NCBI GenBank assembly: GCA_963921825.1
Contig: OY997590.1
Span: 58,270,012 to 58,334,011 of the forward strand
DNA from: Erodium maritimum
Lineage: Eukaryota > Streptophyta > Magnoliopsida > Geraniales > Geraniaceae
Length of the DNA stretch: 64,000 nt
Direction: 5' to 3'
Shown here piece after piece: positions 1 to 64,000 of the stretch. How positions within the stretch are numbered: position 1 is the stretch's first letter; each line of letters starts with the position of its first letter. Both the position numbers and the translations under genes were made by a program. The notes beneath the pieces are model-generated. The model did not search any database. It was given only the letters and a program-made list of their open reading frames with translations, and was not told where the DNA came from.

Positions 1-404
1 TCCGTTTCAATTTTTTGATTTTCACTTCTGCTTTCGCGTCAAGATCAGCTAATTTGGAACGATTGTTGAAGATTCTGCCGCGTTGGATTTCTAGGGTTTC
101 TTTGGAGTGCTTTGAGTTGTTACGGAGCTGAACATGATTCGATGAAGGCTCTGTTTTGAGGGTTCCTGCTTTATGAACTGCATTTTGATTTTAGAGCCTC
201 CCTCGTTGTGATGGGGTAGGTTGGAGATGCGGTTTGTGGCCATATTGTTATATTGATTCACATCGTCTGCGAAAAAGCTGAGCTGAAGTGTCTTCACATC
301 GTCCAGAGCTGGATATTGTCTTACTGTGTTATTTTAAGCTAGATCGTTGTTCAAATGGGTATTGGTTTGACAATTGGGCAACCAAACCTCACATTTCAAC
401 TTAC
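1..404 (+). other. Probable 5' leader of the PRAF-type gene
   Basis: This sequence precedes the first coding ATG at 405. It carries no recognised domain. A short reading frame open from 288 runs in frame into the ATG at 405, but the peptide before 405 is unlike the conserved family N-terminus, so 405 is preferred. The transcription start and promoter cannot be located and may lie outside the window. Confidence 0.5.
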
Positions 405-3400
405 ATGGCTGTTGATCCTCAAAAAATTGGTCTCTCCGAGAGAGATTTCGAACAGGTTCTATTTTTCTAATTTTTTTTATTGCTTTGATCATGTAATTGT
501 AAAAGCTGATTTGGTGTCTTAAATTTCTTGTATCTCTGATAGAGATTAAGTTATTCAGTGTTTAAAGGTTTTAGAATGAGCAAATTGTTTCATTTGCAAA
601 TGAATTCAGTTGTATCATGAATCCGCTCCAAAGAAGCATAGCGATGTATGGATATGTTCATACGTATAGGGTTCCATTTGTAGGAGCTAGCATGTTAATA
701 ACAACAGCTGCTCTTCACCTAATTTATGTTTTTCTCGGACATGTAACTTCACACCTAAATTATTTCTGTTACTTTTTTTTTCTTCTGTGAGTTTCATTGT
801 AATTTTTTGAAGCTGTTTGGCAACAATATAAATATGACGCCCCAAATGATACATATTGGATGGGGTTGGGGGGGGGGGGGGGGGGGGGTATTAAAATATT
901 GAGAACTTGAGATGGATTCGTGACAACTCTAGATAGGATAACACTGCGAGTGAGGTTAATAGAGGAAGAGTTGGGATAGCCTCAAGTGAAGAGAAGATGA
1001 CAGAATTGTATGTCGTATGGACGTGCAACATATAGGGAAGTTAATGACTGGTTTGGACATGTACAACGTAGGGAAGTTAGTGACTTCCTCTTCTTGTTTA
1101 AAAGACATTCTCTGTTTACAGTTATGAATCTGTATGACCACTTGTTGCTCATTAAGGAGGTTGCTTCGATGTTTCACTTACAGGCCCTTACAGTGCTTAA
1201 GAAAGGGTCACATTTGCTAAAGTATGGGCGCAGAGGAAAGCCAAGGTTCTGTGCATTCCGGCTTTCTAATGTAGGTGACCTTCCCTTTTCTTAAAGACAC
1301 AGTTGTCTTTCCATACATTCCTCATTTCTTAATTTCTAAGGTCGTTCAGTGGATGAAATCGAAAGAATGACCTGGTAAGAGCATTGGATGCTTCTCTAGT
1401 GCCAATTTTCCCTTTTCTATTTATGTCTCTACCATACTTTTTTATATGCTATGGAGTAAATATCTGCTTAAGTAAAATCGACCTCAAAGTTAACCCATGT
1501 GTTTCATCATTTCACGTTTACCTTGTAGGGTTTAATCATGATCCTATTGCTACCAAGACTGTAAGCGGTGCTGGTATGTTATTGTGTAAGAAAAAAAATA
1601 TATCTCAAAATGACGACACTCCTACTTCTGAATTATTGTAAGAAAAAAAGAGAGGAATGTTTTTTTTTATTATGGAAACAGAAGATATATAATTTAAATA
1701 AACTGATTCCAAGGAAAGTAGCTTCTTTATATACTGTGTACAGTACGATTAGATGATTGATTTGGGATCCTCTTTGCAAAGTCAATTATGAGGATTGAAA
1801 TCTGGGGATGCCACTGAAATCCTGGAATCCTTTCTGTAACACATATTGTCAAATAACAGTAAAACATTGGGATAGCAGGAACAACACTCAGTCAGTCGTA
1901 GTTTGTTTGGCTTCATATATAAGAAATCCGTATCTTATGTATATTCTAGATGAATCCTCTGACGGGATCCTTGGAGTTGTGTATTGACCTTCTAATGTAC
2001 ATTTTGCATGTGGTTCATGTTTAATACGCACAAGGGAGCTTCATTTGTAGCTCAGAAACTGAAATTATGGCTTGTCCGCACATTTTTGCCTTACATCTTC
2101 ACATTTTCAAGCATCCAAATCACAGCCTACAATGTATAGGATGATATTACATCAACATAAACCAGAAATGTAGCCTTAAATGATTTATCTTTCCTGTTTA
2201 CTCAGATTCTTGGGGTTGTGTTTCAGGACGAGTCTGCATTGATATGGTACTCCCAATCGAGCAAAAAAGAGAAAAATATCAAACTAAGCAATGTCTCAAG
2301 GATCATTCCTGGACAGCGCACTGTAAGTTTATTATTGTAGCTCTCTCTCTCTCACACTTCCCGCCCAGACATTCACTTTAACTAGAAAGTGAGCAGGGAG
2401 ACTACTTTCGTAGTCACTGCCTCAACACATTGTTTATTTCATAGAAGTTTTATGTGATAGATACATGTATTGATTTTCCCAGAAATGTCATACATATCAT
2501 TGTATTCTTTCCACTTTGCCTCCTTTTTCTAATTCTAAAAAGGGGTATCACTTGTCTTTCAGGTGGTATTTCAGCGTTATCCTCGGCCTGAAAAAGATTA
2601 TCAATCTTTCTCTCTTATACTCACCGACCGGACCTTGGATTTGGTGAGTGCCCCTATTTCTTTCCATAATCTTAAATAAGCACTTTAAAAACCTATCAAA
2701 TCTCAAAAAAAAGCATATGCAACTGAAATCACTGTTAATTAAGAAGTTTGTTTATTAGCTATAATATACAAATTTAACTGACATGTGAAACTTGTACATG
2801 TAATGTTCTTAGTTTGTCATCACCACTGATCTATGTGCAGATATGTAAAGACAAGGAGGAAGCTGACATTTGGTTTGTGGCATTGAAGACTATAATCTCT
2901 CGTAACCACAAGCAAAGAAATGAACCAGATAGTCCAAAGTATCGCACGCAGGGAAACTGTCCACCAATTCCACCTTTGTTCTATAAAAATGTCCTTTTTT
3001 CTCTGACTTTACAAATTTCTGATGAGGTACTGTGTAATTGCTGTTTCGTTGATTCTGATGTCAAATATCACAGGATCTGGGGGATATTCACCCACGTCAG
3101 GTTCTTTCGGAAAGCATGCCTGAGAATAGATTGGGGAAAGTATTCGCTGACATACTCTCAAAAACTGCAGCTCCCAAAAGTCCCATCCAAGCCGAAGCAG
3201 TTCCCAATTCTCCTAATTCAATATCAGTTGCATGGGCAGCTAACTCGCCTACTCGATGTTCAGCGGGTGAAGCTATGCGAATTAGCTTATCTAGTTACCA
3301 AAGCTCGTCAAGCCAAGGATCTTCTCATGAAGATTATGACGCCATGGGGGACATTTTTATGTGGGGAGAAGGTATTGGTGATGGAATGCTGGGTGGTGGT

Positions 3401-6400
3401 ATGCATAAAATCTCTAGTTCTTCAAGTCCAAAGGCTGATGTGCTTCTACCTAAGGCTGATGTGCTTCTACCCAAGGCATTGGTATCAGCAATGATTCTAG
3501 ATGTTCATAATGTTGCTTGCGGTAGCAGACATGCTGTGCTTGTCAATAAACAAGGGGAGATCTTTAGTTGGGGGGAGGAGGTAGGGGGTAGACTTGGGCA
3601 TGGCCAGGAAGCCAGTGTTTCTCAGCCAAAGTTTATAGACACTCGTGGTGGCCTGAACTTTGAGTTAGTAGCGTGTGGGGAGCATCACTCTTGTGCTGTT
3701 ACACTGAATGGGGAACTTTATACGTGGGGCGATGGTATTCATAATCTTGGTCTTCTTGGGCATGGAAGTGAAACTAGTCACTGGGTTCCTAAAAGAGTTT
3801 GTGGTGAACTTGATGGTATACAAGTTACATTTGTTGCTTGTGGACCATGGCATACAGCTGTTGTGACATCTCTTGGCCAGTTATTTACATTTGGTGATGG
3901 ATCTTTCGGTGCTCTTGGGCATGGAGATCATAGCAGTACAAGAATTCCAAGGGAAGTGCAAGCTTTAAGAGGACTGCGAACAACAAGGGTTGCATGCGGT
4001 GTTTGGCACACTGCTGCAGTCATTGTTGAAGTAGCAGAAGGAGAATCACCTTGTTCAGGACCTAATGATTGCACTTCATGGGGAAAGCTGTTCACCTGGG
4101 GGGATGGAGATAAGGCTCGACTTGGACATTCTGATCAAGAACCTAGACTCTTACCGGAGTGTGTAGCTAAGTTGATAGATCAAAATGTTTGTCAAGTAGC
4201 ATGTGGGGATAGCATCACAGTTGCTCTCACAACCTTTGGGCGAGTTTACACAATGGGAAGTCCTGCTTATGGCCAGTTGGGGCATCCTTTAGTCACAGGT
4301 GGTGCCAAAGGAGAGGCTCCTACTCGTGTTCTAGGTAGACTTGCAGACAGTTTTGTGGAGGAGATTGCTTGTGGTTCTTATCATGTCGCAATTCGGACTG
4401 CCAAACCAGAGGTATATACTTGGGGAAGGGGTGGAAATGGACAGTTAGGCCACGGAGACTGCAATGACAAAAATACGCCGACACTAGTAAGCTTCTTGAA
4501 AGATAAGCACGTAAAGAGTGTAAAGTGCGGTTCAAACATTACGACTGTCATATGTCTCCGTAAAGGGTTATCTGGTAGTGACGATTCTGTATGCTCTGCC
4601 TGCCATAATCCATTTGGTTTTAGGAGAAAATGTCACAATTGCTACAATTGTGGGTTAGTATTTTGCAATGCATGCAGTAGTAAGAAATCTCTGAAAGCCT
4701 CTTTGGCTCCAAACATGAACAAGCCATATCGAGTTTGTGATGATTGTTTTACCAAACTGAAAAGTGACATAGAATATAGTTCCACTGTGCGAGTTTCTAA
4801 AGGTAAAATTGGAAATAGGGAGACTCAGTCCCCTGTAATACCGAAACAACTCTCCCGGCTCTCATCTTTTGGATCAATCAATAGGGCTGAGAGCAGGTAT
4901 TACAGGCATGATATAAAAATAGAATCATATGATAGCTATGTCACCCCTAATCCGATTGGAAAATTTCAGTTGGGGGCTTCACAGAAAGAATCAATTTTGT
5001 CTGCGACGCCTTCAAAGAAAGTCTCTTCAGCTCCTAGTTCCAGAATTGCTTGCCATACAACATCTACTGTTTCCAGATCAACTCGACATATCTCTTCTGA
5101 TCCTCTCCATGCTTCAAAGCAGAGAACTGATGGCGTAAGCAGAGAAACCATAATCCTAAGAGCACAAGTAAGATTGCTTAAAATGCTTTAATGGTTATAA
5201 TAGTTTTTGAATCACATCCATGCATTCTTCCTGCACATGCACTTAATTTTGTTCCTCCTAGTCTTGAGTACGTTGCCTTTTTCAGAATAGTGACTATCTA
5301 GGATAGATGCAAAAGCCCTTTATTCCTGCAACCAACCATCAATAACTGAAGAGTTTCAGGACTTCAATTTCTTACTAATTCTCCCACCTCAACCACCAAA
5401 GTAATGATTTATGACAAGCAGCCTTACACCATTCTAGGAAAAAAGCTGTGAATCTCCAAATATAGGCTAAACCAACACTTCTCACACTATATTTGTAATA
5501 GGACATTTAAACAGCCCAAACCAAAAATATGCAAAAAAAAAAAATCAATCACTATAATGACTAACAATATAATCAAGATACAGAATCTTTTGCGTTCTCA
5601 CATACTTCAGCCAGTCTACTACAGGATCCAAGGTTTGAGATAAAATGTTATCTACACTGTAATTGTGTTGTAGTTTGGAAAGAGAACTAACCGACTTAGT
5701 TTGTTTGCTTTCTTAAATTTGTTGAAATATAGAATATACTGACTAAGGATTTACTGTGTGCTACAGGTAGAAGATCTCACTCGCAAATCCCAGCAACTTG
5801 AAGCTGAGCTTGAGAGAACATCAAAGCAACTGAAGGATGAAGCTGAAAAATGCAAATCTGCAAAGGAAGTTATTTGGTTGTTAACTGCTCAGGTTGGGTA
5901 TTTACTTCATTCAAGCTCAGTGTTGTTTACCTAGATCCACCAAGTCTGGTGTCTATAAGGTGCATTGCTTATTTGATGTGAAAAGAAATAGACATTGTTA
6001 GAGTTTAGTTTATTTCCTATTCCTAGTTTAGTTTACTTTCCTATAAAGTTTTCTGTTACGGCCCTGGGTTTGGGATCTAGTAACCCTTCTTTGCATCCAC
6101 TGAACTTATAGTAAACTAAGTTAACTAAGTAAACTAATTAGCTACCAAATACTCTCCATGATTTATTTCTTCTGCCATAGGCTATATATATACATACACA
6201 ACCTATGGAATATACAAAGACCCTTATTGAAAGCTAAAATGAAGAGTTGCTATATAAAGGATAGTAAATGCTGCCATTTACTATCTTGTAACAGTTAGCC
6301 CTTATCAAAGGTCCTAACATTTTCCTAATTCTATGTTGCTTAGTATTTGTATTCCCTATTTAGTATTCGTATTTCCTATTTAGTATATGATTAATCCCTA

Positions 6401-9400
6401 TATAAATGGATGATCTCATTGTATTAAACAATAAGAATATATTAGGACCCTGACTTTGGGATCACATTACAAGGCCGTAATATGCGGCTGAGGTGAAGCT
6501 TCGGCTTTGCGATGACGAGTCTTTGTCCGTCCTTCTCACAATTGTGATAACAAGCTTGTTAAGGAGAGCTTATACCTCAATAAAAGTAAAGCTTATTAGA
6601 GAGCTTACACCTCAATTAAACCTAACCCAAACCAAATTTATTTTTCTCAACGTCCTTATTTTATTCTTCTCACTTATTATATATAGGCAAAGAGGTTACC
6701 TAAAACTCAAAATCCTAATGCAACCATAATTGGTAATTCTCTACCAATTTTTCTATTCATAATACAAGTAGCCAACTAAAGGACTTTTAAGGAAATAAAC
6801 TACTAGTTCTCAAATTTTTATCCTTAACCGATTTTCCCTTACTTGGTTATTGTAGGTGGGTTTTTCTTTCTTTTACCGCTCCGTACGACTCGTAACATTA
6901 CTCCCTCCTTGCACACGACGCTTGCCCTTAAGCGCATAAGATGGATCCATGTCCTCAACGGTCACACTGGTGGCTCCGTCCTCGTCCTCAATCAATTCTA
7001 ACCAGTTTGTTACACTTGTGACCCAGACTGTATGCTTTATCAAAGTAGAAGCAAGGCCCCTTAGCGATTCGATCTTGCTTCTAGGCTCTAGAAATCTGCT
7101 TGACCAACGATCGATTAGCATTTTCTACTGCTGGTTTTCTGCTCGGAGTTAAAGCTTTCGGAGCTTTTGCTTCCTCTCGAGCCCTCTTTTCATATCATTT
7201 CACTAACCTCATAGCTGTGGTTAAGTCTCTAGGCCGTTGTATTTCCATATCGATTGTAGTGGCCCCTTAAGTCTACTCAGGAACGAGGAAATTTCTTGGT
7301 CGCCTTGCAAATCAGGAACCTGTGTATCCAAACGCTCAAATCGTACAACATATTCATCAACCGACCCGTTCTGCCTTAGCTTAGCCAGCTCCCCAAGCTT
7401 GTTACTTGACAACATGGAACCTAAACGTGTATTGCAGAAATGTTACTGGCCATGTAATGTTCGTCCTTATGCAGCATCATGTATCAAAGTTGTGCATCGT
7501 CCTCCAGATGAAACGAGACCACCAAACCTTCTCCTCCGCACTTGTCCGTTAGTAAAAGAAATACCCCTCACAACGGTGCAACCAAGTTGTCGGTTTCGAG
7601 CGTCCATCGAACCTCGGAAAATCAAGACCAGCGAATCGAGGTGCCTGACTCCCCCCGTCGCTGCTGGAACCCATGCCGGATGCTACTGGTATGGTTATCT
7701 CCCGCTGCCGTCCGCTGTCCGCGGAATTTTCCTCCTGTCAATTCTCCAGTGCTGTGCCGGATAGGGAATCGATCTGGATCGCCAGCTCTCGAAACTGGGC
7801 CTCCGTTTTAGCTTGATCAACACTATACACTGCCATAAACTCGTCGAACTTTCGCTCCAAGGATTTCGGTGGCTCCATAATGTGTGGCTCTGATACCACT
7901 ATGTTAAGACCCTGACTTCGGCCGTGATATGCGGCTGAGTTGAAGCTTCAGTTTCGCGACACCGAGCTTTTGTTCTTTCCGACGGTACTGTTCACCGCGG
8001 TACTGTTCATCGCGGTTGTTCACTAATTACTGTTCACACATTGATGCTTCAGCCCATCAATTTCCTTTCATCTTAGTCCCGAATTTAGGGTTTTGGTGAT
8101 TTTGTTGAAACTAAAATAACACATACTTGCATTGCCGTAAAACCAATATGGTTTGCGTCATTGTCGTGCTTACTTGAAGATGTTTTGCACGTAGTTGTTT
8201 CGCACCGTTGGCGTGGTTGCTTGAAGTTGTTTCACACCGTCAACGTAGTTGCTTGAAGTTGTTTCGCAACGTCGACATAGTTGCTTGAAGTTGTTTCACA
8301 CCGTCCTTATGCGACGTAGTAGGTTGAAAACATCTGCACCGTCATGTGATGTAGTTGCTTGAAGTTGTTTCGCATTGTCATTATACGACTCGCGTGAAGA
8401 TATTTTGCTCCCACGTGACGTAATTGCTTGAAGCTGAATCATGCGTCCGTAAAATCAAGGTATGAGTCAATGGCTGCAGATCATTATAGGTTTTGGAAAG
8501 CCGTTATTTGATATAACGTCACAATTGTCACATCGACCCTATATTAAATTTAGGCCCATAAGCAGACTTGCAGACTTGTAGCCTTGCTATGGCCTATATG
8601 CATACGCTTATTCATGCTATGGTACACGTGAAGATGTCCAGTCCTACACGTGAGGGGGAGTATCGAAAAAAAATTAGTTCTTCGGCAACAACAATACAGT
8701 GGTGAAGCAAGAACATGAAGTTTAACTTTGAAATTTATTCTTCGTCCACGTACAAGACGCGTAATCTGACTTGCACGTGAAAAGGAGTGAAAAGGAGTGT
8801 TAGAGTTTAATTTCCTATAAAGTTTTCTTAATTTTGTGTTGCTTAGTATTTATATTTCCTATTTAGTATAGGATTAATCCTTGTATAAAAAGATGCTCTC
8901 ATAAGAATATTAATAATATTTTATAAGTTTTACCGGCATTAATCCCATAAGTAGTTAATGGCTTTAACACTAGCTGAGTATGACAGTTGAAGGAGGCGAC
9001 TGGAAGAGCTCCCGAAGTAGCTAAAGATCGGAGTGGAAATGGCATTAGTATTCCAGATCTCTTCACCAATGAGAGCTCCACTGTTAACAGAATCTCCACT
9101 GAGAGCGAGTCTAATGGTGTTTCAGACAATCAGATCCTACCTGCCGAAGGGGTAGAGTTGAAGCCCCAAACTGAAAGGGCAGAGCGGATAATACATATTG
9201 TACCAGGTGCATATGCAACTCTAAGTTCCTTGCCAGGTGGTGGCAATGAACTCAAACGCATCCGCTTCAGGTATGGGTACATGACCATCTCCTATTTGTG
9301 AGTCACTGAAAATTTTGAACACCCCAACTATATCATTGGTTAGATTATACTCATGACTCAACCAACTTAAATTGAATATCTGATGCCACAGTTCTTTTTG

Positions 9401-10342
9401 ATATATAAGGACATCTCCAATGTTGCTCCCTACATTTAAGTTAAATGCAGGGAGTGATTTGCCTAGATAATAGTACAGAGAGCACTTTTTTTGAATTGTT
9501 GTTCCAATCATGCTCTCTACATTTAAGCCACACACATTACCGTGATAATTTATTTTACCTTATGAATGATTTTTTTATATATATAGCACATGGACAGAAA
9601 AGGAATAGGAGAGAAATAATATAATATAATAAGAAAGAGAATGTAGAGAAAATGTAGGGAGAGCTCCCTACATGTAAGGAGAGAATAAAAAATAATATAG
9701 GAAGCCAATGTAGAGGGTACATTGGAGTGGTGTTTTTTAGATTTTAACTCATTTGAGGTAATGTGAAGAGTGCATTTGGAGATGCTCTAAGGAATAAACG
9801 GCTCTTTTAAATCAACCACATGTTCAGGAAAGTGATATTAACTAGGACAAATTATGGAATTTGAGGTTTAGCTTATACTAAGGTGTCTTTTTTAAGTTGC
9901 TGCAATATCATGCCCAATGAAGAGCAATAATAATGTGCTATGCACTGCAAAAACGACAAGATGGTGCCTGAAACTCTAAGAGAAGGAGAACGGTCTGTAT
10001 TTTCTAGTCCCTCCGAAATCTTTTCCATCATCATATATAACTTCCCAAACACTGTCAAGCAGTTGTATATCCTCAATGCTTGTAGAACCAGGAAACTGCA
10101 TTGACAGAAGATTATGTCTTCACAACTCTGGAAATTTTATCTTCTAGCTCTTATGAATTAAGATTATTAGATTCATACAAAAAATGTATCAATGAACATG
10201 GGTAATTTTGTTTTATCATTAAGTATGTCTACTGAACATTTGGATCTTCTACAGTCGGAAACATTTCACACAAGAACAGGCACAGAAGTGGTGGGATGAA
10301 CATGGGGGCCAAGTATGTGAGCAGCACAACATCTGTCGTTGA
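405..10342 (+). CDS. PH-RCC1-FYVE-BRX (PRAF-type) protein, nine exons
   Basis: Coding exons 405-455, 1184-1270, 2227-2322, 2563-2643, 2841-3026, 3074-5167, 5767-5892, 8987-9270 and 10255-10342 join in frame with GT-AG borders to about 1030 residues, the usual size for this family. Order: PH domain (about 28-136, from LLKYGRRGKPRFCAF); seven-bladed RCC1 propeller (about 260-662, repeated WG and ACG.WH motifs); FYVE zinc finger (about 672-730); coiled coil (866-907); C-terminal BRX domain ending VCEQHNICR. Family members are thought to bind phosphoinositides and to act as exchange-factor-like or polarity/trafficking proteins at membranes; this is family knowledge. The FYVE basic motif reads FRRKCHNCYNCG, with Cys at residue 687 where I expect Arg. 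The end of exon 5 is the least certain border, because its last 20 codons are unlike the family. Introns 7 and 8 contain transposon remnants. Confidence 0.9.
868..888 (+). repeat. 21-bp poly-G run
   Basis: An uninterrupted run of 21 G lies in intron 1 of the PRAF-type gene, preceded by GGGG-TT. It could form a G-quadruplex and is likely to vary in length. Sequencing error in the run length is possible. Confidence 0.9.
6054..6319 (+). mobile_element. 266-bp solo LTR or TRIM with TSD TTTTC
   Basis: The segment starts TGTTACGG and ends CCTAACA. It is flanked by direct repeats TTTTC at 6049-6053 and 6320-6324. It interrupts the left LTR of the surrounding remnant: the right LTR reads through GTTTTC-TTAATT without it. 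No coding capacity. Confidence 0.8.
6440..8040 (-). mobile_element. Gag-only Ty3/gypsy-like element fragment
   Basis: Minus-strand element. A 3' LTR occupies 6440-6897 (minus reading starts TGTTACGAG, preceded by a purine tract). A primer-binding site complementary to initiator Met-tRNA (TGGTATCAGAGCC) is at 7886-7898. An LTR-like copy, related only over about the first 80 bp, starts at 7902. The interior is about 1 kb and encodes only broken gag: an N-terminal MEPPKSLERKFDEF piece near 7876, a NGSVDEYVVRFERLDTQVPD piece at 7221-7415, and a zinc-knuckle-like CFYFDKAYSLGHKC near 7050. There is no protease, reverse transcriptase or integrase, so it was non-autonomous. Several stops and frame breaks are present. 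Confidence 0.65.
8155..8440. repeat. Minisatellite, about 40-bp unit, about 7 copies
   Basis: Degenerate tandem units share the core GCTTGAAGTTGTTTCGCACCGTC followed by a variable segment and ACGTAGTT. Copies diverge by point changes and small indels. The array lies in the interior of the intron-7 retroelement remnant. No spacer pattern suggests anything but an ordinary minisatellite. Confidence 0.8.
9409..9787. mobile_element. PIF/Harbinger-type MITE (Tourist-like) in PRAF intron 8
   Basis: 379 bp with terminal inverted repeats GGACATCTCCAATG (left) and GAGCATCTCCAAATGC (right, reverse complement). It is flanked by TAA at 9406-9408 and 9788-9790, the TSD expected for this superfamily. Internal subterminal repeats of the CTCCCTACAT kind are inverted. 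No coding capacity. Confidence 0.8.
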
Positions 10343-12110
10343 AGAGTTCTGCGTCACTTTGCTTGCACCCATCAGCTTCTCATAGAAAAGGCTGGAGCAT
10401 TACTGATATTGACTAGAACTGTTCTCCAGTACCATCTTTCCCTCAGCTGGAAATTGTAAAATTTTACTTTTTTGATCGTCCCAGTGGAGCTTTCTTCTTG
10501 GATCCCGGGTCAGAAACCAGCGGATAGACAACTAAGAGATGTAAAAAGAAGCAACAGTTGAAAAGAGAGAAGTTCAAAATTGCATATCATGATTAGTGGA
10601 TATTCCACACTATATTGAGTCTGAATGTATTAAATCCTCAGGAAAAGGAGATGCAATCATAAGAGAGCTTGATCATATTTGAAAGTGCAACCAGCAACAG
10701 AATAGACTTGTTTCAGTAACAGCCCGATAAATTTTTGGCAGTTTATTTTGTTTTAACGTTGGATCTCAATCAAGGAATTTATTTCACCTCTGATACTTTG
10801 AATACATACATGAGTAATATCTATCTCTGTCTGGAGGCAGTGTGACGACTCTTTGTTGGAGAGCTTTCCTCCTTAAAGGGTTGAGTTGATGGATCTGACA
10901 AACTCGGTAACATCGACACACTACCCTTCCCTTTTCTCTTCGCATTAGGTCCGAGCTCCTCTATCATGTATTTCCACCCACCAATAGGTCTCCTCCGGCT
11001 AAATACGTGAGTTTTTAAGAAACTAGCTATGTGCATTAAGCGGAAGGAAGACAAAAGTAAGATATGAGACAACAGTTAGAGCAAGCACTCAAGAAGCATG
11101 TGATTTAAGAGCTCAACAATATTATTGGGGTAAATATGTCAGTCTTGATTAATATATGATAATATCGCCCTGGACTACAAGTTTAGGTTTTTTGTTGAAC
11201 CGCTCCCCTAATAGAAACTACTGTATTATATTAATTTCCAGATAATAAGCTTTACTCCATACAAACTGGAGGCAACCATGTAAAGTTCAACTTTATAGTT
11301 ATCAATTTTTCAAAATCTTTTCTTAACCAGGTTGTAGTGAATTATTAGCATTTGTGAGGTAGCTACAACCAAATTAATATCCGTGGGCCTTATCTTAACA
11401 GGAAAGAAGTAATGATGGCGCTTTACTAGAAGAGAAAGTTGTAGTAAAATGTCCTTGAGACTCCCTCCTAAAAACAGATGTCTAAAATAGGTATCCATTT
11501 CTATTTGAACTAGTTAATTAGTCATGTACTAATGACATCCTCCCATAAGTTTGAGTGGTGAGGATATGAAGGTAAAGGATGAAAAGTCAAGCAGTTAAAA
11601 TTAAATTCTTGATATATGTATGTAGTCAAATGAGGTACATATTTTGGGAGAGAGGGAGTATTAACATGCCTGGAATTTACTGTAGGCAATTGGACGATCG
11701 AATTCCTGGAAGAGAATATCCTCTTCCCTTTGTGACATATCCCATATGGTTCCATCCCAGCCCTCTGGCTTGTTTTTGACCTCCGAAGAGATTGGGTGGT
11801 TAGAGTCATTCATATATTCATTTGCATAATCAAATATCCTGTGTCAAAACTCAACAAGTTCGTTTAACAAACATCCTCTCCATAATCCTTAACTTGAATT
11901 TATGTCATTTGAAATATATCTTCATCAAAATCTTACATGAAATTTCTAAATACATAACATCTATCTTCAAGCAAATAACTTCAAAAGTTGTGACTAGCAA
12001 AAACTAAAATAAAATCAGAACCAATGGGTAACCACATGCACAGTCTTGATCAGAGAGAGGCATTTCCATGTCCCATATTGATTGACAAGTTGGTAAGTGC
12101 AGGAGAAGTC
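10343..12110. other. 3' flank of the PRAF gene and intergenic DNA
   Basis: The first few hundred bases are probably the PRAF 3' UTR. The remainder is AT-rich, with only short unconvincing reading frames. I see no recognisable gene, RNA gene or bounded transposon. Confidence 0.5.
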
Positions 12111-15100
12111 TGTCACGCCTCAATTTCAGTAAAATCGAACTAGGGACGTGAACATTTAAAAAGATAAAACAATTGAAACCTGTTTTGAATAATCACTTCA
12201 AAATCTCCATTTAGTTAAACAAAATAATATTTACAACTCAAAAACGTCCCAACAATTGGACAAAGTACAAGGTATCCGTCACTAGACTCAAAAGATAAAA
12301 CCCGGACTCCGCTCCTAGCTCCTCAAGCTTCAGAAGCTCACCTAGTCCAACCTGCGACCGGTACCTGTAGGAAAAGCAACTAGGGGTGAGCGTTCGCTCA
12401 CCACCACGGATAACAGACTGACCACGACATAATTAGCAGACAAAGCCGGTAACACCAACAACCAACTCAACACCGGGGATCACCATCCCCAAACTCAAGT
12501 AACCCGCCCGACACCCACACACTGATACTTTCCTCAGCCGACTCAACACTCGGACACGTAAAGTAGACCCGACACAACGATTGACGACCTCCTCCAAAGA
12601 CACGATAGACCACCACGCAACACCCAAGATCACAAAGGATCGCACACCAAACAAGATCACAAAGGATCGTACTCCTGTTAGCTGCTCAGTGCCGGTTGCT
12701 AACCGGCTGGGCTCGAGCCTGCCCCACGCGCTTTGCCGATTCCTGTCAGGCTCCAGGCGGTCGACCTGTTGGCGATATATACAGCGCTACTTTTCCGATA
12801 GCTAGTCGGAAGGGGAACTGCCCTTTCATCGCCTACAAATGCTCACAACCTTCCGAGACTCGAACTCGGTCAGGCTAGCCAAAGAATGCTCGCAACCTCC
12901 CGAGACTCAAACTCGGTCAGGCCAGCCAAAGGACGCTCGCAACCTCCCGAGACTCGAACTCGGTCAGGCCAGCCAAATTCCACACCACTTCCCGACACAC
13001 AGTCGGGTCACTAACCTCGGGCAAACACAATCACAATCACAAGCAAAGTTCAACAAACAGCAACAACATAGGTTCAACACTCCACATGCACTCATGGCCA
13101 CACAAGACACCAACAGTAAAACACGGCTCAACAACCCCACGGACACTCACGGCCACCCAAGACACACCAACCATAACTCACGGGCTCAACAACCCCACGG
13201 GCGCTCATGGCCACCCAAGACACACCAACAGTAACTCACGGGTTCAACAACCCCACGGGCACCCATGGCCACCATGACACACCAACAGTAACTCACGGGC
13301 TCAACAACCCCACGGGCACTCATGGCCACCCAAGACACACCAACAGTAAAGACACGGGTTCAACAACCCCACAGGCACTCACGGCCTCCCAAGACACACC
13401 AACAGTAAGACACAGGTTCAACAACCCCACAGGCACTCACGGCCTCCCAAGACACAACAGTAAAGTACGGGCTCTCATGGCCACCAAGACACCACAGTAA
13501 AGTACGGACTCTCATGGCCACCCAAGACACAACAGTAAAACACGGGCTTTCACGGCCACCCAAGACACCACAGTAAAGTACGGGCTCTCATGGCCACCCA
13601 AGACACAACTTACACAATCAACCTCCGGCATAACCAATGCCTCCAACAGTCCTAATATCAACAGTTTCACAATCAACCTCCGGGCATGGTCATATGCCTC
13701 CAGTACTCCTAACATCGATAAGTTCTCTGCTCCTACGACACTACTAAGTGTCACATGCATTTCCAATCTTCGATAACCTACTTGACCCACGACACCCCCA
13801 GTGTCACATGCATTCCTAATATTCGATAACCTACTTAACCCACGACACCCAAGTGTCACATGCAATTCTACTGTTAACTTTCCTTAGTCAGGGCCGAGAT
13901 CCGGCTACTTTTCCCTACCTCGTATATGTTCTCCAAAAGTTAACCAACAAGCTCCGGCGTGATCTCAGTCACTCGCCTAGCTTTCCTTTCCCTCGGTCTG
14001 CAGCACGATCTAAAAGAACACAATTTTAAACGCTTTTAAGCTTGCAGGCATAATGCTGAAATTTTAATAAACCCGACGCCCAAAAGTAACCCCGACAATG
14101 TCGATCACTCCCAAACTCCCCAATTACTCGACATTGTCGATATTGGACCCGGAAAGGCCCGATTCGCCCGACGTGGCGAATTTGCCCGGGTTTTGGAAAC
14201 GCCCTTCCGGGGCTCCGAAAATTCCCGTTTTCGTTCCTACGGTCTTAGAATAATTCAAAGGTTTCTAGGCACTCGACGGAATCGAATTCTGACTTCCGAG
14301 TCATTTAATTAACGTTTAAAGTTTCTAAACCCGTCAATTACAACTTTCACATTTTAATTCCAAATTTCGATCCGGTTGTAGATTAATGACCCGGGGAACG
14401 TTCTAAACCACCCGAACACAAAAACCCGAGACCCGAGCATGTGGGCCCCACACGTCCATAATGGTAAAATTTCCTTTTCGCCCCAAAACGTTCCTAACAA
14501 ACCCCAAACCTCAACCATTCATCTTTAAACCAATTCTAACCCAAACCCAACCATATTTGAATCATTTAAACTCAAACCCTAAAATTCCAACGTACTAAAA
14601 CGAAAATCGGTTAGGTGCTCACCGTAGAGAATGACGGTGTGAACTCGATTCTTCTATCGCTGAGACGATCCACCGGTCGGATGATCGAGAAACGTCACAA
14701 ATTCCCCAAGCCTCTTCTCTTTTCTCTCCTTTTCTCCTAACTCATTTTCTTTCTCTAAAACCTACCCTTTTCTTCTTCTTTTTTTGAAATGGACGTGTAT
14801 CATCTTATTTCCCTTTTGTTTTATTAAAAAAAATAACAACTAACACCTTTAAAAGCAAAACTAACCATCAAAGTCGTGTTTTGTCTTGTCCCAAAACCTA
14901 ACACCACCACTTGTTTGACAAGTGGCAAGGTGGGTCCCACACCTTTTTGGAAAATATCTACTAGATATTTTCCAATCAGATTCGCGAAATTCGAACGTTT
15001 CGGGCCCCGAACGGGTACTTTTTCCAAGAAATTACGAAACTTGGCGGGCTACAAGGAAATGGCTCAACTAAGACCGTTGCGACGACGGCTAAGCTTTTTG

Positions 15101-15340
15101 GATCCAAAACGGTCCTCGAATGGACCAAAACGTCGCTCGGTTGACTTTTCCAGCGAAAAGTCAACATTTCCCAAATTGATCAGAAAGTTGCCCTGAGTCC
15201 CCCGGAACTCACTTTGGTCGATATCGGGGTCAACTTAAGTCTGGTATGACCCCCGGGGTCAAATTTAGGTTCATTTAAGTACCTGGCCAAATTTTTTAAA
15301 TTTTCCCGTTTTTCGCAGGTTTGACTGACGTTGACCGGGA
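12111..15340. mobile_element. Long solo-LTR-like repeat (same family as 36005-39248)
   Basis: It starts TGTCACGCCTC and shares ordered blocks with the bounded solo LTR at 36005-39248: TGTCACGCC, GTTCGCTCACCACCACG, GCTACTTTTCCCTACCTC, GACGGAATC.AATTC, CGACCCGGGG, ATGTGGGCCCCAC and TTTTCC..GAAAGTCAAC. There is no retrotransposon coding sequence. The middle differs completely from the other copy and consists of tandem arrays (12840-13865). The right end is approximate; no TSD matching AAGTC (12106-12110) was found at a convincing position. Confidence 0.6.
12840..13865. repeat. Three adjacent tandem arrays inside the LTR-like repeat
   Basis: Array one (about 12840-12976) has three copies of a roughly 49-bp unit with CTCGCAACCTCCCGAGACTC. 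Array two (about 13083-13606) has about ten copies of a 58-64 bp unit containing GGCCACCCAAGACACACC; the later units shrink to about 40 bp. Array three (13610-13865) has two copies of an ACAATCAACCTCCGG unit and three of a CGATAACCTACTT..CACGACACCC..GTGTCACATGCA unit. The open frames across this stretch follow from period length and composition, not coding. Confidence 0.85.
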
Positions 15341-15424
15341 GTGGGCTGAAATTATTTTTATATTATTTGGACCACGTGGAAAAAAGTGGGCTGAAATTAT
15401 TTTTATATTATTTGGACCACGTGG
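15341..15424. repeat. 45-bp tandem duplication
   Basis: The sequence starting GTGGGCTGAAATTATTTTTA and ending GGACCACGTGG occurs twice, the second copy beginning at 15386 and almost identical. Both copies contain a CACGTG G-box core. This may be the right end of the LTR-like repeat or its flank. Confidence 0.85.
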
Positions 15425-15784
15425 CGATTCTTCATATGAAGAATCGGGCTTCGACTCGAATCGACCGAATCGTAGGTTTTGAGTTTTTTTTTTCTTTCCA
15501 AAAAGGTGCCGAATCAACGTCTCTATTCCACACGCAAAAGCCTCCATTGTGAGTAGTCTAATTCCCAATCATTTGAAACCCAGCCTCCTTCACAGAATCC
15601 CCATAACCAATTAAATTTCAATGAAGCCAAGGAGGTATTCACTTATGAATTAGCATATGGGTTAGCCAAATATAATCAAAGTCAGTGCATTTCCACAACA
15701 ACTTAGCATTTTGAGACTAACTGAACCAAATAAAATCTATCAATTAGAAGAAAAAGACATAGAAAGAAGAAAGCTTCCTTACAT

Positions 15785-16208
15785 CCAGCACTCTATCAAT
15801 ATCATGTCCACCTCCAGCAGCCGCAGAACCTCCCAATTTGGCTTCCTTGAGCTTCTCAATCTCCTTTGTCCACAACCCAGCATCAATCCTCTGCTTCTTC
15901 AACCTGTAATCCCTCTTAACGTTCTCCAGACTATAGAGCGACGAGCTTCCACTTTCTTTCTGCTTCGGCAGCTGGTTTTGTCCCTTGGTCGATTTCTTCC
16001 CGTCGACCCAATTATCTTCCATGCCCTCCACAAACTCATTCGTCTCGGAATCGACATCGGACGGCAATGCGTGTTTGTTACTCGGGATAATCCGTTTTAG
16101 AGTGATCTGGAATTTTCTCGGGAAAATCCGTTTCAGATTCTGAAATTTTCTCGGGATGCTGAGAATATTGAGTAGCCACATAACATTAGTGAGTAAACTA
16201 AGAATCAA
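15785..16208 (-). CDS. Unidentified lysine-rich gene fragment
   Basis: I do not recognise this protein. An open frame of about 140 codons runs leftward to a GT donor (GAT|GTAAGG) near 15785. The C-terminal half is hydrophilic and charged (SLENVKRDYRLKKQRIDAGLW, TKEIEKLKEAKLGGSAAAGGG), suggesting a short coiled coil, and looks like real plant coding sequence. The N-terminal half includes a duplicated segment around GGAATTTTCTCGGGAAAATCCG and may be non-coding. A candidate second exon lies after an AG near 15590, in frame, giving a few residues and a stop. The gene is head-to-head with MED21, about 100-250 bp from its probable leader, so they may share a promoter. It may be truncated by the repeat to its left. 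Confidence 0.4.
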
Positions 16209-16340
16209 GTTTCTACATGTCGTTTGTTAAAATTGTATAACCGACCTGTCGTTAGATCTAAGCCCGAGGCGTTTGGGCTCCGACCCGAGCCCGATTTGTC
16301 CGACCCAAATCACAAGCTGTTTCTTCTTCAATCGCTCCCA

Positions 16341-16366
16341 CTCTCTCTCTCTCTCTCTCTCTCTCT
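16341..16366 (+). repeat. (CT)n microsatellite in the MED21 leader
   Basis: Thirteen CT units lie just upstream of, or within, the probable 5' untranslated exon of MED21. CT-rich tracts near plant transcription starts are common, and this one may act as a Y-patch or GA-type promoter element. Confidence 0.85.
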
Positions 16367-16777
16367 TTTTAACAGAAGTCCTCGCTTATCTTTGGTTCCT
16401 CTGCTGCAGCTCTCACCTTCCAGCTTCGACAGTCCTTGCTAGTTAGCTTCTACACGTCGAAGCAAAGTGATAGGTAAGAAGTGTTAAAAAATTCAATTCA
16501 TCTGTGAGTTTTAGGGTTTCAAACAAGCTTAATTGTATTGCAAACGATTAAATTCCCGGAATTAGTTTATATGCAGCTGAATTCTCTGTTCTTATGGTTC
16601 TGAAGGATATGAAAAATGATAAATTAGGTTTTTGATGTATAAATCAGGTTTTACACACCATTTTTAGATTGTTTCAGTCTTTCATGTCTCTTACACTAGT
16701 CACTGTTAGCTAGTCTCTTCCATTTTACATTGCAATGATTTGGTTTAGATGGAATTCTCAATAATGAATTACATTTA

Positions 16778-17407
16778 GATTATCTCCAATGGTAAACCAC
16801 TAGGCTAAAGAGTTAGGCTTAAGTTGCATTTTCCATTTTCTCTATACAGCTTAAGCCTAGTTCTGCAGTGGCAAACCACCAGTTAGGCTTAAGCTGTAAT
16901 TGCAATTTTAAAATGTAATCAACAACTTTTATAACCCCCGATTTAGAAGAAATTGCAATTTTTATTCTGAATAAATGACGACATTACAAATGACAATAAT
17001 AGTTACAACTTTTAAGCCGAACCGATGTAGAGTCGCCACTTAAGCTTGTCTTTGAGCATATCCCACCAAGCATGTTTATTGAATTTCTTATCGTATTTCT
17101 GTTTGTAATTGTTGTTGGCCATGGAAGAAAGAATATAGAGATATAGAAGTAGTTGGATGAAGAGGTGTGAATAACAATGGGATAGGATAGTGAATTTATA
17201 GGAAAATAGGGTAGGTTTTGGAATTTATTGGGGGACACGCGCTATGGTTGGCGACTAGCTGTTGGGGCGTTGACGAGTCAAAGCCACGAGGTTCGCCACT
17301 TGGTGTCACCACAGGGTCCTGCCACGAGTCGCCTTGCGGCGAGTGCTCGTGGTTGCGCCTGCGGCGAGTGATCCGCGGCGCCCAAACCAAGCCCTACTGG
17401 AGCTGTT
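16778..17407. mobile_element. Possible Harbinger-type MITE in the MED21 5'-UTR intron
   Basis: Candidate ends GATTATCTCCAATGG (left) and AACAGCTCCAGTAGG (right, reverse complement) share CTCCA cores. Both are flanked by TTA (16775-16777, 17408-17410), as for PIF/Harbinger. Near the left end, short repeats of TTAGGCTTAAG occur in both orientations. The right half (17220-17400) is GC-rich with GCGGCGAGTG repeats. Ends are inferred by eye and are less certain than for the other elements. Confidence 0.45.
17012..17122 (-). CDS. 36-residue open frame inside the MITE
   Basis: ATG at 17122 (minus) opens a frame encoding a very basic, Trp-rich 36-residue peptide (MANNNYKQKYDKKFNK at its start, HAWWDMLKDKLKWRLYIGS near its end). 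I do not recognise it. It sits within the putative MITE, so it may be a residue of a transposon gene or chance. Its composition (10 Lys, 3 Trp) is unusual for random AT-rich sequence. Confidence 0.25.
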   Translation of the reverse strand: MANNNYKQKYDKKFNKHAWWDMLKDKLKWRLYIGSA

Positions 17408-17694
17408 TTAGGGGCTATGCACAGACTGATGGAAGGGGTATTACTGAAGCTGGTTTAAGATGACGATTAGCATGTTTTCCTGGAAAATGAGCACTCTGAA
17501 ACTCCCTTATAATAGTTATATTAATATATCTTCGAATATTTTCAATCTAGATAGCTGGTTACTTCACTGCTTTGGTAGATTAGTTTATTTACTTTTTTTC
17601 TGACTTGTTTTGTTGAGTGAGTTTATCGATCAGGCTTGTTTGAAAAATGTATCTTGTTGTTATCATTTGGGAATATCAGGTAGTGATTTGCAAG

Positions 17695-20232
17695 ATGGAC
17701 ATAATCTCCCAGTTACAAGAACAAGTCAATACAATTGCTGGTCTTGCCTTTAATACTTTTGGGACACTACAAAGGGATGCCCACCCTGTCCGCCTTTCCT
17801 CAAACTACCCTGAACCATCAGCCAATCCTACGGAGGACGCGGCCACAAATTTGGCTGAGCAACCTAAGCTCATGAGTGCTGATCTGGTAAAAGCTGCTAA
17901 GCAGGTATGTTAGTGATTATTCTTAACAAGTTTGACCTTTTTAGATATGATATAATGATATGTATAGAAAACTCCAACGTGATCGATGGATTATGAGAAT
18001 GTAGTTTGCGACGGAAAGACCGATGGATTATGAGAATGTAGTTTCATGAATGTATTTGGAGTATGCATATTTGCATCTGGGCAACAAAAGCATAACGTGA
18101 TCGAACATTTTAGGGGAAACCTCAATAATAGGCCCTCGAACCATCTTTGTTAGCACAAACGTGCTTACATCTTTCGCTTATCATCAGAAAGTGACATTTT
18201 CTGTTAATTTTTTATTAATTTCCGTTAATTTTGACAGGATATCACAAAAAATAAAAATGAAATCCTAAAATACCCCTCCCTTTCTTCCTACCTAAACCAT
18301 CTCCATATCCACCTCCTTCTTCCCGAAACCTCTATGGAAAAACTATATATGTGCTTTGGTTATTGCTTCTGAGAAACAAAAAGCTTTATTTGAATCTCAA
18401 ACTGAAAGTCTTAACTGTAGCAACAATAAGCATTTTTGTCTTCCCAGAGACACTGTACAGACCATCGCTCATTTGAATGCTAGATTGCAGCAAAATAATA
18501 GCTCCAATAAAGGCCATTAAAAAGTAGAAATGAATTAAACCGTCATAATTCCCAGAAAAAATAGTGAAGTAATCACTAAACCATTAATTAGAACAATTCC
18601 TAGAACAAATATTAAAGTAACCACTAAACCATTAATTAGAACTATATACAGAACAATACCCAGAACAAATAGTGAAGTAATCACTGAATCATTAATTAGA
18701 ACAATACCCCGATCAAGTTTTCCAAATTGGAATGAATGCAATAAAATTCATATCATTTTGAATCACAATTCACAACACCGTTTCTTTGAATGAGATCCAA
18801 TGGCATAACAAATCAACTAAAAAATTTACTCTAAACAAGCCCTTTTATTCTTGTTCTTCTGGAGAATGCAATGTGTAGAAGCGAGGAGCTATCTGGAAAT
18901 TCCTCAGAAACCGGTGGCTTGGCTTTCCGATCACCGATGTTCATTTTCAAGACCCAGAAGAGTAATTCGGCTCTAGAAAGACAAATATGCTTATTTGTTT
19001 ATGCGGCTAAGACTTTCTGTTTCAGATTCAAGTGAAGCTTTTTCTTTTGTAGTAATTCCTGGAGAACATATAAAGTATTTCCATGGAGGTTTCAGGAAGG
19101 AGGAGATGACGTGGAGAGGGTTTGGGGTAGAAGATGGGAGAGGGTAGTTGAGGATTTTTTTATTTCTTTTGGGATTTTCTGTCAAAACTAATAACGAACA
19201 AGCGTCATTTTTTAATAATAAGCGAAAGGTGTAAGTACGTTTTTAAAAAATAAAAAGTGAGACAGCACGCTTACGCTAACAAAGGTGGCTCGAAGGCATA
19301 TTATTGAGGTTTCCCCAACATTTTATAAATGAACCTAGTTGACTAGCCTCAGAAAAAATATGCAGTAATGGAAATGAAAACGATTTCTTTGAAATTTGAA
19401 CAATATGAGTTTTTTTTCCCATCAGACATTTCTCATATGGCTCTATACAGTTCTAACTTAATATTGAGCATGCCTTAAGTTGGTTTCATGCTCCAATTGT
19501 GTGTGGTCATTCAGTCTACCACATGCTATATCTAATTCAACCCCATAATGAATTGATGTCATTAACATACTGTTGATGTTTATTGTTCAGTTCGATGCGT
19601 TGGTTGCAGCACTTCCATTGTCTGGGGGAGGTGAAGAAGCTCAATTGGAAAGGATTGCTGAACTGCAGGTATAGAATTTGGCAATTTTGCTGTTCTCCTT
19701 ATTTTAAAAAGACAATCTACATGTTTCTGATTAATAGTTCATGTTGTATTTGTGAGCTGATTGTCTAGGCTGAAAATGATGCTGTTGGCCAAGAGCTTCA
19801 AAAACAACTAGAAGCTGCAGGTGAAGTCTCTTTCATACGTTTGGCTGATGATGGGTTTAGCATTTAGTCATATAGGAAGTATCCACTTTTTTTAATTTAG
19901 AGATAAATGGAAGTTAAATTGCATCCATAATGATAACTAGATGGTAATAGCTCATAAACTGTATGCTATATGAGGGTTTAGAAACCTGTACATGCATGTT
20001 ATGCCTCCATATAAAAAGACATATTCAGCATGTGATGTGAAATTGAAAGTTACTTATCTTGTTCTTTCCACCTATTGGTTTTTACTTATTTTAACAAGGG
20101 CAGGTGTGATTTTAGATTCTGAAACTAATAGCTGCAACATCTTTTTTGTTTCCAGAGAAGGAATTGAAAGAGGTTCAGGAGTTGTTCAGCCAAGCAGCAG
20201 ATAACTGCTTGAACTTGAAGAAACCAGAATGA
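17695..20232 (+). CDS. MED21: Mediator of RNA polymerase II subunit 21
   Basis: Exons 17695-17904, 19591-19668, 19769-19820 and 20156-20232 join in frame with GT-AG borders to 138 residues, the usual length of plant MED21. The N-terminus MDIISQLQEQVNTIAGLAFN and the C-terminal helix ending AADNCLNLKKPE match the family. The C-terminal half is a coiled coil (LQKQLEAAEKELKEVQELF) that in other organisms pairs with MED7 in the Mediator middle module, bridging transcription factors and polymerase II in the nucleus. A probable 5'-UTR exon ends at 16473 (GT at 16474) and resumes at 17680, giving a leader intron that contains a MITE. Intron 1 carries a 1.2-kb MULE. The stop is 183 bp from the convergent EB1C stop. 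Confidence 0.95.
18113..19316. mobile_element. Non-autonomous MULE in MED21 intron 1, TSD AACATTTTA
   Basis: 1204 bp with long terminal inverted repeats (roughly 140 bp) starting GGGGAAACCTCAATAATA at both ends. A perfect 9-bp direct repeat AACATTTTA flanks it at 18104-18112 and 19317-19325, the Mutator hallmark. No transposase. The interior holds about three tandem copies of a unit around AGTGAAGTAATCACTAAACC (18541-18710) and plain low-copy-looking sequence that may be captured host DNA. Confidence 0.92.
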
Positions 20233-20415
20233 AGACACCAACACTAGAACTCGATGAAAACTTTTCTAGATGTAAACCTTTGATTTCACAATACATGATT
20301 TAATAGTTACCATATGCGAATTTCACAGCTTGAAGCAATAGAGGTTACATTGACTTTTGAAACAGAAGATCCTCTATATAGAAAGCGATGAAACATAGAA
20401 ATGACAAGAAGAAGC

Positions 20416-21909
20416 TCAGAGAATGATCTCCAGTAGCTCCGGAGAAGCAGGACAGTTATCAGCTTTGTTCAACAATCCTTCAAGAGCCTCTTTCACGAGT
20501 TCCTCCTTAAGAACCGAGACCTTTTCGCTCTCATCCTCTGCAGCATACAGGATCCGTTTGATTGTGGCCGCCATCTGCAAGGTACAAGAGGGTGGAACAT
20601 CAACATGTATTCATATCATACATCAGTGGAAGTAGCAAGAGGACAATCTTACGGGAAGACGCTCCAGCTCTGGGCTCCTACAGAGGATCTCAACATCCCT
20701 TAACTTGGCAAAGTAGAAATCCCTTTCTTTCTCTAAATGATCCAAAGTGAGCTTCAGATCCGTTACCTGTCAAAGCAAGCATCAGGAGATCGGTTCACAT
20801 GTACTGAGTTATAAGATCAAGAACCAGAACAGGTACCTCCTCGGACAATGCTCGGATCTCTTCAGCATAGTTGGAGCCAGTCGAAACCAGACAATTCTGC
20901 TGCTTCTTGGGCCCTCCTAAAATGGAATTTTACATCAGCATATGTAAGAAACAATGGCTTGAGCTATGGTATGAGCGTACCAGAAGTCTTGTTGTTGTCC
21001 CCGGAAGCAACATGCATCGTGTTTGGTTGCAACGATTTCGATGAACACTTATTGGAACTCTTTGAGCTTCTCTCCTTCCCACCTTTGCTTCTGCGCTCCG
21101 CGGGATTGTAGTTCCTAAAAATTCAGACACAAACGATCTGAGATGGACACATCTTCTGAGTGATTTATTACAATTTCACCAGCAGATGAGAGAGAGTGAG
21201 ACACATACTCGTTTGCAATGCCACCATTAGTAGAATCGCAGTAGTGTTTTAGCCACTGCAGAAACTCCAAGTTGTCCAAAGGCCGTTTCTTTACGAGCTT
21301 GTTAACTTCAATATGCTGCAATAATTCCAATGCTAATGGTCGATTTGAAATTGAAATCTTTCTCATAATTAATCGCAGCTGGAATTAAAATACCTTGTTT
21401 ATCTTCAACCTGTTGAACACATCTTGAAGAACTTTGTAGTTCTGGATCATGTCATATTCGGACTTGGCATCAAAGTTGACCTATGCAGAAACAAAACTAA
21501 CGATGTAAATACACCAGGTACAGGTAGACAGTGGACCTAAAAGGGTGGAGAGAGTTGATTAGTTGGTACTTTGTGCATGGGAACAACACCGGCATGAGTT
21601 GCATCCATGAGCTGACACTGAACAGCACCTGATGCAGCCTGTAATTGTGAACAAGAGATTATAAGAAGATGAAGATACAGTGGGTAGACCAATTCATGTA
21701 CTCCTTTTCTACTTCTGCAGAGGTTTAATTTAAATTTACATTCGCTGATCAAAAAAGAAGAAGATGCCGTGCTCCTTGGTATGTTGTAGGAAATGGATTA
21801 CCTCCTCAATTTTGGAGAGGTTGAGGCCAAGCGTGGCATTGATCCACGCCAAGATCTCTCCCCTTCCGACGAAGTAAGCAGCGTCCATGATCCCTATGCT
21901 GCTTGCCAT
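20416..21909 (-). CDS. EB1C: Microtubule plus-end-binding protein EB1C
   Basis: Eight exons on the minus strand (21802-21909, 21570-21638, 21394-21480, 21209-21315, 20981-21114, 20837-20916, 20653-20766, 20416-20574) join in frame with GT-AG borders to 285 residues. The N-terminal calponin-homology domain (about 12-115; [20 protein letters not shown], then [20 protein letters not shown], then [20 protein letters not shown]) binds microtubules. A Ser/Lys-rich linker (about 125-165) leads to the EB1 homology dimerisation helix (from about 181; [20 protein letters not shown]). The tail ends in ELLEIIL, without the EEY motif of EB1A/B, which fits the C class. Family knowledge: growing plus ends, spindle and phragmoplast, nuclear in interphase. 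It is somewhat shorter than the Arabidopsis protein as I remember it, so a linker or tail segment may be missing. Confidence 0.93.
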
Positions 21910-22929
21910 AGCATAAGTGAGATGAAATGTCCCGGAAATTCCAATGAAATAGGACTTTGGTTTGATAGTAATAAAGCCATTTGGCTTTGTGTTAGGAATT
22001 ATAGGTCATCTCTATTTCGCAGGCTATGGAATGGCCGGCTCTTTTCCCTTATTTCAGAATTTTCTGCTATCCAACATATATAACTCGATTTAAGAAATAA
22101 ATAAATAAATCACATAACAATGTGTAAGAGCCGATTGAGCATTACTTATTACTTAGTAAGGTGTTCAGTGGTCGATCCTATAATTGTCATATAGTGTTTG
22201 TTTGAAGAGTGGAATAGAAGAAGAATACGATCTGATCGGATTCCAAGTTCCTTGTTTTGGATTGGTCTTATTCATGATTTTGACTCTTGATTCATGCTCA
22301 TGCTTTGTCTATAACGGCTGTCCGTAAATACCTTACCTATTCAACGGCTAACAAGAGAGCCTGTATAATTTTGGGTTATTTTGAGTAGTTCTGATTTCCA
22401 TTACTTATGTTGAAGTTTATACAGCCAGGAATCGATGTCAAGAGTTAAGTTGTTTCATATTGTAGCCTTCCTCTCCCGACTCTTCTTCTTCTTCCAGAAA
22501 ATCCCGAGTTGGAGAAGAGTAACTCCATTTCGGATCTCGCGATGGAGAATCGCTCGGGTTGGACGGAAAATGGAATGAAGGGGAGTACTCACTGAATTCA
22601 GACAGGGGCAGAAGGCATATTTTCAAGTTCCAAACGTTGTGTACAACGACGTTCAAATGGGAAGTATATATAGTGTTGGAGACATGACAATTTATAGATA
22701 ATGAGATGGAATATATTCGTTTTGACTTTAAACGAACGTGTGTCGGAACGAATATATTCGTTATGATTTGAATGAACGTGTGTTGGAATAAATATATTCA
22801 TTTCAAACTATAAATTAAACTACGAGGGTACGGAATAATAAGAAAGAAGATGCATGCAACAACTTTATTTCAAAAACAAAGACTTCCTACTACATTATCA
22901 ATGCTAAACAAGATCAAACACTTGATGTA
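21910..22929. other. EB1C upstream region and flanking repeats
   Basis: The first 500 bp should contain the EB1C promoter and leader (minus strand); no specific motif stands out. At 22705-22805 there are two to three tandem copies of a roughly 43-bp unit containing the palindromic AATATATTCG and CGAACGTGTG. A minus frame at 22438-22656 is rich in Ser, Pro and Glu but resembles nothing I know. Confidence 0.5.
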
Positions 22930-24790
<1,861 letters not shown>

Positions 24791-25048
24791 AACGGGAGAC
24801 AAATTATTTGAGGCTGATGGTAGGAGTGAAGCATATGTGGGGATGAATGAAAAAGAGTTGTTGTATTTATAGATTTTTTTTAATTTTGTTTTTAAAGCAT
24901 CGTAGCTGTTGACAAAATCGGCAACTACTTTTTTCATGTGGGGTGCTAGGTGGCAGCGTCTTACTTGTTTGCATCAGTGCCCGAACTAGTGTTTTTTTTT
25001 AGTTGGGGTTTCAGGTGTCGGCGTCTTATTGGTTGGCATCGGTGCCCG
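24791..25048. other. Flank between the Harbinger relic and a solo LTR
   Basis: AT-rich sequence with an internal near-repeat: GGTG.CTAGGTGGCAGCGTCTTA and GGTTTCAGGTGTCGGCGTCTTA, each followed by TTGCATCAGTGCCCG- or TTGGCATCGGTGCCCG-like sequence. It is probably the 5' part of the decayed Harbinger element; it continues at 26742 on the other side of the LTR. Confidence 0.4.
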
Positions 25049-26736
25049 TGTTGGGTCTCGAGGTAGGGTTGGAGATGAACCAACTCGCAGCGGAAAATCA
25101 ATGAAAACCAAGAGACGATTAAAACCATGAAACAACTAACAAAGAATGGATTCACAAGAGAAAAATTCAGCACTAGTTCTTACCAAAACAAGAACACCGG
25201 TTAACGAATGATTGGCTTGAGTCTCCAAGACGCCTACGTATCCACATGGGAATCAAAGCCACGTAGTTCTTCTCTTTGAGGACTCAAGAACACAAAAATG
25301 GAGGAGGAAACTAGCCAAACCCGAAATGGCCATGGAAGAGGGAGAGAAAATGTGTTTCCTATTCTTGTCTTGTCTTTGTTATGTTGAAAAAAGATGACTT
25401 AAACATAACAAAACCCATACTTGTCCAACTAAAGGCATGGGACAAGTATGGTGTCAAGTAAGGTGTAAATAGGACAAAGTATGGCAAGACAAGATTGGGT
25501 TAGGTGGTGAATCACCAACACCTTAATCCTTGTCTTGCTTACTTAGTACTAATTAATCAAGACTTGATTAATTAGTTCCATGGGCCTTGGTTGCATGGGC
25601 CTTTCATGGGCCTCTTGGAACATGGCCCGTGGCCATTTCCAACGAGGTCCCGTGATTCGCTCATCGCCTCCATGCCTTCCATACCGGAAATGTCCAACAT
25701 TATCCGACGCGATCAATCCCAAGACTCCAAGCCTTGTCTCGATCCGTAAAGTCCTATTCACTTACGGGTGCATGACCCAAAACCCAGTTTTGGTCATGTC
25801 CCGAGACAACTCCCTTTTGCCCATTCTCCATAAATGTGTCAATGAGTTTCATCCTCCGGTGTGACCCTTAGGTTTATGCATGTCAATAGATCAACGTAAA
25901 ATCCCATTTTACTTGATCCTATTTAAGTGGCAACTAACGAGACTTTAGTATTGCCTGACACTACATAACGAATCGACCCTGTCGATTCTAACCTTTCCGT
26001 CGTCCCTGTCATTATCCTTTTATCTCCGATATCCTGATTGAGATAAGGCATAGAGCCGTCATCCTTATTATTCTCAATCACCGTTCCTTGATATGTGAGA
26101 TGACTGAAGATATGATACCCAGTATCATGTGCATGGCCATGCTATTCTTCCAGTCACTCTCGATCAAGCGGCCGAGAACCGATATCTTTCCCATACCTTA
26201 GTATGAGGGATAAATCCCTTAGCCGTCTTTCGTGTCACTCATGTAGCCCGTCCCCAAGCCAATCCTGGCCGTTATGGAAGCCCTGTTACGGACAACGTTA
26301 GGCTCAGGTCAAACTCAGTTGTTGACTACATAGCGATCACAAAGACTCCTTGGTCTAAGGATACATGACAAGCTACAACACTGAATGTGTTCATGACTTA
26401 ATCTATGGCACATATTCAGGGCGGGTCGTCCAATATCATGTCCCACATGATATCTATGATCAGACTCCGGAATCCCATTCCAATGACTAACAGAACGTAA
26501 GCCATAAAGAGCCATCTTTCATACTAGTCGCTTCTAGTGAAGCTTTGTTGACTAGGGACCCATCGAGTGTGATCTATCTCGATCTATGGTTCTATTCGCA
26601 TGGTGGGCATAGATCAGAGCACACATCGATATATTACTCCAACACATAAGTAATATAAAGCCGCTTTAATTTTATTGCTAACGATGATATATACATTTAG
26701 ACATTTAGGATTGAACTACGGGCACTAAGACTAACA
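25049..26736 (-). mobile_element. Solo LTR of a Ty1/copia family, TSD GCCCG
   Basis: 1688 bp. Plus-strand ends are TGTTGGGTCTCGAGG and AAGACTAACA; in the transcription sense (minus) it starts TGTTAGTC and ends CCCAACA. Perfect 5-bp TSD GCCCG at 25044-25048 and 26737-26741. The same LTR appears at 39592-41264, 44658-45931 and, reversed, at 47787-49476. No coding sequence. Its very close match to the 39592 copy suggests recent activity. Confidence 0.95.
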
Positions 26737-26912
26737 GCCCGAACCAACACAGTTCGATTCCTCCTCTGTAATTGAACCTCTAGTCCTGATTTCGATGCTA
26801 GTTGTAGGATTCAGATTTCCACCGATCTTCGTTGATGTAAGTAAGAATCTCGGTCTCTAAGCCATGGGGAAGGAGTTGGCATCATCATTTCAGCACGGTG
26901 TATAGGCTCTAA

Positions 26913-29454
26913 GAGCATATACAGTGTTGAAGTTCATATAAGTAAATCTGAGCACCATACAGAAGAACCCTTCCACAACTTGGCGTACACAATATTGATT
27001 GTATATTTAATATTGTTTTGTTGAATTCGATTGTTATTTGTTTTTTCGATTCGAAATATAAATTAATATTTTTTGTGTGATTAAAGATATTAAATAATTG
27101 TTTGAGAACAATATCACCCTAGTGACTATAACTTTTATAAATTATGAATTCGGTTTGTACAAAATTGAGTTTGATTCATTAGCAACGGAAGGTTTAAACG
27201 CGGTAAAAACGCTGCAATACAGTATTTGTATTGATTCGTGTGGTCCTCAAATAATATGGGCCGGAAGTGATGGTTAGCAATGAAGCCCGTGAGTAAAATG
27301 AGCCCGACGGCAGGCCTGGCCCGTAGTATGATAGGGTTTTAAGAGCAGGAACAACGGGTCGCGCCCGCTCCCCGCCCCGCGCGTGTCGGGAACGCAGGAC
27401 GCTGGCCGGTCCGCTGCAGACGCGATAATTCGCATTCCCGCTCCCCATTTTCGCGCTCCCGCTCCCCGATCTCCCGCTCCCGCTCCCCGATGCCTGGCCG
27501 AGCGCGCTGGACGCGCCCTCGCGCCCTGGCCTGCGCTGGTAGCGCCTGGTGGCGCCACGTGTCCCGACCGTTGGCAACGGTCACTCCAACGGCTATTTTT
27601 TTAATTCAAAAATCAGATAAAATTATCCCTATAAATACCCAACCCCATTTCTCATTTTTGACACACCATTCTCTATTTTCACTCTTTCATTCTCACTTCC
27701 TACTCGTTATTTCTGAAAATGTCCGACGACGAGGTTATGTCCGACGCTGAGTAGATAACGTACGAGGAGCTGGCTCCCCGGATGCCGACGCATGCGGAGA
27801 TGGCAGCCCAACTGCCGACATATGAGGAGATGGCAGCCCGAATGCAGCCAGCTTTGCGACGTTTCTGGCGGATGATGGAGAGGCAGATGCAGGCAGTAAT
27901 GCCAAGGGTCCAGAGGGCCATGCGTGGGGAACCAATGCGCCGAGAGATTAACAGAAATCGTGCGGAAGCCCACATCCAATTGATGGCGAACTATTTTGAC
28001 GAACAACCCCTATATGGCCCTGAAATGTTCAGGCGTCGGTTCCGTATGTGCAGACCACTTTTCCAACGGATTATGAACGCGGTGAAGGCTCAAGACCCTT
28101 ACTTCATTGGATGGAGGCCCGACGCTGCCTCACGGCTGGGCTTATCAACGGAGCAGAAGTGCACCGCCGCTATACAGATGCTTGCGTATGGGTCCTCGAC
28201 CAATTCATTGGACGAAACTCTGCGCATTGGGGTAAGCACCATACTTGAATGTTTACGTAAGTTTTGCAAGGCCGTCATTGAGGTATTCAGAGCTGAGTAT
28301 CAGCGTACACCCACACCGGCTGACATGGACCGCTTACTCCGAGAAGGGTACAACCGAGGGTTTCCCGGAATGACGGGGAGTGTTGACTGTATGCATTGGA
28401 AGTGGAAGAACTGCCCAACCGAAGAGCAGGGAGCCCATGGACGGGGAGGTCACCACGGGGAAAAGACGATTATGCTTGAAGTTGTAGCGTCCCGTGATTT
28501 ATGGATTTGGCATGCATTTTTCGGGATGGCTGGATCGAACAACGACATCAACGTCCTCAACCACATCCACTTATTCCAAGACGCTTACTACGGCCAAGAA
28601 CTTGCTGTTGAGTACTACATCAACGACCATCGATACGACCGACCTTATTACTTGGTGGACGGGATTTACCCAGCATGGGCACGGTTCGTGAAGACTATTC
28701 GGCATCCCTACGAGCTCAAAGAGAAGTTGTTTGCTAGATGCCAAGAAGGTGCTCGGAAAGATATTGAAAGGGCTTTTGGAGTACTTCAAGCAAGGTGGCA
28801 CATCATTTCCCGTCCCGCTCGTACTTGGAGCAAACACACTTTGGCTGATATCATGCACACTTGCATAATTCTACACAACATTATTGTAGAGGATGAGCGC
28901 GACCGGTACGAGTATGGGGAGGAGGAGTTGTTGTGGGCGCAACCTCTAGAAATGCCGAATTGGACACCACCGGAACGATGGCACCACAGACCAGGGCCAT
29001 TGCCATACCAGCAACGAGTGTATGCTCAACAAAGTGTCATAGATCCTGAGATCCACCATCAACTACAACAAGATCTTATGGAGCACTTATGGGATCGCTT
29101 TGGAGCTGGTTTCCATGACGACGAGTAGTCGTTTGTGCTCTTGGAGCTGGTTTGTTTTGGGTTGTATTAAAAGGGGTTGAATAAAATTAGAAGTTCATTG
29201 ATTGTCATTAATTATTGCTTTCCAAAATTGTTTAAATTATGACTAAATTAAACGGTTTCTGATAACGGATTAAATAAAACAGGAAAATATCAAATAATAA
29301 TCCAGTCAGCACTGTTCTGCACTCCCAGGACCTCAAGGTCCTTTCTGTTGCAAAACACCCACTTTTCTGCACTCCCACTCCCTGACTTTTGTCCAGTCAG
29401 CACAAGGTCTGCACTCCCACTCCTTGACCAAGGTTCTTTCTGTTGTGCATGCTC
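26913..29454 (+). mobile_element. PIF/Harbinger DNA transposon, TSD TAA
   Basis: 2542 bp from GAGCATATACAGTG (left) to an inverted GAGCATGCACAACAG (right), flanked by TAA at 26910-26912 and 29455-29457. It carries one transposase gene (27719/27782-29128). The upstream part holds a GC-rich block (27350-27560) with repeats of CGCTCCCGCTCCCCGAT, probably the promoter or leader. I saw no companion Myb-like ORF, which autonomous members usually carry. The last 130 bp repeat TGCACTCCCACTCC.TGAC and TTCTGTTG motifs. Confidence 0.8.
27782..29128 (+). CDS. PIF/Harbinger transposase (DDE nuclease), nearly intact
   Basis: 448 residues from ATG 27782. The likely original start is ATG 27719, in frame, but codon 12 is TAG at 27752-27754, so the annotated protein lacks its first 21 residues. 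N-terminal repeats of TYEE.A.RM/THAEMAAQL precede the nuclease. DDE residues are visible: Asp in GSVDCMHWKWKNCP, Asp in YYLVDGIYPAWARF, Glu in GARKDIERAFGVLQARW. The C-terminal part (LHNIIVEDERD) matches plant Harbinger nucleases, which cut TIRs with a Myb-like partner in the nucleus and target TWA sites. Everything after 27782 is open, so the protein could be produced by downstream initiation. A closely related but decayed copy lies at 22930-24790. Confidence 0.92.
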   Translation: MPTHAEMAAQLPTYEEMAARMQPALRRFWRMMERQMQAVMPRVQRAMRGEPMRREINRNRAEAHIQLMANYFDEQPLYGPEMFRRRFRMCRPLFQRIMNAVKAQDPYFIGWRPDAASRLGLSTEQKCTAAIQMLAYGSSTNSLDETLRIGVSTILECLRKFCKAVIEVFRAEYQRTPTPADMDRLLREGYNRGFPGMTGSVDCMHWKWKNCPTEEQGAHGRGGHHGEKTIMLEVVASRDLWIWHAFFGMAGSNNDINVLNHIHLFQDAYYGQELAVEYYINDHRYDRPYYLVDGIYPAWARFVKTIRHPYELKEKLFARCQEGARKDIERAFGVLQARWHIISRPARTWSKHTLADIMHTCIILHNIIVEDERDRYEYGEEELLWAQPLEMPNWTPPERWHHRPGPLPYQQRVYAQQSVIDPEIHHQLQQDLMEHLWDRFGAGFHDDE

Positions 29455-29457
29455 TAA

Positions 29458-31176
29458 GAAATTGAACCTTCACTTCACTACGCTCTCTGCTTCTTCCACC
29501 CCCAAATCGTCATCCTTTCACAGGACCTGTAAGCACTCTTCTTCGTTCAATCCTCATGCCCTTTTCTGGTTCATATGCATGCACTAACATCATTAAGCAT
29601 TTCGCTAGGTTTTGACTGTTTATTTAAATGTTGTTTCTAATCCTTTGTTTGTTCATCTGGATCAAAGAATTCCCACCAACCAAATTAGATATTCAATAAC
29701 TTGGACCTTTGGGTTAAATGGTTTTAAACTTTGCTTCTTGCAATTTGTAAACAGAGTTTGGTGTTGTATATACAAGGTAAGACATTTTCCCTGTGGATTG
29801 TGCAATATGCTTTGACAAAGCAAGGACGAGAGAGTTTTTTTCATTTCTGAGTGTTGATATTGTCACAACTTTCTGGAGCTCTGTCTTCAGACGCAACACT
29901 TGAATGCATTATATACATAGCCTTCATTGGTATTTCATTTTGCACTTCATTTGGTGGGCACGATCTGATTGCTTATTTATGCATTGAAATGTAAACACGT
30001 GCTATCTTATGCATTAATTATAGCTCGCCGTTGCATCCACAATTGGAATCATATTCTGTGGGTGATTTCATCTCTTGTGTGGGTGTTTCCTTGACTTTAC
30101 ACTATACACTATGAAAAGATAAAAGAAAGGACAGATAAAACCTCTCTATCAGTTCAAATAACCTTTTGTTAAACCTGTTGGATTCATTCTTGTGTCAGGG
30201 CTGGGAGGCAGGCTGTGGTGAGGAATAGGACGGACTCACAAAAGCATATTGATTTCGCCGTTTGGAATCACAAGGCTGGTGGTGGAGACGGTGATGAAAT
30301 TAAACAACGAATATGTTTGTCTTACTTATTAGGTAATTCGGTTGCATTGGAATGTATTTTCGATACAATCATGAAAATATATTTCATCATCATTAATGTC
30401 GAATGTTATTTGAGACGTTAGCGTCTTGTCAGTCAGCTGTGTTGTTTGATTTGTGTAGGAACATATTATTCTCGCATCGCAACTCAACTATCTAATCGTG
30501 AAAGCAAGCACCATTGGAGTTTGATTCGTGGGGATAAATTATGGAAAAGTTGTTATCTGATTCCAATTCTTTTCCTAAAAATAGGTTCCGTACTTGGAAT
30601 TTTTTTACCATCAAGCAACAAGTGGTCGCGTTTTGATTCTCTCTGTTTTTTTCTTTGTCAATCAAAGATATGGAAGAACAAAACCTTTCTGAACCCAATT
30701 CCTGCATGGAAAGTTTCAGCTTGAAAAGATGATTCGAGTCATATTTCAATATAATTTAGTTGATCTCTTCAAAATCAATGGGTGTCTTTGTCGAAGAAAT
30801 GAAGAAGATGGGGACGGAGAGTAGCTATCAAGACAGGCTGTAAAGACTTGTCTCAATCCTCACGATACGAGCTTGGCTTGCAAGTTGGTGTTTTGCCGTT
30901 TCACTCTGTGCTACATGTCGTTTAGCTACATTTTGTGCCTTGTGTTGTTGGTTCCTTGTGCCGTATTCATCTTCCCTTTTTATCGTTTCGGAATTTCCAA
31001 CCATGTATGCCTCTATGATTGCCACTTCTGGACATGGACCATTATCTACACGCTTCTACATATAAAGCATATCGTCCTTTTCCATCTTATTGATGATTTA
31101 AGTTATGAATTTATCGAAATTATTCAATGATTGTAATTGCATTGTATCGTCTGACGCTGATGAACTGACATAATCG
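29458..31176. other. Unassigned sequence right of the Harbinger element
   Basis: No recognisable protein. A pyrimidine-rich stretch at 29470-29540 followed by GACCTGTAAGCAC resembles a plant leader exon with a donor, and AG at 30198 followed by an open stretch (VRNRTDSQKHIDFAVWNHKA) resembles an exon. I cannot name any product. A second copia-free AT-rich part extends to the MULE. Confidence 0.35.
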
Positions 31177-31185
31177 TATTATTAA

Positions 31186-32730
31186 GGGTAAACTTCATCC
31201 CACTACCTTAAAAAAACTTAAATTCCAACCCACTACCCTAACGAAACTTAGTTGCACCTCACTACCCTAACGAAACTTTTAGTTGCACTTTCATACCCGC
31301 CGTTAACTTGACATCCATTTTTGGATGGAAAATTGTAAAAAGTCCAAAATACCCCTCACTAACAACACTCAAATTTTCAACAACATGCCATTGGTTTTCA
31401 AAAATTCTTTTTATTTATTTATTTTATATAAATCAGTTTTTTTATTTTTAAAAATCAGTTTATTATTTTACAAAAATTAGATTTTATTTAAAAAAATAAA
31501 TCTTTTATTTAAAAAACAGATTTTATTTTAAAAAATCAATTTTTAATTCGATTTAATTTTCAAAAAAATCATTTTTTATGTTAAAAAATCATTTTTGTTT
31601 TATAAAATCATTTTTTTAATATCAATTTTTTTAAAAAATATATCAAATTTTATTTTAAAAAATATATCATAATTTAATTTGAAAATTCAGTTTATTACTT
31701 GTTAATCTTTATTTTTATAAAATTACAGAAAAAAATCACTTAAATAACGAATTTCCATTTTTTTATTTTACTTTTATTCAGTTACTTTATTTCTAATTTG
31801 ATTTTAGTTTATTTCTAATTTGTTCAACAGGTTTCATCCGGGTTTTGTTCAAAAACATTCAACAATCAATTCCAGAAACAACTTTGATTCAACAGTTCCA
31901 AATATAATCCAAACATCAATTTTTTTCCAAACCAAAACTTTGTTCCAAATCCAACCCATATACATTTCTGAAATCAAAATCAAACCAAAAACATTGAAGA
32001 ACATCCTATCTTGAATTTGCTGCAATTTGCTCCAACATTGAAGAACAAAATTTCAACTAAATCTAACCTAGAAACTACAAATCGAACTCGAATAATAGAA
32101 TCTCATTGAATAATAACCAGATCTGAAAATCGAAATAGAAGAAGAAGTCTGAAAATATGAAAATCGAAATCTGAAAATCGCAACCGCTATCGGAGCTCAC
32201 GAGCTCGAGCTCCATGCCCCTGTACCCGACGAAGACGCCCCAAATACTCACCCTCTCCAAGCAGAGGACCCAACTCGACCCCCTCTCCTATCGTAGATCT
32301 GAACGCAAACGTGAGATTTGTAGAGCTCGACGGCGCCACCAGCAAGAAGAACCTAAGTATGGAGGCTGCGTGGCTTCACCTGTGAGTTGTGACCTTTATG
32401 GAGCTCGCCGGATCCGGTGTGGCTTCACTTGTAAGTTGTGAGTTGTTGGAGATGAAGAAGAAAATGGAGGCTGCGTGGAAATTAAAACATAAAGGATTAG
32501 GGTTTGGGGTATCAAAGGTAATTTTAGTAGGGGTAGTGTTGACATTTAAAAAAAAATTGGGGTCATGTGCTAGGCACATGACCATTTTCCATCCAAAATG
32601 GATGGAAAGTTAACGGTAGGTACTAAACTGACACTAAAAGTTTCGTTAGGGTAGTGAGGTGCAACAAAGTTTCGTTAGGGTAGTGGGTTGGAATTTAAGT
32701 TTTTTTAGGGTAGTGGGATGAAGTTTACCC
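31186..32730. mobile_element. Non-autonomous MULE, TSD TATTATTAA
   Basis: 1545 bp with long TIRs starting GGGTAAACTTCATCCCACTACC at both ends; internally the TIRs contain repeats of CACTACCCTAACGAAACTT. Perfect 9-bp TSD TATTATTAA at 31177-31185 and 32731-32739. No transposase. The middle (about 31990-32500) is richer in GC than the AT-rich arms, contains a duplicated segment around GGAGGCTGCGTGG, and may be captured gene sequence (Pack-MULE-like). It is related to the element at 52265. Confidence 0.93.
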
Positions 32731-32740
32731 TATTATTAAA

Positions 32741-33272
32741 GAAGATGACTAAAACACAAGTTTTGGGTATGTTTTTGCAATTATTAACCAATATGACTAA
32801 AACACAAGTTTAGGGTATGTTTTTGCAATTACCATAAAGAACACTAAAAGACAAGTTTGGGTATATTTTTGCAATTATCAAACAAGATGATTAAAAGATA
32901 AGTTAAGGGTATGTATTTGCAATTATCAAAGAAGAACACTAAAAGACAAGTTTAGGGTATGTTTTTGCAATTATCAAAGAAGATGACTAAAACACAAGTT
33001 TAAGGTATATTTTTGCAATTATCAAACAAGATGACTAAAACATAAGTGTAGGGTATGTTTTTGCAATTATCAAACAAGATGACACAAGATGACTAAAACA
33101 CAAGTTTAGGGTATGTTTTTGTAATTATCAAGCAAGATGGCTTAAAGATAACTTTAGGGTATGTTTTTGCAATTATCAAACAAGATGACTAAAATATAGG
33201 TTTGGGGTATGTTTTTGAAATTATCAAAGATGAATATTAAAAGATAAGTTTAGGGTGTGATTTTTGTAAGTT
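32741..33272. repeat. 48-bp minisatellite, about 11 copies
   Basis: Consensus core GATGACTAAAACACAAGTTT then AGGGTATGTTTTTGCAATTA and TCAAACAA. Units differ by substitutions and one has an internal duplication of ATGACACAAG. The array starts immediately after the right TSD of the MULE. Non-coding. Confidence 0.92.
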
Positions 33273-33460
33273 ATGTATTAATATGGGCGAAATGGGTATT
33301 CGTGGGTACCCAAATGGGTATTGGGTAGAAATGGGTAAGGCTAAGATGGTTAAATAATGGGTATTAGGCGGATATGGGGATTTAGCAATGACAAATGGGT
33401 AGAAATGGGTATTATGATATTCGCCCATACCCGCCCATATCCGCCCATTTTCCATCTCTA
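33273..33460. repeat. GGGTAT-rich inverted repeat, possible hAT-type MITE
   Basis: Left part ATATGGGCGAAATGGGTATT and right part GCCCATATCCGCCCATTTTC are imperfect inverted repeats, and the interior repeats AATGGGTA. This resembles small hAT-type elements built from TGGG.ATA motifs. No clear TSD was found, so the borders are approximate. Confidence 0.4.
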
Positions 33461-34152
33461 CATGGAGCTCGGCTCCTCAATTCCGTGAAAGAAGAAATCC
33501 AAGTTGTTATTGCATGAATTTTTATTCTATCAATGACGAGTATTGGACTGTCGTGCACACCCAACACCCATGATGACGCTTTAGCCCGAACCCAAATGAT
33601 CACTGCCTAAAGTGTAATCAAATGACATATTTGAAAATATGGATAACTCTAGGGAATTATCAACTTTTTCGGGTTGGTATTTTTATCTTCAAATCGTTGT
33701 AACCTATGATTTGGATCTTATATTTTGTTATACTCAACATCAATATATTCTATACTGATCGTTTTCCCCTTGAAGTTTTAATTAAGTCGTTATTTTGAAA
33801 TAAATATATATCAAGTACAACAAGAAGAGAGAATATGGCTTCTTCGTCATCTCTAGGATACACACCTCCCGGTATTGAATCAACTCCAAGAAAAACCATA
33901 GCTTTGAAGTCGTTGGTGCAAGGCAAGGTGAGTTTAATCGAAAAAGAAAAGGTAACTTTGAACATGAAAGAGTCACAGTCTCAGGGATGGTCTGAAGTAG
34001 GCAACATAAGACTACTGGAAGTGAAGAATGTGTCTTTTGATAAGAATCTAAATCCTCAAAAACATGGAAGAACGAGGTTTGAAGTTTGAATGGGAATCAA
34101 ACCCTTGAAGCATGGTAGTAGACATCAATGTGGAAGATGGGGAAAGGGGACG
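33461..34152 (+). other. Flank with an 84-codon open frame
   Basis: An open frame at 33835-34089 starts MASSSSLGYTPPGIESTPRK and has a plausible coding composition, but I recognise no family. It ends 64 bp before the copia TSD. It could be part of an older retroelement gag-like protein or a gene exon interrupted by the copia insertion; the other side of the insertion (43915 onward) shows no obvious continuation. Low confidence as a gene. Confidence 0.25.
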
Positions 34153-34203
34153 GTAATTGAAAGCTCTCTATAAATATGAATACATAACTAATACAATCTA
34201 ACA

Positions 34204-36004
34204 CGCCCCCGCAGTCGAAGCTCGACATGGAAGGATGCTGAGACTGGAACGGAAGTCCTCAAATAAAGCAGACGGAAGTCCTTTGGTAAATATATCCGTG
34301 AAGTGATAAGAGGATGGTACATGAAGCACACGAACCTGTCCTACATCAACTTTCTCACGTACAAAGTGTAAATCAAGTTCGACATGTTTGGAACGTTGGT
34401 GCTGAACAGGATTACCAGACATGTAGACAGAACTAATATTATCACAAAAAACTATGGTGGCAGTGGATAGAGGACAATGTAATTCGAGCAAGAGATTGCG
34501 AAGCCAACATGAGTCAGCGACAACATTAGCAACCCCATGATATTCAGCCTCAGCACTGAGCGAGAGACAACATGTTGTCGCTTGAATGACCAAGAGATGA
34601 GATTTGAACCAAGAAAGACACAATAACCGAATGTAGAGCGGCGGGTTTCAGGACAACCAGCCCAATCAACATCAGAATAAATTGTGAGCGAGAGTGTAGG
34701 AGAAGGACGAAGGTGAAGACCATAGGAGAGGGTACCCTGTATGTATCGAAGAATACGTTTGAGGGCATGAAAATGAGGTTCTCGAGGATCGTGCATGACA
34801 AGGCAAATTTGTTGAACAACATAAGAAATGTCATGACAAGTGAATGTAAGATACTGAAGGGCACCTTCCAGACTGCGATACAGTGAAGGATCAGAGACCG
34901 GGAGACCAGAGGAGGAGGAGAGCTTGGATTTAGTATCAACTGGAGTTAGACACGGCTTATAGGAGGACATGTGAGCTCGAGCTAGAATTTCCCGAGCGAA
35001 CTTTTCTTGAGAAAGTAGAAGCCCAGAGGAAGTGCGAGTAACATATATGCCGAGGAAATAGTGGAGTGGACCAAGATTGGTCATGGAAAATTCAGAACTC
35101 AGAAGAGAGGTGAGGGAAGATAGAAGGGCGGGGGACAAAGTAGTGAGAATGATATCATCAACATATAAAAGAAGATAGGTCGTGTGAGATTCTCGACGAT
35201 AGATAAATAGATATGTGTTTGCCTGACTATAGACGAAGTCTATGGAAAGAAGGTAGGAAGCGAAACGCTGATACCAGGCCCTAGGGGCCTGTTTAAGGCC
35301 ATAAAGGGCCTTCTTGAGACAACATATATGGTTTGGGAGGGAGGGGTCAGAGAAGTTAGGGGGTTGTTTCATGTAGACAGTCTCACGAATATCGCCATGA
35401 AGGAAGGCATTTTTTACATCAAGCTGATGAATAAGCCACGAGGAAGACAAATAAATGCTAAGGATGGTGCGAATAGTAGCTGGTTTGACCACCGGACTGA
35501 AAGTGTCATCGTAGTCAATGCCGGCTTGTTGCGTGTAACCTTGAGCAACCAAACGAGCTTTGTAACGCTCTAGGGATCCATCAAAATGAAACTTGTGACG
35601 AAAGATCCATTTGGAGCCGACAATATTAACATCCGGAGGGCACGAGACCAAATCCCAAGTGTCATTTGAATGAAGAGTAGAGAGCTCGGACTCCATCGCT
35701 TGCCTCCAGTTGGGGTCATAAAGTGCTTGAGAGGAAGATCGTAAAATGGGGAAGATAGATGAGGTGGAGACATGAGGATCAAGGACACGACGTGAGCGAA
35801 AGACGCCAGCCTGACTGCGAGTAATCATAGGGTGAGAAGGACAGGCCGGAGGGGCAGGTAAGGGAGGTGGGGTGGGAGATGGGTTTGGCGAGGGAGTTGA
35901 AGGAGATTGGGGAAGAGGACAAGGAGGGGGAGAAGACGACGGCGAAAGAGGAGGTGGGACGTCTTGAGAGATCGGAGATGTAGACGGGAAAGAGAAATAA
36001 GGAG
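34204..36004 (-). pseudogene. Copia reverse transcriptase and RNase H
   Basis: After a Pro/Ser-rich linker, the reverse transcriptase shows GSKWIFRHKFHFDGSLERYK, DVKNAFLHGD, LKKALYGLKQAPRAW and the catalytic LLYVDDIILTT. RNase H begins SDVDWAGCPETRRSTFGYC; after a frameshift near 34560 it continues in another frame with SAEAEYHGVANV, FCDNISSVYMS and KHVELDLHFVREKV. The first ten residues of the open frame (36005-36035) come from the end of the inserted LTR, not from the element. Most of the domain is preserved, so the element is not very old. Confidence 0.92.
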
Positions 36005-39000
36005 TGTCACGCCCCAAATCCGGTTTTGACCGCACTCGAGACGTGAACTAAGAATAATATTAATAAAAGCAATTTTAAAAGAAATAAACTTCAAAATGAT
36101 AATTCAAACCAATAGTTCTGACAATGCGAGTCAACAGCTCGAAAACCAAGTTATAAAGGTGTTTAATAACAAGAGGAAAGTACGTCTCTAGACCATACAA
36201 AACCAAGACTCTCGCTAGCTCCCAAGCTCCGAGACGTCCTCTAGATCAAATCCTGCTCAAAACCTGTAGAACAGTAAAGGAGAGGGGTGAGCTTTCGCTC
36301 AGTAGGAAAAAGTAATTAAGGCGATGAGCTATCCGCTCACCACCACGAGTAACCGTCCAATTAGGGCATACTAGTAAGCATAGTAACTATGAATCAATTA
36401 AACAAGTAACCCAAGATAACGCTTGACCTTCACTCGGGTGCAACCCGTAAATCAACCTCGACACTGAACCGAACTCATACCACTTTTCTCAACTATGCCC
36501 TTAACCACTAACACCCAATCAAGTCTCATTGGACAACGAACACGGTTATCTCACAACCGACCACACGTGCGAACTCGCACGACAATACACTAAACTCAGG
36601 TAAATCTGTATTTCAAGTCACAACAGATCACATAGCATGCATAAGCCGTCACAGCAGTCAACATAGATCAACACACAGAGTAATATCATAAACAATCACT
36701 GCCACCTGTGGTATTCCAGAGCAATGTGTCGGCTCATCAACAACCCGACTCATCACGTCGTCCGAACTCACATCGGCTTGGACATCTTCTCAGAACACGG
36801 CTCCTCGGGGTAACTCATATATAGCGGACCAGAATCCTACGTCGGTTGGGTATATCTTCCCGGAACACACAGCATCGGGGTACAACTCACATCACACATA
36901 CCATCCCGGGGTACGGTGCAAACATTGCTCTGAAATACCCTCCTCGGCTCTAGATCCCCTGTACCGTAATCACACATGCAGCACAGGTATCGCACCGGAA
37001 CCAAATCCTCAGCCTAGATATCCTATACCGGAATCCTCCACGGCATAGATATCATACCGGAAGCCTCAGTCTAGATATCTATATCGGAACCACCATCGAT
37101 ATAGATATCGGACTAGAACACACCGCCTCGGAACATATCGTGACGGAACTGGCACAACATCCGCCACGATATCGGACCGGAATAACATCATCAAACATCT
37201 CATACTGAGCGTACCATCGGGCTAGATACCCTATACCGGAATCCTCCGTCGGTCGGGTATATCTTCCCGGAACACACATCGGTCTAGATATCTTATGCCG
37301 GAATCCTCCGTCGGCATAGGCATACTACCTGAACACACGATATATCATTACCAAACAAACTTACCGAAAACACATCACATCGGTCTATCAATCACCCGAT
37401 CATATCACAAAGCAGTAGTTCACATCATACCAAACATATCATACCGAGCATATCATATCAGATCCTCGATTCAACAATGGATATGCCACATATCAAGCAT
37501 TACAAGTCATCAATCACCACAACACAGCCAACACGCAATCCTACGGGCCCAACCAGGGACCCACATGTGATATTACAACACAACAATTCCCAAACCTACG
37601 GGCACGACATGGCCCTCGTCTTACACGGCTACACTCGTTCCTCACACCCAACATGCAATTCTACAATTATATCATTTGTTCATAACCTATATGCATAGTA
37701 GTAACTTTCCGCAATTAAACTGGTATTCGCTACTTTTCCCTACCTCAATCGCTATCCAAACGCTTAGTCAACGCGAGTCGCCTAGTAGCCTCCTCCGTCG
37801 TGCTCGGGACCAACGTCTAAGATCACAAGGCAATAAGAGAATTAATGCTAATTCAAGTGTGGTTTAAAGAGAGAAATACCCCAAACTAACCCCCAATTGC
37901 TCAACTTGTCAAAATGGGCCCGGAAGGCCTATTTTGCACGGAATCGGGAAAACGTCCCTCGGGACTCCAAAATTTCCCCTTTTTTTCTCTATCATTCCTA
38001 ATTAAAATTTACTTGCTCCAACGCACTTGACGGAATCAAATTCCGAGGTCCGAGCGTTCTAAAGTCGCAATTAAAGTTTCTAATCGCATTTTTCGAGATT
38101 TCACGAATCACTTCCATAATTCGTTCCGGGCGTGAAATTATCGACCCGGGGTTCACCCAAGACCGCCCAAGCATGGCACAACCAAACCCCGGTCATGTGG
38201 GCCCCACGGCCACACATGGCCTTGGGTGGCCGGACCGGACCGGGCCGGTCATGGCTCCGTGTCCCTCCTATCATGGCCGGTAAATCTCCTCTCCGGTGGC
38301 CGGACTCCGGCGAACGGCCGGAGCTCCGGCGAAACTCCGGTCGCCGGAAAAATACCCCATTTCTCCAAAAAGTTCCTAACAAGTTCTAGATTCTCCAAAA
38401 CTCCATTGATAAGTCTTAAAACCTCAAAATTAACCTCAACAACTCCAAAAACTTCAAACCCAAAGTGGGTTTCATCCAAATAACCACAAACCCAATTGAT
38501 TTCCAACAACTCTTCCACTTTCCTTCTGCAAATCCTCCATTTAACCAACAAAACCCCAAACCCATAAAGCCTAAGTCTTGTTCATGCACCTTCTACATAA
38601 CCCACAACTAGAAAATTAACAAAAGGGAAGTTAGGTGCTTGAATACCTTAGAGAATAGGTAGATGATGAAGAACATGGAAGAAAATGGAGGTTTTGGGGT
38701 AGAAATCAAGTGAAAGGAGACACTTTTCTTCTTTTCTTCTCCTTTCTTCTTCTTCAAGCTATGGAGGTTTCAAGCTTCCTCGATCTCTCTCTATAGGATT
38801 CGGCCAAGGTGAGAATTGTGCTGAAAATTGCCCAAAAGTGGTCCTTATCCTAAAGGTAGGAATGTCCCTTTCGTCCTTTACCCCTCTCTCTCTTTTGTCC
38901 ACAAGTGGGGCCATATGGTGTTTTCTCACCCTTTTCTTCCCCTCCAAGCCATCATGGACATGTGTCCATGTGGGGTCCACCTCTACCCAAAATATCTCAG

Positions 39001-39248
39001 CTCAAATTAAACTAATTCGTTAATACTCCTAATTCGACCTAGTTTGACCCGGGTTTGACATTTTTCACAAAAGTAGTCATTTGAAAGGAAACGACCCAAC
39101 TAAGCTAACCGTAACGACGACTAAGCTTTTTGTGTCCCGGAAAGGTCCTAAGTGACTCCCAGAGTCATCGGTTGGCTTTTCCGGTGGAAAGTCAACTTTC
39201 CCCAAAATTCAGCGGTTCGACCAGGGTCGACCAGGGGCAGTTCTTACA
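36005..39248. mobile_element. 3.2-kb solo LTR inside copia pol, TSD AGGAG
   Basis: It starts TGTCACGCCCC, ends GTTCTTACA and is flanked by perfect AGGAG at 36000-36004 and 39249-39253. No coding sequence. TG..CA ends and a 5-bp TSD identify it as a solo LTR. Its length suggests a Ty3/gypsy family with long LTRs, which is an inference. A tandem core with repeats of ATATC.TATACCGGAA and TCTTCCCGGAACACAC lies at about 36800-37330. Related sequence starts at 12111. Confidence 0.93.
36800..37330. repeat. Irregular tandem core of the 3.2-kb solo LTR
   Basis: Interleaved copies of CTAGATATCCTATACCGGAATCCTC- and GGGTATATCTTCCCGGAACACA-type units, about 40-60 bp each and quite divergent. They occupy the position that the unrelated arrays 12840-13865 occupy in the sister copy. 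Confidence 0.75.
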
Positions 39249-39587
39249 AGGAGAGTGAATAAGAGAAGAGGAATCATCTGAGGAGCGGGTGAGTAAGTCA
39301 TAAGAGTCGGAGGGATCAGGGGAATGGTGAGAGGAGTAGGTAAAGATCGTTTCGTGAAAGGTGACATGACGAGAAATGATAACACGTCTGGTAGAGAGGT
39401 TAAGGCAGCGAAATACTCGATTATTAGGGGGGTATCCAAGAAAAATGGAGGAAACAGAGTGAGGTGCTAGCTTGTAGGGAGTTGTGGAAGAGATGTTGGG
39501 GTGACATAGACAGCTGAAAACACGAAGGTGATCATAGGTGGGAAAGGTATTGTAAAGGATCTAATATGGGGTACGAAAGGAAAGGGT
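39249..39587 (-). pseudogene. Copia integrase C-terminal segment between nested LTRs
   Basis: This short block continues integrase after the inserted LTR: HLRVFSCLCHP, SVSSIFLGYPPNNR and RVIISRHVTFHET are classic copia C-terminal motifs. One in-frame stop is present near 39560. The longer open minus frame here (39209-39439) is a different reading frame and not the real one. The block ends at the second solo LTR (36005-39248). Confidence 0.8.
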
Positions 39588-39591
39588 CTTA

Positions 39592-41264
39592 TTGGGTCTC
39601 GAGGTAGGGTTGGAGATGAACCAACTCGCAGCGGAAAATCAATGAAAACCAAGAGACGATTAAAACCATGAAACAACTAACAAAGAATGGATTCACAAGA
39701 GAAAAATTCAGCACTATCTCTTACCAAAACAAGAACACCGGTTAACGAATGATTGGCTTGAGTCTCCAAGACGCCTACGTATCCACATGGGAATCAAAGC
39801 CACATAGTTCTTCTCTTTGAGGACTCAAGAACACAAAAATGGAGGTGGAAACTAGCCAAACCCGAAATGGCCATGGAAGAGGGAGAGAAAATGATTTTCC
39901 TATTCTTGTCTTGTGTTTGTTATGTTGAAAAAAGATGACTTAAACATAACAAAACCCATACTTGTCCAACTAAAGGCATGGGACAAGTATGGTGTCAAGT
40001 AAGGTGTAAATAGGACAAAGTATGGCAAGACAAGATTGAATTAGGTGGTGAATCACCAACACCTTAATCCTTGTCTTTCTTACTTAGTACTAATTAATCA
40101 AGACTTGATTAATTAGTTCCATGGGCCTTGGTTGCATGGGCCTTTCATGGGCCTCTTGGAACATGGCCCGTGGCCATTTCCAACGAGGTCCCGTGATTCG
40201 CTCATCGCCTCCAAGCCTTCCATACCGGAAATGTCCAACATTATCCGACGCGATCAATCCCAAGACTCCAAGCCTTGTCTCGATCCGTAAAGTCCTATTC
40301 ACTTACGGGCACATGACCCAAAACCCAGTTTTGGTCATGTCCCGAGACAACTCCCTTTTGGTCATTCTCCATAAATGTGTCAATGAGTTTCATCCTCCGG
40401 TGTGACCCTTAGGTTTATGCATGTCAATAGATCAACGTAAAATCCCATTTTACTTGATCCTATTTAAGTGGCAACTAACGAGACTTTAGTATTGCCTGAC
40501 ACTGCATAGCGAATCGACCCTGTCGATTCTAACCTTTCCGTCGTCCCTGTCATTATCCTTTTATCTCCGATATCCTGATTGAGATAAGGCATAGAGTCGT
40601 CATCCTTATTATTCTCAATCACCGTTCCTTGATATGTGAGATGACTGAAGATATGATACCCAGTATCATGTGCATGGCCATGCTATTCTTTCAGTCACTC
40701 TCGATCAAGCGGCCGAGAACCGATATCTTTCCCATACCTCAGTATGAGGGATAAATCCCTTAGCCGCCTTTCGTGTCACTCATGTAGCCCGTCCCCAAGC
40801 CAATCCTGGCCGTTATGGAAGCCCTGTTACGGACAACGTTAGGCTCAGGTCAAACTCAGTTGTTGACTACATAGCGATCACAAAGACTCCTTGGTCTAAG
40901 GATACATGACAAGCTACAACACTGAATGTGTTCATGACTTAATCTATGGCACATATTCAGGGCGGGTCATCCAATATCATGTCCCACATGATATCTATGA
41001 TCAGACTCCGGAATCCCATTCCAATGACTAACAGAACGTAAGCCATAAAGAGCCATCTTTCATACTAGTCGCTTCTAGTGAAGCTTTGTTGACTAGGGAC
41101 CCATCGAGTGTGATCTATCTCGATCGCATGGTGGTCATAGATCAGAGCACACATCGATATATTACTCCAACACATAAGTAATATAAAGCCACTTTAATTT
41201 TATTGCTAACGATGATATATACATTTGGACATTTAGGATTGAACTACGGGCACTAAGACTAACA
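39592..41264 (-). mobile_element. Solo copia LTR inside copia integrase, TSD CTTA(G)
   Basis: 1673 bp, nearly identical to 25049-26736. The right TSD CTTAG is at 41265-41269. At the left, CTTA (39588-39591) runs straight into TTGGG, so the last TSD base and the first two LTR bases (G and TG) are missing: a 3-bp deletion at the junction. In minus sense it starts TGTTAGTC. No coding sequence. Confidence 0.9.
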
Positions 41265-42302
41265 CTTAGTAGGTAGGAGATTTAGTGTGTGGAGAGCTTC
41301 TACCCAAAAGGAGGGAGGTAATTGGGCCTGAAAGAGAAGGGACCGAGTCATATTATTCACCGTTCGAATCATGCGTTCTGCCTTACCATTTTGCTGAGAA
41401 GTGTGAGGAAAAGAGAATCGAAAGTGAATGCCATGAGAATGAAAGAATTCATGAAAGGGAGAGTTATCGAATTCACGACCATTGTCACATTGGAAGGCTT
41501 GAATGGGAAGGGAAAACTGAGTGCTGACATAAGTATGAAATCGAGTAAATAAGTTAAAAACCTCTGACTTAACACGGAGGGGAAAAACCCACAAAAAAAA
41601 AGAGAAATCATTCAAGAATAACAAGTAATATTTGAAGCCACTAGAGCTAACAATGGGCAAAGTCCAAAGATCATAGTGGATAAGTTCAACTAAACGCGTA
41701 GTACAAGAAAGAGAAGGAGAAAAGGGAAGGCGTAAATATTTTCCTAATTGACATGCATGAAAAATAGTATTTGAATAATCCTTATTATAAGAAATAAAAT
41801 TTCTAGAATAGAGAAATTTAAATATTTGAGCGCCGCGATGTCCGAGACGTCGATGCCAGGTGGTAGAAGTGACATTGATGGAGAGAGACAATGAGACGGG
41901 TGGCGAAGTGGACGATGGAGGGGTGGAAGCAACAACGGGATAGAGATCTCCAGTGGTATCACATCGGAGGATATGAGTGCCAGTCAGTAGATCCTTCACA
42001 GGAAATCCAGCAGGGTCAAACTCAACAGAGCAGTTATTATCACGAGTAAATTGACGGTCATAAACAAGATTTTTAATAATGTGAGGGCTAATAAGAATAT
42101 CACGCAATTTTAAGTTCCTAACAGGTGACGAAAGAAAAGATTGTCCGGTAAAATAAACAGGTAATACAACACCGTTTCCAACAATAATCGAACTAGAATT
42201 CAAACAAGGCGTAACGTTTGAGAATGTATCGGAATGAGAAACAGTGTGTGAAGAGGCACCTGTTTCCATGTACCAACCATCTTGAGGCTGCTGAAGTGTC
42301 AT
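41265..42302 (-). pseudogene. Copia protease and integrase core
   Basis: An open minus frame begins just before the protease motif, reading GWYMETGASSHT. The catalytic Asp of D-T/S-G is Glu (codon at 42264-42266). The GAG-pre-integrase zinc-binding part follows (WHRRLGHRG, ACQLGKYLRLPF), then the integrase core: Asp in LIHYDLW, Asp in FQCDNGREFDN, Glu in SQQNGKAERM. The frame is cut by the solo LTR at 39592-41264, right after LHTLNLLPTK. Confidence 0.88.
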
Positions 42303-42695
42303 GGTGGAGAATAACTGACTTAAATCCGTTGCTTGAGATGCCTACTAAAGTGTGTGTGGAAAATACGCGGGGCCTTGTGACTTTGAGGGAGGATCCGTTT
42401 GTGGTTGCATGACTGGTGGGCCCGCTGTTGCTTGTTGGAGAGCGAGTGTGTTGATCAAATGGATGGGCTGGGGAGGGCATGGAGGCAGCTGGGTCGTGGG
42501 CCACACTATGGGCTGGTGGAGTGTTGTTGCGCCGAAATTGACTGGACCGAAGACTGCTTGAGTAATATGCTGCTGCTGGGCCGAAGGATGTGAAGGCTGA
42601 ATATAGTGCTGCTGCTGCTGCATATGGTGACCCGGTACCATGCATGGCGTTGAGGTAGAGGCAAATGCATGTGACTGTGGACCACGCTGGTGACC

Positions 42696-43532
42696 CTACT
42701 GCGAGCGATTGTGTGTCGGAGAAGCTCCAAGAATACCTGCAGAATAATTTAAAGCATTTCCACGACCAGAACTACGACTATAACCGCGTCCCCGTCCTCT
42801 ATTTCTGTCGCTGCCGTATTGGGTGTTAGGATGAGAAAAATTGTTTGTGTGGAGAACAGTCGAGGGGTCAGGGTGTTGGCTTTGTCGGTTTTCGTCAAAT
42901 AGCAACATGGAACGAACATCATGGAAAGACGGAGTGGGGGTTTGATGTTGTATTACCTCAATGGCGGTGTTTTAGGATCCCGGTAATCCATGTAACGCTT
43001 GTAGAACAAGTTCCTGATCAGTGATGGGCTGATCAATGTTCGCCAATGAATCGGAAATCAGCATGAGTTTTTGGCAATACTCGGATATTGATAGCGATCC
43101 CTTGCGGAAATAACGTAGTTGTTGATGCAACTCCAAAGCACGAGACATTTTATTGTCCCGGAAAATTGATTCAATTGACTACCATAGATCGAGTGCAATA
43201 GCATCGGGCTTGAAGACGTCCGACAACAGATCCAGGTTCACCGTAGCATACAACCATGTCACGACCAGGGCATCGAGACGTATCCATAAGAGATCAGGTT
43301 GCTCTGGTGGAGTGTCCGTAATATGGGAAAGAACTTGATGGCTTGTGCAAAGCATTTTAAACATTTCCCTCCATTGTTTGTAGCGAGGATCCTTTGTGAC
43401 AAGCTTAATAGTAACCGAGTGAAATGGATTCGATACTGTATAAGCCGGATGAAGTGGAGAGGTGGGAGCTTGTACGGATGTGTTTGAAGGTAGAGTATCA
43501 ATTGTAGAATCAGAAGTATTACTTGTAGACAT
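42696..43532 (-). pseudogene. Copia gag remnant
   Basis: The first 117 codons are open from ATG 43532 (start MSTSNTSDSTIDTLPSNTSV) and include the gag-like YKQWREMFKMLCTSH and LDLLSDVFKPDAIA segments, then frame breaks. A later piece (42696-42908) has NRGRGRGYSRSSGRGN, the Gly/Arg-rich tail that precedes or replaces the zinc knuckle. No intact CCHC knuckle was seen. Gag would have formed the cytoplasmic particle. Confidence 0.7.
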
Positions 43533-44027
43533 AAAGATGAAGAGATGGTAGATACGTGTGTGGTAAGTGAGGGATATATGTAGGTATGGGTATGGTGTTA
43601 GGTTGGTGGGTGATAGGATGTGATGATGAGGCAGAGGACATAGTCAGAAGACAGATAGCAAGCTAAAGAAGTAGATGGCTGCAGAAGCTTTAGAAGAGAA
43701 AAAAAATTGTAACGCGATGGGAAGCTTAAGAGGCTCTGATACCATGAAAGGTCTCTGTAAAAAGTATATTGCTTGTGTTGAATCAAGCTACAAATAGAGT
43801 ACTGATTACAGAGTATGTTACAGAGTAAACTACCTATACAAAAGAGCTAGTGTCAGTATAGAACTCTAACTAACCTAGAATATGAGTACATAACTAATAC
43901 AATCTAACAGTAATAAGTGCAATTGAGCAGACCAAAATACTAGGTCTTTATATTCCCTCAAATCTTGAAGTGTCAGGTTGAAAATTCTATTTTTAGATAT
44001 TGGAAGTATAGTGAAGGTGGATGTGTC

Positions 44028-44622
44028 TAGGGGTGGGCATTGAGTGGTTAACTACCCAATGAAACCTTTTACGAACCCAATATGATTTTACCGGTTTGAT
44101 ATATCTTGGAAACAGCCCAAATCCAAAACTAATTTTTTTACAGTGAAACCAACCAGTTCACTGACCGGTTGGGTAGTGGTTTTAACCAACCAACCACTTT
44201 ACTACATGTAAGTACAAATACACATATTTCTATTTTAAGCCAAAACATATTACTACATTCTCCAAAACAAAAGTAAAATTGCATATAAGTCATCATGCTC
44301 TATGTTCGCAATCCGTGTGACACAAAAGAGTGCTCATGGGCCATTCATCTATATCAGATCAGTGGTTATTATGAAGCCACATGTATATGATGAACAATAC
44401 TAGTTTGGTTAGTTAACCGATGATTTGGCGTTTCAAGAACCGACAACCAACCGTTAACTTTCTGGTTCGATCGTCAAGAACCAACAACAAACCGTTAACT
44501 TTCTGGTTTCGGGTTTTCCGGTGCGGTTTTCGGTTGGTGGTGGTTGGTTTTAGTGGTTTCGGGCTTTCCGGTGCGATTTTCGGTTGGTGGTGGTTGGTTT
44601 CGGTTTATTTTGCCCACCCCTA
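44028..44622. mobile_element. hAT-type MITE, TSD GATGTGTC/GATGTACC
   Basis: 595 bp with TIRs TAGGGGTGGGC and inverted GCCCACCCCTA, typical of Ac/Ds-like elements. The flanking 8-bp repeats GATGTGTC (44020-44027) and GATGTACC (44623-44630) differ at two positions. The right half repeats CAACCGTTAACTTTCTGGTT and TTCGG..TTCCGGTGCG.TTTT, subterminal repeats of the kind transposase binds. No coding sequence. Confidence 0.82.
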
Positions 44623-44657
44623 GATGTACCTATGAAGCCCAATCTCAAAGGGACATG

Positions 44658-45931
44658 TGTTGGGTCTCTTGGTAGGGTTGGAGAGTTATCAACTCGCAGC
44701 GGAATAATCAAAACAAAATCAAAAGACCATGTCTTAGAAATACTACCAAAGAATGAAAATTACAAGAGAAATTTGAGCTCAAGGTTTCCTTATCAGTTTG
44801 TTCAAGAACACAATGTAGAGACGAAGAACACTAAGGAAGATCAATGGCTCGAGTCTATAAGACACTTATGTATCCTCCAAGTAATCAAAGCCACGTAGTT
44901 CTTGGTTGAGAACTCAAGAACACAGCCACAATTGGAGCGCTAGGGGGTTTCAGCCAAGAGGAAGAAGAAGAGAAGAGTTTTGGTCATGTCCCGTGTTAAC
45001 TTCCCGTTTGGCCCTTGCTCCATTGGTGTGTAAATGATTTTCATCTTCCGGTATTGACCCTTAGGTTTATGTATGTCGATAGATCAATGTAAATTCCCAA
45101 ATTACTTGATCCTACCCTAGTGGCAGCTAACGAGACTTAACATAGCCTAACACTACAAATCGAATAGACCCTATGTCGATTCTAACCTTTTCGTCGTCCC
45201 TGTCATTATCCTTTTATCTCCGATATCCTGATTGAGATAAGGCATAGAGCCGTCATTCTTATTATTCTCAACCACTTTTCCTTGATATGTGAGATGACTG
45301 AATATATGATACCCCGTATCATGTGCATGACCATGCTTTTTCCTTCAGTCACTCTCGATCAAGCGGCCGAGAACCGATATTTTTCCCATACCATAGTATG
45401 AGTGATAAAGCTCCTAGCCGTCTCTCGTGTCACTTATGTAGTCATTTCCCAAGCCAATCCTGGCCGTTATGGAAGCCAGTCACAGTGAAATGTTAGGCTC
45501 ATGTCAAACTAAGTTGTTTACTGCATAGTAAACACAGAGACTCCTCGGTCTAAGGATACATGACAAGGTACGACTTTGAACATGCTCATGACTTAATCTA
45601 TGGAACATATATAGGTCGGGTCGTATAATATCATGTCCCACATGATATCTATGATCAGACTCTAGAACCCTTTCCAATGGCCAATAGAACGTAAGCCATC
45701 AAGAGTCATCTTTCATACTAGTCGCTTCTAGTGAAGACCGTTGACTAGAGACCCCATCGAGTGCGATCCATCTCGATCTATGGCTCTAATTGCCTAGTGG
45801 GTGTAGATCGAAAACACAAACGATATATTACTCCAACACTTCAGTAATATGAAAGCCGCTTTATTATACTCCTAACAGTGATATTTATATTTGGACATTT
45901 TACGATTGGACTATGGGCATTAAGACTAACA
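44658..45931 (-). repeat. 3' LTR of the second copia element, internally deleted
   Basis: 1274 bp compared with about 1.69 kb for full copies. A block of about 430 bp, corresponding to 39890-40325, is missing near 44975. Sequence identity to the solo copies is clearly lower than that between 25049 and 39592, so this copy is older. Confidence 0.88.
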
Positions 45932-45977
45932 ATCTCCCACTTTCCCTAGTCCAAATATAAATTCCAATCTATTCTCA

Positions 45978-47781
45978 TTACCTTACAAACCTTTCGTGTT
46001 TAGGCAACGAACGCGCCTTGGTCAAAGGGTCGGCTATGTTATCATCTGTCGCAATATATGTGATCTTAACATCATCTCGGTTTAGTATTTCTCTTATGAG
46101 GTGATATCTCCATAGTACATGTTTGGATTTGTTATGTGATCTGGGCTTTTTATCTTGTGCAGTGGCCTTAGTGTTGTCGCAAAATAGGTTCACCTGATTG
46201 GAGGGGTTTTTAATTACGCCCAACCCTGCCGTGAACTTCTTAATCCACACAGCCTCCTTGGCCGCCTACGCAGCCGTTATGTACTCGGCCTCTGTCATAG
46301 AATCAACGACGATATCTTGCTTCACGTTCTTCCAGCTGAAAGCTCTACCGTTCAATGTGAACACAAATCCCGACTGACTCCTAAAGTCATCTGGATTTGT
46401 CTGAAAACTAGCATCAACATACCCATTGACTGTTAGCTCAGCACATCCTTCCCACCATACACCAGGAAAGTGTCTTTATTTCTTCTCAAATACTTGAGAA
46501 TCGCTTTGACCACAATCCAGTGTTCCACATCGGGGTTACAAGTTAAGGCATACAAGACATCCATTCTCGTACATATCATGGTGTAGATGATCGATCCTAT
46601 CTTCGAGGCGTACGGAATTCGCATAATCCTTTTCAGCTCATTAGGTGTATTAAGGCACCGAGTCTTATTGAGATGAACGCCATGATGAGCGGGAAAGAGT
46701 CCTTTCTTTGAATTGAGCAATGAGAACTTACTCAATACCTTGTTGACATAGGTGCTCTGACTTAATCCCAAGACCCTCTAGATGCGATCTCTATATATCT
46801 AAATCCCTAAGATATAAGCAGCATCGCCTAAGTCCTTCACCGCGAAACACTTTCCTAACCAAGCCTTGGTCTCATGCAAGGTTGGGGTGTCACTTCCGAT
46901 GAGTAGTATGTCATCGACATACAACACCAGAAAGGTAATCTTACTTCCACTGACCTTCTTGTAAATGCAAGGCTCATCTTTTTTCTTGACAAAGCCAAAT
47001 CCAATTATAGCTTCATCAAAACGAAGCTTCCAACTCTGAAAAGCCTGTTTCAATCCATAAATGGATTTCAACATCTTGCATATCTTTCCCCTATTCTTCG
47101 AATCGACAAACCCTCTGGCTTATGCATGTAAACATTCTCAGTCAGGCTTTCATCCAAGAAAGCGGTCTTGACATCCATTTTCCATATCTGGTAATCATAG
47201 TGCACACCTACGGAAAGAAGAATTCGGATCGATTTGACCATAGCCACTAGTGAGAAGGTTTCCTCATAGTCAATCCCTTGGATCTGCCTATAACCTTTCC
47301 CAATCATTCGGGCTTTGAAGGCCTGAGGGTTGCTGTTCATGTCCATCTTCACCTTGAAGATCCATTTGCATCCGATGGTCCTCACACCATCGATGGGATC
47401 AACTAGTTCCCAGACTTGGTTGTCCGGCATGTACTGCATTTCCTCCCTCATGGCTCCCAGCCATAACTCGGAGTCGGGCCCATCCACGACTTCATGAAAG
47501 GTGACTGGATCCTCGTGATCCACCCTTAGCTCACCATCACCTCAAGACACAAAGTAACCATATCTCGGAGGTGGACGAATGATCTTTCCAGCTCGCCTTG
47601 GACATTTAGGAATTGCTATAGGAACTAGTTCATACTCTACGACAACTTCAGCCTCCTCTAATGGGTTTTCAAGTGGTTCACATGGATCTATACCATCTTG
47701 AACTTCTTCTATATGTAAAGTCCTCCCATTGACGTCTTTGGAAACAAATTCATTTTCTATGAAGACCCCACCTTCAGAGAC
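45978..47781 (-). pseudogene. Copia reverse transcriptase and RNase H remnant
   Basis: Ordered minus frames: pre-RT linker (47542-47781: GGVFIENEFVSKDVNGRTLH, IEEVQD); RT fingers and palm (47068-47523: GCKWIFKVKMDMNSNPQAFK, WKMDVKTAFLDES); RT palm (46799-47074: KSIYGLKQAFQSW and catalytic VLYVDDILLIG); connection and RNase H (46433-46771, 45978-46250: VNLFCDNTKATAQ, SKHVLWRYHLIREIL, NIADPLTKA). They are separated by stops or frameshifts. The start ATG at 47787 in the open frame overlaps the inserted LTR and is not genuine. Confidence 0.88.
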
Positions 47782-47786
47782 GAACA

Positions 47787-49476
47787 TGTTAGTCTTAGTG
47801 CCCGTAGTTCAATCATAAATGTCCAAATATATATATATCATCATTAGCAATAAAATTAAAGCGGCTTTATATTACTTATGTGTTGGAGTAATATATCGAT
47901 GTGTGTTCTGATCTATGCCCACCATGCGAATAGAACCATAGATCGAGATAGATCGCACTCGATGTGTCCCTAGTTAACAAAGCTTCACTAAAAGCGACTA
48001 GTATGAAAGATGGCTCTTTATGGCTTACGTTTTGTTAGTCATTGGAATGGGATTCCGGAGTCTGATCATAGATATCATGTGGAACATGATATAGGACGAC
48101 CCGACATGAATATGTGCCATATATCAAGTCATGAACATATTCATTGTCGTAGCTTGTCATGTATCCTTAGACCAAGGAGTCTTTGTGATCGCTATGCAGT
48201 AAACAACTAAGTTTGACCTGAGCCTAACGTTGTCCGTAACAGGGCTTCCATAATGGTACGGATTGGCTTGGGGACGGACTACATGAGTGACACGAAAGAC
48301 GGCTAAGGGATTTATCCCTCATACTACGGTATGAGAAAGATATCGGTTCTTGGCCGTTTGATCGAGAGTGACTGAAAGAATAGCATGGCCATGCACATGA
48401 TATTGAGTATCATATATTCAGTCATCTCACATATCAAGGAACAGTGATTGATAATAATAAGGATGACGACTCTATGCCTTATCTCAATCAGGATATCGGA
48501 GATAAAAGGATAATGACACGGAGGACGGAAAGGTTAGAATCGACATGGTCGAATTATTATGCAGTGTCAGACAATACTAAAGTCTCGTTAGTTGTCACTG
48601 AAATAAGATCAAGTAAAATGGGATTTTACGTTGATCTATTGACATGCATAAACCTAAGGGTCACACCAGAGGGTGAAACTCATTGACACATTTATGGAGA
48701 ATGGGCAAAACGGAGTTGTCTCGGGACATGACCAAAATTGGGTTTTGGGTCATGTGCCTGTAAGTGAATAGGACTTTACGGATCGAGACAAGGTTTGGAC
48801 TCTTGGGATTGATCGCGTTTTATAATGTTTGACATTTTCGGTATGGAAGGCTTGGAGGCGATGAGTGAATCACGGGACCTCGTTGGAAATGGCCACGGGC
48901 CATGTTCCAAGAGGCCCATGAAAGGCCCATGCAACCAAGGCCCATGGAACTAATTAATCAAGGCTTGATTAATTAGTACTAAGTAAGCATGACAAGGATT
49001 AATGTGTTGGTGATTCACCACCTAACCTCATCTTATCTAGCCATACTTTGTCCTATTTACACCTTCTTTGTCACCATGCTTGTCTCATGCCTTTAGTTGG
49101 ACAAGTATGGGGCTTGTTATGTTTAAGTTATCTTTTTTCAACATAACAAAGACAAGACAAGAATAGGAAAAACAACTTCTCTCCCTCTCTCCTTACAATT
49201 TCGGGTTTGGCAAGCTCCCACCTCCATTTTTGTGTTCTTGAGTCCTCAAAGAAAAGAACTACGTGGCTTTGATTCCAATGTGGATACGTAGGCGTCTTGG
49301 AGACTCAAGCCAATCATTCGTTAACCGGTGTTCTTGTTTTGGTAAGAAATAATGCTGAATTTTTCTCTTGTGAATCCATTCTTTGTTAGTCGTTTCATGG
49401 TTTTAATCGTCTCTTGGTTTTCATTGATTTTTCGCTGCTAGTTGGTTCATATCCAACCCTACCTCGAGACCCAACA
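47787..49476 (+). mobile_element. Solo copia LTR in reverse orientation, TSD GAACA
   Basis: 1690 bp. It reads TGTTAGTCTTAG to GAGACCCAACA on the plus strand. Perfect TSD GAACA at 47782-47786 and 49477-49481. It interrupts the pol of a related copia element between KLNENTVF and VSEGGVF. No coding sequence. Confidence 0.95.
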
Positions 49477-49481
49477 GAACA

Positions 49482-50710
49482 CCGTGTTCTCATTGAGTTT
49501 GTAGAAGTAGTATCCCCTTATTTCCTTGGGATTTACCGCGAAGGTGCATTTCTTAGATCTTTGTTCGAGCTTAGTCGAAACCAAACGTTTCACATAAGCC
49601 TCGCAACCCAAGACCCTCAGGAAGGACAAAACGGGCTTCTTCCCGTGCCATTTCTCAAATGGTGTCCCTTCCACAGCCTTCGTAGGAGCCCGATTCAAAA
49701 TGAATGCGGCCGTCTCTAGAGCATAACCCCAAAAAGAGATAGGGAGATCAGTCCGACTGATCATGGATTAGACCATATCCAATAAGGTCCAATTCCTCCG
49801 TTCGGACACACCGTTCAACTGTGGTGTTCTAGGAGGAGTCAATTATGAAAGGATCTCATTCTCTATTAGATGATCTAAGAACTTTGTTGTTAAGTATTCT
49901 CCACATCGACCCGATCGAAGTGCCTTAATACTCTTTCCGATATGGTTTTTTACTTTAGTCCTGAACTCCTTGAATTTATCAAAGGCTTCAGACTTATGTC
50001 TCATCAATTAGACATAACCAAATCTACTGTAATCGCCAGTAAAAGTGATGAAGTAGCTAAAACCCCTCCTGGAAAGTGCACTCATTGGTCCACACACATC
50101 CGAGTGTATCAGCCCCAATAAGTCACCCAACCTTTCACTGTGACCGATGAAGGGCGCTCTAGTCATTTTACCCATCAAACAAGATTCACATCTATCAATC
50201 GAATGAAATTCGAATTGAATTAGAAGTCCGCACTTGTGAAGTGCTGATACGCGTTTCTCGTTTATGTGGCCTAAACGACAGTGCCATAATAGAGTCTGGT
50301 CTAAATCATCAGATTTAGACCTTTTGGTATTTATATTATATATAGAGCTTGAGGCGTTGTCATCCATATCTAATAGATACAACCCTCCGACCATCTTAGC
50401 ACTAGCATAAAATATATCACTGCATAAAATGTTGAAAATCTCATTCCCAACATCAAAATTGTGTCATTCCTTGTCCAACACAGAAGTAGATACAATATTC
50501 CTACTAAAAGTAGGTATGCAATATACATTGTTTAATACAAGTACCAGGCCACTAGGTAAAGAGAAACTAATGGATCCTACAACAGTCGCTACAACCCTGA
50601 TGTTGTTGCCCACTTTGAGGTTCACTTCATCCTCTCTTAAGCGTCTCCTACTATCCATCCACTGCACATTAGTACATATGTGTGATTCAACACCGGTATA
50701 AAATACCCAT
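49482..50710 (-). pseudogene. Copia protease and integrase remnant
   Basis: Protease region: the minus frame near 50700 reads SWVFYTGVESHIC, so the catalytic Asp is Tyr (codon at 50698-50700); SLPSGLVLVLNNVYCIPTFS follows at 50464-50667. Integrase zinc-binding and core (50008-50394): LLWHCRLGHINEKR, CESCLMGKMTRAPF, Asp in LIHSDVCGPM, TFTGDYSRFGYV. C-terminal part (49482-49764): PISFWGYALETAAFILNRAP and LRVLGCEAYVKR. Between 49765 and 50007 the frame is broken by stops. Non-functional. Confidence 0.85.
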
Positions 50711-50817
50711 GAATCTTTGGAAATAGCGAGATGCAGCTCTATAAAATAAATACCTATCGAAGGTGCGGTCCCATCGCCCTTCTTCAGATCATCTTGGAAC
50801 TTCCTACAATTCTTCTT

Positions 50818-51637
50818 CTAGTGACCAGACTGTTGACAGTAGTAGTAGACCATCTCAGTCTCCTTATCCCTCCTAGAGGACTCCTCGGTCTTAGGAGGGT
50901 TATGACCCTTTGAAAGTTTGAACTTTCCTGCTAGGTGCGTAAGGGCCTTTCCTTTGCCACCTCTAGTTCCCTTCTTCATACTGGTTTCCCTTTTGACCAT
51001 CAGAACTTCCTTGTATCCTTGATCCCTGATGTTCTTCTCAATAGTTACCAGCATGTCGTGTAACTCTGAGATGGTCTTGTCCATGTCGTGCATGTGGTAG
51101 TTCATCACGAACCTATCATATGCACAAGGAAGGGAACGTAGAACCACGTATGTTGCCATCTCCTTTTCAATTTTAAGACCCAATCGATTAAGATGTTCGA
51201 GATGTCCCTTCATCCTTAGGACATGAGGACCCACAGAGCTCCCTATTGACATTTTGCAAGAGAGAAGTTCATTGAAGACATTGTACCTTACGATATGTGC
51301 CCTCTCCTTGAACTTACCCTTTATGCCCCCTATCATTTCGTATGGGTCCTCAGAGTACTCCATGAACAGCTCTTGGAGATTCGACTTCATGTAGCCCATT
51401 ATAATACACACCACATCAATGACGTAGCTAAGGTGCTTTAGGTATGCATTCTTAACATCCCTAGCGGCGTTATTAGCTAGCTCGTCAAAGAAAGCCTGGT
51501 CTAGGACATATTCCTTGCGTTCATACTTGAGAACGATTCTCAAGTTTCTGTCCTAGTCCAGGTAATGTCCTATTCAACTTAACCTTGTCAAGCATGGTTT
51601 TGAGTGACAAACTATTGTTCGCTGAAGAACTTGCCAT
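50818..51637 (-). pseudogene. Copia gag remnant
   Basis: ATG at 51637 (MASSSANNSLSLKTML) starts gag. A frameshift or stop near 51555 separates it from a 241-codon open frame (51543-50818) with the UBN2-type gag core: LRIVLKYERKEYVLDQ, FNELLSCKMSIGSSVGPHVL and HLEHLNRLGLKIE. The zinc knuckle at the end reads YYYCQQSGH, with the first Cys replaced by Tyr. Confidence 0.85.
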
Positions 51638-52264
51638 TCTGATCTATACGACAAAATAATTTTTATCAGTAAACTGAATAAATTAATTTGAAGATCCGAG
51701 GTCGAACACCAACCATTTGATTCAAAATCAAAGAACCAAGAACCTTGATTCACTCGACTGAGCTGAATGAAGGCTCACCACTCAATCGAGCTGTGTAGGT
51801 CGGACCACGTCTGATCACATCCCATGTGACTCTTGGGTAGGGTATGTACACGGATTACCCTATCTGATACCCTAGCTCAACCCTGACTGAGAATCGTATC
51901 CGAGTCCACAATTTCTCGACTATGACCCGACACTATACAAGTGCTCTGTTAAGGCGCACGACACCCACATATGTTGTCCAAACTTATAACCCCGCCTTCC
52001 CATGGATGATCCATGAAGGCGCATGACACCCATAGGACGAGGAGGTATTAAGTTTCCGAATCAAATGATAAGGTTAATTACTTTGATAAAGTATTAAGTT
52101 CAAATTATGCAAGCATTAACTGAACAACAAATTGCATATAGTAAAAACATAACCCATTGGATTAATTTCTCATATTGCTTTCCCTAGCCCTAGATCAATG
52201 GAAATTTAGTTCATAAAGATGGTGGAAGAACACAAAGAGCAAAAAGAACAAGAGATAAAAATTA

Positions 52265-53911
52265 GGGAAAATTTCATTTTACCACCCTGGCAAACATTTA
52301 ATTTCAGTTTGATACCCTGGCATAAATTTTTATCAGTTTCATACCCAAACCAAACTTTTAATTTCACTTTCATACCCAGCCGGGTAAAATGTCCAAAATA
52401 CCCCTAACTATTACTCAAATTTTCATCTCAAGCCATTGACTCAGAATTTGAAAAGAAGTGAAATGACAATAATACCCTTCATTGTTTAGGTTGTTAAAAT
52501 GAAAATTTCTTTCAAAATTTTTAAATTTTACAAAATAACTTTTTATTTTTATTAATTCAGTTTTTGTTTATGAAAAATATTTTTTCTTTTTAAAAATTCA
52601 GTTTTTATCTAAAAATTCATATAAAAATCAATTTTTAAAAAATATACTTATAAATCATATTTTTTTATATATACTTTTTTTATTTTCTATTTTTATATAT
52701 ATATTTTTTTTACTTTTTTCTGTTTAATTCATACTTTATTTTTTTTCTTCAATCTTCAACCTTTTTTTTCTGTGTTCTTTCTCCTCCCAAACTTTTTTTT
52801 CAAAACCACACGTCTAAACCAAACCTTTTCACTTTCCCCTTTCTATCAGCCTTCGTGTTCTTCATCTCTGCATCTCCTATATTTTCCAAGCTCCATCTCT
52901 ATCCATACCCACACATCTATCCATATCCACACATCAGAATCAAACAATAGTAAAGGTAGCATCAAAAGTCTGATTTTAGATCTGTAAAAATTGTTGTTCA
53001 AATTGTTCATAGCATTCAAATTCAGAGTTGAGAAGATACATTTCAGATCTGTAAAACAAAAAAACCTAAATCCCCAGTCGACGGCCAATGACGAAACTCT
53101 GCTGTACAACAGCGATTTTCAATCGACGGCGCCGATGTAAACCTCGGGAAGCTGTAGAGCCTTCTGGAGAGGAACGAGAAGAACACGAAGGACTCCGAGA
53201 ATGGTACTCCGGGAAGGACTCGCGGCTGAAGATCCTCCTAGAGATGCTCTCACCGCCGCTGTCCAAGACTCGTGCCATGACCCTGTGTGTTCTCCTGCGA
53301 GAACGGGTGGCTCTGACATGGGCGAAGGCGGCGCCGTGAAGATGGTCCGGTTGAGGCGGCGCTGGGAAAGAAGAAAGTGATGAAGATGAGAGTATATTGC
53401 AGATGAACGAGAGAGAGAGGATATGGTTTTATTCTATTAGGTTTTATGTTTTAGTTTTTAACTTTAATATAATTTTTAATTTGTTAATTGTTTTATTTTG
53501 TTATACTTAATTATTGTTTAATAATAATTATATATTTTATTTATTTTCTTAAATTATTTATTTTTATATTAATTTTTAAATAAAAGCTGAATTTAAAAAA
53601 AATCATAAATAAAAACTGAATTAATAAAAATAAAAATTTATTTTGTAAAATTTAAAATTTTTGAAAGAAATTTTCATTTTAACACCCTAACAATGAAGGG
53701 TATTATTGTCATTTCACTTATTTTCAAATTCTGAACCAATGGCATGAGTTTGAAAATTTGAGTAATAGTTAGGGGTATTATGGACATTTTACCCGGCTGG
53801 GTATGAAAGTGAAATTAAAAGTTTGGTTAGGGTATGAAAATGATAAAAATTTATGTCAGGGTATTAAAGTGAAATTAAATGTTTGACAGGGTGTTAAAAT
53901 GAAATTTTCCC
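52265..53911. mobile_element. Non-autonomous MULE with possible captured gene, TSD TAAAAATTA
   Basis: 1647 bp with TIRs of over 300 bp starting GGGAAAATTTCATTTTA. Perfect 9-bp TSD TAAAAATTA at 52256-52264 and 53912-53920. TIRs contain repeated GGGTA(T)...AAATTAAA.GTTTG motifs. The centre (53080-53400) is GC-rich and open in several frames (RRRRCKPREAVEPSGEEREE on plus), unlike the AT-rich arms, which suggests captured host coding sequence (Pack-MULE). I do not recognise the source. Related to the element at 31186 (shared AAAATACCCCT.ACTA..ACTCAAATTTTCA). Confidence 0.93.
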
Positions 53912-53920
53912 TAAAAATTA

Positions 53921-56817
53921 ATTTTAAAGTTAAAGTTGATAAAAAATATTGATATAACGATGAAATCTCATAGTATTACTTCGATCCTAGCTCTCATACA
54001 CTTCTCTCTCCCTAAATATTAAGCCTTAGGTCTCACCCAATCTGATTTTTTCTCTCAAACTCGTATCACTCTCAAAATACCCTTAACTCTTCTATTTAAA
54101 CCCTTCAAAACCAAAATACGAAATCCGATTAGGCGTCAGGCCTAGAGCGAGGCACGTAACAGGCTGGATATTGGGCTGGAAAGGGGCACGAAGAGTGCTA
54201 GTTTTCGGGTCAAAACAGTGAGCCCAAACTTCCTTCGCCTTGAATGACTTCCGGAGCAGACTTGATTTCAGGCTGAAAAGTGGCCTTGCCCATTCTTTTG
54301 TCCGAGCAAGAATGTGGCCATATCCGTTATTTTTCCGGTCCAGAGAGTGTCAACGGTCTGTTACTGGTTCCATGACGACTTTAGTGCATATGTCTCTTAT
54401 TTCCCTTCGAATTGATATCTTATAGGCTAAAATCGGAGCTCGGGTGAGAATTGTGCCATTCACTAGAACATTCAAACTCTCATATTACTGAAGCAGATAT
54501 TTTGCTCCACTTAGCTACAAAACTTCTCATTTTACTCCGAATTCTTGAATACCTCTGAGGAGAGACCAATTACAACAAGAAAAGAAAAATTCATTACAAC
54601 AAACCATCCTGATATTGAAAAGATAAAAAATGTGGGCTAAGACATCCAAAAAGAGATGCATTTTATGTCTACATCATACAACATTTTGTTTTCAAATCAG
54701 AAATTTGGGAACTAGACAGTATTTGAGAGAAAAAAAGATGGAGATGCAGAGCGGATGGAGTGATAAAACAATACAATAGGTGTTGGTATTTAAAGTTTGA
54801 AGAAGTTATTTTTTAATAAATTTTCGAATTTTGTTTTAAAATTAAATTACATTAGAAAATGATTGACGAGAATAAAAAATGGTTGAGAGAGTCGTTGGTT
54901 GGGCTAAAGGATATTTTTTTCATCTACCTACAAATGCCGCCACACCATTTGTGTGCTATGGTTTGGGATCCCGAACTCATCAATTCTCTCATACAAGTCG
55001 AGCCGGACAATTCCGACTCCCACAATCCGTGATAGGATTCTGAGTTATCCGATCCTGCATTCTGAAACACTCAGCTCTCGAGTTCTGAAATTTGTAATAT
55101 GATTCAGATTCGTTCAAAACACACGTCATATGTGCTCTTGGTGGGAAGGTAAATTTTTGGGGTTAAATACCTTTTGGTACCTTTTTGTTCGGTCCACGGA
55201 GCTTAAGGTCACACATGCTTGAAAATGACCAATTTGGTACCATTTTGCTTGGTGCACGAACCATTTCACGATTTGGAGTTAAAAAAACTACAGGAATATT
55301 TCATTCTATTAGTCATGTGACAACATGTGATAGTTAGCGGAGAGTGAAGTGATGATTTTGCCATTTTCTCATTGGGACCTATGAATATTGTAAGGTTAAT
55401 TATTTTTATTCCTTTATTCAATAATAAATAAATTAAATTATAAAATAATTAATAATTAATAATTATTTTTACAATTTACAAATAATAAATAAGAAACACA
55501 AAAAATAATCTAACCCAACATATCCTTCTCGTGTTTTTATGGTTTTAGTTCCAGATTCTTCTCAACCCAACATATTCATCTTCACCTTAAAGAAAAACCA
55601 ACCTCATTGAGATACACGGCGAGAACAAACAACCTCATCACCACAGTCCACCAGAGCTTTATGGTCTTTCTCACCTCGCGTCTCCGTTACCTCTTATCTT
55701 TGTCGTCTCAGATTTGCAGAATGAGGAAGAACGGCAAGCAAGACCGAGCTCTAACCCTTCGCGTGCTCGTCTTCAGGGTCCATGGCATAATATGAGTTCG
55801 TTGTCCAAGGCGGGCGGCAAGAATGAAATCGAGAACAAGAGTTCTATGCTCAAGCGAACCCATTTCCAGATCTCCTCCCTCATCGAAAAACAAGACCTAC
55901 AAGACGCGACGTCGACAGAGAATGGAAACTGTGGTATAGGGTTCAAATAGCAATGGAGGTTTAGGGTTCTTCAACTTGGTAAGCAGATTCAGCTTGATTT
56001 GCTCTTCAACATGAATTTTAAAAAATTAATGATTATTATTATGAATTAACTGAAATATTAATGAATTATTGATGAAGAGGGGTGAAATAGTATTTCAATT
56101 AAAAAAGCTTTTCGGGGATGAAGTCCTTTTTGACCTAGCTGCCGCAGATCTCTCTCCACGAGGTCTGCTGCCATTCGCAAAAAGTCTCTCCTCTCTGCCG
56201 CAAGAGTTCTCCACCTCTTGCTGTCATTCCACTCACCTTCATCCCTCATCCTCACCTCAGGAATTCCATGGCGTCATCCACATTGCATCCAAAAAATTAG
56301 AACACTGTTAACACTACGTTAAGGGGTTAGAATGATAAGTTATGGAGGCAGGTGTGCGGTTCTCGAGAATCAATACCAAGTCATACTGCACCAGATCCAC
56401 CCCCACCACTAGTGTCGTCGTCACCACCTCTAACAATACTTCAACTCCCCCCTTCAACAGTATGGCCACTATCACCACATCTCCTAGATTTTCGAAATCA
56501 GTATCACTACTAAGATCATCACCCCTCCCAACCAACTTTAAAAGGACTGACCTCGACTGATGGACCACCACTATCTCTTGGAGGACGAGACGGGCTCCGA
56601 CAATGAGCTTGACCTGATCCAGCTTCATTGGGACCTCTTCACGAGGTTCCCTCAATCCCCTCGCCCGTACTTTTAGGAGTTGGACAAGTGGCCGACCTTA
56701 CGGGCATGGTCGACCATGAGGGAAGATTGGATCTCTACTAGACTAGCGACATCGACACACGAGACAAGGAAGGCGCCGGGGATCAGGAATCGATGTTCGA
56801 AGTCCCCGCCCCTCCCC
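53921..56817. other. Intergenic region, unassigned
   Basis: No recognisable gene. A possible single MULE-like end, GGGGTTAAATACCTTTTGGTACC, is at 55159-55181; no matching partner was found. Sequences at 55600-55950 and 56340-56560 are open in short frames with serine- and threonine-rich composition, but I cannot assign a product. The stretch 54060-54430 has a gene-flank look without a clear coding frame. Confidence 0.4.
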
Positions 56818-56822
56818 CAACC

Positions 56823-58821
56823 TGATGGATTCTAGGGTGCCAAAAACACAGCGGAATTAATAAAATCCCTAGAAAATCCTCAGGATCCATGTAATTCAGA
56901 ATAAACCGACATACAAAAATTAAACGAAATTACCTCTTGTATTTTCGAGCCTGGTTCGAGACAGGGACCAAGAGTACTTTGATTGCTTGACGATTTCGAG
57001 ACGTCTTCAAAGGAATCCGTCCTCTTCAGGTATCCACACCAACAAGCTTTCCCAAAACTCTTGTGTGCTAGCACCAAAAATCAGAACTCACTTTCTCTTG
57101 TTTCCTTTCTTTTCTTCTCTGTTTTTTTTTTCACTCAACTCTCTCAAAACGTGACCACTATATATGATTTCGAAAATACAAAATGGGTACGAAATCAGAT
57201 ACGTGGAGAAGTTTTAGGAGTAGTGGAATTCAAAATAACCACTTGAATTTTAAAATTCAAAAGTTATTAATTGAATTTAAAAACAATAATAAATAGGGGT
57301 TACTCCATGTCCTAACGCCCAACTTTCAGAAATTGTTAAATCCAAACCCTGTACAATTGAAATTGCCATGTAGTAATGGTCAATTAACTGAAATTGCCAA
57401 TTGTTTCTAATTTTAAACGGATGTTAACTTGGACAAGTGAAAAGTCGAGTTTACCCTCAAATATGTTCTTCATACGGATGTTAAGTTGGCCTAACTTCAT
57501 CTCTTTGTGACCTAATCTCTTCATCTCAGCTCTTCGAACTTCATATCTTTGTGTCCAAGGTTCGAATTTCATCTCTTCGTGACCTCAGCTCGCGCAAGCT
57601 CCATTATAAAATGAGTCACGTGGGCAGCACGTGATTCACTATTCACGGAAAAAGTCAATTTAAACAGTACTTTTTGATTTTTAATAATTCAGTTTTGAAA
57701 TTCGTTACTATTTGACAATTTTCCAAAGCTTGGGTACGGATTTGACAATTAAGTGTAGTACGAGGTTAGGACATGGAGTAAACCCTAATAAATAAATATA
57801 ATATGTGTATGTTTTATTCCAAAATTTAAAATGAAATAAAATACTTATATATATACACATTTATTTCATTATGTCTTCTTCATATAATTACCTAATATAA
57901 TTTCATTATATTAGTAATTAGAAAACGAGTAATGAATAAATTTATATTATATCAAATATAATACAATTATATTTTATAGTCCAACTCGATTTTGGGCTTG
58001 TTGTTGTGTGTGACCCTGTAGGCTCATATAACGTTGGCAGTGAGCCCGAAATCCTCGTTTCGTCCAAAGTTGTATGAAGATCGTCAATCCGATTTAACCT
58101 TTTACCGTTAATATCTTAATCCCTTTGTCATCGATATCTCGATCGAATATAAGGCATAAGATCGTCATCCTTATTTTATTCGATCGTTAGTTTCTTGATC
58201 TTAAGTAGACTGCGAGTGATAACTCATTATCGATTCGCATGGTCATGCATTTCTGCAGTCTCACTTATCAAGGGGCCCAAACGATATCTCTCATATTTAC
58301 ATGAGTGACAAATCCCTTATCAATCACTCACATTCCTCACATAGACAATTATATTCAACAACAATCTTTATTGTTTCCCGGTTAAAGACAACGTTGAGCT
58401 GCGTCAAAACACACAACTACCTATGTAGAAATCCATGATGACTATAAGGTCAAAGGTAAAAGGACTTAAGTCATATTACGGTACTGAGAAATACTCATGA
58501 CAGTTCCTATGTAGTATTCTCATAGTGGGTTATCCAATATCATTTCCCTAAATGACATCTATGATTTGACTTCATATCCAATATGAATGATCAGTAAAAC
58601 ATGATCATCAACCAACATCATACTAGTCTTAGTATATCGGTAAGACCAGGGATCATTGGAATAATACTCTTTTTCTCCTATGAGTTTTACTATCAAGTCA
58701 CATACTTGATGATCTTATAAAGAGTCGATTATTCACGCACTTAATGATAATAAAAGTGCCAATGTTTTAATAAATAATAATGTCATACATGAAAAGATTG
58801 GCCTAGGTCACAAAACTAACA
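56823..58821 (-). mobile_element. 2-kb solo copia LTR, TSD CAACC
   Basis: Plus-strand ends are TGATGGATTCTAGGG and CACAAAACTAACA; perfect 5-bp TSD CAACC at 56818-56822 and 58822-58826. The right half matches the 1.69-kb LTR family at a distance (ATATC.CGAT.GA.ATAAGGCATA, ATCAAG.GGCC.A, TGAG.GA.AAATCCCTTA blocks), so it is a related copia family in the same orientation. It contains a MULE at 57296-57785. The TG to TGA start and CTAACA end fit an LTR. Confidence 0.85.
57296..57785. mobile_element. Small MULE nested in the solo LTR, TSD TAATAAATA
   Basis: 490 bp with TIRs GGGGTTACTCCATGTCCTAA (left) and GGGTTTACTCCATGTCCTAA (right, reverse complement). Perfect 9-bp TSD TAATAAATA at 57287-57295 and 57786-57794. 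No coding sequence. It inserted after the LTR did. Confidence 0.92.
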
Positions 58822-58826
58822 CAACC

Positions 58827-61689
58827 TACCGATCTGTACCTCGAGACATGGTACCAATGGACGGACTTGAGGACGGGGATGACCATGGGACCTATGAAGG
58901 AGGCCCTAGGAATTAGGTTCTTGGTGGGTGGAACGACTACACTCGGTGATAAGGGGAATAACGACCACCCATTCCTTCTCACGTGATCCTTGTATCAAGA
59001 CCCTGGATCATAAACGGAACCCTTATTGATGGTGGGATTATACACGGTCCGGGCCATACCATATAATGAGGGGCGTATAACGAGGCGTACAGCAGAGACC
59101 CCCACATGAAGACCCGGGGACTAGTTGTCCCGAAGCAGGAACAAGTGAGGTTTGCGGTGCAACCTCGTCAAGGGAAATGAGTGGCCCTCTGTGCAATAAA
59201 GTGTGTGGGGGGGCGCACACTCCACCCTGCTATGTCCGGTGCGAGCACGACACTCTGATATACTCCCTCCCATTTTTTGGTGTTCTCCTTAACTACCTGT
59301 GCACTCCATAGATTCCCCTAATCTATCTCCACGAGTGTCAGGTCGAGTCAGAAAATGTGTTGAAGTCTCTCAGTATCGCCCCAACAATAAGAGCAACTAT
59401 GTTGTGGAGTTGAGCATTCCACGTCTAAGGGTTAGAACATAGTCTTACCCATTTGATTTTATATCTTTTGTCTTGCTTTTCTTTACTTTTAATAGTGCTT
59501 ATCTATTTGTAGCTTGAATTTCGTATCAATAAAAGATTTTACCATATACTAAAAAATACATTTCAGTTCACAAAATAAGTTAGTTTGAAATAAATAATGT
59601 TAAATCAATTATATTACATTATTATATTAGTCTTTTAACTCTAAATCGAAAAAAGTTCATGAATCAAACCAAAAGATATTAAATTGATTATTTTTAAACA
59701 TGTAGAACCTTAAACTTTCAGACTAAAAGATACCAAATAAGTCTGGGAATTTGGTGATATGAGCTCTGCTAAGGTTTCAGAACCTCAAACCCAGGCGGCG
59801 GCTTTCCTTTAGGGCCGCCGTCGTTTCTCCCGACCTCAATCCGTTACTGTTGTTCCGTCGATATGGCGTCCATCCTCTTCACATTCTCCTGCTCGTCCAC
59901 TGCCCACGAGGGTCATCACTATCCAATTCTCATCTTCCCTGATTTTCCCCAACTCCCATCAACACGATCACATCGTCGTCGCCATCGCCTATCCCTTTCC
60001 CAATTGTTTTTTTTGGTGGGGGGTGGGGGGGGGGGGGGGGGGGGGTGGGGGGGGGGGGTGGGGGTCTCGTCTGCTACTGCCATTCCCCCCATTGATCTCG
60101 GCGGCAATTGTCTGAAGCCTCTACCACCGTCTCTAAAGTTGCATCAGTCGCCGCCGCTGGCACGTCCTTCTCCCTGACTTCCACCACCGCTCCCTCCTCG
60201 ATCCCTCTCTCGATTCTGGATCTGGCTAATGAGTGGGTCTTTTTTATTTTATTTGATTTCGTTTTTGCAGGGTCAAAATCTAATACGCAGAGATTCAGAG
60301 ACTTATGCTCTAGGGGATGGCTCTAGGAGGGGCAGGTTCAATCGTACTCTACTGTGCATGCAACGTTTAGGCAAGACCTCGAATATCTGTAGTCAACTTC
60401 TTCTAGTTTTAGTGTGTCGCCTTTATAGCATCTCATTCAATACTGTTAGGGACGGTTATTGTATCTTTCGTCTGTTCTTCATGGTTAGAGATTTATTCAT
60501 GATGCAATTAAATGTATTTGAATTTAAATGAATGGATTACATTTTCCCTCGAAAAGAATATATACCAAATGCTATTAATGCTAAATTTTGAGTTTTCGGA
60601 TTGAATTATTTTAGAGGACAAAAATAAAAGGTTTTGCAGATAATGATCAAGTGCGGACATGGCAGACAACGCACTCCATCGACGGCACATCACATCTCAG
60701 CTGAGAAGATGTGGGCTCCACAGAAACAGCCTGGCCCCACCAGTAGTAGCTCCTCCTGAGATGTTTCTGCCTGCTGTCCCACCGGGTCCCTGCTACGCCT
60801 ACTTGCACCATAACAATTTGGATCCCATCCCAGCCATCAAACTGTCTTTTATCGTGTTCCCGCATATGGATATTTATTGTTTTTATTTTGAACTTTTGTG
60901 TATCACGAGCCGTATATTGTAAAGATCGGAGTATATGAATGGAAATATTTAATTTGAGTTTGGTTTACTAAATGTGTAATATGAATTTAAAATGTTTGTA
61001 AATCGGTTCATCTTCTTCAGAATAGGAAGTAGATTTCTTTAAATAGAAAATAAAGTTTTTATAATGGCCGTTATCCTAGAAGGAATAGTGATCAATAACT
61101 TTCAATAACAAACGATCTAATAATAAGCGGTTATAGCAAGCATAACTAAGACAAGAAATATAATTAAAATAGAAATTGAAATCAAAGCTAGAACAGAAAG
61201 TAAAACCAAAGGTGACAATTGTCAAGAACCGTTCAAAGTAGGGCCTAAACGATGCTTGGTCCTTGTTTTCCAAGTACTCGTTTTGTCAAATGAACTATCG
61301 AACTTGAACCTAGTAGTGTGGCTGAGAGGACCGACTCGTCTTAGGGACTCCTCCCGGAGTAAGTCCCTAAAGCTTAGGTTGTATAACATCTCTCGTGGTG
61401 GGGTGCTTCCCCGCCCTCGCTTGGTCTTCCCGCGGCTCCCCGTTTTTTTTTCAGCAAATTTTTATAGACCTTACCTTCGTAATCGAAGACAAGGCCTAGG
61501 GAAACCCTTAAGAACAGTTACTTACAAAATGAGGCATCCCAAAACGAGATCCCTAGGTTAAATTAAAGTAAGTAACAAGAATCAATGACAACACAGTCTC
61601 AGAACTATCCCAACAAGGGGAAATAAACCAACACGATTTAGAAATCAGATAAAACCGTAATTAAGCACACGAAGCCAATAAGGGCTAAA
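58827..61689. other. Unassigned region with a G-tract and possible decayed gene pieces
   Basis: 58827-59420 continues the sequence interrupted at 56822 and is probably an old element or pseudogene; no domain is recognisable. 59776-60330 looks like the start of a transcribed unit (pyrimidine-rich, ATG 59863) but is open only through a Gly-coding G tract. 60600-61690 holds nothing I can name. Confidence 0.4.
60015..60064 (+). repeat. 50-bp interrupted poly-G tract
   Basis: G runs of 7, 21, 12 and 4, or similar, separated by single T. This is the longest G-rich run in the window and strongly prone to form quadruplexes. Exact run lengths may be unreliable in any assembly. Confidence 0.88.
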
Positions 61690-62262
61690 TCAAAACAAAC
61701 AGGAAACAGTCAACATAACAAAACCACCTAGAAACACCACCGAACAGCAGAGGAAAGAGAGAAAAAAAAACCTCCAAAGCCTTACACCAGACATCCCAAA
61801 TGGGACAGACCCGGGGGGATATCTCTTAACACCTAGGGGGCTTATCTTTAAAGTCTGGCAAAAACCTCGAGGGTAAGGCGCCACCCCGAAACGACCTTGA
61901 TACTTGAGAAACGGGTTAGGTACCGTGTCCAGGGTCACAAGAAGATCCTTTTCTCGAGATGTCCCAACCTTAGGTAGCGTGTTCGAGATCAATGGTGCAA
62001 ATCCAAACGGTGGAAGTGCTTCTCTTACCCAATCTGTGGCGTATCGTCTGTCCACCTTGACAGTCTTTAATTCCAGGATCGATTCGTCAAAGTGGGGCAC
62101 CCCTGACACCTCCCAATCATAGTCTCGGACCATGTGATCGATCATTTCGCAATGAAAACAAAAAACAAGTAATTGTTCATATGTCAGACTAACCCTTACC
62201 AGGTCCGAGTATTCCCAGAAGCGCATGATCATGGTATACCGCATGATTCGGTGAATGTCCAT
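61690..62262 (-). pseudogene. Zinc-knuckle retroelement ORF remnant (LINE ORF1-like)
   Basis: A 190-codon minus frame contains VRVSLTYEQLLVFCFHCEMI then DHMVRDYDWE, matching the zinc-knuckle region that follows DUF4283 in plant LINE-type proteins. The knuckle pattern C-x2-C-x4-H-x4-C has Tyr in place of the last Cys. No DUF4283 is visible upstream, and no endonuclease or reverse transcriptase follows within the region. Probably a 5'-truncated or captured remnant; alternatively a fragment of a host zinc-knuckle protein. Confidence 0.5.
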
Positions 62263-62577
62263 CTAGAACCGGACTTTCACCGTCCCACCCCAATAGAGGC
62301 CTAATTGATCACATGGGTTTTCACGTGCTCGCCTAGTGTAGCACCTATAATCTCCCCGGTTGACGTCCTAACAAGGGGTGGAGACCTATCGGTGGCTGAG
62401 GGCGGCGAAACAGAAGACGAGGGCGACAGCGCAATCATGACAGAAGGCTAGGTTGATAATAGGGCAGCGGCACAAGTTCTGAGAGAGACAGAATGTATTT
62501 CTCAAAACTTTATCGACATGTTTATCTAATCGGTTCATTAAATAAATGATAAGAAATGAATGTTAAATTTTGTATTA

Positions 62578-63195
62578 CAACAGCAACAACAACAACAACG
62601 ACGACTACTACTACTACTACTACTACTGCTACTACTACTGCTGCTACTACTGCTACTGCTGCTACTGCTGCTACTGCTGCTGCTGCTGCTCCTACTGCTG
62701 CTGCTGCTCCTGCTGCTGCTACTCCTCCTACTACTACTGCTGCTCCTGCTCCTCCTCCTGCTCCTGCTCCTGCTCTTGCTCCTGCTCCTGCTCCTGCTCC
62801 TACTCCTACTCCTACTCCTACTTCTACTACTGCTACTACTACTACTGCTACTCCTATTACTGCTACTACTACTACTGCTGCTACTCCTGCTACTACTACT
62901 GCTGCTACTCCTCCTACTCCTGCTACTACTCCTGCTCCTGCTCCTGCTCCCCCTCCTCCTCCTGCTCCTGCTCCTCCTCCTCCTACTGCTGCTGCTACTA
63001 CTGCTGCTCCTACTACTACTACTACTACTGCTACTACTGCTACTACTACTGCTACTACTACTGCTACTACTACTGCTACTACTACTGCTACTACTACTGC
63101 TACTACTACTGCTACTACTACTGCTACTACTACTGCTGCTACTACTACTGCTCCTACTACTACTGCTCCTACTACTACTACTACTACTACTGCTC

Positions 63196-63242
<47 letters not shown>

Positions 63243-63261
63243 GCTCCTACTACTACTACTC

Positions 63262-63315
<54 letters not shown>

Positions 63316-63567
63316 CTACTCCTACTACTGCTACTGCTACTACTGCTCCTACTCCTACTGCTCCTACTACTGCTCCTACTACTGCTCCTGCTCCTACTGC
63401 TCCTACTGCTCCTACTGCTCCTCCTACTCCTACTCCTACTCCTCCTCCTACTCCTACTCCTACTCCTACTCCTACTCCTACTCCTACTCCTACTCCTACT
63501 CCTACTCCTACTCCTACTCCTACTCCTACTCCTACTCCTACTCCTACTCCTACTCCTACTCCTACTC

Positions 63568-63624
<57 letters not shown>

Positions 63625-63699
63625 CCACCACTACTACCACCACTACTACCACCACTACTACCACCACTACTACCACCACTACTACTACTACTACTACTA
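62578..63699. repeat. 1.1-kb imperfect CTN triplet array
   Basis: About 370 triplets. After a short CAA/CGA start, nearly every triplet is CTA, CTG or CTC (rarely CTT). Sub-blocks have higher-order periods: CTACTACTACTG (12 bp, about 63040-63140), CTCCTA (6 bp, about 63425-63570), pure CTA runs, and CCACCACTACTA (12 bp, 63624-63680). One frame is therefore almost pure leucine codons, and the opposite strand Ser/Arg or Val/Gly. The several very long open frames here are by-products of the period, not genes. Confidence 0.95.
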
Positions 63700-64000
63700 A
63701 GCTCGAACCAAGATCTGAGATATGCACCTTCGTGTGGTATCCCAAAACAACAAGGGGATACTATTTCTACAATCCCAGTAAGAACATGGTGTTCGTCGCT
63801 TGGGGTGGGGTCTTTATGGAAAAGAAGTTTTGTTTCCAAAGACGTCATTGGGAGGATTGTGCATCTTGAAGAAATTCAGGATGGTACAGATCTGTCTAAA
63901 CCAATTGACAACCCAGTAGAAAGGAGCCAGAGATTGTCGTAGAGTAAGAACCAAATCCTGTTACAATTCCGGAAGGTCCAAGGAGATTTGAAAGGGTCAA
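63700..64000 (+). pseudogene. Start of a plus-strand copia pol fragment, cut by the window edge
   Basis: Right after the triplet array the sequence reads KLEPRSEICTFVWYPKTTRG and YYFYNPSKNMVFVA, the integrase/RT junction of copia. In a second frame (frameshift near 63800) it continues with FVSKDVIGRIVHLEEIQDGT. A stop (TAG near 63940) and a further frame shift then follow. It matches the second copia element (47542-49764) segment for segment. The upstream part of the element is absent. Confidence 0.88.

Follow-up and report, generated by a model that had tools for sequence, protein, structure and literature searches.

A long compound CTA/TAG-type trinucleotide microsatellite beside a copia fragment in a transposon-rich stretch of the Erodium maritimum genome

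A 64,000-nucleotide stretch of one Erodium maritimum assembly (called the window below, and meaning the whole of the DNA that was analysed) contains, near its right end, a 1.1-kb array made up almost entirely of CTA, CTC and CTG triplets. The array is real and long, and it is a mixed triplet microsatellite of an already known, ordinary kind. Our main reading, which we hold with a probability of roughly 80%, is of a long compound trinucleotide microsatellite, CTA/TAG in type, that arose when a small mixed seed expanded block by block within a transposon-rich stretch, as represented in this one assembly.

Extent, units and internal blocks of the array

Positions 62578-63699 comprised 374 triplets, which by triplet count were all in a single register with zero frame shifts. 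There were 11 unit types, and three of them, CTA (199 copies), CTC (79) and CTG (73), accounted for 351 of the 374 triplets. The others were CCA (10), CAA (6) and CGA (2), together with one copy each of CAG, TTG, CTT, TTA and CCC. From 62605 on, 352 of the 365 units were CTN, namely all of the CTA, CTC and CTG units and the one CTT; CTG and CTC made up 152 of these 352 (43%), and with CTT seen once the third base of the array is effectively A, C or G. The 13 units of this part that were not CTN were TTG at 62776, TTA at 62857, CCC at 62950, and the ten CCA units within 63625-63678.

The first-pass annotation had described the region as about 1120 bp in which nearly every triplet is CTN and only the third base varies. 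The coordinates were confirmed by the 374 in-register triplets, but the first nine triplets are of the form CNA and the 13 exceptions among the 365 units remain. Variation confined to the third base holds as a statement about frequency and fails when taken strictly, as CCA, CAA and CGA vary in the second base, TTG and TTA in the first, and CCC in the second.

The longest uninterrupted CTN run was 224 triplets. Elsewhere in the window (outside 62501-63760), runs of triplets with a fixed leading dinucleotide reached a maximum of 11, so the array is far beyond what would be expected by chance. Tandem Repeats Finder called the array at 62604-63699, and its head-to-tail 3-bp units with few variant motifs are those of a compound trinucleotide microsatellite. 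For comparison, a search of viral and prokaryote contigs for exact runs of 30 CT-anchored triplets yielded 66 stretches in the former and at least 118 in the latter, the longest run among the 184 matches listed being 87 triplets. Coming from other organisms, these runs show no more than that CTN runs in themselves are not unique.

The array can be divided into the following blocks:

62578..62604, + strand: left edge, CAA CAG (CAA)5 (CGA)2, with mostly second-base variation (unit reading)
62605..63009, + strand: irregular mosaic of CTA, CTG and CTC that contains the single-copy units TTG, TTA, CCC and CTT (unit reading)
63010..63126, + strand: CTA-rich block, mainly (CTA CTA CTG CTA)x8 at 63031-63126, with a 12-bp period (block analysis)
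63127..63444, + strand: runs of CTA, up to 17 units, interspersed with CTG and CTC units (block analysis)
63445..63570, + strand: (CTC CTA)x21, with a 6-bp period (block analysis)
63571..63621, + strand: (CTA)17, with a 3-bp period (block analysis)
63625..63684, + strand: (CCA CCA CTA CTA)x5, a variant in the second base that was amplified in the form of a 12-mer (block analysis)

A run of (CTA)17, with the 3-bp period, was also found at 63262-63312. The higher-order periods of 3, 6 and 12 bp that had been noted at first reading were thus recovered as (CTA)17, (CTC CTA)x21, (CTA CTA CTG CTA)x8 and (CCA CCA CTA CTA)x5. The LZ complexity of the unit string was 50, compared with a mean of 70 (minimum 64) in 500 shuffles and a mean of 67 (minimum 58) in 500 first-order Markov strings. 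Because the observed value was below that of every shuffle and every Markov string, unit blocks must have been copied repeatedly. Copying of whole units and blocks is accordingly what the zero frame shifts, the blocks of 3, 6 and 12 bp, and the LZ complexity all display. The LZ and per-position statistics were calculated from the 364 units beginning at 62608; the CTA at 62605 makes 365.

The third base and the growth of the array

Across these 364 units, the base differed from the commonest one in 155 units at position 3 (0.426), in 2 units at position 1 (0.005), and in 11 units at position 2 (0.030). Among the amplified unit variants, CTG and CTC differ at position 3, but CCA, and with it the left-edge units CAA and CGA, differs at position 2. 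The types present as a single copy in the CTN part, TTG, TTA, CCC and CTT, differ at positions 1, 1, 2 and 3, respectively. The left-edge unit CAG differs from CAA in its third base; if it is counted in, two of the five single-copy types differ at position 3. Single-copy types are the best witnesses of recent mutation, and their distribution, in four or five observations, is as undirected mutation would give. In other words, the third base is special by frequency and hardly so by the number of distinct changes, and the array gives the impression that a few founders, namely CTA, CTG and CTC units, were copied and shuffled, with no rule protecting CT.

The keeping of phase had earlier been taken to mean growth in triplet steps and an array that is young or actively homogenised. 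Growth in triplet steps and youth are the preferred reading here as well. Special homogenisation would not be required by the keeping of phase, with just four types in the CTN part that are not shared. Most mutations in plants are of kinds other than indels, and among so few changes their absence would need no special cause.

The growth of arrays to 364 units was simulated with block duplication, deletion and point mutation. When the seed was eight pure CTA units and mutation was uniform, 6 of 1465 high-variation runs placed at least 92% of the variation in one position (high-variation runs being those with a total variation of at least 0.30, 1465 out of 3600 pure-seed runs). When the seed was 6-20 units with 2-8 prior changes, the same concentration was reached in 15-78% of such high-variation runs at mutation settings of 2e-5 and 1e-4, and in 0.4-16% at 3e-4. 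The models were also compared under broad priors, a run being accepted if it fell within windows set about the observed values: uniform mutation from a mixed seed (5-20 units) was accepted in 649 of 33,520 runs, steady uniform mutation from a pure seed in 50 of 33,520, and a pure seed with a third position mutating 20 times faster in 423 of 33,520, the last being not far below the mixed seed; acceptance rates were low throughout and depend on the chosen priors and windows. Steady uniform mutation with block copying from a pure seed was contradicted by the simulation, and the mixed-seed model was substituted for it. Within the model, a small mixed seed with fast expansion is favoured over steady uniform mutation, and a mixed seed would be sufficient; the acceptance of the model with a faster third position leaves the seed story itself unproved.

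According to the mixed-seed reading, the starting point would have been a small seed that already contained CTA, CTG and CTC units. This seed would have grown fast by the copying of blocks of one to several units, whether by slippage, by break repair on misaligned repeats or by unequal exchange, and its expansion would have outpaced the accrual of point mutations.

An alternative is that the third base of the unit truly mutates or is converted more often than the others, either because the A in CTA mutates with a bias set by strand or context, or because repair is mismatch-tolerant at that base. The large difference in variation between position 3 and the other two positions and the 423 accepted runs of the corresponding simulated model are what such a bias would predict. 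We nevertheless regard it as unlikely, as one of the four single-copy types of the CTN part (two of five with CAG) falls at position 3, the amplified CCA, CAA and CGA units all differ at position 2, and CTT, the remaining third-base variant, accounts for 1 of 365 triplets.

Selection on an encoded amino acid is a second way in which the pattern might be explained, whether leucine in one + strand frame, threonine, alanine and proline in another, or serine and arginine on the - strand. Five of the six frames are open across the array, and the stop-to-stop frames, one of which has an ATG (62560), are 377-460 amino acids long. The Thr/Ala/Pro frame, of 438 amino acids, continues in frame into the KLEPRSE of the adjoining copia sequence. 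However, a CTN repeat can have a stop in only one of its six frames (TAG, on the - strand), so long open frames through the array follow from the repeat itself, and the in-frame continuation into copia is a one-in-three event, or automatic if the array grew from copia's ACT codon. In the leucine frame most of the variation is synonymous (CTA, CTG and CTC), yet selection for leucine would also permit CTT, TTA and TTG, each of which was found in one of 365 units. In the other open frames, changes at the variable base mostly alter the amino acid; in the Thr/Ala/Pro frame the amino acid varied freely, with T at the synonymous base of 353 of 364 units. Judged from the sequence, there is no good sign of coding; coding in any frame appears unlikely, and selection on the amino acid highly improbable.

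A search of the whole window against Rfam at gathering thresholds gave no match. Folding was compared with shuffles for three 150-base blocks of the array on both strands. On the + strand, the fold of the CTG-rich left block was better than that of shuffles (z -2.6), and on the - strand it was so to a lesser degree (z -1.7). The 12-bp block folded no better than shuffles (z 2.0 and 0.5 on the two strands), and for the CTC/CTA block a fold was absent from the + strand and nearly absent from the - strand (-0.5 kcal/mol, z -2.05). Because folding was so uneven among the three blocks, with only the CTG-rich left block folding better than shuffles on the + strand, hairpins were rejected as a general explanation of the array. 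Otherwise the array looks like ordinary non-coding repeat DNA.

Flanks of the array and its junction with copia

Three features bear on the position of the array:

61693..62262, - strand: left neighbour of the array, an open frame that weakly matched a zinc knuckle (zf-CCHC_4, E 0.0022, 18 bits against a Pfam cut-off of 27)
63696..64000, + strand: copia pol fragment, its 5' side cut off by the array, with an SH3_retrovirus domain and a reading frame that changes further on (Pfam, alignment)
46900..51552, - strand: sibling copia copy without the array, homologous site at 49575-49477, split by a 1.65-kb repeat at 47829-49476 (46900 being the end of the stretch read, not the end of the element)

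The array was said to abut copia pol exactly at a KLEPRSE motif, and both Pfam and the sibling copy bear this out. The KLEPRSE frame matched the SH3_retrovirus domain (profile positions 28-71 of 73, E 3.1e-10), and the alignment to the sibling starts at 63696, one codon before the K. Of two more peptides from the copia side that were compared with Pfam, the one from part of the same stretch did not reach the cut-off (E 0.00017), and the one from further on gave no match. Positions 63696-63794 aligned to 49575-49477 over 99 bases with 82% identity, starting ACTAAG, and a second alignment with 78% identity covered 63790-63999, beyond the repeat inserted in the sibling. The sibling, which is located about 14 kb away, has ordinary pol sequence upstream of the homologous junction and no array.

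As one sibling lacks the array at the same site, the array is probably a local neighbour of copia and not part of the element. In the Lepidoptera RTE retrotransposons described in PMC2887409, a simple sequence repeat forms the element's short 3' UTR and recurs with the element, and the Erodium array resembles these families in that a microsatellite lies directly beside retrotransposon sequence. It differs from them in that the one sibling copia is without the array, so recurrence at the same site in other copies, as for a microsatellite carried by a retrotransposon, was not found in the single copy compared. It is therefore very unlikely that the array belongs as a constant component to this copia lineage, or to a repeat-carrying mobile element like the Lepidoptera RTEs: the direct adjacency to copia pol and the existence of elements that end in such repeats (PMC2887409) are in its favour, but the sole relative at hand has copia sequence and no array at the site, and the junction is inside pol and not at an element end.

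The right edge of the array falls on the ACTA(AG) of copia. The array may have nucleated there, or it may have become attached to copia by way of this short identity as the element lost its 5' part; the data are compatible with growth from the copia ACTA and with a seam joined at that identity, the role of the junction being read from 4 bp and one sibling.

To the left of the array is the open frame at 61693..62262, which may resemble a LINE ORF1. The left flank (62301-62606) had no similarity to the sibling copia upstream of the junction, with local scores of 18 on the same strand and 20 reversed, against a mean of 20 and a maximum of 30 in 200 shuffles. A comparison of 61000-62560 with plasmids in distant mode gave no match. 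From its flanking sequences, the array appears to be positioned between two unrelated broken sequences.

Such a position at a seam might raise the suspicion of an assembly or consensus artefact, produced by the collapse or mis-joining of an array that was in truth longer or purer. Raw long-read errors are expected to leave indels, and the array is without them, being irregular in its inner order yet in register throughout, which makes an artefact unlikely. It may be kept in mind on the other side that long TAG arrays were five of the last six gaps in maize, according to the account in PMC10335936.

The window as a whole is transposon-rich and plant-like: besides copia domains it carries a Plant_tran transposase, and one open frame is of the RCC1-FYVE kind. 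Several copies of a repeat some 1.65 kb long, perhaps an LTR, are located at 25049-26696, 39592-41264, 45055-45930 and 47829-49476. The matched pieces of the copies at 25049-26696 and 39592-41264 are 98-100% alike, and the copy at 47829-49476 is inverted and interrupts the sibling copia within pol. An uninterrupted frame of 457 amino acids at 27755-29125 matched the Plant_tran transposase (PF04827, E 2.8e-90). Two stretches framed by inverted repeats, 31185-32731 (92% over 137 nt) and 52262-53914 (95% over 164 nt), are in A+T-rich parts of the window and resemble non-autonomous DNA transposons. The first of these is directly adjoined by a tandem array with a 48-bp unit (32732-33274, about 11 copies, also read as a 202-bp period). 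There is also a minisatellite cluster with periods of 38 to 115 bp at 13074-13868, and a G-rich run of 47 bases at 60018-60064 with 86% matches to poly-G.

Relation to known arrays and significance

A mixed CTA/CTG/CTC array of this length was not found in a literature search, which is no proof of its absence in print. CTA and CTG units also occur within one tract in human SCA8, a likeness that implies no common descent, SCA8 being a human gene.

The closest known system is the TAG super-arrays of maize, TAG being the other strand of CTA; these too are long arrays in a plant, with transposons present (PMC10335936, reached through a 2025 review, PMC12177298). In the T2T assembly of maize Mo17, consecutive TAG arrays are up to 235 kb in length, with few point mutations where they are described, and four of the five gap arrays described contain transposons, mainly Gypsy (PMC10335936). 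In contrast, the Erodium array is 1.1 kb in length, CTG and CTC are 43% of its CTN units, and copia pol adjoins it on the right. Nearly pure TAG extending over up to 235 kb, as in the maize type, is not what was found here, where CTA accounts for 199 of 374 triplets; the array is alike in unit to the maize super-arrays and is not classed as one.

The GAA/TTC expansion at IIL1 in Arabidopsis is likewise a plant triplet tract, with more than 200 units in the expanded accessions described in PMC5006647. Unlike the IIL1 tract, which is intronic, has another motif and is associated with a phenotype (PMC5006647), the Erodium array adjoins broken transposons, and no gene has been shown there.

There is a slim chance, which we rate slightly below that of a biased third base in general, that the array may record a process that keeps the C and T of the unit and renews its third base, for example by biased mutation of the A of CTA during repeated break repair. 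If this were true, the course of expansion in a maize-TAG-type plant repeat could be read off from the order of its units. More generally, pure triplet arrays conceal their history, whereas a mixed array reveals which blocks were copied, and this array could mark how CTA/TAG repeats, which in maize extend over hundreds of kilobases, begin and grow beside transposons.
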